DNA of 64,000 bases. It comes from Tetraselmis striata (lineage: Eukaryota > Chlorophyta > Chlorodendrophyceae > Chlorodendrales > Chlorodendraceae). The notes below the pieces were generated by a model. The model made no database searches, had not been told where the DNA came from, and saw only the letters and a program-made list of their open reading frames with translations. Below are positions 1 through 64,000 of this stretch, piece after piece (the first letter of the stretch is position 1; each line of letters starts with the position of its first letter). The stretch is from contig VCJN01000607.1 of the NCBI GenBank assembly GCA_006384855.1, positions 124,001 to 188,000 of the forward strand, read 5' to 3'. The position numbers and the translations under genes are program-made.

Positions 1-172
1 GTCACATCAGAATAAATGAAGGAATTTAGCCAGGCCTTGTCATGCCATAAGCATGCGTTGATCTGAGCGCTCATACCAGTTGGGCTGATGGCATAATCCT
101 GATGCCTACTTGCTCATCGTGAGCATTTGTATACTGCCGACTTGGCAAGGAGCCGCCGAGCAGGGCAATCTA

Positions 173-177
173 TTACA
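173..177 (-). terminator. TGTAA poly(A) signal of the ARM-repeat gene
   Basis: On the minus strand a TGTAA pentamer lies about 86 bases past the stop codon at 263. TGTAA is the usual chlorophyte poly(A) signal. One pentamer is weak evidence, but the same motif sits at the 3' ends of both LINE families here. Confidence 0.4.
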
Positions 178-262
178 CTGCATGGGGGCAGGGCCGTTCG
201 CTCCTTCCCTCCCCAGGCACTGATCCCCACTGAGGCGCCCCCATCCCAGGAGCTGTGGTGGC

Positions 263-2782
263 CTAGCTGAGCTCACGGCCGCGCCGTCCCCTTCCACCTC
301 TGCTGCTCCGCCCCGCCCCTCTGCCCCGTCCTGCGCCGCCACGCTGCTCCTCAGCCGCCATTCTGTCCGCTGCAGCCGCCGCATGCCTCTGCACGCCCGC
401 ATGGCCCGCGTGCCTGCGCTGGGACTCCTGCACCGTTGCCAGCAGGCCGAGCTGCGCGGCGCGAGCTCTGATGGCCGTGCAGGCGGTGAGATCGGCGATG
501 GCGGCACATGCGTCCTCCTGAAGGTCTGCATTCTGGGGATCGGCAAGCATCGCGTTTTGGAGATCCGCCAGCGAGCCCAGCCGCACCGCCTTGTCAACAC
601 CGCTGCCGCTCGTCAGGCTCCGCAGAGCCATCACAGCGCGGCGCTGCACGTCCGTGTTGGTAGGATAGGTACGCATGACGGTCTGGATGGTTGCCGGCAA
701 CGCAAGCTCAGCTGCCTGCGCCACGCCAGGTTGGTTGTTGGCGCAAATCCTAGCGATGGCATAGCATGCCGATGCCAAGAACCCAACGTCCAAAGTTGGA
801 TTCTGGGATGCTGAATAGTCTAAGTCTCCTGGAGATGGTGGATCCTGGTTACCCCGGGGGTCGTCTCCAGAGTCCAGACTTGTTCTCCAGGGGGCAGTGG
901 TCAGGAGTTCCTGCAGGGTAGCCAGCAGTCCCAGCCGCACCGCCTCCATCTGGCCAGCAGTATCATCAGCTACGATGTCACCCGCTGCTGTGCAGGCCCC
1001 AACGGGATAGGTCTTCATAACCTTCTGGATGTCTTCCAGCAGCCCCAGCCGTCTCGCCTTCTCCTGGTTATCCTTGTTGCGCGCCGTCATTTGGCTCACC
1101 ACGAAGCACGCGGTGGCAATGGCCCACTCGGGGTGGCGGCGCATGGCGCTCTGGATGTCAGCCAGCAGGCCCAGCTGCCCCGCCTTTGCCTGGTTGGCCG
1201 CATCACCGGTTGTCAGCCTGGCAACAGCCTCACAAGCGTGAATCTGGACGCGGTGGCTGCCAGGATGAAGCTTCATGGCCCTCTGGATGTCAGCCAGCAG
1301 GCCCAGCCGCCCCGCCTCCTCGCGCTTGGTGGGTGTAGCGCAGACCAAGAGGGAGGTTGCCCAGCAAGCCTCCGCCTGTATGCCCCCGTGGGTTCCATGC
1401 TGCCTCATCGCCTTCTGAATGTCTGCAAGCAGGCCCAGCAGCCGTGGCTCTCCCCAAGCAGCGCTGTCATGGAACGCCAAGCCCACAAGTGCCTGACAAG
1501 ATTGAAGCTGCACACCCTCACTCCCAGCATGCCGTCTCATGGCAGTCTGAATGTCCGTCACCAGGTCCAGCCACCCCGCCCTGCCTACGATGGCTCTGGA
1601 AGCAAAGATGCTCATCACCACGCAAGCGTACTCCTGCACGGTCTCACTGTCGGCATGGCGCTTCATGGCATTCTGGATGTCCACCTGCAGGCCCAGCCGC
1701 GCCGCCTCCACTTCGTGGGTATATGACTTTGTCAGCTTGGCAACCGCCCGACAAGCTTGCGCCTGTACGCCCTCGTGGCGCTCATGCTGCACCATGGCCC
1801 TCTGGATGTCCGCCAGCAGTCCCAGCCGCCCCGCCTCCTTCACCCGGCTGGCGGCGCCACGGCCCACCGTGCAGTGCCTGCGTATCAGCGCGCAAGCCTC
1901 CTCCTGGACAGCTGCCAGCCCCACATGTGCGCGCATCAGCCGCTGTACCTCCGGCAGGCTGCCCGCCCTCCTAATCTCCTCCACCAGTGGCGCCTCATTC
2001 ACCTCCTCCTCCTCTATCACTAGCACCTCCTCCTCCTCCTCCTCCTCTATCACTAGCACCTCCTCCTCCTTGACCTCCTCCTTTACCTCCTCCTTCACCT
2101 CCTCCTCCTCCTCCTTCACCTCCTCCTTCACCTCCTCCTTCACCTCAACCACCTCCTCATCAGTGGTCCTCACTGCACCCTCCAAGGTGGCAGAACCAGC
2201 AGCCCCTTGGCCTGGCTGCCCAGCTACCCGCTGCCTCTGCCTCGGCCGCGGGCTGGGCGAGCGAGATGCTGCAGCGGAAGCCCTTCTGCCAGCCTGAGAG
2301 CGCTCCCTCCCAGCACCACGCGCTGGCGCGGTGCGCGCTGGCAGCCCTGGAGCTGATGCCGCCACAGGCTGCAGTGTCGCAGCCGAGCCCCCCGCTGCCC
2401 GCCGCGCCCTCTTGGCCTCCCAGTGCTCATCCCACTGCCTCCGGAGGCTGCGCAGGTTGGCCATGCTGTGAGGGGCGCCGCCGCTGGATGCCAGCGACAT
2501 GGCCTCGCTGAAGGTGCGCTCCAGGAACGCCGCCGTCACCTCCTCATGCAGCGGCCTCTCCACCAGCTCACGACACGCTGCCAGCAAGGCCTCCGCAGCG
2601 TCGCGCAGCACCTCCTCCGGCATGCCGAGCGTAGCGGCGTAGTGCGCCCCATGCTGGACGGCGTGGGTCAGGGCGGAGGCGAGGCTCACCCGCGCCGGGT
2701 CCAACTCTTTGCCGCGGCTGTCCCGCAGCTTGGGGAGCCCGCCGCTGCCGACAGCAGTGGTGTACACCTGCGCAGCACACAA
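263..2782 (-). CDS. Armadillo-like repeat protein (839 aa)
   Basis: One uninterrupted frame of 839 codons. About eleven degenerate repeats of roughly 42 residues run from about residue 265 to 815. Each carries a core like LGLLADIQRAM, a spacer with His, then VQ..AC.A...L, the two- to three-helix pattern of ARM/HEAT-type scaffolds. Residues about 205-262 are an acidic low-complexity linker built from EEVKEEVKEE and LVIEEEEE units. The N-terminal 115 residues look helical and precede a basic, Ala/Pro/Arg-rich stretch; the C-terminus is a Gly/Arg tail (GRGRGAGRSSRGGRG) that could bind nucleic acid. No catalytic motif is seen, so a protein- or RNA-binding scaffold is inferred. The Met at 2782 is the first in frame, but a splice-acceptor-like CTGCGCAG lies a few codons inside, so the true N-terminus may be on an upstream exon. 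Confidence 0.75.
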   Translation of the reverse strand: MCAAQVYTTAVGSGGLPKLRDSRGKELDPARVSLASALTHAVQHGAHYAATLGMPEEVLRDAAEALLAACRELVERPLHEEVTAAFLERTFSEAMSLASSGGAPHSMANLRSLRRQWDEHWEAKRARRAAGGSAATLQPVAASAPGLPARTAPARGAGRERSQAGRRASAAASRSPSPRPRQRQRVAGQPGQGAAGSATLEGAVRTTDEEVVEVKEEVKEEVKEEEEEVKEEVKEEVKEEEVLVIEEEEEEEVLVIEEEEVNEAPLVEEIRRAGSLPEVQRLMRAHVGLAAVQEEACALIRRHCTVGRGAASRVKEAGRLGLLADIQRAMVQHERHEGVQAQACRAVAKLTKSYTHEVEAARLGLQVDIQNAMKRHADSETVQEYACVVMSIFASRAIVGRAGWLDLVTDIQTAMRRHAGSEGVQLQSCQALVGLAFHDSAAWGEPRLLGLLADIQKAMRQHGTHGGIQAEACWATSLLVCATPTKREEAGRLGLLADIQRAMKLHPGSHRVQIHACEAVARLTTGDAANQAKAGQLGLLADIQSAMRRHPEWAIATACFVVSQMTARNKDNQEKARRLGLLEDIQKVMKTYPVGACTAAGDIVADDTAGQMEAVRLGLLATLQELLTTAPWRTSLDSGDDPRGNQDPPSPGDLDYSASQNPTLDVGFLASACYAIARICANNQPGVAQAAELALPATIQTVMRTYPTNTDVQRRAVMALRSLTSGSGVDKAVRLGSLADLQNAMLADPQNADLQEDACAAIADLTACTAIRARAAQLGLLATVQESQRRHAGHAGVQRHAAAAADRMAAEEQRGGAGRGRGAGRSSRGGRGRRGRELS
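2001..2155 (-). repeat. Acidic low-complexity coding repeat (EEVK/EEVL units)
   Basis: Imperfect tandem cctcctc-type triplets inside the ARM-repeat gene encode the Glu/Val/Lys linker. A coding microsatellite like this is expected to vary in length between strains. Confidence 0.8.
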
Positions 2783-2968
2783 ATCGGTAGGTGTGTTGGC
2801 GCACCCAGTGTTTGATCACGCATCTTTGCGGCATACACAATGTTGCCGCCGCCACTTCCCCACTTCCCATCTGCGCATCAACCGCCAACAGACAATGACG
2901 GGCATGCAGGATGCTATGGGGGCATCATCCCCGTAATAGGTGCAGTGTGCAGCTCTATCGCATCCAGA

Positions 2969-3612
2969 CTACAAATTATTGCCACTGTGTGCGCATGCCT
3001 TCAATAAGAGCATAATTGTGTACTGCAGAAACTTGCAGAGACAAGTATAACCTAGGAAGCACACCGAAAATGCCGTCGCCTTCCTGAGGGGGTCAGGTCG
3101 TTGTTTCTGACTTGGACGTAGGCGGAAAGGTGGAAAATGGCGAGGGAGAGGGGGGGGGGGGGGGGGGGGGGCAGAATTAAGGTTAGAGGCGCGGAAGGCT
3201 TGCCACAGCGTAGGCGACCGGATCGGTTGCAAAAGTCGCCTATGCTCTCGTCAATACAGTGCAGTATCGCGGTCAAGCCTCGGGGCGCCGGACTCACCGT
3301 CTGCATCGCCACGCCCGCGTGCGACAGCACGCGCCTCAGATAGTCCGTGCGGTCCAGCTCCCACGGAAAGTACACCGCGTGCTTGTCGCCCTCGGGAGTC
3401 ACCAGTAACGCCGGTCCAGCAAGTGGCGGCTCATGGGGCGCCGCTGATGGCGCCGACATGCCGTCACCGAAAAGAAGCGCGTCAAGGGTGGCGCGCGGTC
3501 GAAGGACAGGTGAAGGGGCCACCTCCAGGGCTACACGGCAGTGGTTGTAGTATCTACTTGAAAAGGTGGTCAGCAGCGAGGGCGTAGCATAGACTGTGAT
3601 ATAAGGAGACAA
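2969..3612 (-). CDS. Putative two-exon small protein (about 150 aa)
   Basis: Exon 1 (3612 to 3298) reads 105 codons and ends at a good donor (ACG|GTGAGT). A 191-bp intron carrying a 22-base C tract on the sense strand ends at TCAG. Exon 2 (3106 to 2969) continues in phase for 45 codons to TAG. The exon 1 product includes VTPEGDKHAVYFPWELDR, which reads like real coding sequence, and the splice signals and sense-strand C tract match the better-supported genes here. No family is recognised. It ends 186 bases before the ARM-repeat start on the same strand, so its second exon could instead belong to that gene's 5' region. Confidence 0.35.
3150..3171. repeat. Poly(dG)/poly(dC) tract
   Basis: Twenty-two consecutive G on the plus strand, so C on the sense strand of the putative intron, just upstream of its acceptor. 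One of about twenty such tracts in the window. Confidence 0.95.
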
Positions 3613-4757
3613 CCGTTGTCGAGAGACGAGCCGGGGACGAGCAACAGCAGCGTGCGGCGGTCCGACAACCGTGACGGCGACGGCGGCGACGACCTACGCT
3701 CGGCTCGGCTCGCCTGGCGCTTCTTGTACGCTTGCCGCATCTGCGTCGCTTCTTGTATTCTCGCCGTCGCGTGATGCGCCGTGCTGCGCTGCAGACCGCT
3801 GCTGCTGCATTAATCGTTTTTTTTCCCCGTCCGCGGGACAGGGCTGTCACCACTGGAACCCTTGGATTAATCTTGTTAGGCAGTTCCAATTTATTGTTGT
3901 GTTTTAGGCCCCCCCGCCCTCGGCCCGTCGCTCCCCTCAACTTTTACCCCCCCCCCCCCCCCCCCTTCAAATATCTTTTATTTGGTCCGACAGTACTTAG
4001 CAGAACATGCCCTCAGCTACATAAAAACTCCCACTTGCATGACTTTTCTTAACTCTTTCAATGCATGGCTGTGTGCGGGAGGGTGTTCCCTGCCATATGT
4101 AAGCATAAAACGGAGAGGGGGTGGGGCACTGTTTGGAACCATCAGCAAAATTACAGCCAGCAACAAGGCAGTCCAAGCATATCGTGGCCCTATCCACCCC
4201 TCTATGTAGTGTTATGCTGCCGCCGCTGACCTGCTGTATGTCGCTGCTACTTGCTGCTACTGCTGTGGCTGCTCCGCCCTCTCCTCACCCTTGCTACGCA
4301 TGCTGCCTGCCTATCTAGCTCATGCAGTTTCTCAACACAATTGGCGCCCCTCACAAGCACTTGGTACCCGTCCCGCTCACATGTTTTGCATAGGGGCAAA
4401 ACTATGTTATTTTAGCTCAGCAGCATCAATCATGCCTCCATCAGCATCACTTGCCCATCAGCGCAATGCATCGTCAGTGGGGGCAACATATATAGCATGG
4501 CACACATTAAGATAAGGAAACACGGAGCAGATAAGGCGGGGTGCAGAGATGGCAACAAGCCTCACCTTATGACCAATCATGCGCACATATGACGCATAAG
4601 GTGGGGATGTACACCTAGCAGGCACGCGGGGTTCTTGTTGTGCGTGTAGTACTAATTCTACACGGGGGTAGCACATGTCATCCGGTAATCGCTGACAAAG
4701 GAAGCATGATGAGGATGATTGCTCGTCATACAGTAGGGGTTCCATGCCGCAACCACA
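3613..4757. other. Intergenic region
   Basis: No convincing gene. It holds a partial copy of dispersed repeat R1 (3815-3880), a 19-base C tract (3947-3965) and mixed low-complexity DNA. Open frames overlap on both strands without coding character. Confidence 0.5.
3815..3880. repeat. Dispersed repeat R1, partial copy
   Basis: A T-run followed by CGGGACAGGGCTG and CACTGGAACCCTTG matches the cores at 5615-5722 and 19375-19478. It is the most diverged and shortest of the three copies. No coding capacity or terminal repeats were seen. Confidence 0.55.
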
Positions 4758-5197
4758 TTAAGATGTCGGAGTTTTGGGCATCTGCAAGGCCATTGGCAGC
4801 CAACCACCTACACCACATGAGGATCAGTGCCATTTGATCAGATCAATGCAGGTTATATGTATGCATGGCATGTTGCATGCAAAGGGGGTAGGGAAGCTCA
4901 CCGCCAATTTCCGCTCCACGTCGAACGAGAACTTGTCGGTTGGCACGTCATGCATCACCTTCCATGTCTTCTTCTGTAATATGCGGGTGATGTCATACTT
5001 GTCTTGGGGCTGGCGCCTTCTACTACCTCCCGAGGCGGCGGTGACATCTATGGGTTGCACGCACGAGGCATAGTGCCGGCGTGGGCTTTCATGACGAGCT
5101 TGCTGTCGAAGTCGGCAACCGCATGCTCCAGCATGAGCTCGCGGAGAGTGTGCGTCTCTAGCCACTGCCTATTAAAGTCGAAGACACTCTTGCCCAT
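4758..5197 (-). pseudogene. Possible exons of an unrecognised gene
   Basis: Three minus-strand pieces look coding. The first, 5197-5048, starts MGKSVFDFNRQWLETHTLRE. The second, 4973-4902, is an exact 24-codon exon between TTACAG and GTGAGC and encodes KKTWKVMHDVPTDKFSFDVE and a few more residues. The third, 4781-4758, begins after CTTGCAG and ends in TAA, in phase with the second. The last two make a plausible gene end; the link from the first could not be made in phase, so this may be a decayed gene or may need another exon. No family is recognised. Confidence 0.3.
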
Positions 5198-5728
5198 GCA
5201 TGAGCATGCGGCCTTCCTAGCACGCCACTGACAGTCAACTTAAGGCTGACTTGGTCGTCGTCTACCATCCATGGCGAGAATGGCGGGCCAGGTTGGGCCA
5301 GCGGGAGGTAGCGCGTTACTGTCCAGCCTGGCGCGGCAGCGCCGCCGCCGCTTTCTATTGTATTACGGTATCGTTTGCCTGGATGCCGTTGCCTGGAACA
5401 CCGTTGCCAGGGCACGCGGAGAGGCGGTGAGAGACCTAGCTCAGGCCACCAGCCGCCTAAGTACTGAAATGAAAGTTTTGACCCCAAATCAAATACCCCC
5501 CCCCCAGTTTCTCCGGAAATCCGGTGCCTAAAACATATCATTTAATCGTAACTGCCTTATTGACGACGATGCGTCATGAATAGACCGTACCGCAGCCCGC
5601 CAATCCGCCAGCATTTGTTTTTTTCGCCCCCGGGACAGGACTGGCACCAGTGAAGCCTGTGCAGCGTCTCTACCCTGTACCTACGACGGGCGTTTGGGCA
5701 GCGATATGGTTACGGAAAACCCGCCAGC
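5198..5728. other. Intergenic region with R1 copy
   Basis: The only recognisable content is R1 at 5615-5722. The remainder has overlapping open frames with no family resemblance. Confidence 0.5.
5615..5722. repeat. Dispersed repeat R1
   Basis: Shares cgggacaggactggca, gcagcgtctctac and cgtttgggcagc with 19375-19478 in the same order and orientation. It abuts the left end of the inverted-repeat element at 5729, so that element may have inserted at or beside an R1 copy. Confidence 0.7.
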
Positions 5729-5880
5729 ATCCCCCTTCCTATACAGGAATGATAGCTTTTTCTTAACTCGTAACGGTACACGGTACGGGTACAGTGGACG
5801 GTCAAGATCTCGTCCACCTGTACCCGCGGCGATCTGACGGTCCGTGTAGAACGGGTATCGCTATTGATAATTATCATTCC

Positions 5881-5948
5881 TAATGATAACTTTAGCGCTC
5901 TTCAATCCCGAAGCCGCTCGGGATTGAAGAGCGCTGGAGTTATCATTA
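5881..5948. repeat. Long hairpin (31-bp arms, 6-base loop)
   Basis: Arms 5881-5911 and 5918-5948 are reverse complements with only two mismatches. The arm core is agcgctcttcaatcccga. It lies near the left end of the inverted-repeat element. Such a hairpin could be a transposase-binding or small-RNA-producing structure; that is inference. Confidence 0.85.
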
Positions 5949-6012
5949 CAGATAATGATAACTTTTTTGTCCCGTACGGTACGTTTTTAACGCCCCTGTG
6001 GCCGCCGCCCGC

Positions 6013-6399
6013 CTACATGTAGTGGTCGCCTCTGCCACCCGGTCCGACCGCGCCATTGCGGACCATCAGCTCTATTATACGAGGAGGTGTCGGGTCTAGG
6101 CTGTCAGTGGGGGCGTTCTCGTTTGCAGTTGGGGCGTCCTCGCCCGCTTGTTCGCTGGCAGCGTCATCGCCGCCGGCATCTCCGCAGCCTTCGCCGTCGC
6201 TGCCGTCCCCGCCTTCATCCGCCTCCAGCTCGTCGTCCTCGTCCCCTACGCCACCGTAATCCCACAGTTCGTTGCTCATCTTCGGTGTCGTGCGGGCGAG
6301 GCGGGAGTCGCTGCGCTTGACTGGGCCGAGGAGGTGTCGGGAAGTGGGTTTGGGTGGAGGATGCGGAGTGCGGGCGATGCCGGGTGCGCTGCCCGGCAC
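6013..6399 (-). CDS. Unrecognised acidic ORF inside the inverted-repeat element
   Basis: A 128-codon frame; from the internal Met it begins MSNELWDYGGVGDEDDELEA and continues Asp/Glu/Gly-rich. The first 40 residues are Pro/Arg-rich and may be non-coding. Composition alone gives no function. It could be the N-terminus of a lost transposase or a captured host exon. It lies wholly between the terminal repeats. Confidence 0.3.
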   Translation of the reverse strand: MPGSAPGIARTPHPPPKPTSRHLLGPVKRSDSRLARTTPKMSNELWDYGGVGDEDDELEADEGGDGSDGEGCGDAGGDDAASEQAGEDAPTANENAPTDSLDPTPPRIIELMVRNGAVGPGGRGDHYM

Positions 6400-6753
6400 G
6401 GTCCCCGCGCGAATCCGCTATCCTGTACGGGCGGCGGTGATGACGGAATGATAACTTATCATTCGCACTGTATAGGACCGTGGCCGGGACAATGATAAAG
6501 TCACCCGGAAAAGTTATGAAAAATAGTTATGAAAGTCTGTATAGGAAGGGGGATACTCGGAGATATACAGTCGCTGCGTCTAGGTAGTCCTACTCGCCAC
6601 GAAGCCCAACGAGTGCCTGACCCTAAAAGAAAAGAAATAATACTAGAGGGATCAGATAAACCTAAAACTAGAACCCTCCGTAAGTACACCCGGAAATCTG
6701 TTCAAATTCGCTCCTACCCACCCGTATCTGCTTCGCACGACCGCGCGCACGAC

Positions 6754-6773
6754 CGATTACGGCGCCGTAATCG
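6754..6773. repeat. Perfect 20-bp palindrome
   Basis: cgattacggcgccgtaatcg is its own reverse complement. It lies about 400 bp upstream of the helicase start and could be a dimeric transcription-factor site or part of a small foldback element. Confidence 0.8.
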
Positions 6774-6785
6774 GCGCAGCTCAGC

Positions 6786-6856
6786 ATACCCTGTAGCGGC
6801 TAATCAGCGTAGCGCGCCAGTGACCATGCTGCTGCAGCATTTGCGCTACAGGGTAT
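6786..6856. repeat. Inverted repeat with 13-bp perfect arms
   Basis: ataccctgtagcg at 6786-6798 pairs with cgctacagggtat at 6844-6856 across a 45-base spacer. It resembles a small foldback insertion just upstream of the helicase gene. Confidence 0.7.
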
Positions 6857-7172
6857 AGGTACAAATAAGTGCTCGTGTGTATATCTGCATAGCGACTAGT
6901 AGGGTAAGGATTAGTGGTCTCCCATCAAGCATGTGAGAGTGCGCTGAGCAGGCAGCCATTCGTCACCGGAGAGCCCTATGCGGCATAGGGAGGCTCAAAA
7001 AGGCCAGGTCAAAGGCGCCCGAGCAGGCGTTTCGTAGCAGCAGTGGGAAAAGAGGTGCGGACCGTACGAGAGGGATCACTGCTGCGCAAAACAAGTGATC
7101 AATATTTACCTGGCGACCGCCGCCCTCTCTCCAATAGCGTCGAGGCAGCTAGCACGCCGGGGCCTCACCGCG

Positions 7173-7375
7173 ATGGCGCCGGATACGGTTGACTGCCGCG
7201 CGCGCACCGACGACATTGCGGGCGGCGCCGCGTCCTTCGCGGAGCTGCTGCTGCCCGCGGCTCTCACGGAGGCGCTAGGGAGCGCCGGCTTCGGGCGCCC
7301 CTCTCCGGTGCAGTCCGCCGCCATCCCGCTGGCGCGCCTGGGGGTGGACCTCATCGTGCAGGTACAGCCCCCCCG

Positions 7376-7406
<31 letters not shown>

Positions 7407-10400
7407 CCGCCCCCCGTCAGCAGCAACAGTACAGAACGAAAACATACAGCGATAACAGTGCAACACGAGCCTGCTCTACTGGGCCCGGCGTCTCAAATAG
7501 GAATCGCGGAGGATCAGGGCCACTGGCTGCCGGTGCAAGGCCTGCACCCCCAGGTCTGACACGAACGCAGCCGACAGCATCGCTATACACAGCAAGCCAC
7601 CAGCGTCCGTCCACACACACTGACCAATGCAAAGGCTTATAAAGGCACCTGCCCGCATGAGTGAAAGCACCGCCATCTTGGCAATGTGTATATTAAAGAT
7701 GTATGTATGTTATATAAGTGTATATGTTCCTGTATATACACATTTATATGTGTATATATGTATATATGTGTATATATACATAAATATATGTACATATATA
7801 TATATAGAGAGAGAGTCCAGTACACAAGGTTCAAAGTGGCTGAAGGGCATCATGCATCGTCATCAGCTTCTTGATTTAATGAGGAACGGACTGGACGACG
7901 CTTGAGTAATGAACAACCCAAAGAACCGAGCGCTAATCCATGGGACTGAGCATGGGGAGGCATGTTGTCCGGGTCTCCAGCCGCTGGTTAACATCGGAGA
8001 TTAATGCCGTTACAGCGCGCTACCTGCCCATCTCACCATCCGCATCCCACCTCGCATCACCCCACATGCTGTCTGGGTCCACTACCTCTGCACATTTCTC
8101 CGCTGAAATGGTCCTATGCACCACCGCATCCCGCTCCCAGCCATCCAGCGGCTGCGATGATACCCAAGGCTTCCCCACACATGCGAAGCGGGCTCCCTCT
8201 TCAGAGCTCCCCCCCCCCCCCCCCCCTTCACACACACACACACACACGCGCGGAGAGGACTCCACCCCCTGAGAGCTTGGCCCCCCCCCCCCCCCCCCCC
8301 CCCAAACCCCATCCCCCCTGTTGGCGCCGCGCCGCAGGCCAAGTCTGGCACCGGGAAGACGCTCGTGTACGCGGTGGCGGCGCTGGAGAGGGTAAAGGTC
8401 GACATCCTCACGCCGCAGGTGACGGCGGCGCTTGCGTGTGCACGCGGGCCAGGCGTACAGCCTCCCTACGGGATGCCTAACCAGGTACCACTGTCTGCGC
8501 AGGTGATGGTGGTGACGCCGACCAGGGAGATTGCGCTGCAGAGCCACGATGTGAGCTCCCCCCCCCTCCCATCACCCCCGCTCCCCGCTCCCCTCCCGGG
8601 CGCCGCTGCCTGCCCCTGCCGGACCCACCTTCCCCGCAATGCTGCGGCCTCGAATGCCCCTTTCCCTGCATGCTGCGGCCTCCCCTTTTTCTCCTTAATG
8701 CGACGGCCTCCCGCATCACGGCAGGTCATCTCCCGCGTGGCCGCGGGCCTGCGCCTCCCTGGCCTGAAGACGGTCTGCTTCATCGGCGGCCAGCCGGCGG
8801 CAGAGGACGAGAAGCGCCTCCGCCGGTGCGCCTCCCCCTCTCTCCCATCCCCCCCCCCCCCCCTCTCCCACCCCAGCGCCATGAGGCTGCTCCCAGACAT
8901 CCCTCACCTGATACAGGGGCCGGTGGGTGACCCCCTCAACCACCGACTCACCGCCCCTTCTCCGCTGACTCTTCCGACCCGAGTTGTCCGCAACTCCATT
9001 CGGAGGCGGCAATTCTCCACTTCAGTTCCGCTCACCAACATTACCCTATAACGCTTCCGTTTCACAGCTGTGTGGTATGGCTAAGCGCATGGAAGTGGCC
9101 AGCTATGGTGAAATTAAAGCCCCTCTTTGTGAAATAACGTCTCCTATTATCGTCTTTCTCATATTTGTCGACTTTCCCGGTTGTGACATCGCCATGTGGC
9201 ATGTTCCGCTGCGTTTTGTGAGCTGAGCTTATCTTTGGGGCTGAGTGCTTCAGATGAGCTTGGCTCTACCTGGGAGAGTCACAAAGCCCGTTTCCACTAT
9301 AAATAACGTGAATTCAGAGGGTGAATTAGCTTTAGTTCATCAACCTGGCTGGATTACCGGTGTCGACGCGCCTAGAAGGTCCCTTATTATAAGCATCAAA
9401 ATATGCTTGCGAGCAACCTATAAAAACATCCGCTATAGTTCTGCTGCAGTTTCGTCCGCATTTGACCTCTGGCAGGCCGGGCAGGATTTCATTCGCAGCG
9501 TTTTTATCATCACCGTGTTCGCACTTGGATTGCGCGGAAGCAGCCTTGGAGGTTTTAAGTGGAGGCGGAACTTCATTCTGTGGAATCAATCGGAATTAAC
9601 TGGACAAGACTTGATAAAGCCAAATTAAGGGATTCAGCCGGAATTCAGCCGGAAGCGTGGGGTGAAGACCGCCCAGACAAGCACCAGTAGTGGTCACCAT
9701 TGCACTGATTGCATAGCTAGAAGTCAGGTTAATTCATTCAGGGTAGTTCAGCGGAAAGTCAGTCGGGAATGAAGTGAAGGCCAGTTTCAGGACAGTTGCC
9801 GCCGGAACTTCATGAACCCTGCGTCGGAACTTCCGCCAGACATACCGTGCTGTGCAGGCCCTTCCGCACGACCCTGGTCGGCACCCGCAGGTAGTTGAAC
9901 AACACAACTTCTTAAGCGCACTGCCGCACAAACCTACCCCGACGTCCCTCCACCTCCCGCCTCCCCTTCCCCCTGCAGGACCTGCCAGATCGTGGTGGGT
10001 ACGCCCGGCCGGCTGTGCGCGCTGCTGGAGGCGGGCAAGCTGCCGGCAGCGGCGATGCAGCTGCTGGTGCTGGACGAGGCGGACTCTTTGCTGGCAGAGA
10101 GCTTTACGGAGGACATCGAATGGCTCAAGCAGAGCCTCCCGGCGCAGCAGCTGCAGGTGCGATGCCCTCTCCCTCCCGCTTCCCCCCATCCCCGCCTTGC
10201 TTGGCCCTTTGGCTATTGGGGGCTTCGTCAGACGGCTGCCTAAGGCACGCGGGCGGTGCGGGGCAGACGCTGGCGCTGTCGGCCACGTACACGCCAGAGA
10301 TGCTGGAGCAGCTGGAGAGCTGGATGGTCGAGCCGCAGCGCGTGATGTTGTGCGAGGAGACGGTCAGCCTCAAGGTGCGCCTTCCAGCCTTGCCCCCTGC

Positions 10401-13400
10401 GTGCACACGTGTGTGTGTGGGTGTGTGTGGGTGTGTGTGTGTGTGTGTGCCCTCCCCCCTCCTCCCCCTGTCAACCTCAATGGATGCTGGCGTGGTAAGA
10501 AAACAAATAACTGGAACTAGAAAGCTGCCGCGCCTGCCAGAGGCCGAACAAAGATAAGGTCATGGCAGGTGTATTACACGGGCGGGTCGCATGCGGCCCC
10601 AAGTTGAGGCTTACACTCCGGGCTCTGACAGGCACGCCGGCTCCTGTCGTATTTATGAACAAGTGGGTTTGTGTTTGTGCACGAGCTGACTCGTCGATTA
10701 TAAGAATCCATATGATAAGCCTCAAAACGGGTTTGCGCAATCGATGAAGAAACATTCACTTAAGTTCCGCTGTAGTTTCGTCTACATACGACCTCTGGCA
10801 GGCAGAGAAGCTTGTTATTCGCGGTGTTCCTACTACCGCGTCGGCACCCGTATGTGGTACATTCACTCGCACTTGTAACGCAGAGAGAGAGAGAGACCGA
10901 GAGAGAGAGAGACCGAGAGAGACAGAGACAGACAGACCTAGTATGGCATGACGATACCTGGTTTGCCACAACCTAAAGGCGTCACGCTGGCCTAAACATG
11001 AATCCACCGTCAGATACTCTGCCGTAGAACACCGTTGACACGTATGTATCAACGCCTTCCTATACTGACAGTGCTTATTTCATATATATTTCATATAAAA
11101 TATGTTAATATATATATATTCTTTCCTATTCTATTTTTACCACTGCAATATTTCTATAACACCCAACAGTCTATCAGGATGGAAGTTTGGGAATTAGAAA
11201 TATTGAAGTGATAAAAATAGAAAAGAAAAGAAAATGTTTTGATGGTTTGGTTTGGTTTGAAAGAAAACTGGCAGATACATCCCAGTCGTATTGCAACTCG
11301 ATTTCGGATAGCACTAAATATACTTTGAGTTTGTATTGCCTATTATTCAGGAAAAGTATACACGCATTGCTTTTAATTAGATAGCGATACATGAATGCAG
11401 AGCGATATACAGAGATATGATGGCGTTCTTTTTTCTCGCAATGATTACGCGTATGAGGTACCCTCGGGTTGGATCAGATTGAATCAGATCGGAATGCTTG
11501 TACGGTATAGATAATCGCGTTTACGAAGCGTTTACATACTGGCAGGGAATAGAAAGCGCGTTTGGTAAGGATTACAAACTCCGCCGTGTAATCAAGCGTA
11601 GTAGATATGAATGATCGCATAGTCCTCAGTTTCGCGTCCAAGTCTATTATGATGGGACTTGAGCAATACCAAGAGAATAAGAGAATCGAATAGCCGAATA
11701 GAAAAGAAACACCAAAAATGCTACAAGGGCGGCAAAACACAGTCAGGCACCGCCGTTTACGCCACAGATTTTGCCACCTACGCTGTAGTTTATATGTGTG
11801 CATAAATAGACGATATGTATAATACACTATGCATACGGCATATACGATAGTGTATAGTATGTACCTTATACACTAGTGTATACCATTTATACGGCTGTAT
11901 AATACTGTATGTAGATATATAAAATATATATATATACATGCTATGCACTACTGTATATTTATACTATACACTAGTATAAACATATACTATCTCACTCTAT
12001 TACATACTCTATTGCATATATGTAAATATTATACGGTATAGTAAACATATGTTAGATGTGCTGTCACCTACCTCCGCACTCTTGCGCCTGGCGCGTTTTA
12101 CTCAGATCAATAGGAGTTCTGACAGCCCGAAATAAGCTTTCGAAATCCTATCAATACCCCCTTTAAATCCTCAAACCGGGCCTGCCAGTTGGCTCGGCTC
12201 AGTGTGGCATGGACGATGTCTTGTGGGGTAGAGGCTGACCGGGTTGGCGGTCACCTGCAGGGCGTGAAGCACTTTTTTGTGCAGATGGACGCGCCACCCG
12301 GGGAGGACACCGACCGGTCGGCGGCGCTGCAGCTCAAGCTGCCCGCGCTGGTGGAGCTGATGAGCGGAATGACCTTCCACCAGGCTGTCGGTGCGCTGCC
12401 GCCCGCACCACCCGACCGCTCTGCTGGTCCCCGCCTACCCTTCTCCAATTGCCCGGTGGATACGAATTCCTCGAATTCCAGGATGTACATTGGAAGTTTT
12501 GAATTTTGGGGATTTCAATTGCATTTTCGCTGACTTTTTCGCATTGAAGTTTTCGGGATGATCCCTCAAAAGGGCGAGGCTTGTAGGATGTTCCGCTTCT
12601 ATATATAGGTTTTATTGTTACAAATCCTGAATAAGCTGGCAGTTCCCATGGTATACATTGCAGTGGAGCTTAATTCCGGTTCTTTCGTGCGCATGGTGGT
12701 ATGCTCGACTCCGGCACCCCCCGCGCCCGCCCCCCAACCTGAACGGACCGAGCTGATCGCCGCCGCAGTGTTCTGCAACCGCAAGGGCGACGGCGAGAGG
12801 CTGGCCGCGAAGCTCACGTCTTCCGCCTTCCCGGCGGCGTACATATCGGGGAGCCGATCCCAGCAGGAGCGCACCTCCGCGATGACCCAAGTAAGGTGCG
12901 CTGAACGGCGCCCTCCGGCCCCGCCCGCACAGCTCACATTATAGTCCGCCACCTGTTTTGTCATGCCTTGGGACGTATCTTTCTTCTGGATGTGTGTGGG
13001 TCTGAAACGTTTTGAAGTTTGAATTTGAACTTTGTTACGACTTGGTTCCTGCCGGGCTTTTCACCGCGCAGGTCAGCTGTCTTACGGCCCAACTGACACG
13101 AACCCGCATAGGGTCTGCTGCCCCACGATGGGGCAGACATTGCGCGTAGCATGTAGTCCTTTGAAGGCCAAGTCCCTATTACACCCCCCTCCTAGCAGCC
13201 GGCACAGTGATTCCTCATGGGCTACTGTGCCCCTGATACATCGCCATGGTCCCGGCCCTAGACACCCCTCCTCTCCACTCCCCCCTACCCCCAGCATCGA
13301 GGTCTTCCGCCTTTGCGCGCACAACTGGCCCAGGGCTCCAAGCGGCCTCTGGTGTGGTGTTCCACTAGTAGCAGTCCTCGGCCCGCTGTTCGGGTAGGCA

Positions 13401-14012
13401 TCCAGCTAGAGCGGTTCGTGTTGCCGTCCGTTCCATTTGGTGGGGGTTGTCCCGCAGAGCAATAACAGGCGGACTGGGGCCTCTCTTATTTCTCATGCAT
13501 GGGCCTCGAGTCCCCCCAGTCGCCGGGGTGCGTTCCCGGGCCCGGTTATTGGAGCGGCGTGTGGAACAGTTGTTCATCTTGTAACCCCAAAGCCGTCGGA
13601 AGGCCGCGCAGGGGCAGGAGACATGCCAAACGGCATGAGATGCCAATCATAGAAGCCACCAGGCGCACGGAACGCGGTCTTATTGGCAATGTCAGTGTGA
13701 GCCACCCTAAGGGCATGTACTCCTCTGCACGGTAGCGGCCACCGAGAAGTAGCCTCGCGTCTGTGGCTGCTGCTGTTGGGCTAGATTTAATCCATGATGC
13801 GGCAATTGTAATGGCAATATGTACAGTGGTACGTGCAGGAGATGTTGATATCGTGATTCACTTTTGGGAGAGTGTTCCCGAAATCAGGCGCTGATACCAC
13901 GGATGGGAACAACATCCACGATGACCAAACTTGTGTGATGTATGATATTGACAAGCTTATCGCCCGCCATACGAAGAAACGCAGGGGTACAGAGTGGAGC
14001 GTTCGGGATCCG

Positions 14013-14050
<38 letters not shown>

Positions 14051-16353
14051 GGGCGTGTACCTGTTTCGGATCGATTCATTGACTGAAATTGACTATAAAA
14101 AGCGTTTGAACCAGTAACAAATATGAGCGAACCGGATCAACCAGATCGGCATGAAGGTTGGCCATCGGACTGACGCCGTGCCTGCCTGCCTGGGTTTTTC
14201 GGGTGTTGCGGCGGTCTGCCGCTTGCCTCGAAGGGGATTCCAGCGGCGCGTGCTCGTGTCGACGGACCTCACGGCGCGCGGGGTGGACCTGGCGCGCGTC
14301 AACCTGGTGGTCAACCTAGACCTGCCCCCGGAGGCCGCCACGCTGCTGCACCGCATCGGGCGCACGGGGCGATGGGGTAGCCGCGGGGTGGCCGTCACCT
14401 TCTGCTTGGGCGATGAGCTGCCCAAGCTTCGCGATCTCATCGACGAGGTGCTACCTGTTACAGCCCCCTCCCCTTCCCCCTTCCCCCTTCCCTACCTGTT
14501 ACATTTGATTGGGTTAGCGGGTCACAAAAAAGTCGACAATTCTGCACCATTGGGTCGGAGATTCCGGTAATCCCCTTCCACATCGTCCAATCAAACCATG
14601 CGTGTATCAACCTCCTCGTCAGAGCACTTGGATTGTCAGAGCACACTGACGCCTCACCCCCCCCCCCCCCCCCCCAAAGGCAGGCGGCGGCGAGCTCGAG
14701 CCATTGCCAACCCAGATATCAGAGGAGCTCTACCGGTGCGGCAAACGTTGACATTGATGATTACCCAAACAATTATTGCTTTTTCTCATCTGCCAGTGAA
14801 GAAACACTCTTTTTAGTTCCCACCCGCCACCTGCCTCCATGGCCACGCCGTCATCCCGATACATTTGCTGTCATCATGAGGCGCCATTATGCCCCTCCCC
14901 TTCCCCTTGTCGATGAAAACCCGGGAAGGTCCCATCCAAATGGACGGTAACTCCCGTGCGGCCACGCTCGTGCCCGGCGCCGCAGATACGAGCTGGAGTC
15001 CGCCGAGGAGCAAGAGCAGTTCGAGTCGCTCTTGGACGCGCCGCTGCTGCCGGACCCGGACGAGGTCGCAGCGCTAGAGGGTGAGTGACGCTCCCAGTCC
15101 GTCAGGATCGTCAACCGCATCATCGAGATTGTGTTGGGGTTGTCGTGAGGAAAGACATATGGGAAGGCGCGCGCACACACACACACACACACACACATAC
15201 ACCGTCCAGGCGAATGCCGTTATACTTCACGCATGTCAACTGAACATGGCGTCCTCAGCAGGCGGATTGAGCGACGCAAGTTGCGTATGGCGATGGATGC
15301 GCTCTCAACAAGCGCGCAATGCCATCGCCGGGCATGTGAGCGGTGCCGGAAGATAACAACCGTTGGCGCTTTTGGTATTTGAACCGTTTTGTTTTGGTGT
15401 GGCATCGGCTGTGTAGCGGCTATGGTTGGCGATGAGGAAGGAGAGGCCATGCCGGGCGACGGGAGCGATGCGGCGTGGGACTACGCGGCGTACTACAACT
15501 ACTGGTATGGCAGCGGCACGGCGGCTCACCAACCCTCCGGTTGGCCGGCGGGCGACCGCGAGGTACGGCGTAACCCTGGCGACAGCAATGACGTCCCCAA
15601 TCGGCATCCCATCCGCAAACGGCGTCCATCCCTATCAAGCGGCCGCCTCTCTTGGCAGGGATGCCTCGCATGCACACCGTGACCGCGCTTCGGGTTTGCT
15701 ATTTATGTATTTATTTTGAGCATGGTTCCAGATCCCAGCCATTGCATTCGGCAAGCGCATGTGCCGCCTGCATGCTATCACATTCCCTTCGTTGCTTGCC
15801 CCCCCCCCCCCCCCCCCCCCCCCTTCCTCCCATTGCCCTGAATGGCGGCCTGCAGTTGTAGATAGGAACGGTGCACTCTCCAACATCATCACCGATTTAC
15901 ATTTCGTCCCCCGCCGTTGCCTCTGCAGTCGCAGCCTGAAGCCTATCCACATGCTGAAGGACCGAATCCCCAATGGCCCGGCTGGACCGCAGGCAAGTGA
16001 ACAAGCGCATCAGCGCGGCCACCGCACAGCTGCACCGGTTGTTGTGTTTTTTGCTCGGATGCTTTTCGTTTTTCCTTCCCATGGCCAATGATAATCCTAT
16101 CTTTAAGCGCTGCTTGGTGATGCTGGCAGGTGAGAATCCGTCCACGCCGTGGCCTCCTGGCCCGCCACCGGGAGACGCTCCTCCTGCGCCGCCGCAGGAC
16201 ACTTCCGCGCCATCGCAGTCAGCACAGTACGAGAAGTATCTGTGCGAGTATCACGCGTGGACGGCCAAGTACTCAGAATGGAGGGACCAGTACCGGCTGT
16301 GGTTGTACAACTTTCACATGGAGGCCGCGTATCAGGCATACTATGGCACATAG
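7173..16353 (+). CDS. DDX20: DEAD-box RNA helicase, DDX20/Gemin3-like (14 exons, 586 aa)
   Basis: Exons: 7173-7361, 8338-8418, 8503-8550, 8725-8825, 9979-10156, 10267-10374, 12261-12390, 12769-12895, 14234-14447, 14680-14735, 14986-15080, 15417-15562, 15929-15992, 16130-16353. All phases join without a stop. Motifs in order: Q motif (GFGRPSPVQ), I (AKSGTGKT), Ia (PTRE), Ib (TPGR), II (DEAD), III (SAT), IV (VFCNRK), V (STDLTARGVD), VI (HRIGRTGR), so an ATP-dependent RNA helicase is expected. The N-terminal core (RPSPVQ...DLIVQAKSGTGKT) and the Tyr/Trp-rich C-terminus (WDYAAYYNYWYGS, then YEKYLCEYHAWTAKYSEW) resemble animal DDX20/Gemin3, an SMN-complex helicase for snRNP assembly. It is shorter than human DDX20, mainly in the linker before the C-terminus. 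Intron 13 is GC-AG. The helicase call is near certain; DDX20 orthology is from memory of the family. Confidence 0.9.
7376..7405 (+). repeat. C30 tract in helicase intron 1
   Basis: Thirty consecutive C on the sense strand shortly after the donor at 7362. Intron 1 holds two more C tracts, at 8209-8226 and 8281-8303, the latter 34 bases before the acceptor. Confidence 0.95.
9395..9520. repeat. Dispersed intronic repeat R5, copy 1
   Basis: The run gacctctggcaggc, preceded by a gttctgctgcagtttcgtc-type stretch, recurs at 10725-10830 in helicase intron 6 and, more diverged, at 34655-34735 in the membrane-protein gene. It is non-coding. Confidence 0.55.
10725..10830. repeat. Dispersed intronic repeat R5, copy 2
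   Basis: Shares gacctctggcaggc and the preceding (a)gttccgctgtagtttcgtc-type segment with 9395-9520. It lies in helicase intron 6, whose remainder is AT-rich with a (GA)n run near 10880-10930 and (TA)-rich palindromic stretches at 11820-12060. Confidence 0.5.
13012..13180. repeat. Dispersed repeat R2, copy 1 (helicase intron 8)
   Basis: Starts with a tttgaatttgaactttgtta-like segment, followed by tacggccc, cgcatagggtc and a final ggccaagt. The same order recurs at 16588-16710, and the first part at 25285-25330. It looks like a short non-coding element. It contains a CGCGCAG that mimics a splice acceptor, but the true exon 9 acceptor is at 14233. Confidence 0.6.
14017..14048. repeat. (CT)n microsatellite in helicase intron 8
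   Basis: About sixteen CT units on the sense strand. Confidence 0.9.
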
Positions 16354-16562
16354 TGACACTGCTTTGGTGGGCAGTGCGAACGTGGGCACCCCTCATGGCA
16401 ATCTGTACCTATAGTGCGCATGCACTACGTTGTTATTAGCCTTTTAATGAACGTAGTCACCAATACATTCAGTTATTTGGCTCGCGTGTCAGGCATGCTG
16501 TGCGAAATTGCTTTGTATTCTCGAGTTATTGAACATTCCGTGCTTAGTATATCTGTGGATGG

Positions 16563-16567
16563 TGTAA
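16563..16567 (+). terminator. TGTAA poly(A) signal of the helicase gene
   Basis: The first TGTAA downstream of the stop codon, about 210 bases past it, a plausible 3' UTR length. Confidence 0.45.
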
Positions 16568-16587
16568 TCTGATGCCGATATATTGTT

Positions 16588-16710
16588 AGTAAATTTGAAT
16601 TTTGAATTTTGTTGCAACTTTGTTCCTGGACCAGCTGGCCTACGGCCCGACTACCTGTACACGCATAGGGTCGGCTGTGCCCGTCGCCCTAGAAAGACCA
16701 AGTTAAATAG
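16588..16710. repeat. Dispersed repeat R2, copy 2
   Basis: Same sequence order as 13012-13180: ttgaattttgttgcaacttt, then ctacggcccgac, acgcatagggtc and agaccaagtt. It starts right after the helicase gene's probable poly(A) site. Confidence 0.6.
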
Positions 16711-16809
16711 GTAATATATATGCTTTATAACATTAAACATATTTTGTCGTCTTTTTTCGCGCGTGGGGCTACTCGTATATTATTAGTAGACACGCGCGCG
16801 ATCCTTCTA

Positions 16810-17215
16810 TGTGTACACCTCTCCACATAAGTCCTAGGCCTCTTTTCGCCGAATGCGAGTAGGGCAACTTCATTTAGGGTTTGTGACCTGAAACTCTGGA
16901 TTGTTGCACATTTATGTTTAGTCGTCATCACCATAGGGTTTAATAAAGTCATAATACCCCAATACCCTCTTAGCTGTGCCATACAAGCTGTCATGGCACC
17001 AGATTGAGCGCACTGAAAAGTACTTCTGTAACACATGGGTTGGTAACCATGACGTGTCGCTGCGCATACGTAGACCATTGGATAGTGGGATGGCTATGGA
17101 TGAGTGAGGAAACACGTTGGCACAGGGGCTATACAAGGCGGTTTAAGGTGGATTGGGGGCATGTGAGCATCGTGGGCCACTGTGAGTATGTATTGATGCC
17201 ATCGTGACTGCGGTG
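16810..17215. repeat. Dispersed repeat R3, copy 1
   Basis: About 400 bp with blocks collinear to 47385-47800: ctccacataagtc, ttcgccgaat, agtagggca, gacctgaaa, tcaccataggg, tagaccattg, gtgggatggc and gaggaaaca. Copies are roughly 65-75 percent alike by eye, so the family is old. No ORF is shared, which suggests a non-autonomous element. Confidence 0.6.
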
Positions 17216-17854
17216 TTGCCCCCCTTGCTGAGCAACCGTTAAAAGACCAACCGAAAATTCATAGCGGCTCGGGGATTGCTCGGGCAAAAAGATAATTCTG
17301 AGGGAACGATTATTTGCGCAAACAAGTAATGTTCGGATGCCACTACAATCTTGCGGGCGTCCGGGCAAGTTTAGGCACCTTTTCGCCCTTCAACGGAGTA
17401 GGCGGTGGCAACATGACGCGTATTGCACCAATTGGCCATATAATGGGCGTAGAACTTTTACGGTGCATGCGTCTCAGTACCCAATATCCGGTGATCCATC
17501 TTACTACATGTTTTAAATGTTTACGTATTGGCACGCGAAGCACTGATAATTGGTTCATGCCCCCTTTTAGCGATGCTGGGTATGGGCCGATGGGCGCCAC
17601 GTTTCATTCCCTCGTTTCATTCCCACGTTTTATTCCACCATCATAAAGGTGATAAAAGCTACGCCATTCTCGTGCCACTCTGCAGGCGATAACGCGACAC
17701 TCGTCGTCGAGACCAGGTTCGCGTAAGTCATATTACCGAGTAGTACTCGCGAGTAATCACCCGTACGCAATCCGATTAATACCCTAAATGAAATGATATT
17801 AAGCACCGCAATACATTATACAAGGCGGGAACCGGGTGTACTGCAGCATACCGA

Positions 17855-17886
17855 GTAAAGGTAAAGTAAAGTTCGCCCCGGGACAA
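17855..17886 (-). mobile_element. SINE tail fragment
   Basis: About 32 bp (gtaaagtaaagttcgccccg plus flanking bases) matching the reverse complement of the SINE 3' tail seen at 32604 and 36395: extreme 5' truncation or a deletion remnant. Confidence 0.45.
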
Positions 17887-19374
17887 TGCACCGATCACGT
17901 GCCAACAAAAGCAGCCACATTTTTTCAATGCAAGTACATCCGTGGTCAAATACGTTGCGCGAGTCTACTTCCGCCAGGAAATGATGCAACTGTGAACAAA
18001 CTATCCACTGCCTCACTCCCCACTATCTATGGCCCTTCACCAGAAGCCGTGCTCGCGTGATGGTGCGCGATGCTTGATAAGGCTGGACGCCTTGATTTGG
18101 CCGCACTGGCAGGCCCTTAAACCTCGGATATTGTGAGCTATACATATTTCGACCGGGTGCGGCAACAATGCGGACAACGCAGGGATCGGGAGGCTGAGTC
18201 CGCTGCTCCAGGTGCAGGCCGCTGTGCGGCCCCCTCCCAGCTCAGCCGCGGTAGCAAGGCAGCTCTGCACTAATGGTTCTGGCAACCAGGTAGGATGGCG
18301 GTAGGATGGCGGGGTTTCTACCTCTGCAGATTTGCAAATAACCTCGCTGCCTTGCCGCATAGGCCCACGAGCTTTAGAAGAGTAGGCCTGCGGGTCGCAG
18401 TGGTACAAGGGGGGGGGGGGGGGGGGGGGGGCAATGCTGGCAACCAGGCGCAGGCTGGCCGGTCACGGCTGCGGGCAGACCGTGATGTGCCACTCGATGG
18501 GCTTGAACGATGGTTGCTGTGCAGCAGGGTCTTCTGCCAACACATCATGCCGATGCATGTATGCACATGTACACGAGTAAACCTTTGCCACTCCTCACAC
18601 TTTGACAAGTAAATGTGCAGTGAGCATCTCCATACCTGTATCAAGCAAGTTTGACGATACTGCAAAATGTGGTTGGGCAGTTGGAAAGGGCGAGCTTCGA
18701 GAATGGCAATGCTTTTCGGAAGGTGTGTCGACAGGGTGGAGAGCCAATAACCGAAATAATGAATCCCCCCCACTCCGTGTCTAGCACAGTCCGCGAGCCT
18801 GAAACGCTGAAGAAAAGGCCAACCCCACCTGCCCTGGTAAACGCCAGGCATGCATTTACTGTCCAGCAAAGCCAGCAGGTCTTGTTTTGGTCGCCATAAA
18901 TTGCTTACCACCTGCTCCAGGACGGCTGGAAGCCCAAGTAGCGGCCAATTTCTTAGCAGATTTTGGCAAGTTGGGCATTCGCCGTGCCCGATGTGCCGCT
19001 GCTGCAGTGCAACCGGGTTGTAAACTTTTACACAACCCACCCCTGACTATAGTGCCGCAGCCGTTGCCTCACTGAATGGCCTCAGTCGCTGCTAGCGAGG
19101 GATACCGGCCGTCGAAAAAGTATCGGCGGAGGTGGTGGCGCAAGGGCCAATGCCGGCATGCGCGTCCCCCGCCGCCGCCGACGTGTTCCTCTGGACCCAT
19201 ACCACCTGTCAAATAGCGCCGACCGGTACAGTCCGCGTATTTCGACTCCTGCGGCAGATACCCCGGCTGTGGGGCGAGATCTGGCCAAATTTGCCTAGAT
19301 GCGCGACATTGGCACTCGCATTGAGTGTCGCGGAAGGCCAGGGGGCCTGTGCGGGCGCGGCGGGAGTGAGAGCA

Positions 19375-19478
19375 GTTTTTGTTTTTCGCTCCCGGGACAG
19401 GACTGGCAGCAGTGAAACCCTTGCAGCGTCTCTACGACGGCCGTTTGGGCAGCAATCCAGTCACGGAAAGCCCTGGGT
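19375..19478. repeat. Dispersed repeat R1
   Basis: Best-preserved R1 core: cccgggacaggactggcag, gcagcgtctctacgacgg, cgtttgggcagcaa. Collinear with 5615-5722. Confidence 0.7.
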
Positions 19479-19747
19479 AGGCGACGCTCCGTTATAGTCA
19501 TCGAGCAAATTGCCGAAGCATTCTGCAAGACTGAACAGAGGCCAGTGACAAAATTTCCAACACTGTGTCCAGCAGTATGTCTGGGAAGTGTGGCTTGAAG
19601 GGCGATGAAATTCTCTGATGATGTTTCGGGGCTGATCGACGGGGTCGATCGGATATATCCTGTTTCACTGCACACCTGCACGTGGTACCCGATGTAGGAT
19701 AGCGGTAATAATGTACGGCAATACGGATACGGGGGTATACGGGTACT

Positions 19748-19840
19748 GTAAAAGTAAAAGTAAAGTTCGCCCCGGGACATCGGCCGAAGCCGCCCCAGCA
19801 CTTGACCTCGTGCGCCAACTGCAGTCGTAGGTCTGGCATA
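19748..19840 (-). mobile_element. tRNA-derived SINE, 5'-truncated copy
   Basis: The reverse complement matches the 3' half of the SINE at 32353-32604 (gccagacctacgactgcag, cgcacgaggtcaagtgctgg, a tttactttta tail). The tRNA-like head is absent. Flanks share about eight bases (tactgta on each side), a probable target duplication. Confidence 0.65.
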
Positions 19841-19943
19841 CTGTACTTTACTGTACTTTATACTACTCGTAATCCAGGGTTCGTAACCCTTCTGGACGCC
19901 TATGTTATCGCGATTAAAGATTGGTCCTCTGCGGTCACGTACG

Positions 19944-19958
19944 ATTAAGCGCGGGGGT
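19944..19958. repeat. LINE-A left target-site duplication
   Basis: attaagcgcgggggt, identical to 24401-24415. It fixes the 5' end of the inserted element at 19959. Confidence 0.85.
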
Positions 19959-22900
19959 TTTACCTATCTATCGCCTCCCCCGATCCCCAGCCTCTGGCTG
20001 TGGCGTGGCCGGTGGGGGTTCAGCACCGTGGGGCGTCCTCTGGCCCCTCCAGGCCCCTCTGCTAGGGGGTCTCCCGTGGGGGTAGCGGTCCCGGCGGGGG
20101 CGGCGGTGGTGGTGGGCGCGATGGCGCGGGTGCAGTCATCGACGCCCGGCGTGGGCGTTGACTGGCAATTCCGGTGTTGCGATGGCGGCTGCGGACGCAC
20201 CTACCGGCGGCCAGCCCCCTTGTGCACGCACGTGAACCACGGGATGGAGTCCGACGACCCGGAGGTAGCTGCCATGCACCTCGCCTACGCTACGACTTTC
20301 GACCCTTCTGTGTATCTGCGGTGCGTCCCACGAGACGGCTGCCCGCGCTCGGGCCACCACGTGTTCCATGGCGCGCAAGCGGCGGCCCGTGCCGCCACCT
20401 GCCAGTTCTGCAGCCCCCCTCCTGCCACGGCTCCGCCCCCCGGTGTGGCTCTCCCGGCGTCGGCAGCTGGCGTGCGGGCGCTGCAGCGCCAGCACGCGCC
20501 GGCCCCTGCCTCAGCCGCTCATGATGCCGCTCTCGCGGCCACCGCTCGGTGGTGCGCAACCAGCGATGTCTACCGCAAGATGCCCCGTACGCCGCTGCGG
20601 GGCACGGCTGTCGGCGTCTGTCCCGCAGCTCGGCCTGTCCTCTTCCCCCTGCTAGACCGTACGCTGGCCTATGCTGACCGCTTCCCTCCTACCGACGACC
20701 GGTCGTACGGGGCCGAAGGCGCTGTCTGCGTATTTGCGGGGCTTCTACTGCGACCCTACCCATCCAGCAGCCCCGCAGTTGTGCGGAAATTGGCGGAGCG
20801 GCGAGTGCGGCTGTGGGAGGCAGGGGATGCTGTGCGCGCCGGCTTCTCGGTGTGCGGGATGCAGCAACTGTGGCGCGAATCGCGGGATGGCAGCGAGTTA
20901 CATAATTACCAGATAGAGGCGGGTGAGCTGCCGACGACCACATCTCGGAGTGCCCGCCGACGGAAGCGCCGGCGATCTGCGAGGGCGCGGGCGGCTGCTG
21001 CTGAGACTGCGGAAGGGGGCGCCGATGCTGCGGCTGATGGGGTGCCGCCGGCGGTGGTGGATGCTCACCGCCGGGCGGCGAAACTCACCGCTGTGCAGGA
21101 GCTGCGCCGCGCTCGCCAGGCGCTGGACACTGCTGACCTCGGCATGGTGTCTGGCGCCGCTGCGGCGCTCCCTGCCCTCGATGCCCTCCATCCGCCTCCT
21201 GCTGCCACCAGCCCGGAGTACTCTCCCCCCGAAGAACCGCCGGACCTGCAACGGGCGCCGCCGTCGTGGGGCGACAATGCGGATGAGGTTATGCGGTGGG
21301 AGGAGGACCAGCGGCGGGTTCTGCGTCGTGCACCCCGCCTTTCCGCAGGGCATGTGGACTGGTGGCGTTGGGAGCACATCATGGACCTAGACGTACCTTC
21401 ATGGCGCCTGTGGGTGAACCGCTGCCTGGCGGGGCGGTGCCACTCGCGCACTGCGGCTTTCTTGGCGAGTGGCTCCGTCTTTGCGCTCCACAAGGACGAC
21501 CCCGCCGCGCGCGAGGAGCGGGAAAAGAGCGGCGAGCCGCTGCGAGTACGCCCGCTCGGCGTCGGCTCCGTGCTGGTGCGCCTGGCCTCCGCCCACGCTC
21601 TGGGACAAGTGGGTGCGGATGCGCGGGAGGTCATGGGCCCGGTGCAACGCAGCTTTCAGTCGGGAGCTGGCTGTGAGACGGCGTATATGAGCATGCGGGT
21701 GGCGCTGCAACTTTTCGGCGGGCGTGGTACTGGTGGGAAAGGACTACTACTCCTGGATATTCGGAATGCCTTCAATGAGGTATCCCGGGGTGCGATACTT
21801 TACGGCTTGCTTCAGCACCCGCGGCTACATGGCCTGATCCCTTTTTTCCAGATGTTGTACGATCGCCGTAGCGACCTGTACTACTACGCGACGGATGATC
21901 CCGGTACTTTGCGCGCCACCCTACAGTCTCGTACGGGTGTACGCCAGGGTGATGTCCTGGCCCCGCTGTACTTCTGCCTCGCTATCGCGGGCCCAGTGCA
22001 AGCGGTTGTGGCTCGTACCGCCGCTGATACTTTTTGCCAGAGTTTTGCGGATGATTGCGGCGCGGCCACTGCCGCGGCCCACGTTCCGCGCGTTTTCGAC
22101 GAGTACTGCACGGAGCTTTCCAAAATCGGACTGGTGGTACAGGACAGTAAGACGCGGTACGTTCGTCACCCCGGCGACAGCGAGTCCGAGTTGCGGACAG
22201 TACGGGAGAAGTTGGCCCCGGGAGGATATCGGACCCCGGCCGATGATCCTGTCCAGGATGGCGCCGTGTACCTGGGTGCTCCTATTAGCCATTACCCCGA
22301 GTGGATGACCGGCGCGTTGGGGCGGCGCCGGGAGGCCCACGCCACACTGTTGGAGCGCATCGCCTCCTTTGGCACGTCGGGATACGGCTGCCACCATGGG
22401 GCCATGCGGTTGCTGGTCGTGTGCGCGGTGCGGCAGACTGGCTTCCTCAGCCGCATGATGCCGCCGTCGGAGCTGGACCCTTTCTTGGAGGCCGTGGACG
22501 CCGCCAACATTTCGGCTGCGTTTTCGCTGCTTGGCCTGGACGCTTGCGACCAGTCTACACCGCGCATGGAGGCTGCAATCGTTCAGATGAGTATGCCCGC
22601 GGATTTTGGCGGTCTGAATCTGGCCTTGCTGCAGTCCGAGGCCCCTGCGGCGTTTTATTCCGCGCAATCGGTTGTCCTGCCAAAGCTGGTACGGGAGTAC
22701 GGGCCCGCCCTTGGCCCCTTATACGAGGCGGTCCGCGCCGAGGTGTCGTCCGTGGCTACGAGTGCTTTGCCATGGGCGCGTGAGACGCGCCGCGTGTACG
22801 AGACTGTACGGGCCCTAACCACGTTACCGCAAGAAGATGTGCGGCGCGCACGCGCGGCGTATGGGCACGCCCACGAGATCTTCGAGTTACTTACGGTCAG

Positions 22901-24400
22901 TAATGCTACGACCACCGCTGCATCGGATCCAGCAGCTGGTACTACGACCCGTACGGGTACGAGCACTAGCGGAGGATTGCGCGTCACCACATCTCCTTTT
23001 ACGGCCACTCCTCTTGGAGTTGGTACTGGTGAGGCCGCCTCTGCTGCCCAGCAATTGCTTCCTATCGGTGGTACGAGTACTGCCAATACCGTTACTACAT
23101 GCGCTTTTGTAGCTCTGAAGATACCGTCGCCGGGCGAATTAGTGGCACACCCTCCGTCAGCAGCCACTGTTTCCCTCCCAGAATCGCTGCCAGGTCCTAC
23201 TGCTCCGCCCTCGGGTACGGGTTCGGGTGCGACCTCCGATGATCAACCCACGACCATGGTTGTCCAACGCCACCTCAGCCGTGCGATTCGCTTGCGTGAC
23301 TTCGTGGCCCTCGATCTCAGCTTCCAACGTACTGGTGCAGCGGCCTCGCGACTTGATACCCTGCGCATGTACAGCGCGTGCGGGCCGGGCTCCCTATCGC
23401 TTTTCCAGTCGGATCACGAGTCCGCCCGCAAGATTCCCCATGCTGCTTATGCGGCCGCCGCTGCGCGGGTACTGGGCCTTTGCCCGCGCGGAGGTTCCGC
23501 GCTTGTCACTTGCCCTGGCCCAACGTGTGGTATTGATCCCTTATTGCTTCGCTCTACGGATGGCTCGAACCGGAGCGCTACGGATTTCATCGTGGATCAT
23601 CTACCCATATGCCCCGTAGCGAACTACAAGCACCGCATGCATACCGCTTTGAAGAATCTGTGGGCATCTGTGGCAATTGATGCGGGGGCGGTGCTTGACC
23701 GGGACCGCTCGGGAGCCGGCGACTTGACCCTTGAGACGAGTGGGCTGCGCCCAGCGGACCGCTCGCGGCCGTCGGACCTGACGCTGTCGGGGTGGGGAGG
23801 GGCAGCGTGCGATTACATGATCGACTTCGCGTGCGTGTCCTCCACGACCCCCACTTGGAGCAACGACCCCCGCTGGTGCATCCCGGGAATCGCGGCGACC
23901 GAGGCGGAGCATGCTAAGTTGGCAGCGGACCGGGCGTCTTCCGCCCCAGTGCAGGGTGTTCACCGGTACTACCCTTTTGTGGTTGAAGACCGCGGCCGAC
24001 TCGGGAAGTCCGCTTTGACTGTGGTCTACATCTTCGCGGTGCTGTTGGCTGTGCGCAACTTCCCTGGCGGTCCTTCCGCCCCGACCTCTTGCTTTCTTCG
24101 TGGTCAATCCGTTCAGGCACTTCGAAACTTTGTCGCCGGCCAACCTGCTGAGTTCCGCCGTCACCTGTCGCGCACACGGCGGGGGCTGTTGCAGCGGGTC
24201 TCGGCTTGCGTGCATGGTACCCTGGGCGGCATTCTCTCTGCCGGTGTGCAGATGACCAAGTCTGATGCGTGTGCTCGTGCCCACTCTGCGTCTTCTCATG
24301 TTACTGCTTCCACCCCGCAGTCGATGTAGAGGACCTTTCTGATTGCCTTTTATTTTGGTGATTTCCGATATCGCCTTCTGCTGCTAGCTCATGTAATTAT
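19959..24400 (+). mobile_element. LINE-A: REL-endonuclease non-LTR retrotransposon, apparently full length
   Basis: A 4.44-kb element bounded by a perfect 15-bp target-site duplication (19944-19958 and 24401-24415). It carries one long open frame and a short 3' UTR of about 70 bp ending ctgctagctcatgtaa, which contains TGTAA, then a few A/T bases. There is no poly(A) tail and no apurinic-type endonuclease; the endonuclease is C-terminal, as in the R2/NeSL/CRE-type clades. The clean ORF and perfect duplication point to a recent insertion. Five fragments of its 3' end lie at 24416-24444, 32098-32248, 41282-41313, 57704-57759 and 58065-58186. Confidence 0.9.
20121..24329 (+). CDS. LINE-A polyprotein: zinc finger, reverse transcriptase, REL-type endonuclease (1402 aa)
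   Basis: The frame is open upstream to 19902, but that crosses the target duplication; the Met at 20121 (MARVQSSTPG) is the first inside the element. A CCHH finger lies at residues 20-40 (C-x3-C-x12-H-x2-H), and a second Cys-rich cluster at about 65-100. The reverse transcriptase has motif A LLLDIRNAF (about residue 545), motif B TGVRQGDVLAPLYF (about 610) and motif C SFADD (about 637), where the two Asp bind metal. A CCHC knuckle (CPGPTC...HLPIC) at about 1135-1165 is followed by RPSDLTLSGW, CDYMIDFACVSS and RYYPFVVEDRG, the pattern of the PD-(D/E)XK nuclease of site-selective LINEs. The product should nick target DNA and prime cDNA synthesis there. No stop or frameshift is seen. Clade assignment is inference. 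Confidence 0.88.
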   Translation: MARVQSSTPGVGVDWQFRCCDGGCGRTYRRPAPLCTHVNHGMESDDPEVAAMHLAYATTFDPSVYLRCVPRDGCPRSGHHVFHGAQAAARAATCQFCSPPPATAPPPGVALPASAAGVRALQRQHAPAPASAAHDAALAATARWCATSDVYRKMPRTPLRGTAVGVCPAARPVLFPLLDRTLAYADRFPPTDDRSYGAEGAVCVFAGLLLRPYPSSSPAVVRKLAERRVRLWEAGDAVRAGFSVCGMQQLWRESRDGSELHNYQIEAGELPTTTSRSARRRKRRRSARARAAAAETAEGGADAAADGVPPAVVDAHRRAAKLTAVQELRRARQALDTADLGMVSGAAAALPALDALHPPPAATSPEYSPPEEPPDLQRAPPSWGDNADEVMRWEEDQRRVLRRAPRLSAGHVDWWRWEHIMDLDVPSWRLWVNRCLAGRCHSRTAAFLASGSVFALHKDDPAAREEREKSGEPLRVRPLGVGSVLVRLASAHALGQVGADAREVMGPVQRSFQSGAGCETAYMSMRVALQLFGGRGTGGKGLLLLDIRNAFNEVSRGAILYGLLQHPRLHGLIPFFQMLYDRRSDLYYYATDDPGTLRATLQSRTGVRQGDVLAPLYFCLAIAGPVQAVVARTAADTFCQSFADDCGAATAAAHVPRVFDEYCTELSKIGLVVQDSKTRYVRHPGDSESELRTVREKLAPGGYRTPADDPVQDGAVYLGAPISHYPEWMTGALGRRREAHATLLERIASFGTSGYGCHHGAMRLLVVCAVRQTGFLSRMMPPSELDPFLEAVDAANISAAFSLLGLDACDQSTPRMEAAIVQMSMPADFGGLNLALLQSEAPAAFYSAQSVVLPKLVREYGPALGPLYEAVRAEVSSVATSALPWARETRRVYETVRALTTLPQEDVRRARAAYGHAHEIFELLTVSNATTTAASDPAAGTTTRTGTSTSGGLRVTTSPFTATPLGVGTGEAASAAQQLLPIGGTSTANTVTTCAFVALKIPSPGELVAHPPSAATVSLPESLPGPTAPPSGTGSGATSDDQPTTMVVQRHLSRAIRLRDFVALDLSFQRTGAAASRLDTLRMYSACGPGSLSLFQSDHESARKIPHAAYAAAAARVLGLCPRGGSALVTCPGPTCGIDPLLLRSTDGSNRSATDFIVDHLPICPVANYKHRMHTALKNLWASVAIDAGAVLDRDRSGAGDLTLETSGLRPADRSRPSDLTLSGWGGAACDYMIDFACVSSTTPTWSNDPRWCIPGIAATEAEHAKLAADRASSAPVQGVHRYYPFVVEDRGRLGKSALTVVYIFAVLLAVRNFPGGPSAPTSCFLRGQSVQALRNFVAGQPAEFRRHLSRTRRGLLQRVSACVHGTLGGILSAGVQMTKSDACARAHSASSHVTASTPQSM

Positions 24401-24415
24401 ATTAAGCGCGGGGGT

Positions 24416-24444
24416 AATACTTATCGCCTTCTGCTGCTAGCGCA
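24416..24444 (+). mobile_element. LINE-A 3'-end micro-insertion beside the full copy
   Basis: Contains tatcgccttctgctgctagc, the terminal sequence of LINE-A, followed by taaagcgcgggg (24445-24456), a third copy of the target sequence. A second, extremely truncated insertion at the same target explains the three target copies. Confidence 0.6.
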
Positions 24445-24456
24445 TAAAGCGCGGGG

Positions 24457-26200
24457 TATTACTCGATACTTCGATAGCCGAGTAGGAGATAAAGGCCTTG
24501 TCATTAAATGTCGAGACATTCGCGGATTTTGATTTTCGGCTTCCGCGAAGCTGCCCGGCTGGATCGCAGGCCAATGAGCGTGAGAGGAACCAGGAGCAGT
24601 GTTAAGTCCGCAGGCTGGCAGCCTATGACGCCCGCATGCCGGTCAATTTCAGGGCTGTGCGGCTGGGACAAATATGTGCGACTTTTTTTTATAGAAATTA
24701 TGTACAAGTCCATGTGACTATCCATATCTGCTTCTGCCGGTACATCAACACTAAGGCGGAACATGTAGTCGCTACTACTTATTGGCGACTCGCATGGCAC
24801 ATGTACCCGGCTGCCCGCCGCCCGCCTCACCTGCCTGCTGACCCGCGATGCGACCAAGTTGGTCGCGGCTGGCCGACTTGTATGTAATCGTAGGCGGGTA
24901 CTGCGGTAGACTACCTGAAGTATGGTTGCTCATAAGCGTAGTTAAACATGAACGTACCCGCATGAGTGCCTCAGTCGGCGCGTGCGGGCCCGCCTCCGGC
25001 GCGACTCGTCTGCTGCGCATACGCATGCGCATGCGCAACGAGAGGGGGAAGACCGGCTGCTTTTACCCCGTACCACATTTAGGACCTTCCTCGCATCTGG
25101 CAATGCATCGCGCAATTTGAAATCAGGGAAACGTCGAAATTTGATTGCTGAAACCGGCACGGCGGGGTAATATGCTGAGCCGCGCGCTCGTGTTTGCGAG
25201 GTATATCCGTATAGGTAGCAGGTTCCCGTCGCCAGCCTTTCATCGGCGGGCGGCATCTTGAGAGATCAACGGACGACGCAAGACATATAAGCTTAATTTG
25301 AATTTTGTTACAACTGAATCAAGTTTTCGTCTTGACGAGTTGTCTTTACCAACCATCTGGGAAGGGCCCGACCCTGGCCGCCAAACCACATAATGCCGCT
25401 AATAAAAGCGCGTACGGCGGGGCCTATGTAGGCCCCGTGGCTATGCTGCATCACATGTACCACTTTGCTTCAGTGGTTGTCGGTACGCGATAGTGAGTAC
25501 TTTGGGGGACTGCGCGGGTAAATGCATGCCACCGAGAAACGCGTTAGCCCGGCCGCAGAAATCCGCGAGCTGTAAGAAGCGCCGCGCCGAGGAAGGTCTA
25601 AATGAAGTCTGTAATGTGTTGGGGGAGTCCGGTCCGGACACAAAGCGCTTATCCCACCGTCGAGCTGCCAGGGTTCTCCGTGCGGCGGTCACCGAAAGAT
25701 GGCCTCGCAAAGCGCCAGCAGCTACGACAAATGGCGCCCCACACCGTCCGTCACTCGTGCTCACCCTCGCGGTCACGCCCGCGACCCCCGCCACGCCCAC
25801 GTCCACACCCGCGTCATGCGGTCGCTGCCGCCACTCGAGCAGTAGCGGTAGCTTTCGCGCTGCTAGCGACCGTCGCGTCGAAGACGCGACGCTCGTAGTC
25901 CTTCATCATGTCCCCAAAAATCGCTGAGCCTAAATGCTCAGCAGCAAGCTGAAAATGCTGAGCTCGCAGCACGTCCATAACACCTTGGTCATCGTGCACA
26001 CGTTTGACCTCATTAAGCCTCCGCAGGAAGACTAGACGAAAGCGAAACGCCTTGTCGATGGCCTCGGCATGGTTCCGAGAGCGCGCGAGGTAGAGAGTGA
26101 AGTCTTGATTGGTAGCAGGGACGTAGGGCACCATCTCGCCGAGAGCTGCGAAGAGTGCATCCATGAGCTCCGAAACACAACATCAAAGATACAGTAAGGA
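24457..26200. other. Region between LINE-A and the YR element
   Basis: Contains a partial R2 at 25285-25330 and an unrecognised minus-strand coding-like stretch (25441-26164). Alternating gcatgcgcatgc-like purine/pyrimidine runs occur near 25015-25035. Nothing else is recognised. Confidence 0.45.
25441..26164 (-). other. Unrecognised coding-like remnant, possibly from a mobile element
   Basis: The minus strand from 26164 opens with MDALFAALGEMVPYVPATNQ and runs 116 codons with a helix-rich, charged, protein-like composition (for example DMMKDYERRVFDATV); a second protein-like stretch lies toward 25441. No domain is recognised. The position, immediately beyond the 3' end of the YR retrotransposon and on the same strand, suggests a retroelement structural gene fragment, but a host gene cannot be excluded. 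It looks old and broken. Confidence 0.3.
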
Positions 26201-26346
26201 GTCTGGATGACAACCGGTATAATCCTTCATTTAACCAGTGTCGGGCCGCGTTAGCCAAAGATGTGAATCTCTTACATTTTGGGGTGTGAGTAGGCCCACG
26301 GGGCGTACTGTCCGCAATGAAAAGGGTAGCATAGCGGGGTGGGTGG

Positions 26347-26594
26347 GTTGCGCTAGCTGGTCAGCTGGCGCAAAAGCAGAAGGTGGACTCCCCTCGTGGT
26401 GCGGGTGCGTCATGTAGCAGGGCTGTCGCATGCTGTCGCTAGCGCCGCTGGACATCGGAAAGTCCAAGCGGTACGCGTACTTCGAGTTCAGGTACTGGTC
26501 GCTAGCATTCAAACTACTTTCGAATCTTAACGTTACCAGTACCGGTGACAGAATAGCCCGGTGTAATCAAACCTCTATGTTACCAATATGACCA
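26347..26594 (-). repeat. YR element internal direct repeat (A2)
   Basis: About 248 bp nearly identical to 30972-31226, sharing long runs such as gttgcgctagctggtcagct with a few small differences. It overlaps the end of the recombinase region. Confidence 0.9.
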
Positions 26595-27700
26595 TTTAAC
26601 CATTGTGGGGCCGCGTTTGCCATCATGCCGCCCGTGGGCGGGCAGCTTGTCGCTGGCGGCCCACCCCAAGGGGTAAGACAACCGAAGAGCTGCCACGATG
26701 CCGCACACGGTAGCGCCGTGGGATTGATGTAGTCGAGCACGACGCTGGACAACTGCGCCCAACCGCCAAAGTGCTTGATCTTCTGCAGCACCACGCCGAT
26801 GGCGTACGCCGCAGTGGCCGCGCCCTTGCGGAGAGAGTGTGACGTCCACACAAACCCGGGAGGCGGGTGCTCCTCCAACATATGTGCCACTAGCTGCAAC
26901 CAGTCTGTAACGGTGGCCGATGTCGACGATGCCGTCGGCTCGTCGTGGGTCACTGCCCACCGGGATGCCGGCAGTCCGCGCTGACCGCGGTAAACTGCGC
27001 GAGCGGCATCAGAATATAGCAGCATGGCCGCAATCCGGGGCTGCGCGCGCGCCGGAATCTGGCACTGTAACTTCCGGTCACGGTGCTGCCCGCGTCTGCC
27101 TTTTCGGTCCCGATGGTACAATAGGATTGTACCATCTGCCGTCAAATCGCCCGCCTGGCAGGCTACGCCGGCCTTGCCACGCCCGTAGAACATATACATG
27201 GCAACGTCTGCCATCGCGGCGTGGAACAAGAGGATACGAGGAAGCTGGTCGCGGGTTAATGTGGGTCCCAACTCCTCACGCAGGGTCTCCGCCAGCCGCA
27301 ACGTCCGTGTGATCAACCGGGCGGGCACGTCGGTGCGGACCCCAGGCGGGTCTGGCTCAACTTGCGATGCCGCGAGGCCCTCTCTCACCTTGCTGATGAG
27401 GTCGCCTTGCGCCACCGGCTCCGCGCCGTGGTCGCGGTAGAAACCATTGATCGCGGAAATGTAAGGCTGCAGACTGGCTGCCTTGACCGTCCCCCGCAAA
27501 CCCTACCACGCGATGTAGCGCGCGACGGTTGCCGCCGTGCCACCCATGGGCGGCACACCCTGCTCAGCGCAGAACTGTAGGAATGGGCGGATGTCACTGC
27601 CGTGCGTACTCACGGTAGTCTCTGCCCACGCCGACGCGTACAAATGAAACGCCGTTTCGCCGAGTTGGTCGTTACCTAGTACTGAACGCATGTACGGACG
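26570..27700 (-). pseudogene. YR element: tyrosine recombinase region
   Basis: The core-binding part contains YASAWAETTVSTHGSDIRPF and LQPYISAINGFY. The catalytic part contains HSLRKGAATAAYAIGV and, further on, HFGGWAQLSSVVLDYI, the H-x-x-R and terminal Tyr region of tyrosine recombinases. In DIRS-like elements this enzyme integrates circular cDNA in place of a DDE integrase. Part of a broken element. Confidence 0.85.
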
Positions 27701-27969
27701 CATAGTAGCTGCCCACGGGTTCGTGCCGCTGGTCTGGATGTCCAACAGATATATTGCCTGCGGCATGCGTGGCGCGCGCGCGGGCCTGACGACATGCGTA
27801 GCACCTCTTACCGGGAACAGCGCCAAGGTTGCGCTCACTGATCCGCGGCGCAGTTGCAGCCATGACGGTATGGCACACGGAAGACACTCACTGCCCAGCG
27901 CGGCGCTCCGGGCATATCGCGCCTTGCCCTTCGCCCCGGCCGAAAAAGATCGCGGCGAGACAGTATCAC

Positions 27970-29700
27970 GCGCTCCGCCACCGCCATCTCGGTAAGTGCA
28001 TGGTGCCACACCTTGCCCTCCCAGCGAGGGGCCACGACGATAGCGGCCGCGCCGCTCTGGCGCAGCTTCTGCACCAGGTCCGGCAGAAGCGGCCAAGGGG
28101 GGTTGCAGTAGTTGTTCTCGCGACGCCACTCCGCATCGGACAGGTGCAGGGAGTCCACCGCCTCGCAGCCGGGGTCCAACCACGCAACGTTGTAGCGTGC
28201 GTGGTAGCATCGCGTTCAGGGCTGATGCGAACCGATCGACGGAGTGCGCACCCCACATTGCCTCCAGCTCTGCGAACATGACGGGCTACAGTTGCCAGTC
28301 GTCGCTGTCGAGGTGTCGGCTCAGTCGATCCGCCCAGACGTTCGCGGCGGACCGGATGTAGCGGGCTCTGATGTGTACGCCGTTGCTGTCCAGCAGGTAC
28401 CATAGCTTGCATCATCGCCGGAGAGCGGGAGGTGAGGCCAGCAAGGACGCTGCATACCGCATGGTTGTCCTCGTGCAGCAGCACGCGGCGACCGGCGAGG
28501 TGCGGCAGGAAAGACTCCACCGCCATCCGGACGGCTTTCAGTTCTTTCCAGGTGATGTGCTGGCGCTCGTCGGCTGCCCCCCAGAACCCCCGCGCCTCCA
28601 GCCTGCCATTCAGCACTGCACCCCAACCGTAGCCGGAGCTGTCGCAGTGCATGTAGGCCGCCTCCACAGGGCGGTGGATAGGGCGGCCGTTGGCCTGAGT
28701 CGGCACGGCGGTCCACCACTGCAGGTCGCGCCGCAGCTGGTGTGTCGTCATGCGCACTCGGCCGCCCCACTTGGAGCCCACCACGTCGTGGAGCTCCCGC
28801 CGGTAGAAGCGCGCGGCCGGGATTGCCAAGAAAAAGGTATTGAGCCCGCCGAGCGAGCGACTGCAGCTCCCGCGCGGGTAGCCAACGGGCGTCGCGGGCC
28901 GCGCGCTGCAGCAATTGCTTGGCTTGGCACGCGAGCCGTTGCAGTTTGTCCACCGGGGCATAAAAATATCCCGTGGCTGTGTCGATATCCACTTCAAGGT
29001 GCTGGCCGTACTGGACCGGCTCCCACAGCCCTTTGGCGGGGTTGCGCAGCAGGCCCGGGCTGTCCAGCAACTCGGCGACGCGCTGGCGGAGCTCCAGCGC
29101 CTCCGGCTCCGACGAGGCGAACAGCAAGAAATCGTCGACGTATGGTAAGATGCGCGCTCCCCTCCACCGCCCGCGGCGCAACCAGCGGTGCGACCGCGGG
29201 ACATTGCCATGCGCAGCGGGGGTAGTCGGAGAGCGTAGGTGCTTGACGAACGTCATCGTGAACGTCGTGAAGTAGTAAGGGCTGAGCGACCAGCCCATGG
29301 GAAGGCCGCACAGCCGGTAGAGGGTCCCGCGGATGTTGACCGTGAAGTAGTCGCGGTCGGAGGGCGCAATGCCCAGGGCATATATAGAAGCCGTCTTGCA
29401 GGTCGAACGAAAACATGTAGTCCCCTTTCGCGGTCAGGTGTCGGACGCCCATGAGTGTCTCCATCCGTAGTCGCTTGCGCGCGCAAAAGGTGTTGAGCAC
29501 GCGGAGGTCGATGATGAAACGCCACTGGTTGTCGCCGGGCTTCGGAACGAAGAACGCCCGGGACACCCACCTTGCGCACGACGGCTTCTCCCACACGCCG
29601 GCCGCCGTAAAGCGTTTTAGTTCGGCGGTGAGGAACTTGAGTTGGGCAGGGGTTGCGTCGTTGAACGAGACGCCTTGGTTGAACTACCTTGGGGGTGGCC
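27970..29700 (-). pseudogene. YR element: reverse transcriptase and RNase H region
   Basis: Recognisable pieces: RAFFVPKPGDNQWRFIIDLR and FSFDLQDGFY (fingers/palm with the motif A Asp), LPYVDDFLLFA (YVDD catalytic motif), and an RNase H segment with CDSSGYGWGAVL and WKELKAVRMAVESFL. Downstream is the DIRS-type conserved segment DRFASALNAMLPR with NNYCNPPWPLLP. The order RT, RNase H, recombinase fits DIRS-like elements. Part of a broken element. Confidence 0.85.
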
Positions 29701-30019
29701 GGTTGTAGCGGAAAGGCACGCGTACGCCATCCCGTATCCAGCTCGTCACTTGCGCGCTCGCGCCGATGTCTCGCCAGTGTCGCCAACTCCGCCTTTCGCG
29801 GTGACGCATATAGTCGGAGTCGGGGCAACAGCTGTCGGCGCGGCGCGCCACACCGCCAGTCGCGTGTCTTGTCGCCGGTCCTGCCGCCGTTCTTGTCGCG
29901 GTTCTTGGCGCCCGCCTCGCGGCGTTGCTGTTCCCGCCTCTCGCGCGCCGCCTTGTCCTTTTCCTTCCGCGCCTTGTCGCGGTCGGTGCCGCGCTCCGCT
30001 GCTTGCCTCTTGAAAGTCA

Positions 30020-30880
30020 CTTATGCCTGTGCCTTGGCCGCAGCCGCGAGGCCGACCTCGAGGCGCTTGTCCTCGAGCGCTGTTAGGAGGCCGTCGACGA
30101 CGTTGGTGGAGCGATCATGCTCGGCGGTGTCGAAGACTCGGGAGTAGGTGAATCGCTCGGCGACTTGCTCCTCGGGGGTGAGGGCCTTCTTTGCCTTGAA
30201 GCGTCGAAGGTAGGTGAGCCTGGACTCATCCGCGTCGCCCACCGCTTCAAGCGTGCGATGCGCGGCGTCGAGTAGGTCGAGGGCGTCGACGCGGTCTTGG
30301 GTGGGGGTATTGGGCGCGCGAAGCGTAGCCAGAGCTGTCTTAGCCGCCGCGTTAGCGGCGGCGCGTAGACGCCATAGCACAGCATGTGGCGGTAATCGTC
30401 GCGCGACGCAGTCTTGTTGGCCTCAGTGAGATAGCGGTCGGCCTCGTCGTTACGGGGCCGCCAGAGGCTCGGGCGTGTGGCGCCCGACGGGGGGGGGGGG
30501 CGGGGGGGGGGGGGGGGGGGGGCAGTCTTGGTACGCCAAGGGCAAGAGGTCTTCCCAATCTCGAGGGTCGATAAACACGGCCGCGGCGTCGCGCGCGCCC
30601 CCCGTAGCAGCGGTTGTCCGGGCGTCGTGCTCCGGCTCCTTGCCACCCTCGCCGACAATGTCGTCGTCCGAGGGAATGTCGCGCTGCTCGTTGTGCTTGT
30701 TGTTGTCCTGTTCGTCCAAGCGGGTCGATAAAGCGTCCACCTTCAACGCCAGCGCTTGCAGTAACGCAAGCGTTGTCGTGTCCCGTGTCGTCTCTGTCGG
30801 CTCCGCGGGCGTTTCGGCCAAACTGTCGGCTGGCGTTGCCTTCGTAGGGTCTGCCGCCTTCTTGCCGCCTGCCATCGTAG
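30020..30880 (-). pseudogene. YR element: gag-like region
   Basis: Lies first in the element. It opens with MAGGKKAADPTKATPADSLA, then a coiled-coil-like LLQALALKVDALSTRLDEQD and an acidic stretch. A long C tract (sense strand) falls inside. No zinc knuckle was seen. Gag assignment rests on position and on the coiled-coil character. Part of a broken element. Confidence 0.55.
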
Positions 30881-30971
30881 CGTGCGCAAGTGTCGTGGTG
30901 GAAGACTAGTCGTCGAGACCGCCCACTCTAGAGATATTCACACCTTGCACACCTGCGAGAGGTGCGACGCC

Positions 30972-31226
30972 GTTGCGCTAGCTGGTCAGCTGGCGCAAAA
31001 GCAGAAGGTGGACTCCCCTCGTGGTGCGGGTGCGTCATGTAGCAGGGCTGTCGCATGCTGTCGCTAGCGCCGCTGGACATCGGAAAGTCCAAGCGGTACG
31101 CGTCCTGCGAGTTCAGGTAGTCGCTACTGGTCGCTAGCATTCAAACTACTTTCGAATCTTAACGTTACCAGTACCGGTGACAGAATAGCCCGGTGTAATC
31201 AAACCTCTATAATACCAATATGACCA
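30972..31226 (-). repeat. YR element 5' direct repeat (A1)
   Basis: About 255 bp matching 26347-26594 almost throughout. Its outer end, about 265 bases from the start codon of the divergent membrane-protein gene, marks the element's 5' end. Confidence 0.9.
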
Positions 31227-31490
31227 ATAAAAAAAGTTCTGCTGCCGCCTGTTATTTTCGGCAGCAGCAGGAGTCGTGCCACGCCCAGGCAAGTAGCACC
31301 GACGATACCGACTGGATATGTTCGCTACTACCCTGTACCAGTACCGTCGCCGCGGGTAGACCCAGTTCCAACAACTCATTCGCCAGATCTCGGATATTCT
31401 TACAAACAACCTCTCGCCCATTGCCGTCTTGTTGCCACCGACCCCAAACACCGACCCCAAACACATCACATCACAGCACGCACGTCTAAC

Positions 31491-34400
31491 ATGGCCCGTA
31501 ACTCGTTTGCTGCGCTTGCGGCGCTCCTCTTCCTCGCCACCGCGCATGCCGCCTCCTTCACCAAGTGCGGCTGTGGCGTCGTCTTCCACTGCTCCAGCGA
31601 CATGCTGGTACCCCCCCTCCCGTTCCACCGCTCCCAATCCGCGGCCACCGACCCGCGGGCATACGTGCTATCCTCATCCTCACCCTCAGTCTCGCACCGG
31701 CTGCCTTCTTGCGGCCGTCTGTCGCAGCGCGGTTGCTGCACGCCCACTCTATATAGACGTGGTACGAGTATGCATACTCTAGCAGATCCCCGGGCCACGC
31801 CCCCTCACTCGGCACTGCTCGGCTGCGCACATGCCGCGTGCGCTCGGCCGGCGAACCCCTCTACTTCACGAGTCCAAAAGTAGGTACTGGCCGTGACACT
31901 GCTTCAAGACACAACAAATTCGCACGTGGGTTGCCAGCAAACATGCGTACTCGCCATTCCCGCGCACGATGACGCGCAGTATGATGGCCTAGTGTTGCTC
32001 GTGTTGCGCATGCCAGCATCGACAGGCGCGTGAGTGGCCCCGCGGCGCGGCGCAAAGCTTGCTGTACGACGAGTGTGAGTACAGTGCAGCTATATACTAT
32101 TTTCGCTACATGAGCTAGCAGCAGAAGGCGATATCAGAATATCACCATTAAAAAAAGGATTAAAGGATTACAAGCCCATTCTGCGTCCTCTCATTCGGCT
32201 TCCACCTCGCAGTCGCTGTAGAGGACCTTTCTCATTCTCCTTTTTTGAACAGTGCAGCGATATACCCGGTACGGGCAGTGTATTGACTCATCGCGCTGAC
32301 ACGCGCCCGGGCGTGCGCTTACTTTACGCGTATTATCGACTACACTCGTACATCCCTTGTCCGCTCGGTAGAGCGGTCGTCTCGTATGCGAGAGACCCGG
32401 GTTCGACTCCTGGCTGATGTATTTCGGCAATATCGGCCCGGCGAGTCCCGGGTTTCCCCGGTTGATGCATTAGCCCTTCGGGGTTCGAATGAGGCAATGG
32501 TCTACGGACTATGCCAGACCTACGACTACCTGTATGACTGCAGTTTGCGCACGAGGTCAAGTGCTGGGGCGGCTTCGGGGCGACCTTTACGACTTTACTT
32601 TTACACCCGTGCGCCGGTACAGGTACGTGTCCGAGTACAGCTGCCCGCCGCGGAATATATTGTATATATTGTATAGAAGATAAACTATGATCGATTATGG
32701 ATACTAAATCCTTATACTCCTTCGCAATGATGAGCACCGCCCAAGTATAAAGGAGCATCTGGCGCATTTTGCCACCCACTCGCTTTAAACTTAAAAACCC
32801 TAATCACGAAGCGGCGATGGGAATGTGCAATCGCTCGGGGTCTGTTTAGGGCTTCAGGCACCTAGCTGCATTCGTTGGCTGTCTGGGGCTAGTACAGGTA
32901 CCTCTCTACCAGTAGTCGGGATGCGGGCCGCTTTTGGGCGGCTTGCTGTGTTGATTTTCTAATTTTGGGGAACTGCCCTTTTTGTAATTCACACCAGTAG
33001 TCGGGATGCAGCATGCGGAGAATAAGCAGCAATTTGGACCATTGTTTGGCGCCCGATGCACGGGTTGGTGGTATGGGGCGACCGGCCGACTACATGAACT
33101 TCGCCACTCCGTTTTTTACAGTTTCGCCGCCAGCTTCCGCCACCCTCCGCCCACCCCCGCTATTGAACGTGGTCCACCCGCGACCCCGCTGGATCCTACT
33201 CAGAGGTCCCCACCGTGGCACTCGTATGTACGCATGTCCAGCGCTTTCCGCGAGCTCCGGGGCAAGGCCTGGGCCATGTGTGGCGGTTAGAGTTGTCGGA
33301 GCGAGGTCGCCATGGCGTGGTCGGCGGGCTCCGCGGTCGGAGGCCTCCCTCTCAGCTTCTTTCAGGCGCCTATTTGCACCCCTCATAGCAACCGCGACGA
33401 GCTTCTTCGATGCTGTCGCCATATCTTGCGCGTAAGCCTCCTCTGCTGCATTGCGTGTCTTCTCCTCTGCGTTGTAAACCTCAACGAGGTCGGCTGCTGC
33501 GTAGGGCATAGCCGCAAGATCGGGCGATCGGCCTCCACACACGCGCCCTTCTTAAGTCTCGCTACCCCCGACCAGCAAACCCCGACCAGCGACCCCCAAC
33601 CGGCGACGGGGTGAACAAGGGGGGGGGGGGGGGGGGGGTCATGGAGTCATGCCTTAGCGGGACCACGTATGGCGCGTCTACAGTCGCGGCAATAACCCGT
33701 CGGTGGTGGGTGCTTGCCGAGTTCGTCATTTTTTTGTCGAAAACGCCCTGACCCCCATATGTTGATTCTCATATCAAACCCAGAGTTGACCAACAAGGGC
33801 AACCGATCCTGTGCTTCCCGGAAAGCTACGGAGATCAGCGTCCCGACGCGCCTATCTCTAGGCATGCAAGGATTTGCGTAGTGGCGTTTTCCGTGAAAAG
33901 TTTGGCGAAATGAGAGTGTGGCGAAGGTGCACGCAATGCTCCTTCTGTATACTACATACTGCCGTTGTACTGCTCGTTACCCGACAGCAAGCCTCAGCAT
34001 CACAAAGATGTCCATGTTCGCATCCGGACCACAGCGTAGGGATACAGCACTTCTTATAGGCCCATCCCCATGTGTACATGCGCTTGTGCTGACGAACTGT
34101 TATACATTCTCAGGACACCTGGCGGGACGCCGCGAGCGACCTCAAGTACGTGACTTGCGACCAGTGCAAGGACAACGACGGTCTCAAAAAGGACGAAAAG
34201 TCGGCATGCCTCACCTTCACTTACGACGAGGACATCACGAGCGAAGCCGAGGTGACGGCGGACCTCTCAGATTTGCTGAACGAAGCCGGTGAGATACGCG
34301 CCACCCATTTAGTCCCATGACGCTGTCTCCCGCATTCCAGTGCTGCACGGAGCGCTGGGCACATCATACTGTGGCATCAGCAATCGATATGCTGCTTATA

Positions 34401-35095
34401 TCTGGATGCCGATTATATAGGTCGTCTTTATGTACATTCGAGTAAATACATGTCGGACTTGGGACGGTCGCTGGGCCAGCGGGGGGGGGTGATCGGCAGG
34501 CCAGAAGGGCGCCGGGCATTTCCGCCACGGGACACTGCCGGTATATATTTACCTACGGGTGTATAGGTATACTGGTATAATATATGCATAGTAAAGGCCT
34601 TAGTGCATCACTAGAACCGTCCACATGCCTGAAATCGGACTTCCATGCAACCTATACGAACATTTGCTAAAGTTCCGTCACCGAGTTGCCTACATCTGAC
34701 CTCTGATAGGCAGGCAGGTTTTTGTTTTTATTCCAGTTTTGGCACTGGCACCGCACCGGCACGCATCTAACCCCCCCCCCCCCCCCCCCCCCCGGGGTGC
34801 TCTCCCGCTGACAGCGTGGGACTTCACGAGTAGTTGCTACACATCTGATTCCACCACCTGCGATGTTTGGGAGAAAGAGTTGGAGGCAGTTGTTGCGGTC
34901 GACGAGGATTTTGAGAATGCCGTCAAGGCGGCGGCCGGCCTGGCCACCGGCGTGCTGATCGCCATAATTGTGATTCCCATCCTGCTCATCGCCCTCATCG
35001 TGGGCCTGTCCATCTGGTGCTGCTGCTTCAGGAACAACACCAACGTGGTGGTGGTCCAGGGCGGCGATTCCGGCGCACAGCCGATGGCCAAGTAA
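31491..35095 (+). CDS. Type I single-pass membrane protein (three exons, 190 aa)
   Basis: Exons 31491-31607, 34114-34288 and 34815-35095; all phases agree (0, then 1) with GT donors and CAG acceptors. Residues 1-20 (MARNSFAALAALLFLATAHA) form a signal peptide. The mature ectodomain, residues 21-140, has eight Cys (26, 28, 34, 54, 57, 71, 105, 113), including CGC and CDQC, consistent with a disulfide-stabilised fold. Residues about 143-165 (GVLIAIIVIPILLIALIVGL...) are the membrane span, followed by CCC (possible palmitoylation site) and a 22-residue cytosolic tail. No known family is recognised. Intron 1 (2.5 kb) has collected LINE-A, SINE and LINE-B insertions; intron 2 has a C23 tract 21 bases before its acceptor. 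The YR element lies head-to-head just upstream. Confidence 0.8.
32098..32248 (-). mobile_element. LINE-A fragment with 5' inversion (twin priming)
   Basis: On the minus strand the extreme 3' end of LINE-A (gatatcgccttctgctgcta, here 32103-32140) is preceded by the adjacent upstream segment in inverted orientation (32165-32245, containing tgtagaggacctttct). Flanks acagtgcagctatatac (32081-32097) and acagtgcagcgatatac (32249-32265) are a 17-bp target duplication with one mismatch. Inside intron 1 of the membrane-protein gene. Confidence 0.75.
32353..32604 (+). mobile_element. tRNA-derived SINE, nearly complete
   Basis: A tRNA-like head has an A-box-like cggtagagcgg, an anticodon-arm-like inverted pair (gtctc/gagac) and a perfect B box (gggttcgactcc), giving an internal Pol III promoter. 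A body of about 180 bp (ggcaatatcggcccggcg, gccagacctacgact, gaggtcaagtgctggggcgg) ends in a tttactttta tail. The body recurs at 36165-36400 and 19748-19840. It shares no obvious 3' end with LINE-A or LINE-B, so its partner is unknown. Confidence 0.8.
32925..32992 (+). mobile_element. LINE-B 3'-end fragment (68 bp)
   Basis: Matches the last 68 bases of the two longer LINE-B copies (gcttgctgtgttgattttct ... cctttttgtaattcac). Flanked by a perfect 17-bp target duplication, accagtagtcgggatgc, at 32908-32924 and 32993-33009. Inside intron 1 of the membrane-protein gene. Confidence 0.85.
33090..33542 (-). other. Unrecognised ORF inside an intron (150 codons)
   Basis: An uninterrupted minus-strand frame whose first part is protein-like and charged (YNAEEKTRNAAEEAYAQDMA, then KEAEREASDRGARR), suggesting a coiled coil. 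It lies in intron 1 of the membrane-protein gene on the opposite strand, with a 20-base homopolymer just beyond its start. It may be a retroelement structural-gene remnant or a nested gene. No family recognised. Confidence 0.3.
34655..34735. repeat. Dispersed intronic repeat R5, diverged copy
   Basis: gacctctgataggcaggcag with upstream ttgctaaagttccg resembles the copies at 9395 and 10725. It lies in intron 2 of the membrane-protein gene. Confidence 0.35.
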
Positions 35096-37665
35096 AGCTC
35101 GCGTTTCCATGCGCTACCCCCGCCGTGGGTGGGGGCGGGGATGGCGGGCTCGGAACCACCTTTCCTGCCCGGTCTTTACATCCACAAGCGGATGCTGCAG
35201 CAGGCCCGTCCCAACATCCGTGCTTACTCCCACCCGGATCACGACGTCGCAGCAATGCCGAACGTTTAATTTATCTACGCATTAATCCACAACCAATTTA
35301 TTCCGGTGCCCCGCGGCTGCGTATTGATGGAGGGCTTGGTAGCGGCAGCGGTAGTGCACGCGGCACCGCTCCTCCTGCCTTCGTGCATGCACGCCTCGCG
35401 GGCAGATGGACGGGAAGTACACGTGATCTCGCCTTCCAGCAGAGGGGGTAGACTGGGGGCGCAGCAGAGGATGCAGCTCCTCCGCTGGTCAGCGGAGGGA
35501 GGATGCAACCAAACACCAAGGCATCGTGCCCACCTGCCTCAAAAACGAATATCATGCCACGACTGCATGTTGGGGGGAGAGAGAGGGGGGGTGGGGGGTG
35601 GGGGCTCCAGGTGGTGCCTGGGGACGCTGTGCTACTATGATGATGCCACAGCACGGGCCTATCATGCTACAGTAGGCGGCTGGTGTGTGCACGTGGCAGT
35701 GTGCAGTGGCAGCAAAGCCAAACAATCTGAAGGCAGGTGTGCGCGTGTATGGTGGTGGTGGGATATGGGTGTGTATGGGGGAGGGTGGGGGCGCGTGACT
35801 GTAGAGTTTTCGAGAAGAGGGACGGCACTGGGCATGTTCATGATCGGGTTGCCGTAGCGCAATGTAGTCTTGCACGCTCCTTCGAAGGTGAGCCCTGCGT
35901 GGCGCCCAAGAACCGACTTGCGTCCTGCCATTTATGATCATATGTCGTTTTGGGAGTGCGTTTTTGCATGATGGCAATCTACAGGGCATACAGCACCATC
36001 GGCTTCATCATTGGTGTGGGTGTGTGTTGGAGGGGGGGGGGATCATTGCTGCACCGCCACTTCCCGGCATCCGTTTTTTGCTTTCCGGGGCCATACGTGG
36101 ATTCTTTTATGCTTTCGAAGGGCCAGGGAAAATCTATGTGAACAGCCCGGTAGGCCTAGTCTGCCCGCCCGATTGAGCAGTGGTCTCTTGTACAAGAGGT
36201 CCCTGGTCCGATTTATGGTCCTCCCAGTGAGGGCAATATCGGCCCGGCGTGTCCCGGGTTGGTGCGTTGGTGCTCCGAGGTTCAAATGAGGCAATAGTCT
36301 ATTAAGAACTCTGCCAGACCTACGACTGCACTTGGCGCATGATGTCAAGTAATGCTGGGGCGGCCTCGGCCGATGACCCGGGGTGAACTTTACTTTTTAC
36401 CCCCAGCACGATGAGAGTCTTGTCGGCGTGGTCAGGTGGCATACCCGGGTGTTAACAACCCAGGAAATATAATGTATATGCAACGTAAACCCACTTTCCG
36501 GGGGTCGGATACTGCGTAAAATTTCAATAACTGCCATGATAAGAATGCTGGCCTTTCCCGGGGATGGTAAACACATCAAAACAACCATAAATCCAATAAG
36601 AATCCAACAGGGGAAATCCAACGATACTGATTGTAATTGATTCTCTGAGTGGTTACATTCGAGTGCATCCTCGCGGGACTACCCGGCGTATGCCTTTGGG
36701 TGGGAATAAGATTACGAGTACTCATCTGGCACGTGGCAGCAGGGGAAGCATGCAGTCCCAGGGCGGCGCATCAGAGGGAGCGGCGCAGCCAGCGTCAACA
36801 TGGCACTTTTTGTTACACTTTAGTACACTTGTCTGCAGCGCTATCGCGCCGCCCCATCATATGTTCATGTCATCCAGCATGTCGTCACCGGTATCCGTTG
36901 TAGCCACTGCTATGCTGCTACCTGGATACGCTGTGCGCCCCATCCTCGTTGCGATATAAATAACTGAGCGAGTCTAGAGCAAATGCGACGCTATACGGCG
37001 CGCTATACATATCATGGTTGTCTCTTTGCCGGCAAGGCGGGGGCGTGCTGGGGCGGGCGCGGGGGTGGGACTCGATGTGTGCCCGCGGAGAGGAGAGAGC
37101 GGGGTCGGGTCGCCTCGTCCGCCCAGCCCCTGCAGGGGGGGAGGGGGGCTGAGGGGCGATGCACCGAACCCGCTGCCTCCGCAGGCGCGGCCAGTATTGC
37201 TTCTCCTCGGCTTGTGGGGCTGCCAGAGGACAATATTGCCGAGCAGGTGTGTCTTTCGGTAGCGCTGGTGTCGCTGCCGCTATCCGATGTAGTCCCGACG
37301 GGCTGCTTCTCTTGGTACTGTGGTGGCGGTGCGGCGCCAGGGAGGCTCGACGCCCGCGGCGAATGGGGAGGCGCGGGGTGTCGCTCTCGGTCTCGGGAAA
37401 ATGGCCACACACCAGGGTGAGCGGGCCACAGGGGGAGGTGCGGTCCGCGTCACGGCCGTGTTGAGCTGACTACGGCCCTCGGAGGCGGAGGCGGCCCCAG
37501 CGGGGGCAGGAGCAGTGGCCTCCGGGGCCTCTGAGCGGGGGGGAAGGGTGGGTGAGCGCTCTGGAGTAGTGCTTGGCGGAAGCTTCCTTCGATGGTGATG
37601 GAGAGAAAGAGTGGTGGCGAAAGGGGAGGTGATGGTGGTGGTGGTGGGGGGAGGGGAGGGGGTCA
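35096..37665. other. Convergent intergenic region
   Basis: Lies between the ends of the membrane-protein gene (+) and the NYN-LOTUS gene (-). It should hold both 3' UTRs and contains one SINE (36165-36400) and several (GT/GGGT)-rich runs near 35580-35790. Frames at 36900-37420 are GC-rich on both strands without family resemblance. Confidence 0.5.
36165..36400 (+). mobile_element. tRNA-derived SINE, older copy
   Basis: Body blocks gggcaatatcggcccggcg, aggttcaaatgaggcaata, gccagacctacgact and atgctggggcggcctcgg follow the order of the copy at 32353. The head is decayed (ttgagcagtggtctcttgta, ccctggtccgatttatgg), so Pol III activity is unlikely. Confidence 0.75.
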
Positions 37666-40600
37666 TCATATCCAGCGCGCCCCGCCGGGCGCCGCAAACG
37701 CAGACATGCCGAGCGCGAGATTGAGCGCGCCGCCGTCGTCCTCGCTGCCGGTCACAAAGCCGAGGTTTATGAGGCTCTCCTCCTGCAGGTCGAGAGGCAG
37801 CTTGTCCACGACATCCTGCTGCCAGGCGGCGGCGGCGGCCGCGGCGGTGGCGGCGTTGTTGGCGGCGCGGCTGGGCGGCGGCGCGGGCGCGGGGGACGAG
37901 GAGGGCTTGGCGTAGACGGGGCGCACGACCGGGCTGCCGTTGGGCGACTTGCTGGGCGCGAGGCGCAGGGCACCCCCCGCCTCCGCCGCCTGCAGAAAGG
38001 CGCCAAGGCTGGGGAAGCCCAGCTTCTCCAGCCCTCCGGCGCGCTGCTGCAGAAAGTAGCTTATGGGCATGTAGGGGGCGTAGACGCCCTGCCGCAGGTT
38101 GGGCTTGGTGACCAGGTAGCTCTGCAGCTGGTCCAGCAGCCAGCGGGGCACGGTGCCGGGCGGCCCGGGCGGGCCCCCGCGCGGCTGGCCGCTCTTGCCG
38201 GCGCCGCGGTGGTACGGCGGGCGGATCGTCTTCAGCCCGCGGTCCGCCGCCCACTCGCTCCCCGGCGGCACCAGCACCAGCGCGCCCGCGCGCTCGCAGT
38301 CCTCCAGGAAGGGCGTCAGCTTCTTGTAGCCCAGCGATGCGTAGCCGCCCTCCAGCTCCGCGTTGAGCCACTGGATGAAGGGCAGGTAGGGGTGCACCAC
38401 CTCCTCGCGACCGCCCTCCCAGAAGTCGCGCGCCAGCTTGCTGAGCAGCCAGCCCGGGATGCGGCTCTCGCCGTGCTGAGGCAAGGCAACAAAGCTAACG
38501 TCAGAAGATGAGGGGGGAGACACGCAGTGGGCGCAGGCAGATATATGTGTGTGTCCCATGAAGGTCGACAAAGGGGGGGCAGGCAGGGGGCTGTGTCGTA
38601 CCTGCACGTTCCCGTGCCCGGGGTGGGGCGAGCCCCGGCCATTGCCTGTGTAGTTGGTCGCCAGTGAGGGCGTGTGGGCTGCGCTGCCGGGCGGCCGCAC
38701 CGTCTTGAGGCCGCGCTCCGCCGCCCACTCGCTCTCGGGCGGCCCGAGCACCCAGGCGCCGGCGCGCTCCGCGTCGTGCAGAAAGACCGTCCACTTTTTG
38801 TAGCCGAGCGTGTGGTAGCCGCCGCTCACCTGCGCCATCAGCAGGCCAGAGGAGGGGGGATCAGTGAAGCCCATCCCGGGAAGTTAGGTGGCTGGTGCAG
38901 CAGGGTAGCATTTTGTTGCCTTTGCGGGCTGCAAGAGTAATGAACTCAATGAACTCTTCTGCACCATCGGGTCGGAGATTCCGTGCCGTACTCATGGCGC
39001 ATTATGATGAATTTCCAGATAACTACAGTTATTGTCTCTTCGACAAACAATAAATACAATATAATAAAACATTTAAATATTTTATCTATATATCATTTAT
39101 CATTTGTAAGTATATCATTTATCATTTAAACCCGGGAGTACCGTACTCGTGGCGCATTCGATGTATTTCCAGATAACTACAGTTACTGTCTCTTTAACAA
39201 ACAATAAATATAATATAATTAATTACATCTAAATGTTTTATTATATATATCATATATTATTGAAATAAGTATTTCATTTATTATTTAAACTATACTAAGC
39301 TAGATATAGAGTGTTTAATTAAACTAGAATTAACTGTAATAACATGCATAATGTTGTTACGGTCCGAGGGCATGTTGGCAACGTAAGCGTGGTTCCGGGC
39401 GGGCGGGCCGGCCCACCTCGCGGTTGAGCCACTGCACGAGGCGCGTGTACGGCTGCGTGACCTCCTCGCGCCGGCCGTTCCAAAACTCCGACCGGATCTT
39501 GGCGATGAGCCACGCCGGGATGTGCGGCTCGCCGGGGCCGCCAGGGGAGCGGCCCAGGATCTGGCCCGAGCCGCTGCGCGCGAGGCCAGGGTGCTGCAGC
39601 TGCTGCGGCTGCTGCTGCGGCTGCTGGGGTGGCGACGTGTGCCGCTGCGGCTGAGGCTGCGGCCGTGGCCGCTGCCGCGGCGCCTCACCCTCGACATCCA
39701 CGAGCGTCAGCAGGCGCTGCAGCTCCTGCACTGAGTCGACCGCGTTGCTCTCCGGGGCCAGCCGGCTGGGGGGCGGCGGGTAGACGTAGAGTGACTTGGT
39801 GCCGCCAAGGCGGCACAGCCCAGCCGTCTCCGCCGCGCGCATGAGGTCCTTGAAGGTGGAGTAGCCAAAGGCGTCGATGCCGCCGACGTGGGAGGAGAGC
39901 CACTTGTTGACGGTGCCGCCGTCGATGCCGCTGGGGGAGGAGGCGAGGAAGTCCTGGAAGGAGCGCCGCGCAAGGGCGGAGCTCTTGAGCGCCTGCCAGC
40001 CCATGGGGCTGCCCTTGCCGGCGGAGGACTCCGGGTTGCTGGCGGCGCCGGCGCCGCGCGAGGGAGTCAGCCAGCCGGACTGCCCCTGCGCGGGCGCCCG
40101 GCTCCCCTGCAGCGCGCTGCTGGAGTTGCTGCCAGAGGACGACGCCGACAGGGGGCGGCCCAGGCTGCCGAAGGGCTCGTCGCGTCCCGGCTGGCCGGCC
40201 TGCGAGGCGGCCAGGGGCACCGCCTCGCCGCGGAGAGCCAGCGTGGGCCAGTCGTACAGCCTGCGGTCCTCCGACGCAAAGATGAGCGAGTCGCGGCTGC
40301 AGCCAGCCATGCTGAAGACCAGTACACGGTACCTGGGGCAGCGCACAGGGGGGGGGGGGGCTCCGGGTCAGTGCGCGAGTCATGGTCGACCTGCAGCTGC
40401 ACCGAGCTCTGAGGCCGAAATCGTGCCAGAAAAGGGAGTCCGCCCGCCCACGCTCGGCCGCCCACCCGCCGGTAGCCCAGCCCCGATTCCCCATACGTGC
40501 CCGCCAACCCACGCTTTTACCCTCGCGAAACCCCTCCATCATCGGCGCAGCTTCCGCTCAACGAGAAGGGGCAGTCCCGGTCGGGCATGTGGAGGAGAAG

Positions 40601-41253
40601 CGCGGCCGCTTGGTCATTACCGGTGCTGCTTCAGGCGCTGGAGCGCGTCGGAGTAGTCACGGTCGCCGGTGATGAGGACGACGGTTGCGGGTGGCTGTGG
40701 GGTGCGGGCGGGGCGGGCAGGGTCAGGGGTGCTCTGTATGCAGGCAGGGGCTGTGATGCAAATTGGCTCAGGGCGGCTCAAGGGATAGATATGGAGAAAG
40801 AGGGGGGGATAACAGGGAAAAGATGATCGGGGACAGGGAGGAGGATCCAGGGTGCGATGCCGCAAGCCTTGCCTTGTTGGCAACAGCAAAGAAGCAGAGC
40901 TCCACAATTATTGCCTTGTCCGCGGCCTCCCTCCGCGCGCTCGCGAGGTCGAGCGTGCTGACGCCCAGCTGCTGCAGCGACCGCGGCGCCCCGGACGGCA
41001 TCCTGCTGAAGTCGCCAAAGGCCGAAAACGTGCAGATTTTGCCATACTGGATGGCGAAATCGCGCACGCTGGCGGCGGCGGCGGCGGCGTCGTCGGCGCC
41101 GTTATTCGGGACGCTGCAGCTGTCGATGTCCCAGAAAACCCCCACCTGCAGTGTAGCGAGCGAAAAAGGGCGGCAGGTTAGGTGTCGGTTGAGACATTTG
41201 GGCAAGGGCGAGGGAGACCCGCCGACGGCAAAGGATCGGACCAGATCCATCAC
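37666..41253 (-). CDS. NYN-domain ribonuclease with four LOTUS/OST-HTH modules (five exons)
   Basis: Exons (minus): 41145-40873 (extends to an in-frame Met at 41253 if no earlier intron), 40694-40621, 40332-39417, 38829-38602, 38475-37666; all phases agree and the product is about 766-802 aa. NYN domain: VFWDIDSCSVP, TFSAFGDFS, AADKAIIVEL and VLITGDRDYSDALQRLK supply the conserved Asp residues of the PIN-like metal site; RVLVFSMAG...YDW closes it. LOTUS modules: WQALKSSAL...YVYPPP, IPAWLIAKIRSEFW..., IPGWLLSKLARDFW... and VPRWLLDQLQSY.... Modules 2 and 3 are close copies (GGYHTLGYKKWTVFL against GGYASLGYKKLTPFL). This is the MARF1/limkain-b1 architecture, a cytoplasmic RNA endonuclease guided by LOTUS domains. 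Intron 1 (40695-40872) is GC-AG. The start is uncertain because an acceptor-like CACTGCAG precedes the NYN domain. Confidence 0.88.
38985..39295. repeat. Two-unit tandem duplication (about 150 bp) in a NYN-LOTUS intron
   Basis: Both AT-rich units start with accgtactc(a/g)tggcgcat and share tttccagataactacagtta and caaacaataaata. The units have diverged moderately. They fill most of the 587-bp intron between exons 3 and 4. Confidence 0.75.
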
Positions 41254-43242
41254 AAAGGCAAATTGAATACTATAATCGAATTACATGAGCTAGCAGCAGA
41301 AGGCGATATCGGAAATACTATAATTGAATACTGTAATCCTACATATAATCACTACCCGCCGTGCTTACGCACGTACTGTACTGAACGACCCACTATTTTT
41401 TCCGCCTGCGTCACTCGTAAAATACATGTAATATTGTAAACAAGCCACCCGGCAGTGTTAATAGTGTGTCAATAATACAGGCATCCCCTATTGTAGCATC
41501 GCGAGCAGGGGTACAGATTACGAACTTGAATTAAGCAGCAGTGGAGATGAACTTGATGATGTACGAGGCGGTACTACGAGGTTGGAGTACCAGTACTCGT
41601 ATGTGTACGACCCACCGCCGCGCGCCGTGACGACCATACTACATTACGTACTGCTACCGCCAAATCAGGGCGCGCCGTATAGCATGTAGTCGCTACTGTG
41701 TGTCCACAGTCGATATATTAGTCATCAGCAGCAGCAGCAGCAGCACACACATTCCGCCTACCACCGGTACTTGTACGGGTACGACATGCACCCGAAATGT
41801 GCTTGCTGTTATTCATCCCCGCCGCAAAGATTTAGGTCTGGCCCCGAGGGCAGCTCCAGGGCAGGTAGGCGGTCGCTAGTTGTGGCGCGGCTTCCGCGGC
41901 GATGCCGTCGCCTCGGAGCGAAGATCCTCAGCTGCCTGGCTGTTGCCCCGCACGGTAGGGGCTGTGCCGTGCGACGTGGCCATCGCGCTCGCACGGGAAG
42001 CTATCGCCGCCGCCGCGCCCCAGCCACAACCAGTCGCGACTAGGCCTGCCTGTCACGCCGACACAAACCGTGTCCTAGAAACGGGTGCTTCGCGAGCGTC
42101 CGATGTGAAACGCGCCGCCACATCCCTGCGCAAGAATCGACAGCGACGGCGAATATGGAAGCTGTTCTTGTGGACAGCGAATACTGAGGCGCGCGGACGA
42201 CTCAATTCTGCAAAACCACACCGCGTCGTGCCAGGCTGGACCTACCACCTACCGTACTTCCGTTTCAAACACTGGCCGCCCCCACCGTCCAGAGCACCGG
42301 ACTCATCGGACAAGATGCACTGTATTGCAAGGAGTATCGAATCTCGATAGATAGACAGTATCGATCCGGATCGGCGGCCTTGGCGCGGCCCCGCGCACAG
42401 CGAGGCAAGCATCGCCGGAGGTGAGATGTGTACTCGTACCAGTACCGTGCATCACAGGGTTGATAAAAAAGGGCAGGGTTGCCGCCGAGCGCGAACATGA
42501 CGCCGCCGGGGGGGGGGGGGGGGGGGAGAGGGTAGTGCCCGTGCGCACCACTGCTTCGCCGGCGTCTTCTAGGGGATCTGGCCTATTCATATCGGCGACG
42601 CCTGCCAGCGCAGGCGCCCTGCCCCCACCACGGGCCTGCCGGCACAGATGGCCGACACTGGTGTTTTCCAGCCAGCGGCGGATATGGTGGTGTATCTCCT
42701 GCGGAACAATGTATTGCCCGCACTCGTAATTCACTCGCGGGGCTAGCTAGGAGGTAATCCTTGCCCATAGCCGCTACTCGGCCGCGCCCGACTCAAGCGG
42801 GGCCGCGCTTTATTTAGCCACTACGGTACTATCTGGACAGGTGTAAAAGGATTATGCCAGATTGCGGCGGTCATCACAGTGTTATCCATCTCCGTCGATC
42901 CGAGTTCAGTACGAGGTACCAGCATTGGGATACAGATACGGGGCGCCAGTATCGGTAAAGGTGGGCGTTTCTTAGTGCCTTTTCGGGTGATTTCCCGATT
43001 GCTTTTTGCAGCTGCCCCATGTAAGGAACAAGTACCGGTAAAGGCGGTATATCCTGCTGTATATTTTACAAATACCTGTACTTTATAAATACCCGTCCCG
43101 TCGCGTATGCTGCGCGAGCTGCCGGCGCCGAGCCGCGTCGGTCGTTTTCTACGGTCCACTACGGGTATCCGTAAAATACGGTGGGATCACCGCGTCGTCA
43201 GCCGGCCGCGCTACTTGTATTGCCTGATGATGCTCTATAGCT
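41254..43242. other. Intergenic region
   Basis: Contains a LINE-A tail (41282-41313), a (CAG)n run near 41725-41745, several tac-cag-tac and gta-cgg-gta motifs that resemble LINE-B targets, and a G19 tract (42508-42526). A minus-strand frame at 42734 begins MNYECGQYIVPQEIHHHIRR, possibly an old coding scrap. No gene is recognised. Confidence 0.45.
41282..41313 (-). mobile_element. LINE-A 3'-end fragment (32 bp)
   Basis: catgagctagcagcagaagg with gatatcgga is the reverse complement of the LINE-A terminus. Flanks aatactataatcgaat (41266-41281) and aatactataattgaat (41314-41329) are a 16-bp target duplication with one mismatch. Confidence 0.75.
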
Positions 43243-44389
43243 ACAGGTACTGCTATAGCGACGGGCGCGGCAGGCTACACGACAGCGGGCCGGCGCGGCG
43301 GGGCGTAGCGCCGGCGGCGACTTGGACAGTCGTCGACGCGCTTTCAGTCGCTAGCGTCGCCGAGGGCGCCGCGTGGGCGCCGAGGATTGACGCCGCAGCC
43401 AGGTCGCTCCAACCCGCCCGCGTCAGGCACCACCCGGCCGACGTGGTGGCTTTCACTGAGGTCGCCGCCGCGTGGCTAGCCGAGGCGCGCGCCGTGCTGG
43501 CCGAGCGGCACCGCCGTCGGGGGGCGTACCGCGCCGGTGGAGCGGGACAATCGTCAGTGCTGCCATCGCCCGCATTGCCGTCCGTCGCCGCGTTCCGGGG
43601 CGTCGCAGCGCCCCCGGTTGTTGCTCCCGCGCCGGTAGAGGTGCGTGGGTGCACCGGCCGGCCACCCCGGTAGCTAGGCCTCACGGGCTCGGAATCCGCC
43701 CCCTCCCCCCGCTCGCCCATCTCCAGCCGGTAACGGGGTGGGGTGGGGTGCGGTGGACCACCTCTCCGACGTGGCTATGGTGCACATGCCGGTGAAGATG
43801 TCCATGGAGACGGCGGTGCCTATTGACTTTCAAGAAGCGTGGGCGGAGGCACAACGCCGCGTGAATGAGCGAGTGGTGGCGCGCGGCGGTGGAGGCCGAT
43901 ATGACCCCGTGGTGTTGGATAGGGCGTTGAAGTGGAAGTACCTGCTGCCGCAATTGCTGCTTAGGACCCCGAGCCGAGGCGGGCGGCGGCGGCAACAAGC
44001 CTTGGCGTGGCGCTTCCGCGCTTTCGCGGAGAGGCGCGTGACCGAACTCGTGCGCTCATGGGACGACGCGTGCACTGAGGCGTTCTACGCCGGGCATGCC
44101 CGCCAGCGTCGAACGGACACCGATCTCTTTGCGGCGCTGCTCGTGGGCACCACGGACACCGTTGTGGCGCTGGTGGAGGACGGAGAGCTCTCCCAAGCGG
44201 CGGGCCGACTATCTTCTAAGGGTATGGGCGACCTATCCCGCCGATCCTGCTATCCTCGCCCAGCTGCGCGACAAGCACCCGTCCCGTAGCCACCCGATCC
44301 CAGACGCCGCGTATGACATTCCGGTCGACGAGGCCGCCCTGACGGTGGACATGCGCGTGCCGTACCAGCAACTCAAGCAACACGTGGCG

Positions 44390-45217
44390 GCGGGGCCCTC
44401 AGGCATGCGCAACGAGTATCTCCGCTGCTTGGTGGGCGAATACGCCCCGGCGTCCGGGCCTACAGCGGTCCGCGCCATGTCGGAGGTTGCCTCCATGTAC
44501 CTCCAAGGCCGCTTGCCTCCAACCGGCTCTTCGCCTCTGCTAGGCTCGTGGCACCTGTCAAGAAGCTAGGCGAGGGAAGGGCCCCGGACGTGTGGCATGT
44601 GGCAGTCGGGGAGGCGGAGCGGCGCGCAGCGGAGCGGGCAGTAGTGGTGGACGACATGAAGGAGGCATACATGTCGGTGCTTGCTCCATCCCAGCTCGGC
44701 GTTGGCATTCCCGCGGGCGACTCCATGCTCATCCACGGCGTCCGGCTCATCACCGAGAAGCTTGCCCCACGTGTTGTCATCGTCCACACCGACCTTCGCA
44801 ACGCGTACACAGCCATGGCGCCGCACCATCATCCAACGCCACATCGATTGCTCTCCACTACACCCTGTCATCCTTGCGCTCCTATCCTCCCTCTCCACGG
44901 ATTCCTATCTGGTCGTGGACGACCCGTCCGCCCCTTTGCGGTCGGAGGACGGCGTGCAACAGGGCGCACCTTTGGACACGACTTCCTTCTGCGTCGCGAT
45001 TCACCCCGAGGTGCAACAGTGCGATAGCACGTTGGAGGTCAATGACGGGGCGGCGCGCTTCAACGCCGACGATGGATTTTTGGTGGGCCTTCCGGAGCAC
45101 GTATGGCCGGCTCTTCACGCCTTCCGCACGTCCATCAAGGCGTCCGTGGGGCTTGAGGTGCGCTTCGACAAGCAAGATGTAGGCGTACATCGCAGACATG
45201 GAAGCTGCGCGGCGTGA
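44390..45217 (+). pseudogene. LINE-B reverse transcriptase region (frame-disrupted)
   Basis: The three RT palm motifs are present but in different frames: motif A near 44780 (frame beginning 44548), motifs B and C near 44950 and 45060 (frame ending 45217). The frame change falls between about 44800 and 44850. The catalytic pair is ADD rather than the usual YADD. No retained activity is expected. Confidence 0.75.
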
Positions 45218-47230
45218 GGCTCCGGCCGACATCGAATGGCCCGAGCTAGATGGCCATCACGGCATCGCGGTCCTCAACGTGCCGCTCGGATCGCCAAAGT
45301 ATGTGCATGCGTACATGTGCGGCAAGGCGGAGGAGCTACGAGAGGAGGTGGACGCTAGCATGAGCAAGCTTCTATCTGCCAAGCCCAGCCGTCGGTACAC
45401 CTACGCCTTGCATCACCACGCATGGGCCATGCTCAAGCATTGCATGCAACACAAGGCAAGGTATTGGCTCCGCAATTGTCTTCCGTCCGAGGTGGAGGCC
45501 TTTGCGGAGGCGGTGGATGCCACCGTCCTCGCGGCGGTCGAACGGGTGCTAGGGGTCTCTTTTTATCCCTCCACGTACGGCACCGACACCAATCCGGTGG
45601 TCCCCGATTTCCTGGCGGAGCTTTTGCACGACCCCGACCCCATGGCAGCGGAGGTGGCTACCTTGAGCGAGGATGCACTGGCCAGGGCGCGCAGCAGGCT
45701 TCACCTCCCCACTCGGTTGAAGGGAGTTGGCATCCGCCGCATGGCTAACGTTCGTGATGCCGCCTTCATCGGCTGCATGAATGCCATCCTCCCAAATAGG
45801 ATCCTGACTAGGAACTCCGGCACCGACACCCCCACCCCTGGTTTCTTTGACCCACAGCTCGGGTCCGTATTTGGCCGAGGCAGCTTCAACGCAACTTCTT
45901 CCGCCCGCCAGTATGACCACTTCCTCAACGATGCTCATGGGTCGAACAGCTACGCCGCGGATGCGAGATGCGCGAGGCGTGGAGCCGGCTCCAAGCGGCT
46001 ACTGCTGGCCATCTCGGCGACGCAAATGCGCGCGTGATGGAGCGGGAAGCGGAGGCTGCGTCGGGCTCGCAAAAGGAGCTTACGGCATTTCTAGACCAGG
46101 CCAACAACTCTCGGCTTCGAAATGAGGTGTGCGCTGTGACTCCCTGCCACATGTAGGGAACGGATCTTGTTCAACCAGCTCGACGCGGCGTCAGGCATGT
46201 GGACAGTGGCCATCCCCACCGCGCGGATAGTCATGACTCCGCATGAGCTGCGGGAGGTCGCTGCCGGGTACTTCTTTCTGCCCAGCCCGTGCTTGGCCCC
46301 GGTGGTTGGGAGCCAGATCATTCTGCCCTCGACGGAGCACAACCCCGTCAATGTTGACCTATACGGCGACGCGCTCATGAACCTCCCGGCGCCTGGAGAC
46401 GCTCACTGGCGTGTACATCACGACGCTATCGCAGATGCCTTCCTCGATCACTGTGTTCACGACCTAGGTATCGCTATATATACGGCGGGAGGTGGATGAC
46501 TTGTTCCAGCAGGCAGTGCCTCTCGGCAACACCGTACCCATGGATGAACTCAAGGACCTCGTGCCGGACGCAGAGCTCTCCCTTCCGGCGTTCAACGTCG
46601 TGACCGGGAGCTATGATCCCCGGAGCTTGAAGTCCACACTGTTGGAGTTGACTATGCGGTACGGGGTCAAGTACACTGCAGTGCCCCGGACCACGGCTGT
46701 GGATCGGTTTGAGCGCTCCCTGTTGGGCGACATACAAAGGGGTTGGCTGCGCGGGATGCGGCGTGGCACAACACGGAGCCCGGACAGAAGGGTCCGCTTC
46801 GAGAAATCTTGGAAATGTCGGAGATTGATAGGGAATTGATATAACCGTGGCCAATGTTATTTCCCAGGCGAACAGGGAAGGGTATCGTATTCCGTTTACA
46901 ATGTCGGAGTACACGGGCATGGTCTTCGGCACAGTGGGTGAGGTGAGCAAGGGGGTGCGCCGCACAGTGCGTGGTATCGCATGCTTGGCTGCGTATCGGG
47001 GTGCCCTCTCATCGCGGGGCAGTCGGTGCATCACCCGGGCTCACAAGGAGGCCTTGCTCGCAAGAGATTTCCTCGGGGTCCTGAGCTTGGTGGCCGCTCG
47101 AGAGCGCGCTCGCTGCCTCATCAGACGGCGCAGATTCGTCTGCCATCCCGTTGTTGATAGGACGTTGCTGCACATCACGTCCGAGGATCGCCCACACACA
47201 CATGTGCACGCGTGGCCCGGACTCTGAACC
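45198..47230 (+). pseudogene. LINE-B C-terminal region with REL nuclease (frame-disrupted)
   Basis: Aligns throughout with the intact frame of 55652-57232 (for example GFFDPQLGSVFGRGSFNATS, TPHELREVAAGYFFLPSPCL). Compared with that copy it carries small indels near 45960, 46140, 46480 and 46800, and has lost the Phe-Lys of the LLEFKT nuclease motif. Confidence 0.75.
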
Positions 47231-47384
47231 GTGTGCGCATCACTCATCCATCCCGCCTCATGCGGGATGCGGGCCGCTTTTCGGCGGCTTGCTGTGTTGA
47301 TTCTCTAATTCTGGGGAACTGCCCTTTTTGTAATTCACACAGGTACTGCTGCGCTATAGTAGTCGTGGTCACTACACCGAGATG

Positions 47385-47800
47385 ATTCTACACCCCTCCA
47401 CATAAGTCTCAGGCCACTTTCTCGCCGAATCCGAGCTTACGAATAGTAGGGCAGCTGAATCTAGGGTGATTTCATGACCTGAAATCCTGAAATGTTGCAG
47501 AGTTATGCTCAGCCTTTATCACCATAGGGTGTAGGCAAGCCTTTTGGCCCTAACAAGTGTCCAACACGAGTGGCACTTGCGCCACACGGAGCGTTTCCAT
47601 TCCCGCCACAACAACGGAGGTTGGCGCCCCGCACGTCCCGCCGCTTATGCATAGACCATTGCATGGTGGGATGGCCATGGGTGGGCGAGGAAACATGTCA
47701 GAAAAGAGGCCATGGCATTTTTTGGAATTGTGGTTGGGGTGGGGCCATGTGCACGATGTGGCGTGGTACCATCGCCACAGTGTTGCCTTGCTGTGGTGCA
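47385..47800. repeat. Dispersed repeat R3, copy 2
   Basis: Collinear with 16810-17215: ctccacataagtc, tcgccgaat, agtagggca, gacctgaaa, atcaccatagggt, tagaccattg, gtgggatggcc, gaggaaaca. It begins about 40 bases after the LINE-B duplication, so LINE-B may have inserted at the edge of an R3 copy. Confidence 0.6.
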
Positions 47801-49599
47801 GCTCTCAAACTCGCGGTATAATCGCTCAGTGTGTTGCAAGGGAGCGTCACAAAACTTTCATATAAATACCACTAAACACTACGCGAGCATGGCTACAATT
47901 TTCGCAGTTGTAACATGGTCGTCCGGGGTCATTTATTCATTACATGCATTGTTTTTTTTTAGAAATAATAGGTCGGAATCTGATTTCTGTGTCGGCGTGA
48001 TGTGCTTGACAAGTTGGCGTAAAACTTTATGCCAAGTGGATCGCAAAAACCCGATACATGGTGGCGGGACAATATGTTGTGTGTACTCGTGCACGGACCA
48101 CTCATACTTGGCCCATGCTCTACTTGAGCGATGCCCACGGCCGCCATGCCGGATCCCCCCTTTCACAAGCATAGACGCATTAAGGTGCACGCCATCGCCA
48201 TAGTCCCACTGGGCTCACCATGGCGCGTTGTGAGCATGTCGCCATGCACTGCTACAGAAAAGCTTTGGCCTACGGCAAGGAGGCCGCGAGAACCCTCTCC
48301 CGCATGCGTGTGCAACGATCACAACCGCATTATGTCCATGATTTTGCCCACAAACCATCGTCATCGACACGTAGGGCTTGTGGGCTTGTTCCAAGTCGTG
48401 AATGACATAATTTCAGTGCTCTGCGTGTATATGGTGGATGGTGGTCATACCAAGGGTGATGTGGTATGAGTACGGGGGCAGTGGCGTCCCATGCCCATTT
48501 ATGCACACGAGTTGCGCAGTTTGTGATTTTGAAGCGCTAGCCCCAGAAGCCATGCTTTTGCATGAATGAAAGTGTTGACGGCAACGGCTACTATCGCGTG
48601 GCAATTTGGGGTGTATCGCGCTATCGCGGCATTCCCCCCCCAGCCGTACGTACGACCCGCATAAGTAACATGCATGCACGCGCGCACGGTCTCAGTGTAA
48701 CCGCACATGGGCATGGGGATTAAATTTGCAAACCCTATATATACACCGGAGGGGTGTACAATAAACTACCCGGGTATCTATGTGGGTTTCTCCCTTTACG
48801 CGTGCCGATGCACTTTGAAGAACGCTTGTTTTTGAGAACGTGCCACGCCCTTTCTGGATCAAACTAAGACGAAATTATCGTGAGCGCGAATAGACTTGCA
48901 ATGCCGACACCCCGAGCTCTACATCAAACACTCCACGCTTCGAAGGAATGTGCGCCTCCTCGGAAGTCCGCCCACTTGCAGTAATGTTTGGTGATTTGAT
49001 TTAAGCATGTTTATGGGGTTTCCCAACAATTTAACAGGCCCGCTAGTGCGACCCGTACGGCATGTTGATGGTTTAAACCCGTTAAGTTGCCGGTACCATC
49101 GGGTTTCAATATTGGCTGCCCCATTGCCCGCGAGCCCTGCGCTCCCGGCCGGGGTGCTACTTAGGAGAGCCCGCAACAACTCGCCTGCCATCTTTCAGCT
49201 CGCTGCCTTCGGCAGCGGCTTCACGTACTTGTGCGCGAGAGGGTCGCAGAGGCTGCTCATGTCCGCACCGAGGTTCATTTTTCTAGTAGTGAGTCATCGT
49301 GCCACGCACATGCGTTACATCGATCATCGGCAGCGATAGACAACCCCTCGGTAGTAATGTGGGTTTCCCTACTCGTGCGCCCGAAGTCGTTTCCGTTTTT
49401 ATCATGGCTTTGCAACTGGGACGTTTTCGGGTGGTGATGCGCACGGGAAGGAATTGGAGCTGCTGGGGGGGGGGGGGGGGGGGGGGGGGGTTAAACCACA
49501 ACATCCGAAGCCGAGTCGCAGCAGTACGAGCCTTCGTGGGCTCCCGCGCAAGGGAGCACCCTCTGGCAGTAGTCAACTCTTGAGGTTAGGTGAGGTGGA

Positions 49600-50020
49600 C
49601 GCACTCGGTACCATGGCCGGTGCTCGTCACTGTTATCAAGGACGACAACTACGCCTACCGCAACATATAGGCGCGGGCTGAGGAGGTCGTCCGTGTCGTC
49701 GAGACGGCCGCTTGCCGTCATGCAAGACGCTTCAACCGAGTCCACGTGTCCTCGCAGCAAGGCGTCGTTGCATCGACGGTCGTCACACGTTGTGGTTTTT
49801 CGAAACTACCCGCGTAGTTATTGGACCGTTACGGGGATGGCGCCGCTCATGCGCCTGCGTTTTGAGAGAGCTCATTGCCCTCGCCCTAACCGTGCCGCAG
49901 CAACGTTTGCGGTGGTCGCAGTGGGAGGCCTCTGAGCGGCTCGGTTCGGCGCGTCTTCGACGCTTTCTACCGCAACGTCGTCGTCACATGGACCTACCCC
50001 TTCTTAATTAAATTAGTCTT
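49600..50020 (+). pseudogene. Decayed coding remnant, unrecognised
   Basis: One plus-strand frame reads protein-like segments (VLVTVIKDDNYAYRNI; ARAEEVVRVVETAACRHARR; SVRRVFDAFYRNVVVTWTYP) separated by several in-frame stops. No family is recognised. It may be part of an old transposon. Confidence 0.25.
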
Positions 50021-50752
50021 AATTAAATAGACGATAACCTGCAGCATGCTGCCCGCCGGGGAAGCTTTTCCACCTCGCGTGCTCGAATTCTCGTGGTAAC
50101 CGTAACTACCCATGCTTGTCCGGCTCCGGGTTTGGAACCTCGGCGGCCGTCGCTGATGCAACAGCGGCGGCCGTCTCGTCATTACCTTCGTCAAGACAAC
50201 ATTGGCATCGCTACGGGCCGGCATATGTTTTCAGAGCCTCTACGACGGTCAATCAATTCTCGACGTCACGACATTCCACCTTTGACGACACGAGCTCCCC
50301 GCCGGGGGGCAGCTCCGCCACTTATTGCGACCTATGCGTCATCGTAGGTGAGATAGCTACGTTGGCGCTCCGCTGCCCCGGCCGCGCTAGCAAAGGAAAT
50401 GCAATTTGTGAAATCGACGGACAGGAGTCGATTCAACTCTTATCTGCGGTCGAAAGTGATTTGGTATGATCGTTGTTTATGATTAATGAGGTTGTTGGCT
50501 GCACTACCCCGCAGGTACACCCTGTATCACCAGTGCAAGATAGGGGAGGGGACATCATTCGTGGCTACCTTTGTATCGTACACCAGGACCCAAGGATGGA
50601 GCTCAACTTCTGAAAAAAGGCACCCCCCCCCCCGCCTGACTCCAATCTGCTTACATAGTGTCGCCCTGCTGAGTTCTATCTAGTATACACACACATGCAG
50701 GTTGTGCATAAGAAGCCCGAGACATGCATGTGGTGTTCAGGCATAATAATAC

Positions 50753-51274
50753 ATGGGACGAGCAGTGATGCCAATTTATGAATACGGCAAGCATGCCGTA
50801 GTGCGAGACAGGCGTGCCAAGGTGGAGCAGGATGACAACCACATGTATGTTGGGGGAGTTCGGTACTTCCTGGAGGTGACCCCCACCAGCCCTTCGCTGC
50901 CGGACCTCCCCCTTGCTGTGTGCCGACGGCACGCAGTTGAGCGCATGGCAATAGGGCCCCCTCTCGGCCGTGGTGCGTGGCAAAGCAAAGTGCCCCTTCG
51001 GCCAAACATTCGCAGGGGCATCACGCCTTTCCTTGTCGCGCTGAAGCACATCGGGGAGAAACTGTGCTGCTTATATGCTGATCCGGACATAGTGACATGC
51101 CAACACTTATCGTCCAAGTTTGGCATGTCCTCACAGAATGTGGGGCAGTATGTGTGGTGCACATATAACACAATGATCCTGCACTACTATCTGATGTCCG
51201 CAGTCTGCGCCCCCCTTGGGAGAATAGACTGCGGACAGATGAGGCATGGTCGGGCCATCAACCAAAGCGCTTAA
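50753..51274 (+). other. Unrecognised ORF (173 codons)
   Basis: An open frame starting MGRAVMPIYEYGKHAVVRDR. Composition is moderately protein-like (ITPFLVALKHIGEKLCCLYA), but the minus strand is also open for more than 130 codons. No motif or signal was recognised. Confidence 0.2.
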
Positions 51275-51379
51275 AGGTTGAGATGAGGCATAGTTGCACG
51301 TAGCCAGTAAAGTAGCGAGTAGCAGCACGCAGAAGTGCTGAAATTTTAGCATTGTGTAACAGTCTGGCAAGCCTTACCC

Positions 51380-52200
51380 CTATGACTGTCCCAACTGTGC
51401 CACCTCCCTTTGCAGTCCGTCGTACCCAGCAGACTGCCACAAGGACTGTTTTAAAACCTCCGTCGATTCAGATTGCCAAGGGCTAGGTATATTTGGGCGG
51501 TGGTTGCGCAGGGCATCAGATGCCTCATGGAGCATCTCCTCAGCTGGTCTCACTGCAAAATTTCGTGACTCGACCAAGATAGAACAAGATCTTGGCTGCC
51601 GGTATCTATCTGCCCATTGCATGATAAGAGTCAGTACGGAGGCCGCTGGCCCGGTGGCCTCGATCGTCCACGCCTCATGGGATGTTGGGGTACGGCAGGA
51701 AGGCTGCCATGAGTGTTGCAGTTGCACTTGCTGGGTGCGGATAATCGGGGACGATGCCACCCGCCACGTCGGTTTGCCAATTCTTGGCAGTCTCTCTCAA
51801 TCTGCGCACATTGATCGCCGTGTCATAGGGGTGGTTCAAAATGAACCACATGTACATGAAGTAGCGGGAACGTATGGCCGTAGCCGAGAGCGCCATTGCC
51901 GTTAACAACTTGAACTGGTCGACGATGGCTTCCCGCAGCTTTGGTTTCCATAGTGTGTCCTTCTCGATGCACACTTCCAGGTTGCGGTCGTACAACTGAT
52001 GATCCCGCGCCGCAGCGAGCCATGTCCCGTCGACTTCGCTATTCAACATGTCTCCATCAAAAACCCTGGTGTCGTCCGGCGCGTCGAAGATGAAGAACTT
52101 CCAGCTCCCGAGAGCCTATGCCCCAATAACGGTGTGGATGCCCGGCCAAGTTTGTTCCTTGTTGAGAGAGGTATACAAGTTGGTAGGTGTCGCTCCTGCG
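51380..52200 (-). pseudogene. Decayed unrecognised gene, two main frames
   Basis: Minus-strand segments look genuinely coding: WKFFIFDAPDDTRVFDGDML (about 52110), then from the Met at 52049 VDGTWLAAARDHQLYDRNLE ... RSRYFMYMWFILNHPYDTAI, and in another frame (ending 51380) AEEMLHEASDALRNHRPNIP and TEVLKQSLWQSAGYDGLQRE. A TAG interrupts the first segment and a frame change occurs near 51690. No family is recognised; the length and neighbours suggest a transposon-encoded or retired host gene. Confidence 0.4.
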
Positions 52201-53999
52201 GGTTGTAACCCACCCCGGCTCGAGATGGATGCACCCCCTCACGACCAATTGCCGCCGGTCGAGGTAACGGCTGAACTTCCTGTCTTACGCTGTCGTGGGA
52301 CGCTGTCGTACGATACGGGCAGTTGGTTTGTCATACTGAACGAGGCGAGGAGCCGTGGATGGTGGATGGGTAACGCTGGGTGAAGCCGGCGGCGGGTGGG
52401 TGCTGGTGGAGCAGTTGGATTTGGGTTCGGTACTGGTAGCTGGGAAAAGCCGACAATTTTGCTGCACTGTGTGCCAACCGGCCTCTTGCGGCATTACAAG
52501 CCGTTTGGCAGCCCCGTCGTATAGGATGGTCAGTCGCTTGCCTCATTACTGTTTGGGCTTGTGCAACCGCGTACCGTCGAATTACAAGCTCATTACGGGA
52601 CCCTTCCCCATTAAGGGGTAGTTACGAGGGGTAAGTACGACCCTGGAGCACATCTGTGTCAAATGAGGACGCATGTGTCCTCATTTACACGCTAAATACA
52701 GTCGCCGTACGGGATATGGCTAAGGGCTGAACACAATCACGCGGATATTACGCTATGGATACGCAACAAGCCGGGTACTCGCACTACAGTACTGCTACGA
52801 TCTAGCTGCGCTATATAATATACAGTTATGGTCATATTGAGAATTATAGAGGTTTAAATTGCACGGGGCTAAGTACGACGGGTGTTACCCGACGTTACAA
52901 TTCCGCCATACGCGGCTAGTACGCTACTGCCGTGTGCCCACGTCCATCCCTCACCCCGATATGACGCCCCGCGACGCGGCGGTGTCTCCACCTTCTGCCT
53001 TTGCGCCAGCTTCCAGCTAGCGCAACCCACCCTTCCCAACCCCTTCATGCGTGCTTTGGGGCCTGAGCCCCAGTGCCAAATGTTGTAAGAGAGCTGACAC
53101 TTTTTTGGCAAAACTGCGAGCCCTTTGCTTTGCTAATGTACAGTATATTTTCAATATATGTACTATATAGTAATATGTTATAATATGAAAATATATATCT
53201 CATTATAACATATCATATTATATTTTGATAATATGTTGATATATATAATATATATTTACATATGCATGAAGATTATAATATATTGCATTTATGTAACAGA
53301 ATGATATGATATGTATGATATTAAGACGACTCGCGCGGATGAGCCCGAGTCGTCCAGGCGCGGCGCCGGACTTGGTTATTTTAGAAAGCGGCTACGCCTA
53401 CTTGACGCACACTCGCCAGACAGTACCGTAGCTGCTCGTCCCCCAACACCCTCCATCATTGTTTTCAAGTGTCCGATGAGGGTGTCGTCTCGCTGTATTT
53501 TACCTCGTTTGTACCCGACGCGACACGTGCCCAGATCTTGAACCCATTACCATAGCCCCCAACCCCCCCCCCCCCCCCCCCCCCCACCGACCCACGGAAT
53601 CTGACATGGGCACTGGCGTTCAGAACGCCTCCGTCGACGGTGCATGCCATATTCCCACGAGCCGGGGGCTGGAGTTTACCCTGAAAGGTACAGTGAGTCG
53701 GCGGATGGGTGACTTGACTGCGTAGAGGATTAGGATTTCATAGGCGTTGACCGCCCCGTGCTGCGTTACTTTTTGATGTTGCTCCTGCAGTTGAGGACAA
53801 GGCAGTGATGTCAACTGTCTTTGACGAATGCTGGCCGCGCGACACTCAGAATCCTTAGGTTAGCTTGAGGTCTGCGAATTCACGCCGCACCGGGAAGCCG
53901 CAGGTGAGTCAAGTTTCTTTTTCGCACTTGTTTGATTACACAACCACCGCCGTGACAAGCGATCGACTCGCATACTGACTTTCGCAGTTGCAGTGTCAG

Positions 54000-54372
54000 A
54001 CCCCCACTAAATAAGTCCCTACGTTTGGAGGTATACTCCGATCGTACCGAAAGTTCAGCGCAACAAGGCCGCGTCGCTGTCGTTGGCGGGCACCGTTGCG
54101 TCGCCAAAGCTCCACGGCTTGGTGGGCGTGCTGGCGTAGCAGCAGAAGAAGGCGGGTGGCATCATCAAACTCAACACCAACGCGGTAAAGGACCTGGCCG
54201 CCACGCAAGCCGTCCCCGGCGACAGCGTCGACGAGGGCAGTAGCCCGGAGCTTCCGGCTAAGAAGGCCAAGCAGCCCGCCAAGCCGGCGGCTGGAGTGCC
54301 GGCTCGGGGCCAGGGTGGTGATGGTGCCATAGCGGGCGGTGGGGCGTTCGGGTCGCGGGCCGGGCCACCGTA
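54000..54372 (+). pseudogene. Decayed coding remnant, unrecognised
   Basis: A plus-strand frame reads NKAASLSLAGTVASPKLHGL, then after one TAG (near 54138) KKAGGIIKLNTNAVKDLAAT and a basic, Pro/Ala-rich tail (ELPAKKAKQPAKPAAGVPA). The composition suggests a basic nucleic-acid-binding protein. The opposite strand is also open, so confidence is low. Confidence 0.25.
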
Positions 54373-55638
54373 GCTGCTGCCGGCGGCACCCGTGCGAGCT
54401 GCAGGCCGGCCGCCGCGCGTGGCGGTCCCGGCCGAGACCGGATGTAAATGATTTATTCCGCCCGTTCACTGCTGCGCGCCTCGCCGCCCACTGCTGCGCG
54501 CCCGCTCACTGGCTGTGCCGCACACGCGCTATCGCGGATTAGGCTAGAGCGCAGCAAGATTGGTGGGCTTCTAGAGGCAGATGCATAAATACTCCACCGC
54601 GGATATAGCGTCGTGATGATGAGTGACATGCGCCTGATGCAGTTTATTATTATTACGAGTATGTCACGGAATGACTACAGACGAGTGTCATAAGATTGCA
54701 AGATGAGTACAGGGTATTACAATTACCAAGTGGTGCGGGAGCCTAGTGAAAGGCTCTAGCTTCGATCCTACTGCTATTGGTTGCCATTATGCGTTTGCTA
54801 CGGCAAGTGTGTATGGGCGGTCGGTCGCAATGGCGGTGGTGGGGGGGGGGGGGGGGGGAGGGGGGCACGCATGTTCCGCCCGCCGCAACCACCGGCACCG
54901 TCCCTCTTCTCACCGGCCATCGGCAGCTTCCACCCAGTGAAGACACCCGCCATAGGTTAACCAAGCACTTAAGTTCCCCTAGTGGACGGCCCCCATGGTC
55001 TGCACATCTTCTAGGGCGGGTTGTTGGCCATAGTCTAGCCGTCCATGGGAACCCCTTTGGCTAGACGCGCAAACATTGTAGCGCTTACGGCGCATATGCG
55101 ACCTACCCCTGCATCGGCGCGACCACGCTCGTGCGTATAGGATACTCGACAACACCTGGCCAGCTTACCCTAGCAAGCCCTAGAGCTGGGCTGTAAGCTG
55201 CGCCAAACAGCTCAGCAAATGGTTAACTTCCCCCGAAATTCTGGCAGGAAAGGTAGGAAATATGGCCGAACGCTGGTGTAGCCAATTGGGTGACAATGCT
55301 CCTTAACCCTTTCTCGTAGTGGACGTCTGTAGCACACGTTTACTTCTTTCCATTCAGCCGCACCTCCTCCACTGTCCTGCTGTACGATTGTCACTTTTTA
55401 ACCTCGACATATATTGAAATACGAGTAATGAAAAACTGTTACGTGTACTTGTGTACCATGTATGACTGCTACTGACATCGTACGATATCTAACAGATAAA
55501 ACTACTGGAGAAGTTTATACTATACTTTGCCTGCTGATACTACATCAGCACAAAATGATGAGAGGGTGCGGCGCCCGGACGCAGGCCCGCAATATAAGCA
55601 CCCCCGCTTTCATTTCGTACCAGTACCAGTACCAGTAC

Positions 55639-57287
55639 AAGTACCAATCCGGTGGTCACCGATTTCTTGGCGGAGCTTTTGCACGACCCCGACCCCATGG
55701 CAGCGGAGGTGGCTACCTTGAGCGAGGATGCAGTGGCCAGGGCGCGCAGCAGGCTTCACCTCCCCACTCGATTGAAGGGAGCTGGCATCCGCCGCATGGC
55801 TACCGTTCGTGATGCCGCCTTCATCGGATGCATGAACGCCATCCTCCCAAGGTTCCTGACTAGGAACTCCGGCACCAACACCCCCACCCCTGGTTTCTTC
55901 GACCCACAGCTCGGGTCCGTACTTGGCCGAGGCAGCTTCAACGCAACTTCTTCCGCCCGCCAGTATGACCACTTCCTCAACGATGCTCATGGGTCGGACA
56001 GCTACGCCGCGGAGATGCGCGAGGCGTGGGGCCGCCTCCAAGCGGCTACTGCTGGACATCTCGGCGACGCAGATGCACGCCAGATGGAGCGGGAAGTGGA
56101 GGCTGCGTCGGGCTCGCAAAAGGAGCTGACGGCATTTCTAGACCAGGCCAACAACTCTCGGCTTCGAAATGAGGTGTGCGCTCTCCCTGCCACATGTAGG
56201 GAACGGATCTTGTTCAACCAGCTCGACGCGGCGTCAGGCATGTGGGCAGTGGCCATCCCCACCGCGCGGACAGCCATGACTCCGCATGAGCTGCGGGAGG
56301 TCGCTGCCGGGTACTTCTTTCTGCCTAGCCCGTGCTTGGCCCCGGTGGTTGGGTGCCAGATTATTCTGCCCTCGACGGAGCACAACCCCGTCATTGTTGA
56401 TCTATACGGCGACGCGCTCATGAACCTCCCGGCGCCTGGAGACGCTCACTGGCGTGTACAGCACGACGCTATCGCAGATGCCTTCCGCGATCATTGTGTT
56501 CACGACCTAGGTATCGCGGTACGGCGGGAGGTGGATGACTTGTTCCAGCAGGCAGTGCCTCTCGGCAACACCGTACCCCGGGATGAACTCAAGGACCTAG
56601 TGCCGGACGCAGAGCTCTCCCTTCCGGCGTTCAACGTCGTGACCGGGAGCTATGATCCCCGGAGCTTGAAGTCCACGCTGCTAGAGTTCAAGACTATGCG
56701 GTACGGGGTCAAGTACACTTCAGTGCCCCGGGCCACAGCTGCGGATCGGTTTGAGCGCTCCCTGTTGGGCGACATACAACGGGGGTTGGCTGCGCGGGAC
56801 GCGGCGTGGCACAACACAGAGCCCGGACACAAGGGTCCTCTTCGAGACATCCTGGATATGTCGGAGTACACGGGCATGGTCTTCGGCACAGTGGGTGAGG
56901 TGAGCAAGGGGGTGCACCGCACAGTGCGTGGTATCGCATGCTTGGCTGCGGACCGGGGTGCCCTCTCATCGCGGGGCACTCGGTGCATCACCCGGGCTCA
57001 CCAGGAGGCCTTGCTCGCAAGAGATTTCCTCGGGGTCCTGAGCTTGGTAGCCGCTCGAGAGCGTGCTCGCTGCCTCATCAGACGGCGCAGATTCGTCTCC
57101 CATCCCGTTGCTGAAGCTGCACAGCACGTCCGAGGATCACCCACACACACACGTGCTCGCGTGGCCCGGACTCTGAACCGTGTGCGCATCACTCATCCAT
57201 CCCGCCTTATGCGGGATGCGGGCCGCTTTTAGGCGGCTTGCTGTGTTGATTTTCTAATTCTGGGGAACTGCCCTTTTTGTAATTCAC
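55639..57287 (+). mobile_element. LINE-B: 5'-truncated copy with intact C-terminal ORF
   Basis: 1.65 kb, collinear with 45590-47338. Flanked by a perfect 20-bp duplication (accagtaccagtaccagtac at 55619-55638 and 57288-57307), so it inserted into a cagtac microsatellite. The clean frame shows it is younger or less decayed than the long copy. Confidence 0.9.
55652..57232 (+). CDS. LINE-B C-terminal protein part with REL-type PD-(D/E)XK nuclease (526 codons, 5' partial)
   Basis: An open frame from the truncation point to TAG at 57230; the Met is incidental. Visible features: SEDAVARARSRLHLPTRLKG and DAAFIGCMNAILP (the RT thumb/linker of such LINEs), then LVPDAELSLPAF followed about 20 residues later by LLEFKT, which fits the PD...ExK catalytic core of a restriction-like endonuclease, and a downstream conserved block (GMVFGTVGEVSKGVHRTVRG). 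A basic C-terminus follows (RARCLIRRRRFVSHP). Without the RT half the product cannot retrotranspose itself. The nuclease call is from motif pattern only. Confidence 0.75.
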   Translation: MVTDFLAELLHDPDPMAAEVATLSEDAVARARSRLHLPTRLKGAGIRRMATVRDAAFIGCMNAILPRFLTRNSGTNTPTPGFFDPQLGSVLGRGSFNATSSARQYDHFLNDAHGSDSYAAEMREAWGRLQAATAGHLGDADARQMEREVEAASGSQKELTAFLDQANNSRLRNEVCALPATCRERILFNQLDAASGMWAVAIPTARTAMTPHELREVAAGYFFLPSPCLAPVVGCQIILPSTEHNPVIVDLYGDALMNLPAPGDAHWRVQHDAIADAFRDHCVHDLGIAVRREVDDLFQQAVPLGNTVPRDELKDLVPDAELSLPAFNVVTGSYDPRSLKSTLLEFKTMRYGVKYTSVPRATAADRFERSLLGDIQRGLAARDAAWHNTEPGHKGPLRDILDMSEYTGMVFGTVGEVSKGVHRTVRGIACLAADRGALSSRGTRCITRAHQEALLARDFLGVLSLVAARERARCLIRRRRFVSHPVAEAAQHVRGSPTHTRARVARTLNRVRITHPSRLMRDAGRF

Positions 57288-57703
57288 ACCAGTACCAGTA
57301 CCAGTACCTCATAATTATTAGCGCGGAATCCCACTCGGGTCGATCTGGTGCATTTCAGGTTTGGCCCCTATCCGCTCCAGATTCCGGTACTTCATAGAAC
57401 ACAGTACGCACCGGTGTCGAACTTCGGCCAGTCAACAGAATGGGATAAGGGAATATCTGCTGCCCATGATCAGATATATTACGACTGTAATTGGGTGGCT
57501 GTAGTTTGCCGAATCTATGGGATCTTGTCCGCAGACCAGGATGAGGTTTCGTCGTCGCGCTGGCGCGGGGGTACCTTTTCCAGCAGTACTGCACTGTAAT
57601 TTACTTAGTTTCTTACATAAGGGCTTTCACAAAAGCGCACTACAAACAGAACTAACTTCAACTGTGAAAGGTTGCCAGCAAAAGAGAGACATAAGACTGT
57701 AAT

Positions 57704-57759
57704 TTACTTATATGAGCTATAGCCGCAGAAGGCGATATCAGAAAATCACCAGAAAAAGC
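57704..57759 (-). mobile_element. LINE-A 3'-end fragment
   Basis: The reverse complement reads ggtgattttctgatatcgcc and the ctgcggctatagctcat terminus. Flanked by actgtaat on both sides (57696-57703, 57760-57767). More diverged than the other tails. Confidence 0.65.
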
Positions 57760-57784
57760 ACTGTAATAAATGATGTAAATACTA

Positions 57785-57930
57785 ACTTCATAATATTCCG
57801 GTTTTCGAGCGACCGCGGAACCGTAAAATATGTATCGCTTATATGACAAAAACCACTCGATCCAGACCACCCCAACCATCCCGAACCACACCAAACCATA
57901 CCGCGAAACAACATCGACATCAAACAACAA
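57785..57930. repeat. Dispersed repeat R4, copy 1
   Basis: attccggttttcgagcgacc followed by a ccacaccaaaccata-rich stretch is the reverse complement of motifs at 62500-62790 (ggtcgctggaaaaccggag and tggtttggtgtgg runs). Confidence 0.5.
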
Positions 57931-58064
57931 TCAGTACCAACTCTGCTGTTTTCTCATTTACTGCATTTACATTTACATTTACTCGTACTCTGAGCGTGTT
58001 TTTAAATAAATAAGTATGTTGTTTTGATGATGTTTGCTGAGATAAAACACGACGAATAAAATAT

Positions 58065-58186
58065 TTTATTTTTACATGAGCTAGCAGCAGAAGGAGATAT
58101 CGGAAATCACCAAAATAAAAGGCAATCAGAAAGGTCCTCTACATCGACTGCGGGGTGGAAGCAGTAACATAAAATAATGGTATATA
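58065..58186 (-). mobile_element. LINE-A 3'-end fragment (about 100 bp of homology)
   Basis: 58074-58171 is the reverse complement of the last 100 bases of LINE-A with very few differences (tagaggacctttctgattgc, tgatttccgatatc). Flanked by acgaataaaata on both sides (58052 and 58187). It includes the final codons and stop of the LINE-A ORF. Confidence 0.8.
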
Positions 58187-58390
58187 ACGAATAAAATAAT
58201 GGTATATTACATCACGCGATTGGCCCTCATAGCGACTAATAGTGGTATGACTATATTTATTTCAGTTTTATCAAGCGTCCGCGAGGGGAAAAACACATCA
58301 GACCACACCACCATAGCGACAAGTCGCTATATAGTTTTTCCACAATAACGTTTAAGTACTAGCTTTTTGGCACCCTGGCCCGTGGGGACT

Positions 58391-59040
58391 GGATTATTGG
58401 GTCGCAGGGTTGCGAGGGGCGGCAAGCAGTTCAAAAGCTGCGCGGCGCGACGTTCCGCTCACAGAACTCGCCGTGCCTCGCCCACCTTCAGTGCATGTCG
58501 TGCCAAAATCTCCCACGATCCTGCCCCAAAAAGCACTCCAAGGGCAAACCCCAACCCTTCGACTGCGATTTTGTGACGTCAGGCACGTGGGCGACGTGAG
58601 CGAGACGCTTAGCCTGAGGCGCGTCAGCGATGCTCGAGCGAGCGGCCGGTCGCTGAGCCGCTCCGTCCTCAATCCGCTGCCTGACTTGCCCGGTAAGTGT
58701 CGGCTCTCCCTGTACCAGCCGCGATCTCGCCAGGTCAACGCCCATGAGATTATCTATTACCCGCACCGTGCGTGTGCCGTGGCGGCGAGGGCGAGTGCGG
58801 GTGGACGGAAGCGCGCGTTGCGACGTGCGGGCGATGCGTAGGCGCTGGGGCAGAGGCCGTGTGCTGCCTCATCACCTGCCAGGTAGTAAGTGTTGTCAGA
58901 AATTTAACGGCCGCGATCCCGTCCGGTCAACGCCCCGAAACACCACCCGGCACACACTTACCCCTGCCCTGCCGGTGCTGTCGCAGAGGAGCGGGACTGC
59001 GAGACGTTTCGTGTTGCTGGGTCACCTGTACGGTAAGCTC
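58391..59040 (+). other. Possible exons of an unrecognised gene
   Basis: An open frame from about 58410 (PRPPSVHVVPKSPTILPQKA ... LPDLP) ends at a strong donor (CCCG|GTAAGT, 58691). A short piece between GTCGCAG and GTAAGC (about 58985-59030, reading EERDCETFRVAGSPV) continues in phase. All three frames are open in the first piece, so coding status is doubtful. It lies directly upstream of the EXO1-like remnant and may be its 5' neighbour. Confidence 0.25.
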
Positions 59041-59117
59041 ATGTAGCAACCTTAACGACTGTGGTCATGCCCCGCCAGTCATTCAACGCACTTGGTCACC
59101 CTATAGTGTGATATTCT

Positions 59118-60106
59118 ATGCCGAGTGGGAGATGGGGGCTGGCCAAGCTGCTTCAAAATCTGGACGCCCTGCTACAAACCACCAACATGTACAATGTAGC
59201 TGGCGGCAAGTGCATCGGCGTGGATGGGCATGTGTGGCTTCATCACTTTGCCTACCACTGGGCTGAACATATTGTCTTCCACACGAATTACGAGCCAGTG
59301 GCGCGCGAGTTTTTTTTAACAGCAGGCGCAGTAGGTCCTCGGCCAGGGAGTGGACCTGGGGTTTGTATTCGATGGCGCACCAACCCCGGCCAATCGTTGC
59401 ACTGACCAGGAGCGGCAGAGGCGTCGCGCGATGGAACTTGCCAAGGTAATGCACAGTGACGATGTAACACCTTCGATTGCTGCGAATCTCGTTGGGTTGG
59501 TCGGCAGTACCCGCCGTGGTCTGGCTTCTGCGGTAGCACGGGATCACAAATTTCCTTGCGCCATACGGCAGACTCGCAGCTGGCTTTGATCGCCAAGGCA
59601 GGCGTCGTCTGGGCCGTCGCAACGGTGGATGGTGACTTCATTGTCCATGGGATTGATTCGACGCCATGCAAGTTGCCGCAAAGCTGTCCTTGCCCGTGGT
59701 GCATGCTTAGCGGCCGGGTTTGGCATCCCTGAAATATGGTTGCTTTGTTTGCGGCAGAAGGGCTGGATGTTGATAATTGGGCCCGAAGAGCGAGGGATGC
59801 GCTCACTGTGTTAGAGCGCACACTAGCGTATAATCACAGAACTCTGCGGGTTGAGCCCAAAAGTGGAGCGGGTTGTAGTGACGCGTGCATTTTGCTGGCC
59901 GTTCCTCGGAATCGCAATCTCTGCTGATGGTGCTGAGCGTAGGGCGCTCGGTCTGATGACACCTACTGGCGAGCTGAGCGAGCTTCCTGATGGTAGTGTA
60001 GCAGCTTCTCTGCATATGCCGGCTCACTTAACGGAGGAGATGATTGATGGAGCGAGCTTGCCCTCCTGGCCCTGTGATCGTTCTACCCGGCCCACCGTGC
60101 AGGTAA
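59118..60106 (+). pseudogene. EXO1/XPG-family 5' nuclease remnant
   Basis: The N-terminal XPG region is clear: RWGLAKLLQNLDAL, GGKCIGVDGHVWLHHFAYHW (with the metal-binding Asp) and NYEPVAREFF. It is followed in other frames by LGFVFDGAPTPANRCTDQER, ADSQLALIAKAGVVWAVATV with VDGDFIVHGID (XPG-I region), ARDALTVLERTLAYNHRTL and PTGELSELPDGSVAASLHMP, ending at a donor-like CAG|GTAAGG. The reading frame changes at least three times and stops occur between segments, so it looks like a decayed gene rather than a spliced one. In the family these enzymes cut 5' flaps and excise mismatched strands. The origin (host EXO1/FEN paralogue or mobile-element cargo) is open. Confidence 0.6.
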
Positions 60107-60629
60107 GGCCCTAGTGCATGTTGTGCCCCATCCTGTTAGAATTGTCTACACAGCTTCAATGATTATGCAAAGTGGCAGTACTTGGGATGAGATTGTCAAT
60201 GTTATGAAGACCAGGATGGCACTAGAGGCAGAGATGAAACATAGAGGAGAGAGAGCATAATGTTGCGTGACCCGTCCGGGCGCAGCCTCCACAAGCATCT
60301 CCCGGAGCGGGTGTCTGGGCATTGCTGGCACTTCCCTTCTGAGCAGGGGGATTCCACAACGTCTGAGTGGATCACTGGCAGGCATGACATTGCCGCACTT
60401 GCTCCCTTTCTCGAGAGGCAGATGATATACAGTCATTGGGAGAGGTACCGCCGTTCCACTTTGTGTGTGTATCTGAGATTTTCTTACATGTCCCACAAAA
60501 ATATTCCTCGTATTGAAAGTGCAAGCGATATACTTACTCCCTAGATACATCGTTGAGGTGGCAGAGAGCACACACATCATCTTGGACGACGCCTTCTCCC
60601 GGCGAGCAGCAGCTGCGCGCGTCTAGGCC
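60107..60629. other. Downstream of the nuclease remnant
   Basis: May contain further exons of the nuclease remnant (MIMQSGSTWDEIVNVMKTRM near 60160; YIVEVAESTHIILDDAFSRR near 60550), but stops intervene and no splice structure could be settled. Confidence 0.3.
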
Positions 60630-60960
60630 GGGTGCACACCGCTGAGCGGTAGTAGTGGCTGTGTTGCAGCAGGCGGCCGGGCATGGGGCGAGCAGCAAGT
60701 GCGCGTGGCTGGGCCGTGCTGCCCACTGCTGAGAGGTAGTGGCTGAGCTGCAGGTGGCGCCGGGCGGGTGGGCGGGCGAGCGGCGAGCAGCAGGTGCGCG
60801 CGGCTGCGCCCTACCGCTCACCGCTGAGGGGTAGTGGCTGTGCTGCAGGTGGCGCCGGGCGGGTGGGCGGCGCAGCGGGCGGGCGGCGAGCGGCAGGTGC
60901 GCGCCGCTGGGCCGTGCTGCCCACCGCTGAGCGGCAGTGGCTGTACTGCGGGTCATAGGT
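60630..60960. repeat. GC-rich minisatellite, three to four units of about 100-115 bp
   Basis: Units share gctgag(c/a/g)ggtagtggctg, tgcaggtggcgccgggcggg and gcgagcagcaggtgcgcg. The minus strand is open through it, giving a Pro/Ala/Arg/His repeat translation that is probably incidental. Confidence 0.75.
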
Positions 60961-61640
60961 GTGCGGTACGGCGGAGGGCGCGCAGCAGGTTCGCTGCTGC
61001 TGGGGGTTAGGTGTGTGTGTGTGTGTGGGGGGGGGGGGGGGGTGGGGGTAGTTCCTGACGGCAGCCCTGTCCGGCATAAGGCAGCATATGTGGCAGTGCA
61101 CCCTGTTGAGGCGCAGCCCGAGGAGGGCGCCAGACATGGCATCTTCGGCGGGCAGGGCAGCGAAGGCGCCAGGCTGCTCGGCGGTGCTCGGCGGCTAGGA
61201 GTTTGTAATACTTCCATGGACACATCCTGTGACCCCATTGCGCTTGCTGTGGCAGCATGCATAGGTGCAGCGGCATGGGGGTTGGGGAGAATTGGGAGGG
61301 GGGGGGGGGGGGGGTGGGGGGGGCAACGCTGCCCGACACGATCGTGATATTGGTATATTTACTGTATATTGAAAGTGAAAGTATATTCCCGTATATTTAA
61401 GAGAAAGAAGTCGGAGGGAGCGCACGGCAAGTAGGCGTAGGCTACACTTTCGTTCCTGGTGCCATGCCTTCGTAGCTCCCGTGCGTGGAGGCCGCCGGCA
61501 CATCTCTCTCAAGAGTGGGCCGAGTAACGATATGGATTGGCCCCAAGAAGCATGGGAAGATTCTGCCGGCCGGCACTTGATCGCTGTAATGGAGTGTGGT
61601 GCTGCCCTACGCCGTGGCTGTCCAGCGATTGCGCCTAGAC
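60961..61640. other. Low-complexity intergenic region
   Basis: Contains (GT)n followed by G16 (61027-61042), a G17 tract (61298-61314) and frames on both strands without family resemblance. Confidence 0.5.
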
Positions 61641-61643
61641 CAT

Positions 61644-62106
61644 TCAGGGGGAGGGGGGGGGGGGCAAGGCGTATCTTGGCAGAGCAAGTCGAAGCATGGT
61701 GGTGGCGCTTGCGGTAGCTGCGCTCGCCACATGATTCAGATTTTTATTGTTCGCTGTCCTTGAGGTGGACCCACTAGAAACTGCACTAGCGGGCTTGTCC
61801 TTAAAAATGGTGCCAAACGGGATCAGCGCAGCGAAGGGCTTCAACTTCTTCCCATCGCCTTGCAACGGCACCTTGTCTGTGTCCAGGTCGTACGAAGTGT
61901 GGAATCGGTACTCGAAAGGGATGCTGAGCACTAGCGCACGGTCATCGGCGTGGCACACACGGGGGCAGCTTGTTGACGACGACTTTCAAATGTTCTGCTG
62001 GGTCCAATCTCGACAACCGATGGCCGCCGCTCACCACCGGCTTTCCACACTTAGGGTGCCCGCATGCGCAGTACCGCGGCCCCCGCTTCGACGGGTCTGC
62101 TGCCAT
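61644..62106 (-). pseudogene. Small Cys/His protein locus, frame-shifted
   Basis: From a Met at 62106 the minus strand reads 54 codons, MAADPSKRGPRYCACGHPKC and on to VVVNKLPPCVPRR, stopping at 61942. C-x-C-x(2)-H-x(2)-C followed by a later His suggests a small zinc-binding head. In a neighbouring frame the coding character continues (CHADDRALVLSIPFEYRFHT, LQGDGKKLKPFAALIPFGTI) to 61644, so one frame change near 61945 (or an unrecognised intron) divides it. No family is recognised. Confidence 0.4.
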
Positions 62107-63700
62107 GGTGCCCTCGTGCTGCAGGGTCGGCGGCGCGATGCGGGTGTGAGAGCAGTCTGTGTGCTGCTGAAATTCTAACGCTGGTCAAAAGCCTCGACGA
62201 GTAGCGAGGCGGCGGCGGGTAGCGACTCGTCAGTAACAATGTCGCGACTACTCGCTGCGATGCTGCGACCCAATATTCTGAGCCCCACCGGGCGACGCTA
62301 GTACTTTACGTCATATGGAAAAACTCTATATCTCTCCCAAAAACACGTAGTGGTTTGTACAGCAGTCATACTACCAGGCGTATCGTCAGGGACAATCGCG
62401 TGAGATAGCGAAAAATACTGTATTAAAGAACGCTAAGAGTACGAATATCGTGATGTAGTAAACAACCGGTTAGTACTTTGGCACAGTGCAGGATGTTGTT
62501 TGATGATGTTTGCTGACGATGTCGATGTTTGCTCGTGTTGGCTGCTGATGTGGTTTGGAATGGTTTGGTGCTGTCGTGGTTTGGAGTGGTGTTGTAGTTA
62601 AGCGCTTTCCATCGAGCGATTAATATTATTTTACAACGTTGATCGCGATGGCTTGAAAACCGGAATACTACTGTACAAACTATGGGTGAGGTTTGGTGCG
62701 ATATGGAGTGGTCTGGCGGTGTGGTTTGATGTGGTTTTTCTCGTCGGTGTTGGCGGTCGCTGGAAAACCGGAGTATGCAAAAAAATGCAATGATCTGACT
62801 CATACAAGAAGTAGAGGTACCGCCCTTGTCGTAGAACAAACCCGGTTTTGTCTATGGTGGGCTGCCCACAATCATTGTAATTGCATACCCGATATGAAGG
62901 CAGCATGTCAACGCACATATCGCGAGAGTATCCCTGACCAGCCACAACACCTGCATGGTGTCCTTGAATGCCCCGGATCCTCGTCGCAGAGGTCGGGCTC
63001 GGTGAGGGCTTTAGGTCAATATGCGTATCGCACCCAGCGGCCGCCGGACGGCGGAGAACGGGCCGGCCGACAACATCATCGCGCAGCAGCAACAGACAAC
63101 TCACTTTCTCGCCGCCCTGCGCACCCACTCCTACCCCGCACGCAGTCCAGGACGAAAGGTTCGGCCCCACTGTTCCGACGTACGCTTCACACCGGTTCCC
63201 CGGGTACTCGCTAAATGAAATCCTCCCGGGGTTTAGGCTGTGTATGGCGGGGTCACAATCCTGAGATGCAACTACCGAAACGAGTGCGAATAGTGATTAG
63301 TATCCGGTTGATACAGTCAAATATAACGTCATTTGATAAAAACTCAGAGCCCACGTGACCACCCGTCTCGCCAACCCATCCCGCCCCACCGATGCCAGTC
63401 GAACACACCGGCCGGCACCATCACGCGCATACCGCGGTAGCAGCGCGCTAACGTAGGCATATGGTGGCGTTCAGGTGCCTCGTCTTGTGTGTCGCGGGCA
63501 GGGATGGGGCTGGCGGCGGGATGATGAGGGAGGAGCGCGAGCGGTCACGTGCTAATATTACGCACGTAGCGCGTGGCACGTAGCCAAAAAGCGTTGCCAG
63601 CTACACATCTCGGATTTGAGACCCGTTTACGGTCTTCAGAAACGAGTACCTACGCGAACCGGTGTGTTAGCTGAGGTCCTCTGGAACGAGGATCGGTGCG
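62107..63700. other. Intergenic region
   Basis: Contains R4-related sequence (62500-62790) with (tggttt)-rich runs. Frames at 62690-63270 show no family resemblance. Confidence 0.45.
62500..62790. repeat. Dispersed repeat R4, copy 2 (internally repeated)
   Basis: gaaaaccggaatact (about 62654) and ggtcgctggaaaaccggagt (about 62757) are two inexact units separated by tggtttgatgtggt-like runs. The reverse complement matches 57785-57930. Confidence 0.5.
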
Positions 63701-64000
63701 ATGGAGGTCGGATCGCCCACTAGGTCGCCCGCTAACCTGCCCGCCGCCGGCGCAGTTCCGTTCTCGTACTTGGCCGCCCTCAGTTCGCCCGACCCTGCCG
63801 TCCCTGCCGGAGCCGAACGGCTCCGGACCAGCCCCGTTTTTGCGGCACCCCTCATGCAGACAGTTGCCGAGGTCGCCTCTCTGTTGTCCCCTGCAACTGC
63901 GTCCGGTCCTCCAGCAAGCGGTGGTCGTACCACTGGCGGTAGCAGATCGCCCGCGGCGGCTAGTCAGCGAGCGCCGGTTCTCACTACCCAAGACCAACCT
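63701..64000 (+). CDS. 5' end of an ORF running off the window
   Basis: From an ATG at 63701 the plus strand is open for 100 codons to the end of the window: MEVGSPTRSPANLPAAGAVP, then Ala/Pro/Ser/Thr-rich sequence ending VLTTQDQP. Low-complexity, GC-rich sequence is easily open by chance and the minus strand is also open, but the frame begins with a good Met and shows a plausible disordered N-terminus. It could be the start of a retroelement ORF1 or of a host gene. Nothing is recognised. Confidence 0.35.
   Translation, partial: MEVGSPTRSPANLPAAGAVPFSYLAALSSPDPAVPAGAERLRTSPVFAAPLMQTVAEVASLLSPATASGPPASGGRTTGGSRSPAAASQRAPVLTTQDQP

Follow-up and report, generated by a model that had tools for sequence, protein, structure and literature searches.

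A probable Gemin3/DDX20 orthologue in a chlorophyte alga whose genome also holds Gemin2 and a candidate SMN gene

Background

In the human SMN complex the DEAD-box helicase Gemin3, commonly presented as a protein of animal type, is, together with Gemin4 and Gemin5, important or crucial for the restructuring of snRNA (PMC10584915). The same 2023 paper states that conservation of the snRNA structures which Gemin3 opens is found in Metazoa, coincident with the appearance of Gemin3, a statement which is based there on a 2018 review and on Kroiss 2008. A simpler SMN complex is attributed to S. pombe and plants (PMC3877121). No Gemin3-5 were found in fission yeast (PMC8287938), and a 2004 survey found no member of the complex in Arabidopsis (PMC545797). 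Dictyostelium has been named in a 2023 review as the first carrier of Gemin3 (PMC10608988).

In this work we are describing a helicase gene located in a 64-kb stretch of DNA (the whole analysed stretch is called the window below), together with a search of the assembly it comes from (224 Mb, 2903 contigs) for possible partners of its product. No report of a green-algal Gemin3 was found among the listed papers of the literature search, which covered freely accessible articles.

Results

Structure of the gene

Fourteen exons on the plus strand, at 7173-16353, join into a single open frame of 586 amino acids and a stop, with all junctions in phase. The preliminary description had likewise counted fourteen exons in phase and a 586-aa product, and the frame rebuilt by us has the same length. 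The features, with the basis of each in brackets, are as follows.

7173..7361, plus strand: exon 1, start, N-terminus and Q motif (frame; aligned with human DDX20)
8338..8418, plus strand: exon 2, motif I AKSGTGKT (joined frame)
8503..8550, plus strand: exon 3, motif Ia PTREIALQ (joined frame)
8725..8825, plus strand: exon 4, domain 1 (joined frame)
9979..10156, plus strand: exon 5, motif Ib TPGRL and motif II DEAD (frame, Pfam)
10267..10374, plus strand: exon 6, motif III SAT and end of domain 1 (joined frame)
12261..12390, plus strand: exon 7, opening part of helicase domain 2, containing a lengthened stretch which recurs in shorter form in DDX20 (frame, alignment)
12769..12895, plus strand: exon 8, part beyond motif IV (joined frame)
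14234..14447, plus strand: exon 9, motif V STDLTARGVD and motif VI HRIGRTGRW (frame, Pfam)
14680..14735, plus strand: exon 10, end of the core (joined frame)
14986..15080, plus strand: exon 11, putative acidic linker (frame only, no demonstrated homology)
15417..15562, plus strand: exon 12, putative linker containing WDYAAYYNYWYGS (frame; no Pfam match)
15929..15992, plus strand: exon 13, putative linker, followed by the GC-AG intron (joined frame)
16130..16353, plus strand: exon 14, Pro-rich linker, predicted aromatic C-terminal helix and stop (frame, spacing count, AlphaFold2)
16216..16344, plus strand: predicted C-terminal helix (aromatic spacing, AlphaFold2)
16228-16314, plus strand: run of nine aromatics with 3-4-3-4 spacing inside the predicted helix (spacing count)

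Twelve of the 13 introns are of the GT-AG type, the last one, intron 13, being GC-AG. With the more obvious choice of boundaries for exons 8 and 9 the product has 581 aa and is five residues short before motif V. In the model adopted here the donor is moved by +5 bases and the acceptor placed 10 bases earlier, which yields 586 aa and the same length as human DDX20 in this stretch. Exons 10-13 and every splice site are predicted from sequence alone, with a single splice choice taken for exons 10-13.

All seven motifs spelled out in the list, from AKSGTGKT to HRIGRTGRW, are intact as judged by eye, and in the 586-aa product Pfam recognizes the DEAD (125.3 bits) and Helicase_C (85.6 bits) domains; a helicase core in this frame cannot be due to chance. 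The GC content of third codon positions drops from 0.90 in the core to 0.73 in the C-terminal part, for which reason the C-terminal exons are regarded as less certain than the core, and a Pfam search with the C-terminal part returned no match. Of the last three exons, to which two Tyr/Trp-rich peptides had been assigned beforehand, exons 12 and 14 do carry them and exon 13 has neither.

Relationship to DDX20/Gemin3

When domain 1 alone was compared with the PDB, human DDX20 (Gemin3, DP103; 2oxc/3b7g) reached 187.9 bits, while the runner-up among 134 matching sequences had 123.2. In the full-length search eIF4A was placed at the top with 224.8 bits and DDX20 lower, with 185.2, because the DDX20 chain in the PDB covers domain 1 only. 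A tree with the DDX20, DDX19 and eIF4A families had been proposed in the preliminary description; in our trees, of 11-12 rows and with two DDX20 sequences only (window and human), the window protein is paired with human DDX20 with support of 99/99 for the core, 100/99 for domain 1 and 84/83 for domain 2. The human domain 1 agrees with the PDB chain, the human sequences of domain 2 and the tail being provisional, and the support which domain 2 lends to this grouping is modest.

Over the core 176 of 400 positions (44%) are identical to human DDX20, with the motifs common to both proteins, as compared with 30-36% identity to DDX39B, DDX6, DDX19B, eIF4A3, DDX17 and yeast eIF4A. Exclusive matches number 32 with human DDX20 against 3-15 with these six helicases, the low counts in the two eIF4A rows arising because those rows share matches. 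DDX39B/UAP56, DDX6, eIF4A/eIF4A3 and DDX19B have the DEAD-box core in common with the algal protein (33-36% identity) and fall outside the clade that it forms with DDX20; none of them is known to have an aromatic tail. The two DDX20 proteins have a longer beginning of domain 2 than the four other helicases compared at this point. They differ from each other in overall size, 586 aa in the alga as compared with 824 aa in human, and in the linker, which is long in human DDX20 and short, acidic and Pro-rich in the alga.

When human DDX20 domain 1 was in turn searched against the genome, the best single stretch was one long eIF4A exon (124.6 bits), the window gene being represented by two short exons (45% and 53% identity). 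This result speaks against the assignment, and is explained by the splitting of the gene into exons. A further DDX20 candidate, on contig C2399, was rejected, as it reads as what we take to be eIF4A/eIF4A3. One scan of viral contigs revealed no close relatives. Obtained results support, on the level of sequence, the assignment of the window gene as an orthologue of DDX20/Gemin3 in a chlorophyte alga, and the Gemin3/DDX20-like identity claimed at the outset is upheld by the domain-1 margin in the PDB, the core tree and the core identity.

C-terminal tail

The helicase had been credited in the preliminary description with the same tail as animal DDX20; the two tails have in common the Tyr/Trp enrichment at the end and aromatics placed 3 and 4 residues apart, and they are not the same by alignment. 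When the window tail was aligned locally with the provisional human tail, 166 of 2000 shuffles preserving composition scored as high, and for ungapped best-register matching of aromatics on aromatics 803 of 5000 did so. For the peptide of exon 12, compared with the same human tail, the figure was 1103 of 2000, and for both Tyr/Trp stretches of the window protein joined together 507 of 2000, which gives no alignment evidence of likeness beyond composition.

Tyr and Trp account for 12 of the last 60 residues in the window protein and 15 in the human one, numbers reached in none of 20000 whole-protein shuffles of each. Aromatics following one another in alternating steps of 3 and 4 form a run of nine in the algal tail (1 of 20000 tail shuffles) and of seven in the human tail (46 of 20000), the probabilities being post hoc since visual inspection of both tails had revealed the spacing ahead of the count. 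In a control of 4179 translated segments, each 44 residues or longer, taken from six frames of the window and of fetched loci (mostly non-coding, with some loci overlapping), a run of nine was reached once, by this very tail, and the next best was six.

AlphaFold2, used with a single sequence, predicted the algal tail alone as one long helix (pLDDT 94.0). With the Pro-rich part included the value was 82.0, the Pro segment being of moderate confidence, and a structure search with this model gave a single match at E 7.2. Packing of the Pro segment on the aromatic helix in a pancreatic-polypeptide-like manner is unsupported, the helix alone being predicted with higher confidence. We also considered mimicry of Gemin8, the N-terminus of which is required for SMN binding in fission yeast, and rejected it: the score was reached by 1042 of 2000 shuffles for the window tail and 833 of 2000 for human DDX20 (provisional sequences).

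We infer that the tail would form an amphipathic aromatic helix conserved by spacing instead of sequence, and hypothesize that this helix may dock on SMN. To our knowledge no role has been assigned to an aromatic-heptad helix of Gemin3. In Drosophila Gemin3 the counterpart of the SMN-binding domain is situated in the middle of the protein, upstream of the tail, and is less conserved (PMC2577925); inspection of the window protein by eye revealed no counterpart of the mapped SMN-binding region after the core. As C. elegans MEL-46 is described as similar in its N-terminal half only (PMC2711086), an alignable tail was not taken as defining DDX20.

Host lineage and origin of the contig

Among PDB sequences the rbcL product of the assembly is most similar to 1gk8 (1044.1 bits), which we take to be Chlamydomonas Rubisco, the best sequence of presumed land-plant source having 989.8 bits. 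The contig with this plastid gene carries further frames which presumably are rpoB, rpoC, rps2, atpB and an atpE-like gene. A search for SBP domains, which are not known outside green plants and algae, gave 76 matches in the genome. On account of the rbcL closest to Chlamydomonas and these 76 matches we regard the nuclear genome as that of a chlorophyte.

Retroelement repeats of the window recur on five of six stretches around SBP genes (best matches 87-96% identical) and are also present on the SMN and Gemin2 loci described below; they occur on none of two bacterial-looking loci, none of two plastid stretches and not on the one IFT172-like stretch. Contamination is unlikely, because the window contig shares dispersed repeats with the SBP contigs. 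The location of the gene outside animals is thereby supported, although this may not be the first such case, as Dictyostelium has been named (PMC10608988).

Bacterial-looking DEAD-box genes are found by eye at two loci of the assembly (L001, L004), so the culture was probably non-axenic.

Other contents of the window

Several frames of the window are element-like, as assigned by eye. A reverse-transcriptase-like ORF of 1475 aa and LINE type lies at 19902-24329 (plus strand), with parts 87-94% identical on other contigs, and a cluster of ORFs resembling tyrosine recombinase and reverse transcriptase, of DIRS type, at 26567-30658 (minus strand). Related reverse-transcriptase-like ORFs of another element family at 44096-46037 and 55652-57232 (both plus strand) have copies on an SBP-gene contig that are 94-96% identical. 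An NYN nuclease-like domain (PF01936, 31.8 bits) was found at 40768-41253 (minus strand), and an ORF near it contains repeated LGYKK..FL units and has no Pfam match at E<=0.001. The 839-aa ORF at 263-2782 (minus strand) contains many armadillo-like repeats as seen by eye. The window has 21 runs of at least 12 C or G and none of A or T; such C/G runs are present on many other nuclear loci of the genome as well.

Possible partners in the same genome

SMN and Gemin2, for which the preliminary description had proposed to look in the same genome, were both represented, SMN by a candidate. Gemin2 appears as pieces of PF04938 on contigs C2729 and C843, which are nearly identical (3596 of 3600 bases the same), and the joined exon pieces reach 84.4 bits, above the Pfam cut-off. 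The search for the SMN YG box gave six weak matches, of which that on C428 was third by E-value (0.84) and the sole one above the cut-off, only with frame neighbours included (24.5 bits).

The candidate on C428 (L019) has two exons and 303 aa. It carries DDLLIVSFRAAVDSFHAFHG close to the N-terminus and DEELAELLMAWYYAGFHTGRRQGRM close to the C-terminus, the part between them being rich in proline; no Tudor domain was seen. Its C-terminal piece, excised after the hit, matches PF20635 with 30.6 bits (cut-off 21.3), and in the PDB fission-yeast SMN comes first for this protein (E 0.01). Pfam returned nothing at E<=1 for the whole candidate and nothing at E<=10 for its N-terminal piece, corresponding to the Gemin2-binding part, hence we treat it as a candidate SMN, on the grounds of its YG box and of the order in which its parts follow one another. 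The search by Tudor domain did not lead to SMN: the single match above the cut-off (C2425, L015) reads as a protein that we take to be SPF30/SMNDC1, and a weak second match (L016) offered nothing convincing. SMN devoid of a Tudor domain is described in some phyla, and the YG box reportedly plays an important part in the association of SMN with Gemin3 and Gemin8 (PMC8287954).

Searches for Gemin5, Gemin7 and Gemin8 had weak power. For Gemin5 the only match in the genome, on C787, is better explained as an intraflagellar-transport-type protein, presumably IFT172, since the ELP1 TPR (66.6 bits) and IFT140/IFT172 TPR (64.8) profiles outscore GEMI5 (57.6). Gemin7 and Gemin8 had no match in the genome, and their controls matched nowhere either.

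Discussion

We consider it likely that the window gene is a chlorophyte Gemin3/DDX20 orthologue acting in an algal SMN complex as its ATP-dependent helicase. In such a complex the Tudor-less SMN would oligomerize via its YG box and carry Gemin2, which would hold the Sm proteins; Gemin3 would dock on the SMN-Gemin2 core, probably via its C-terminal part, and open the pre-snRNA structure around the Sm site, allowing the Sm ring to close. What is seen in the alga itself is orthology of the core, intact motifs, a complete frame, a Gemin2 gene, a candidate SMN gene and a predicted aromatic helix, whereas expression of the gene, SMN binding, snRNA remodelling and the part of the helix in docking are presumed.

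The same gene could serve as a DDX20 orthologue outside any SMN complex, in another RNA or transcription process, the SMN role being then an acquisition of animals. Transcriptional and small-RNA roles of animal DDX20 (PMC10608988, PMC2577925), the unrecognizable SMN-binding region of the algal protein and the failure to find Gemin5 in the genome fit with that; the Gemin2 and candidate SMN genes found alongside it and the aromatic-spaced C-terminal end shared with human DDX20 (provisional human sequence) do not, and we hold this reading to be rather unlikely.

Much less probable is transfer of the gene from an animal or another eukaryote, or a contaminant contig: the gene has 13 introns and just 44% identity to its human counterpart, and the repeats of the window, which are common to the SMN and Gemin2 loci, mark five of six SBP-contig stretches and neither bacterial-looking locus, even if the bacterial-looking helicases (by eye) of a probably non-axenic culture and a tree with two DDX20 sequences only would allow for it. 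That the protein belongs to a different subfamily of plant or algal helicases (UAP56-, DDX6- or eIF4A-like) and acquired its Tyr/Trp tail by chance is hardly credible in view of the 65-bit DDX20 margin on domain 1, the 100/99 clade and the 32 exclusive matches, despite eIF4A topping the full-length search and DDX39B being the next branch in the core tree.

With the SMN-complex helicase as the preferred reading, the closest parallel is the S. pombe complex (SMN, Gemin2, 6, 7, 8), in which a Tudor-less YG-box SMN goes with Gemin2, as it would in the alga. The two differ in Gemin3, apparently present in the alga and absent, with Gemin4 and Gemin5, from S. pombe (PMC8287938). Gemin7 and Gemin8, part of the yeast complex, had no match in the alga, where the controls matched nowhere either.

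The protein family is known; unexpected are the chlorophyte lineage and the co-occurrence with SMN and Gemin2, which together suggest a pre-animal origin followed by repeated loss. The occurrence in two lineages, animals and green algae, is best read as inheritance from an early eukaryote, the gene having been lost in fission yeast and Arabidopsis, among other lineages. An Arabidopsis GEMIN2 has reportedly been described later than the 2004 survey. More tentatively, and with doubt prevailing, the last eukaryotic common ancestor (LECA) may have possessed an SMN-Gemin2-Gemin3 machine, in which the aromatic-heptad helix already served for docking on the SMN oligomer, being retained through Tyr/Trp spacing instead of sequence and lost with Gemin3 in fission yeast and in land plants such as Arabidopsis.

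SMN, Gemin2 and Gemin3 in a chlorophyte would contradict a metazoan origin of Gemin3, and the age of the SMN complex becomes testable. The alga would provide a small SMN complex in which a Tudor-less SMN is paired with a helicase, and the aromatic-heptad helix would be a definite, mutable element of Gemin3.
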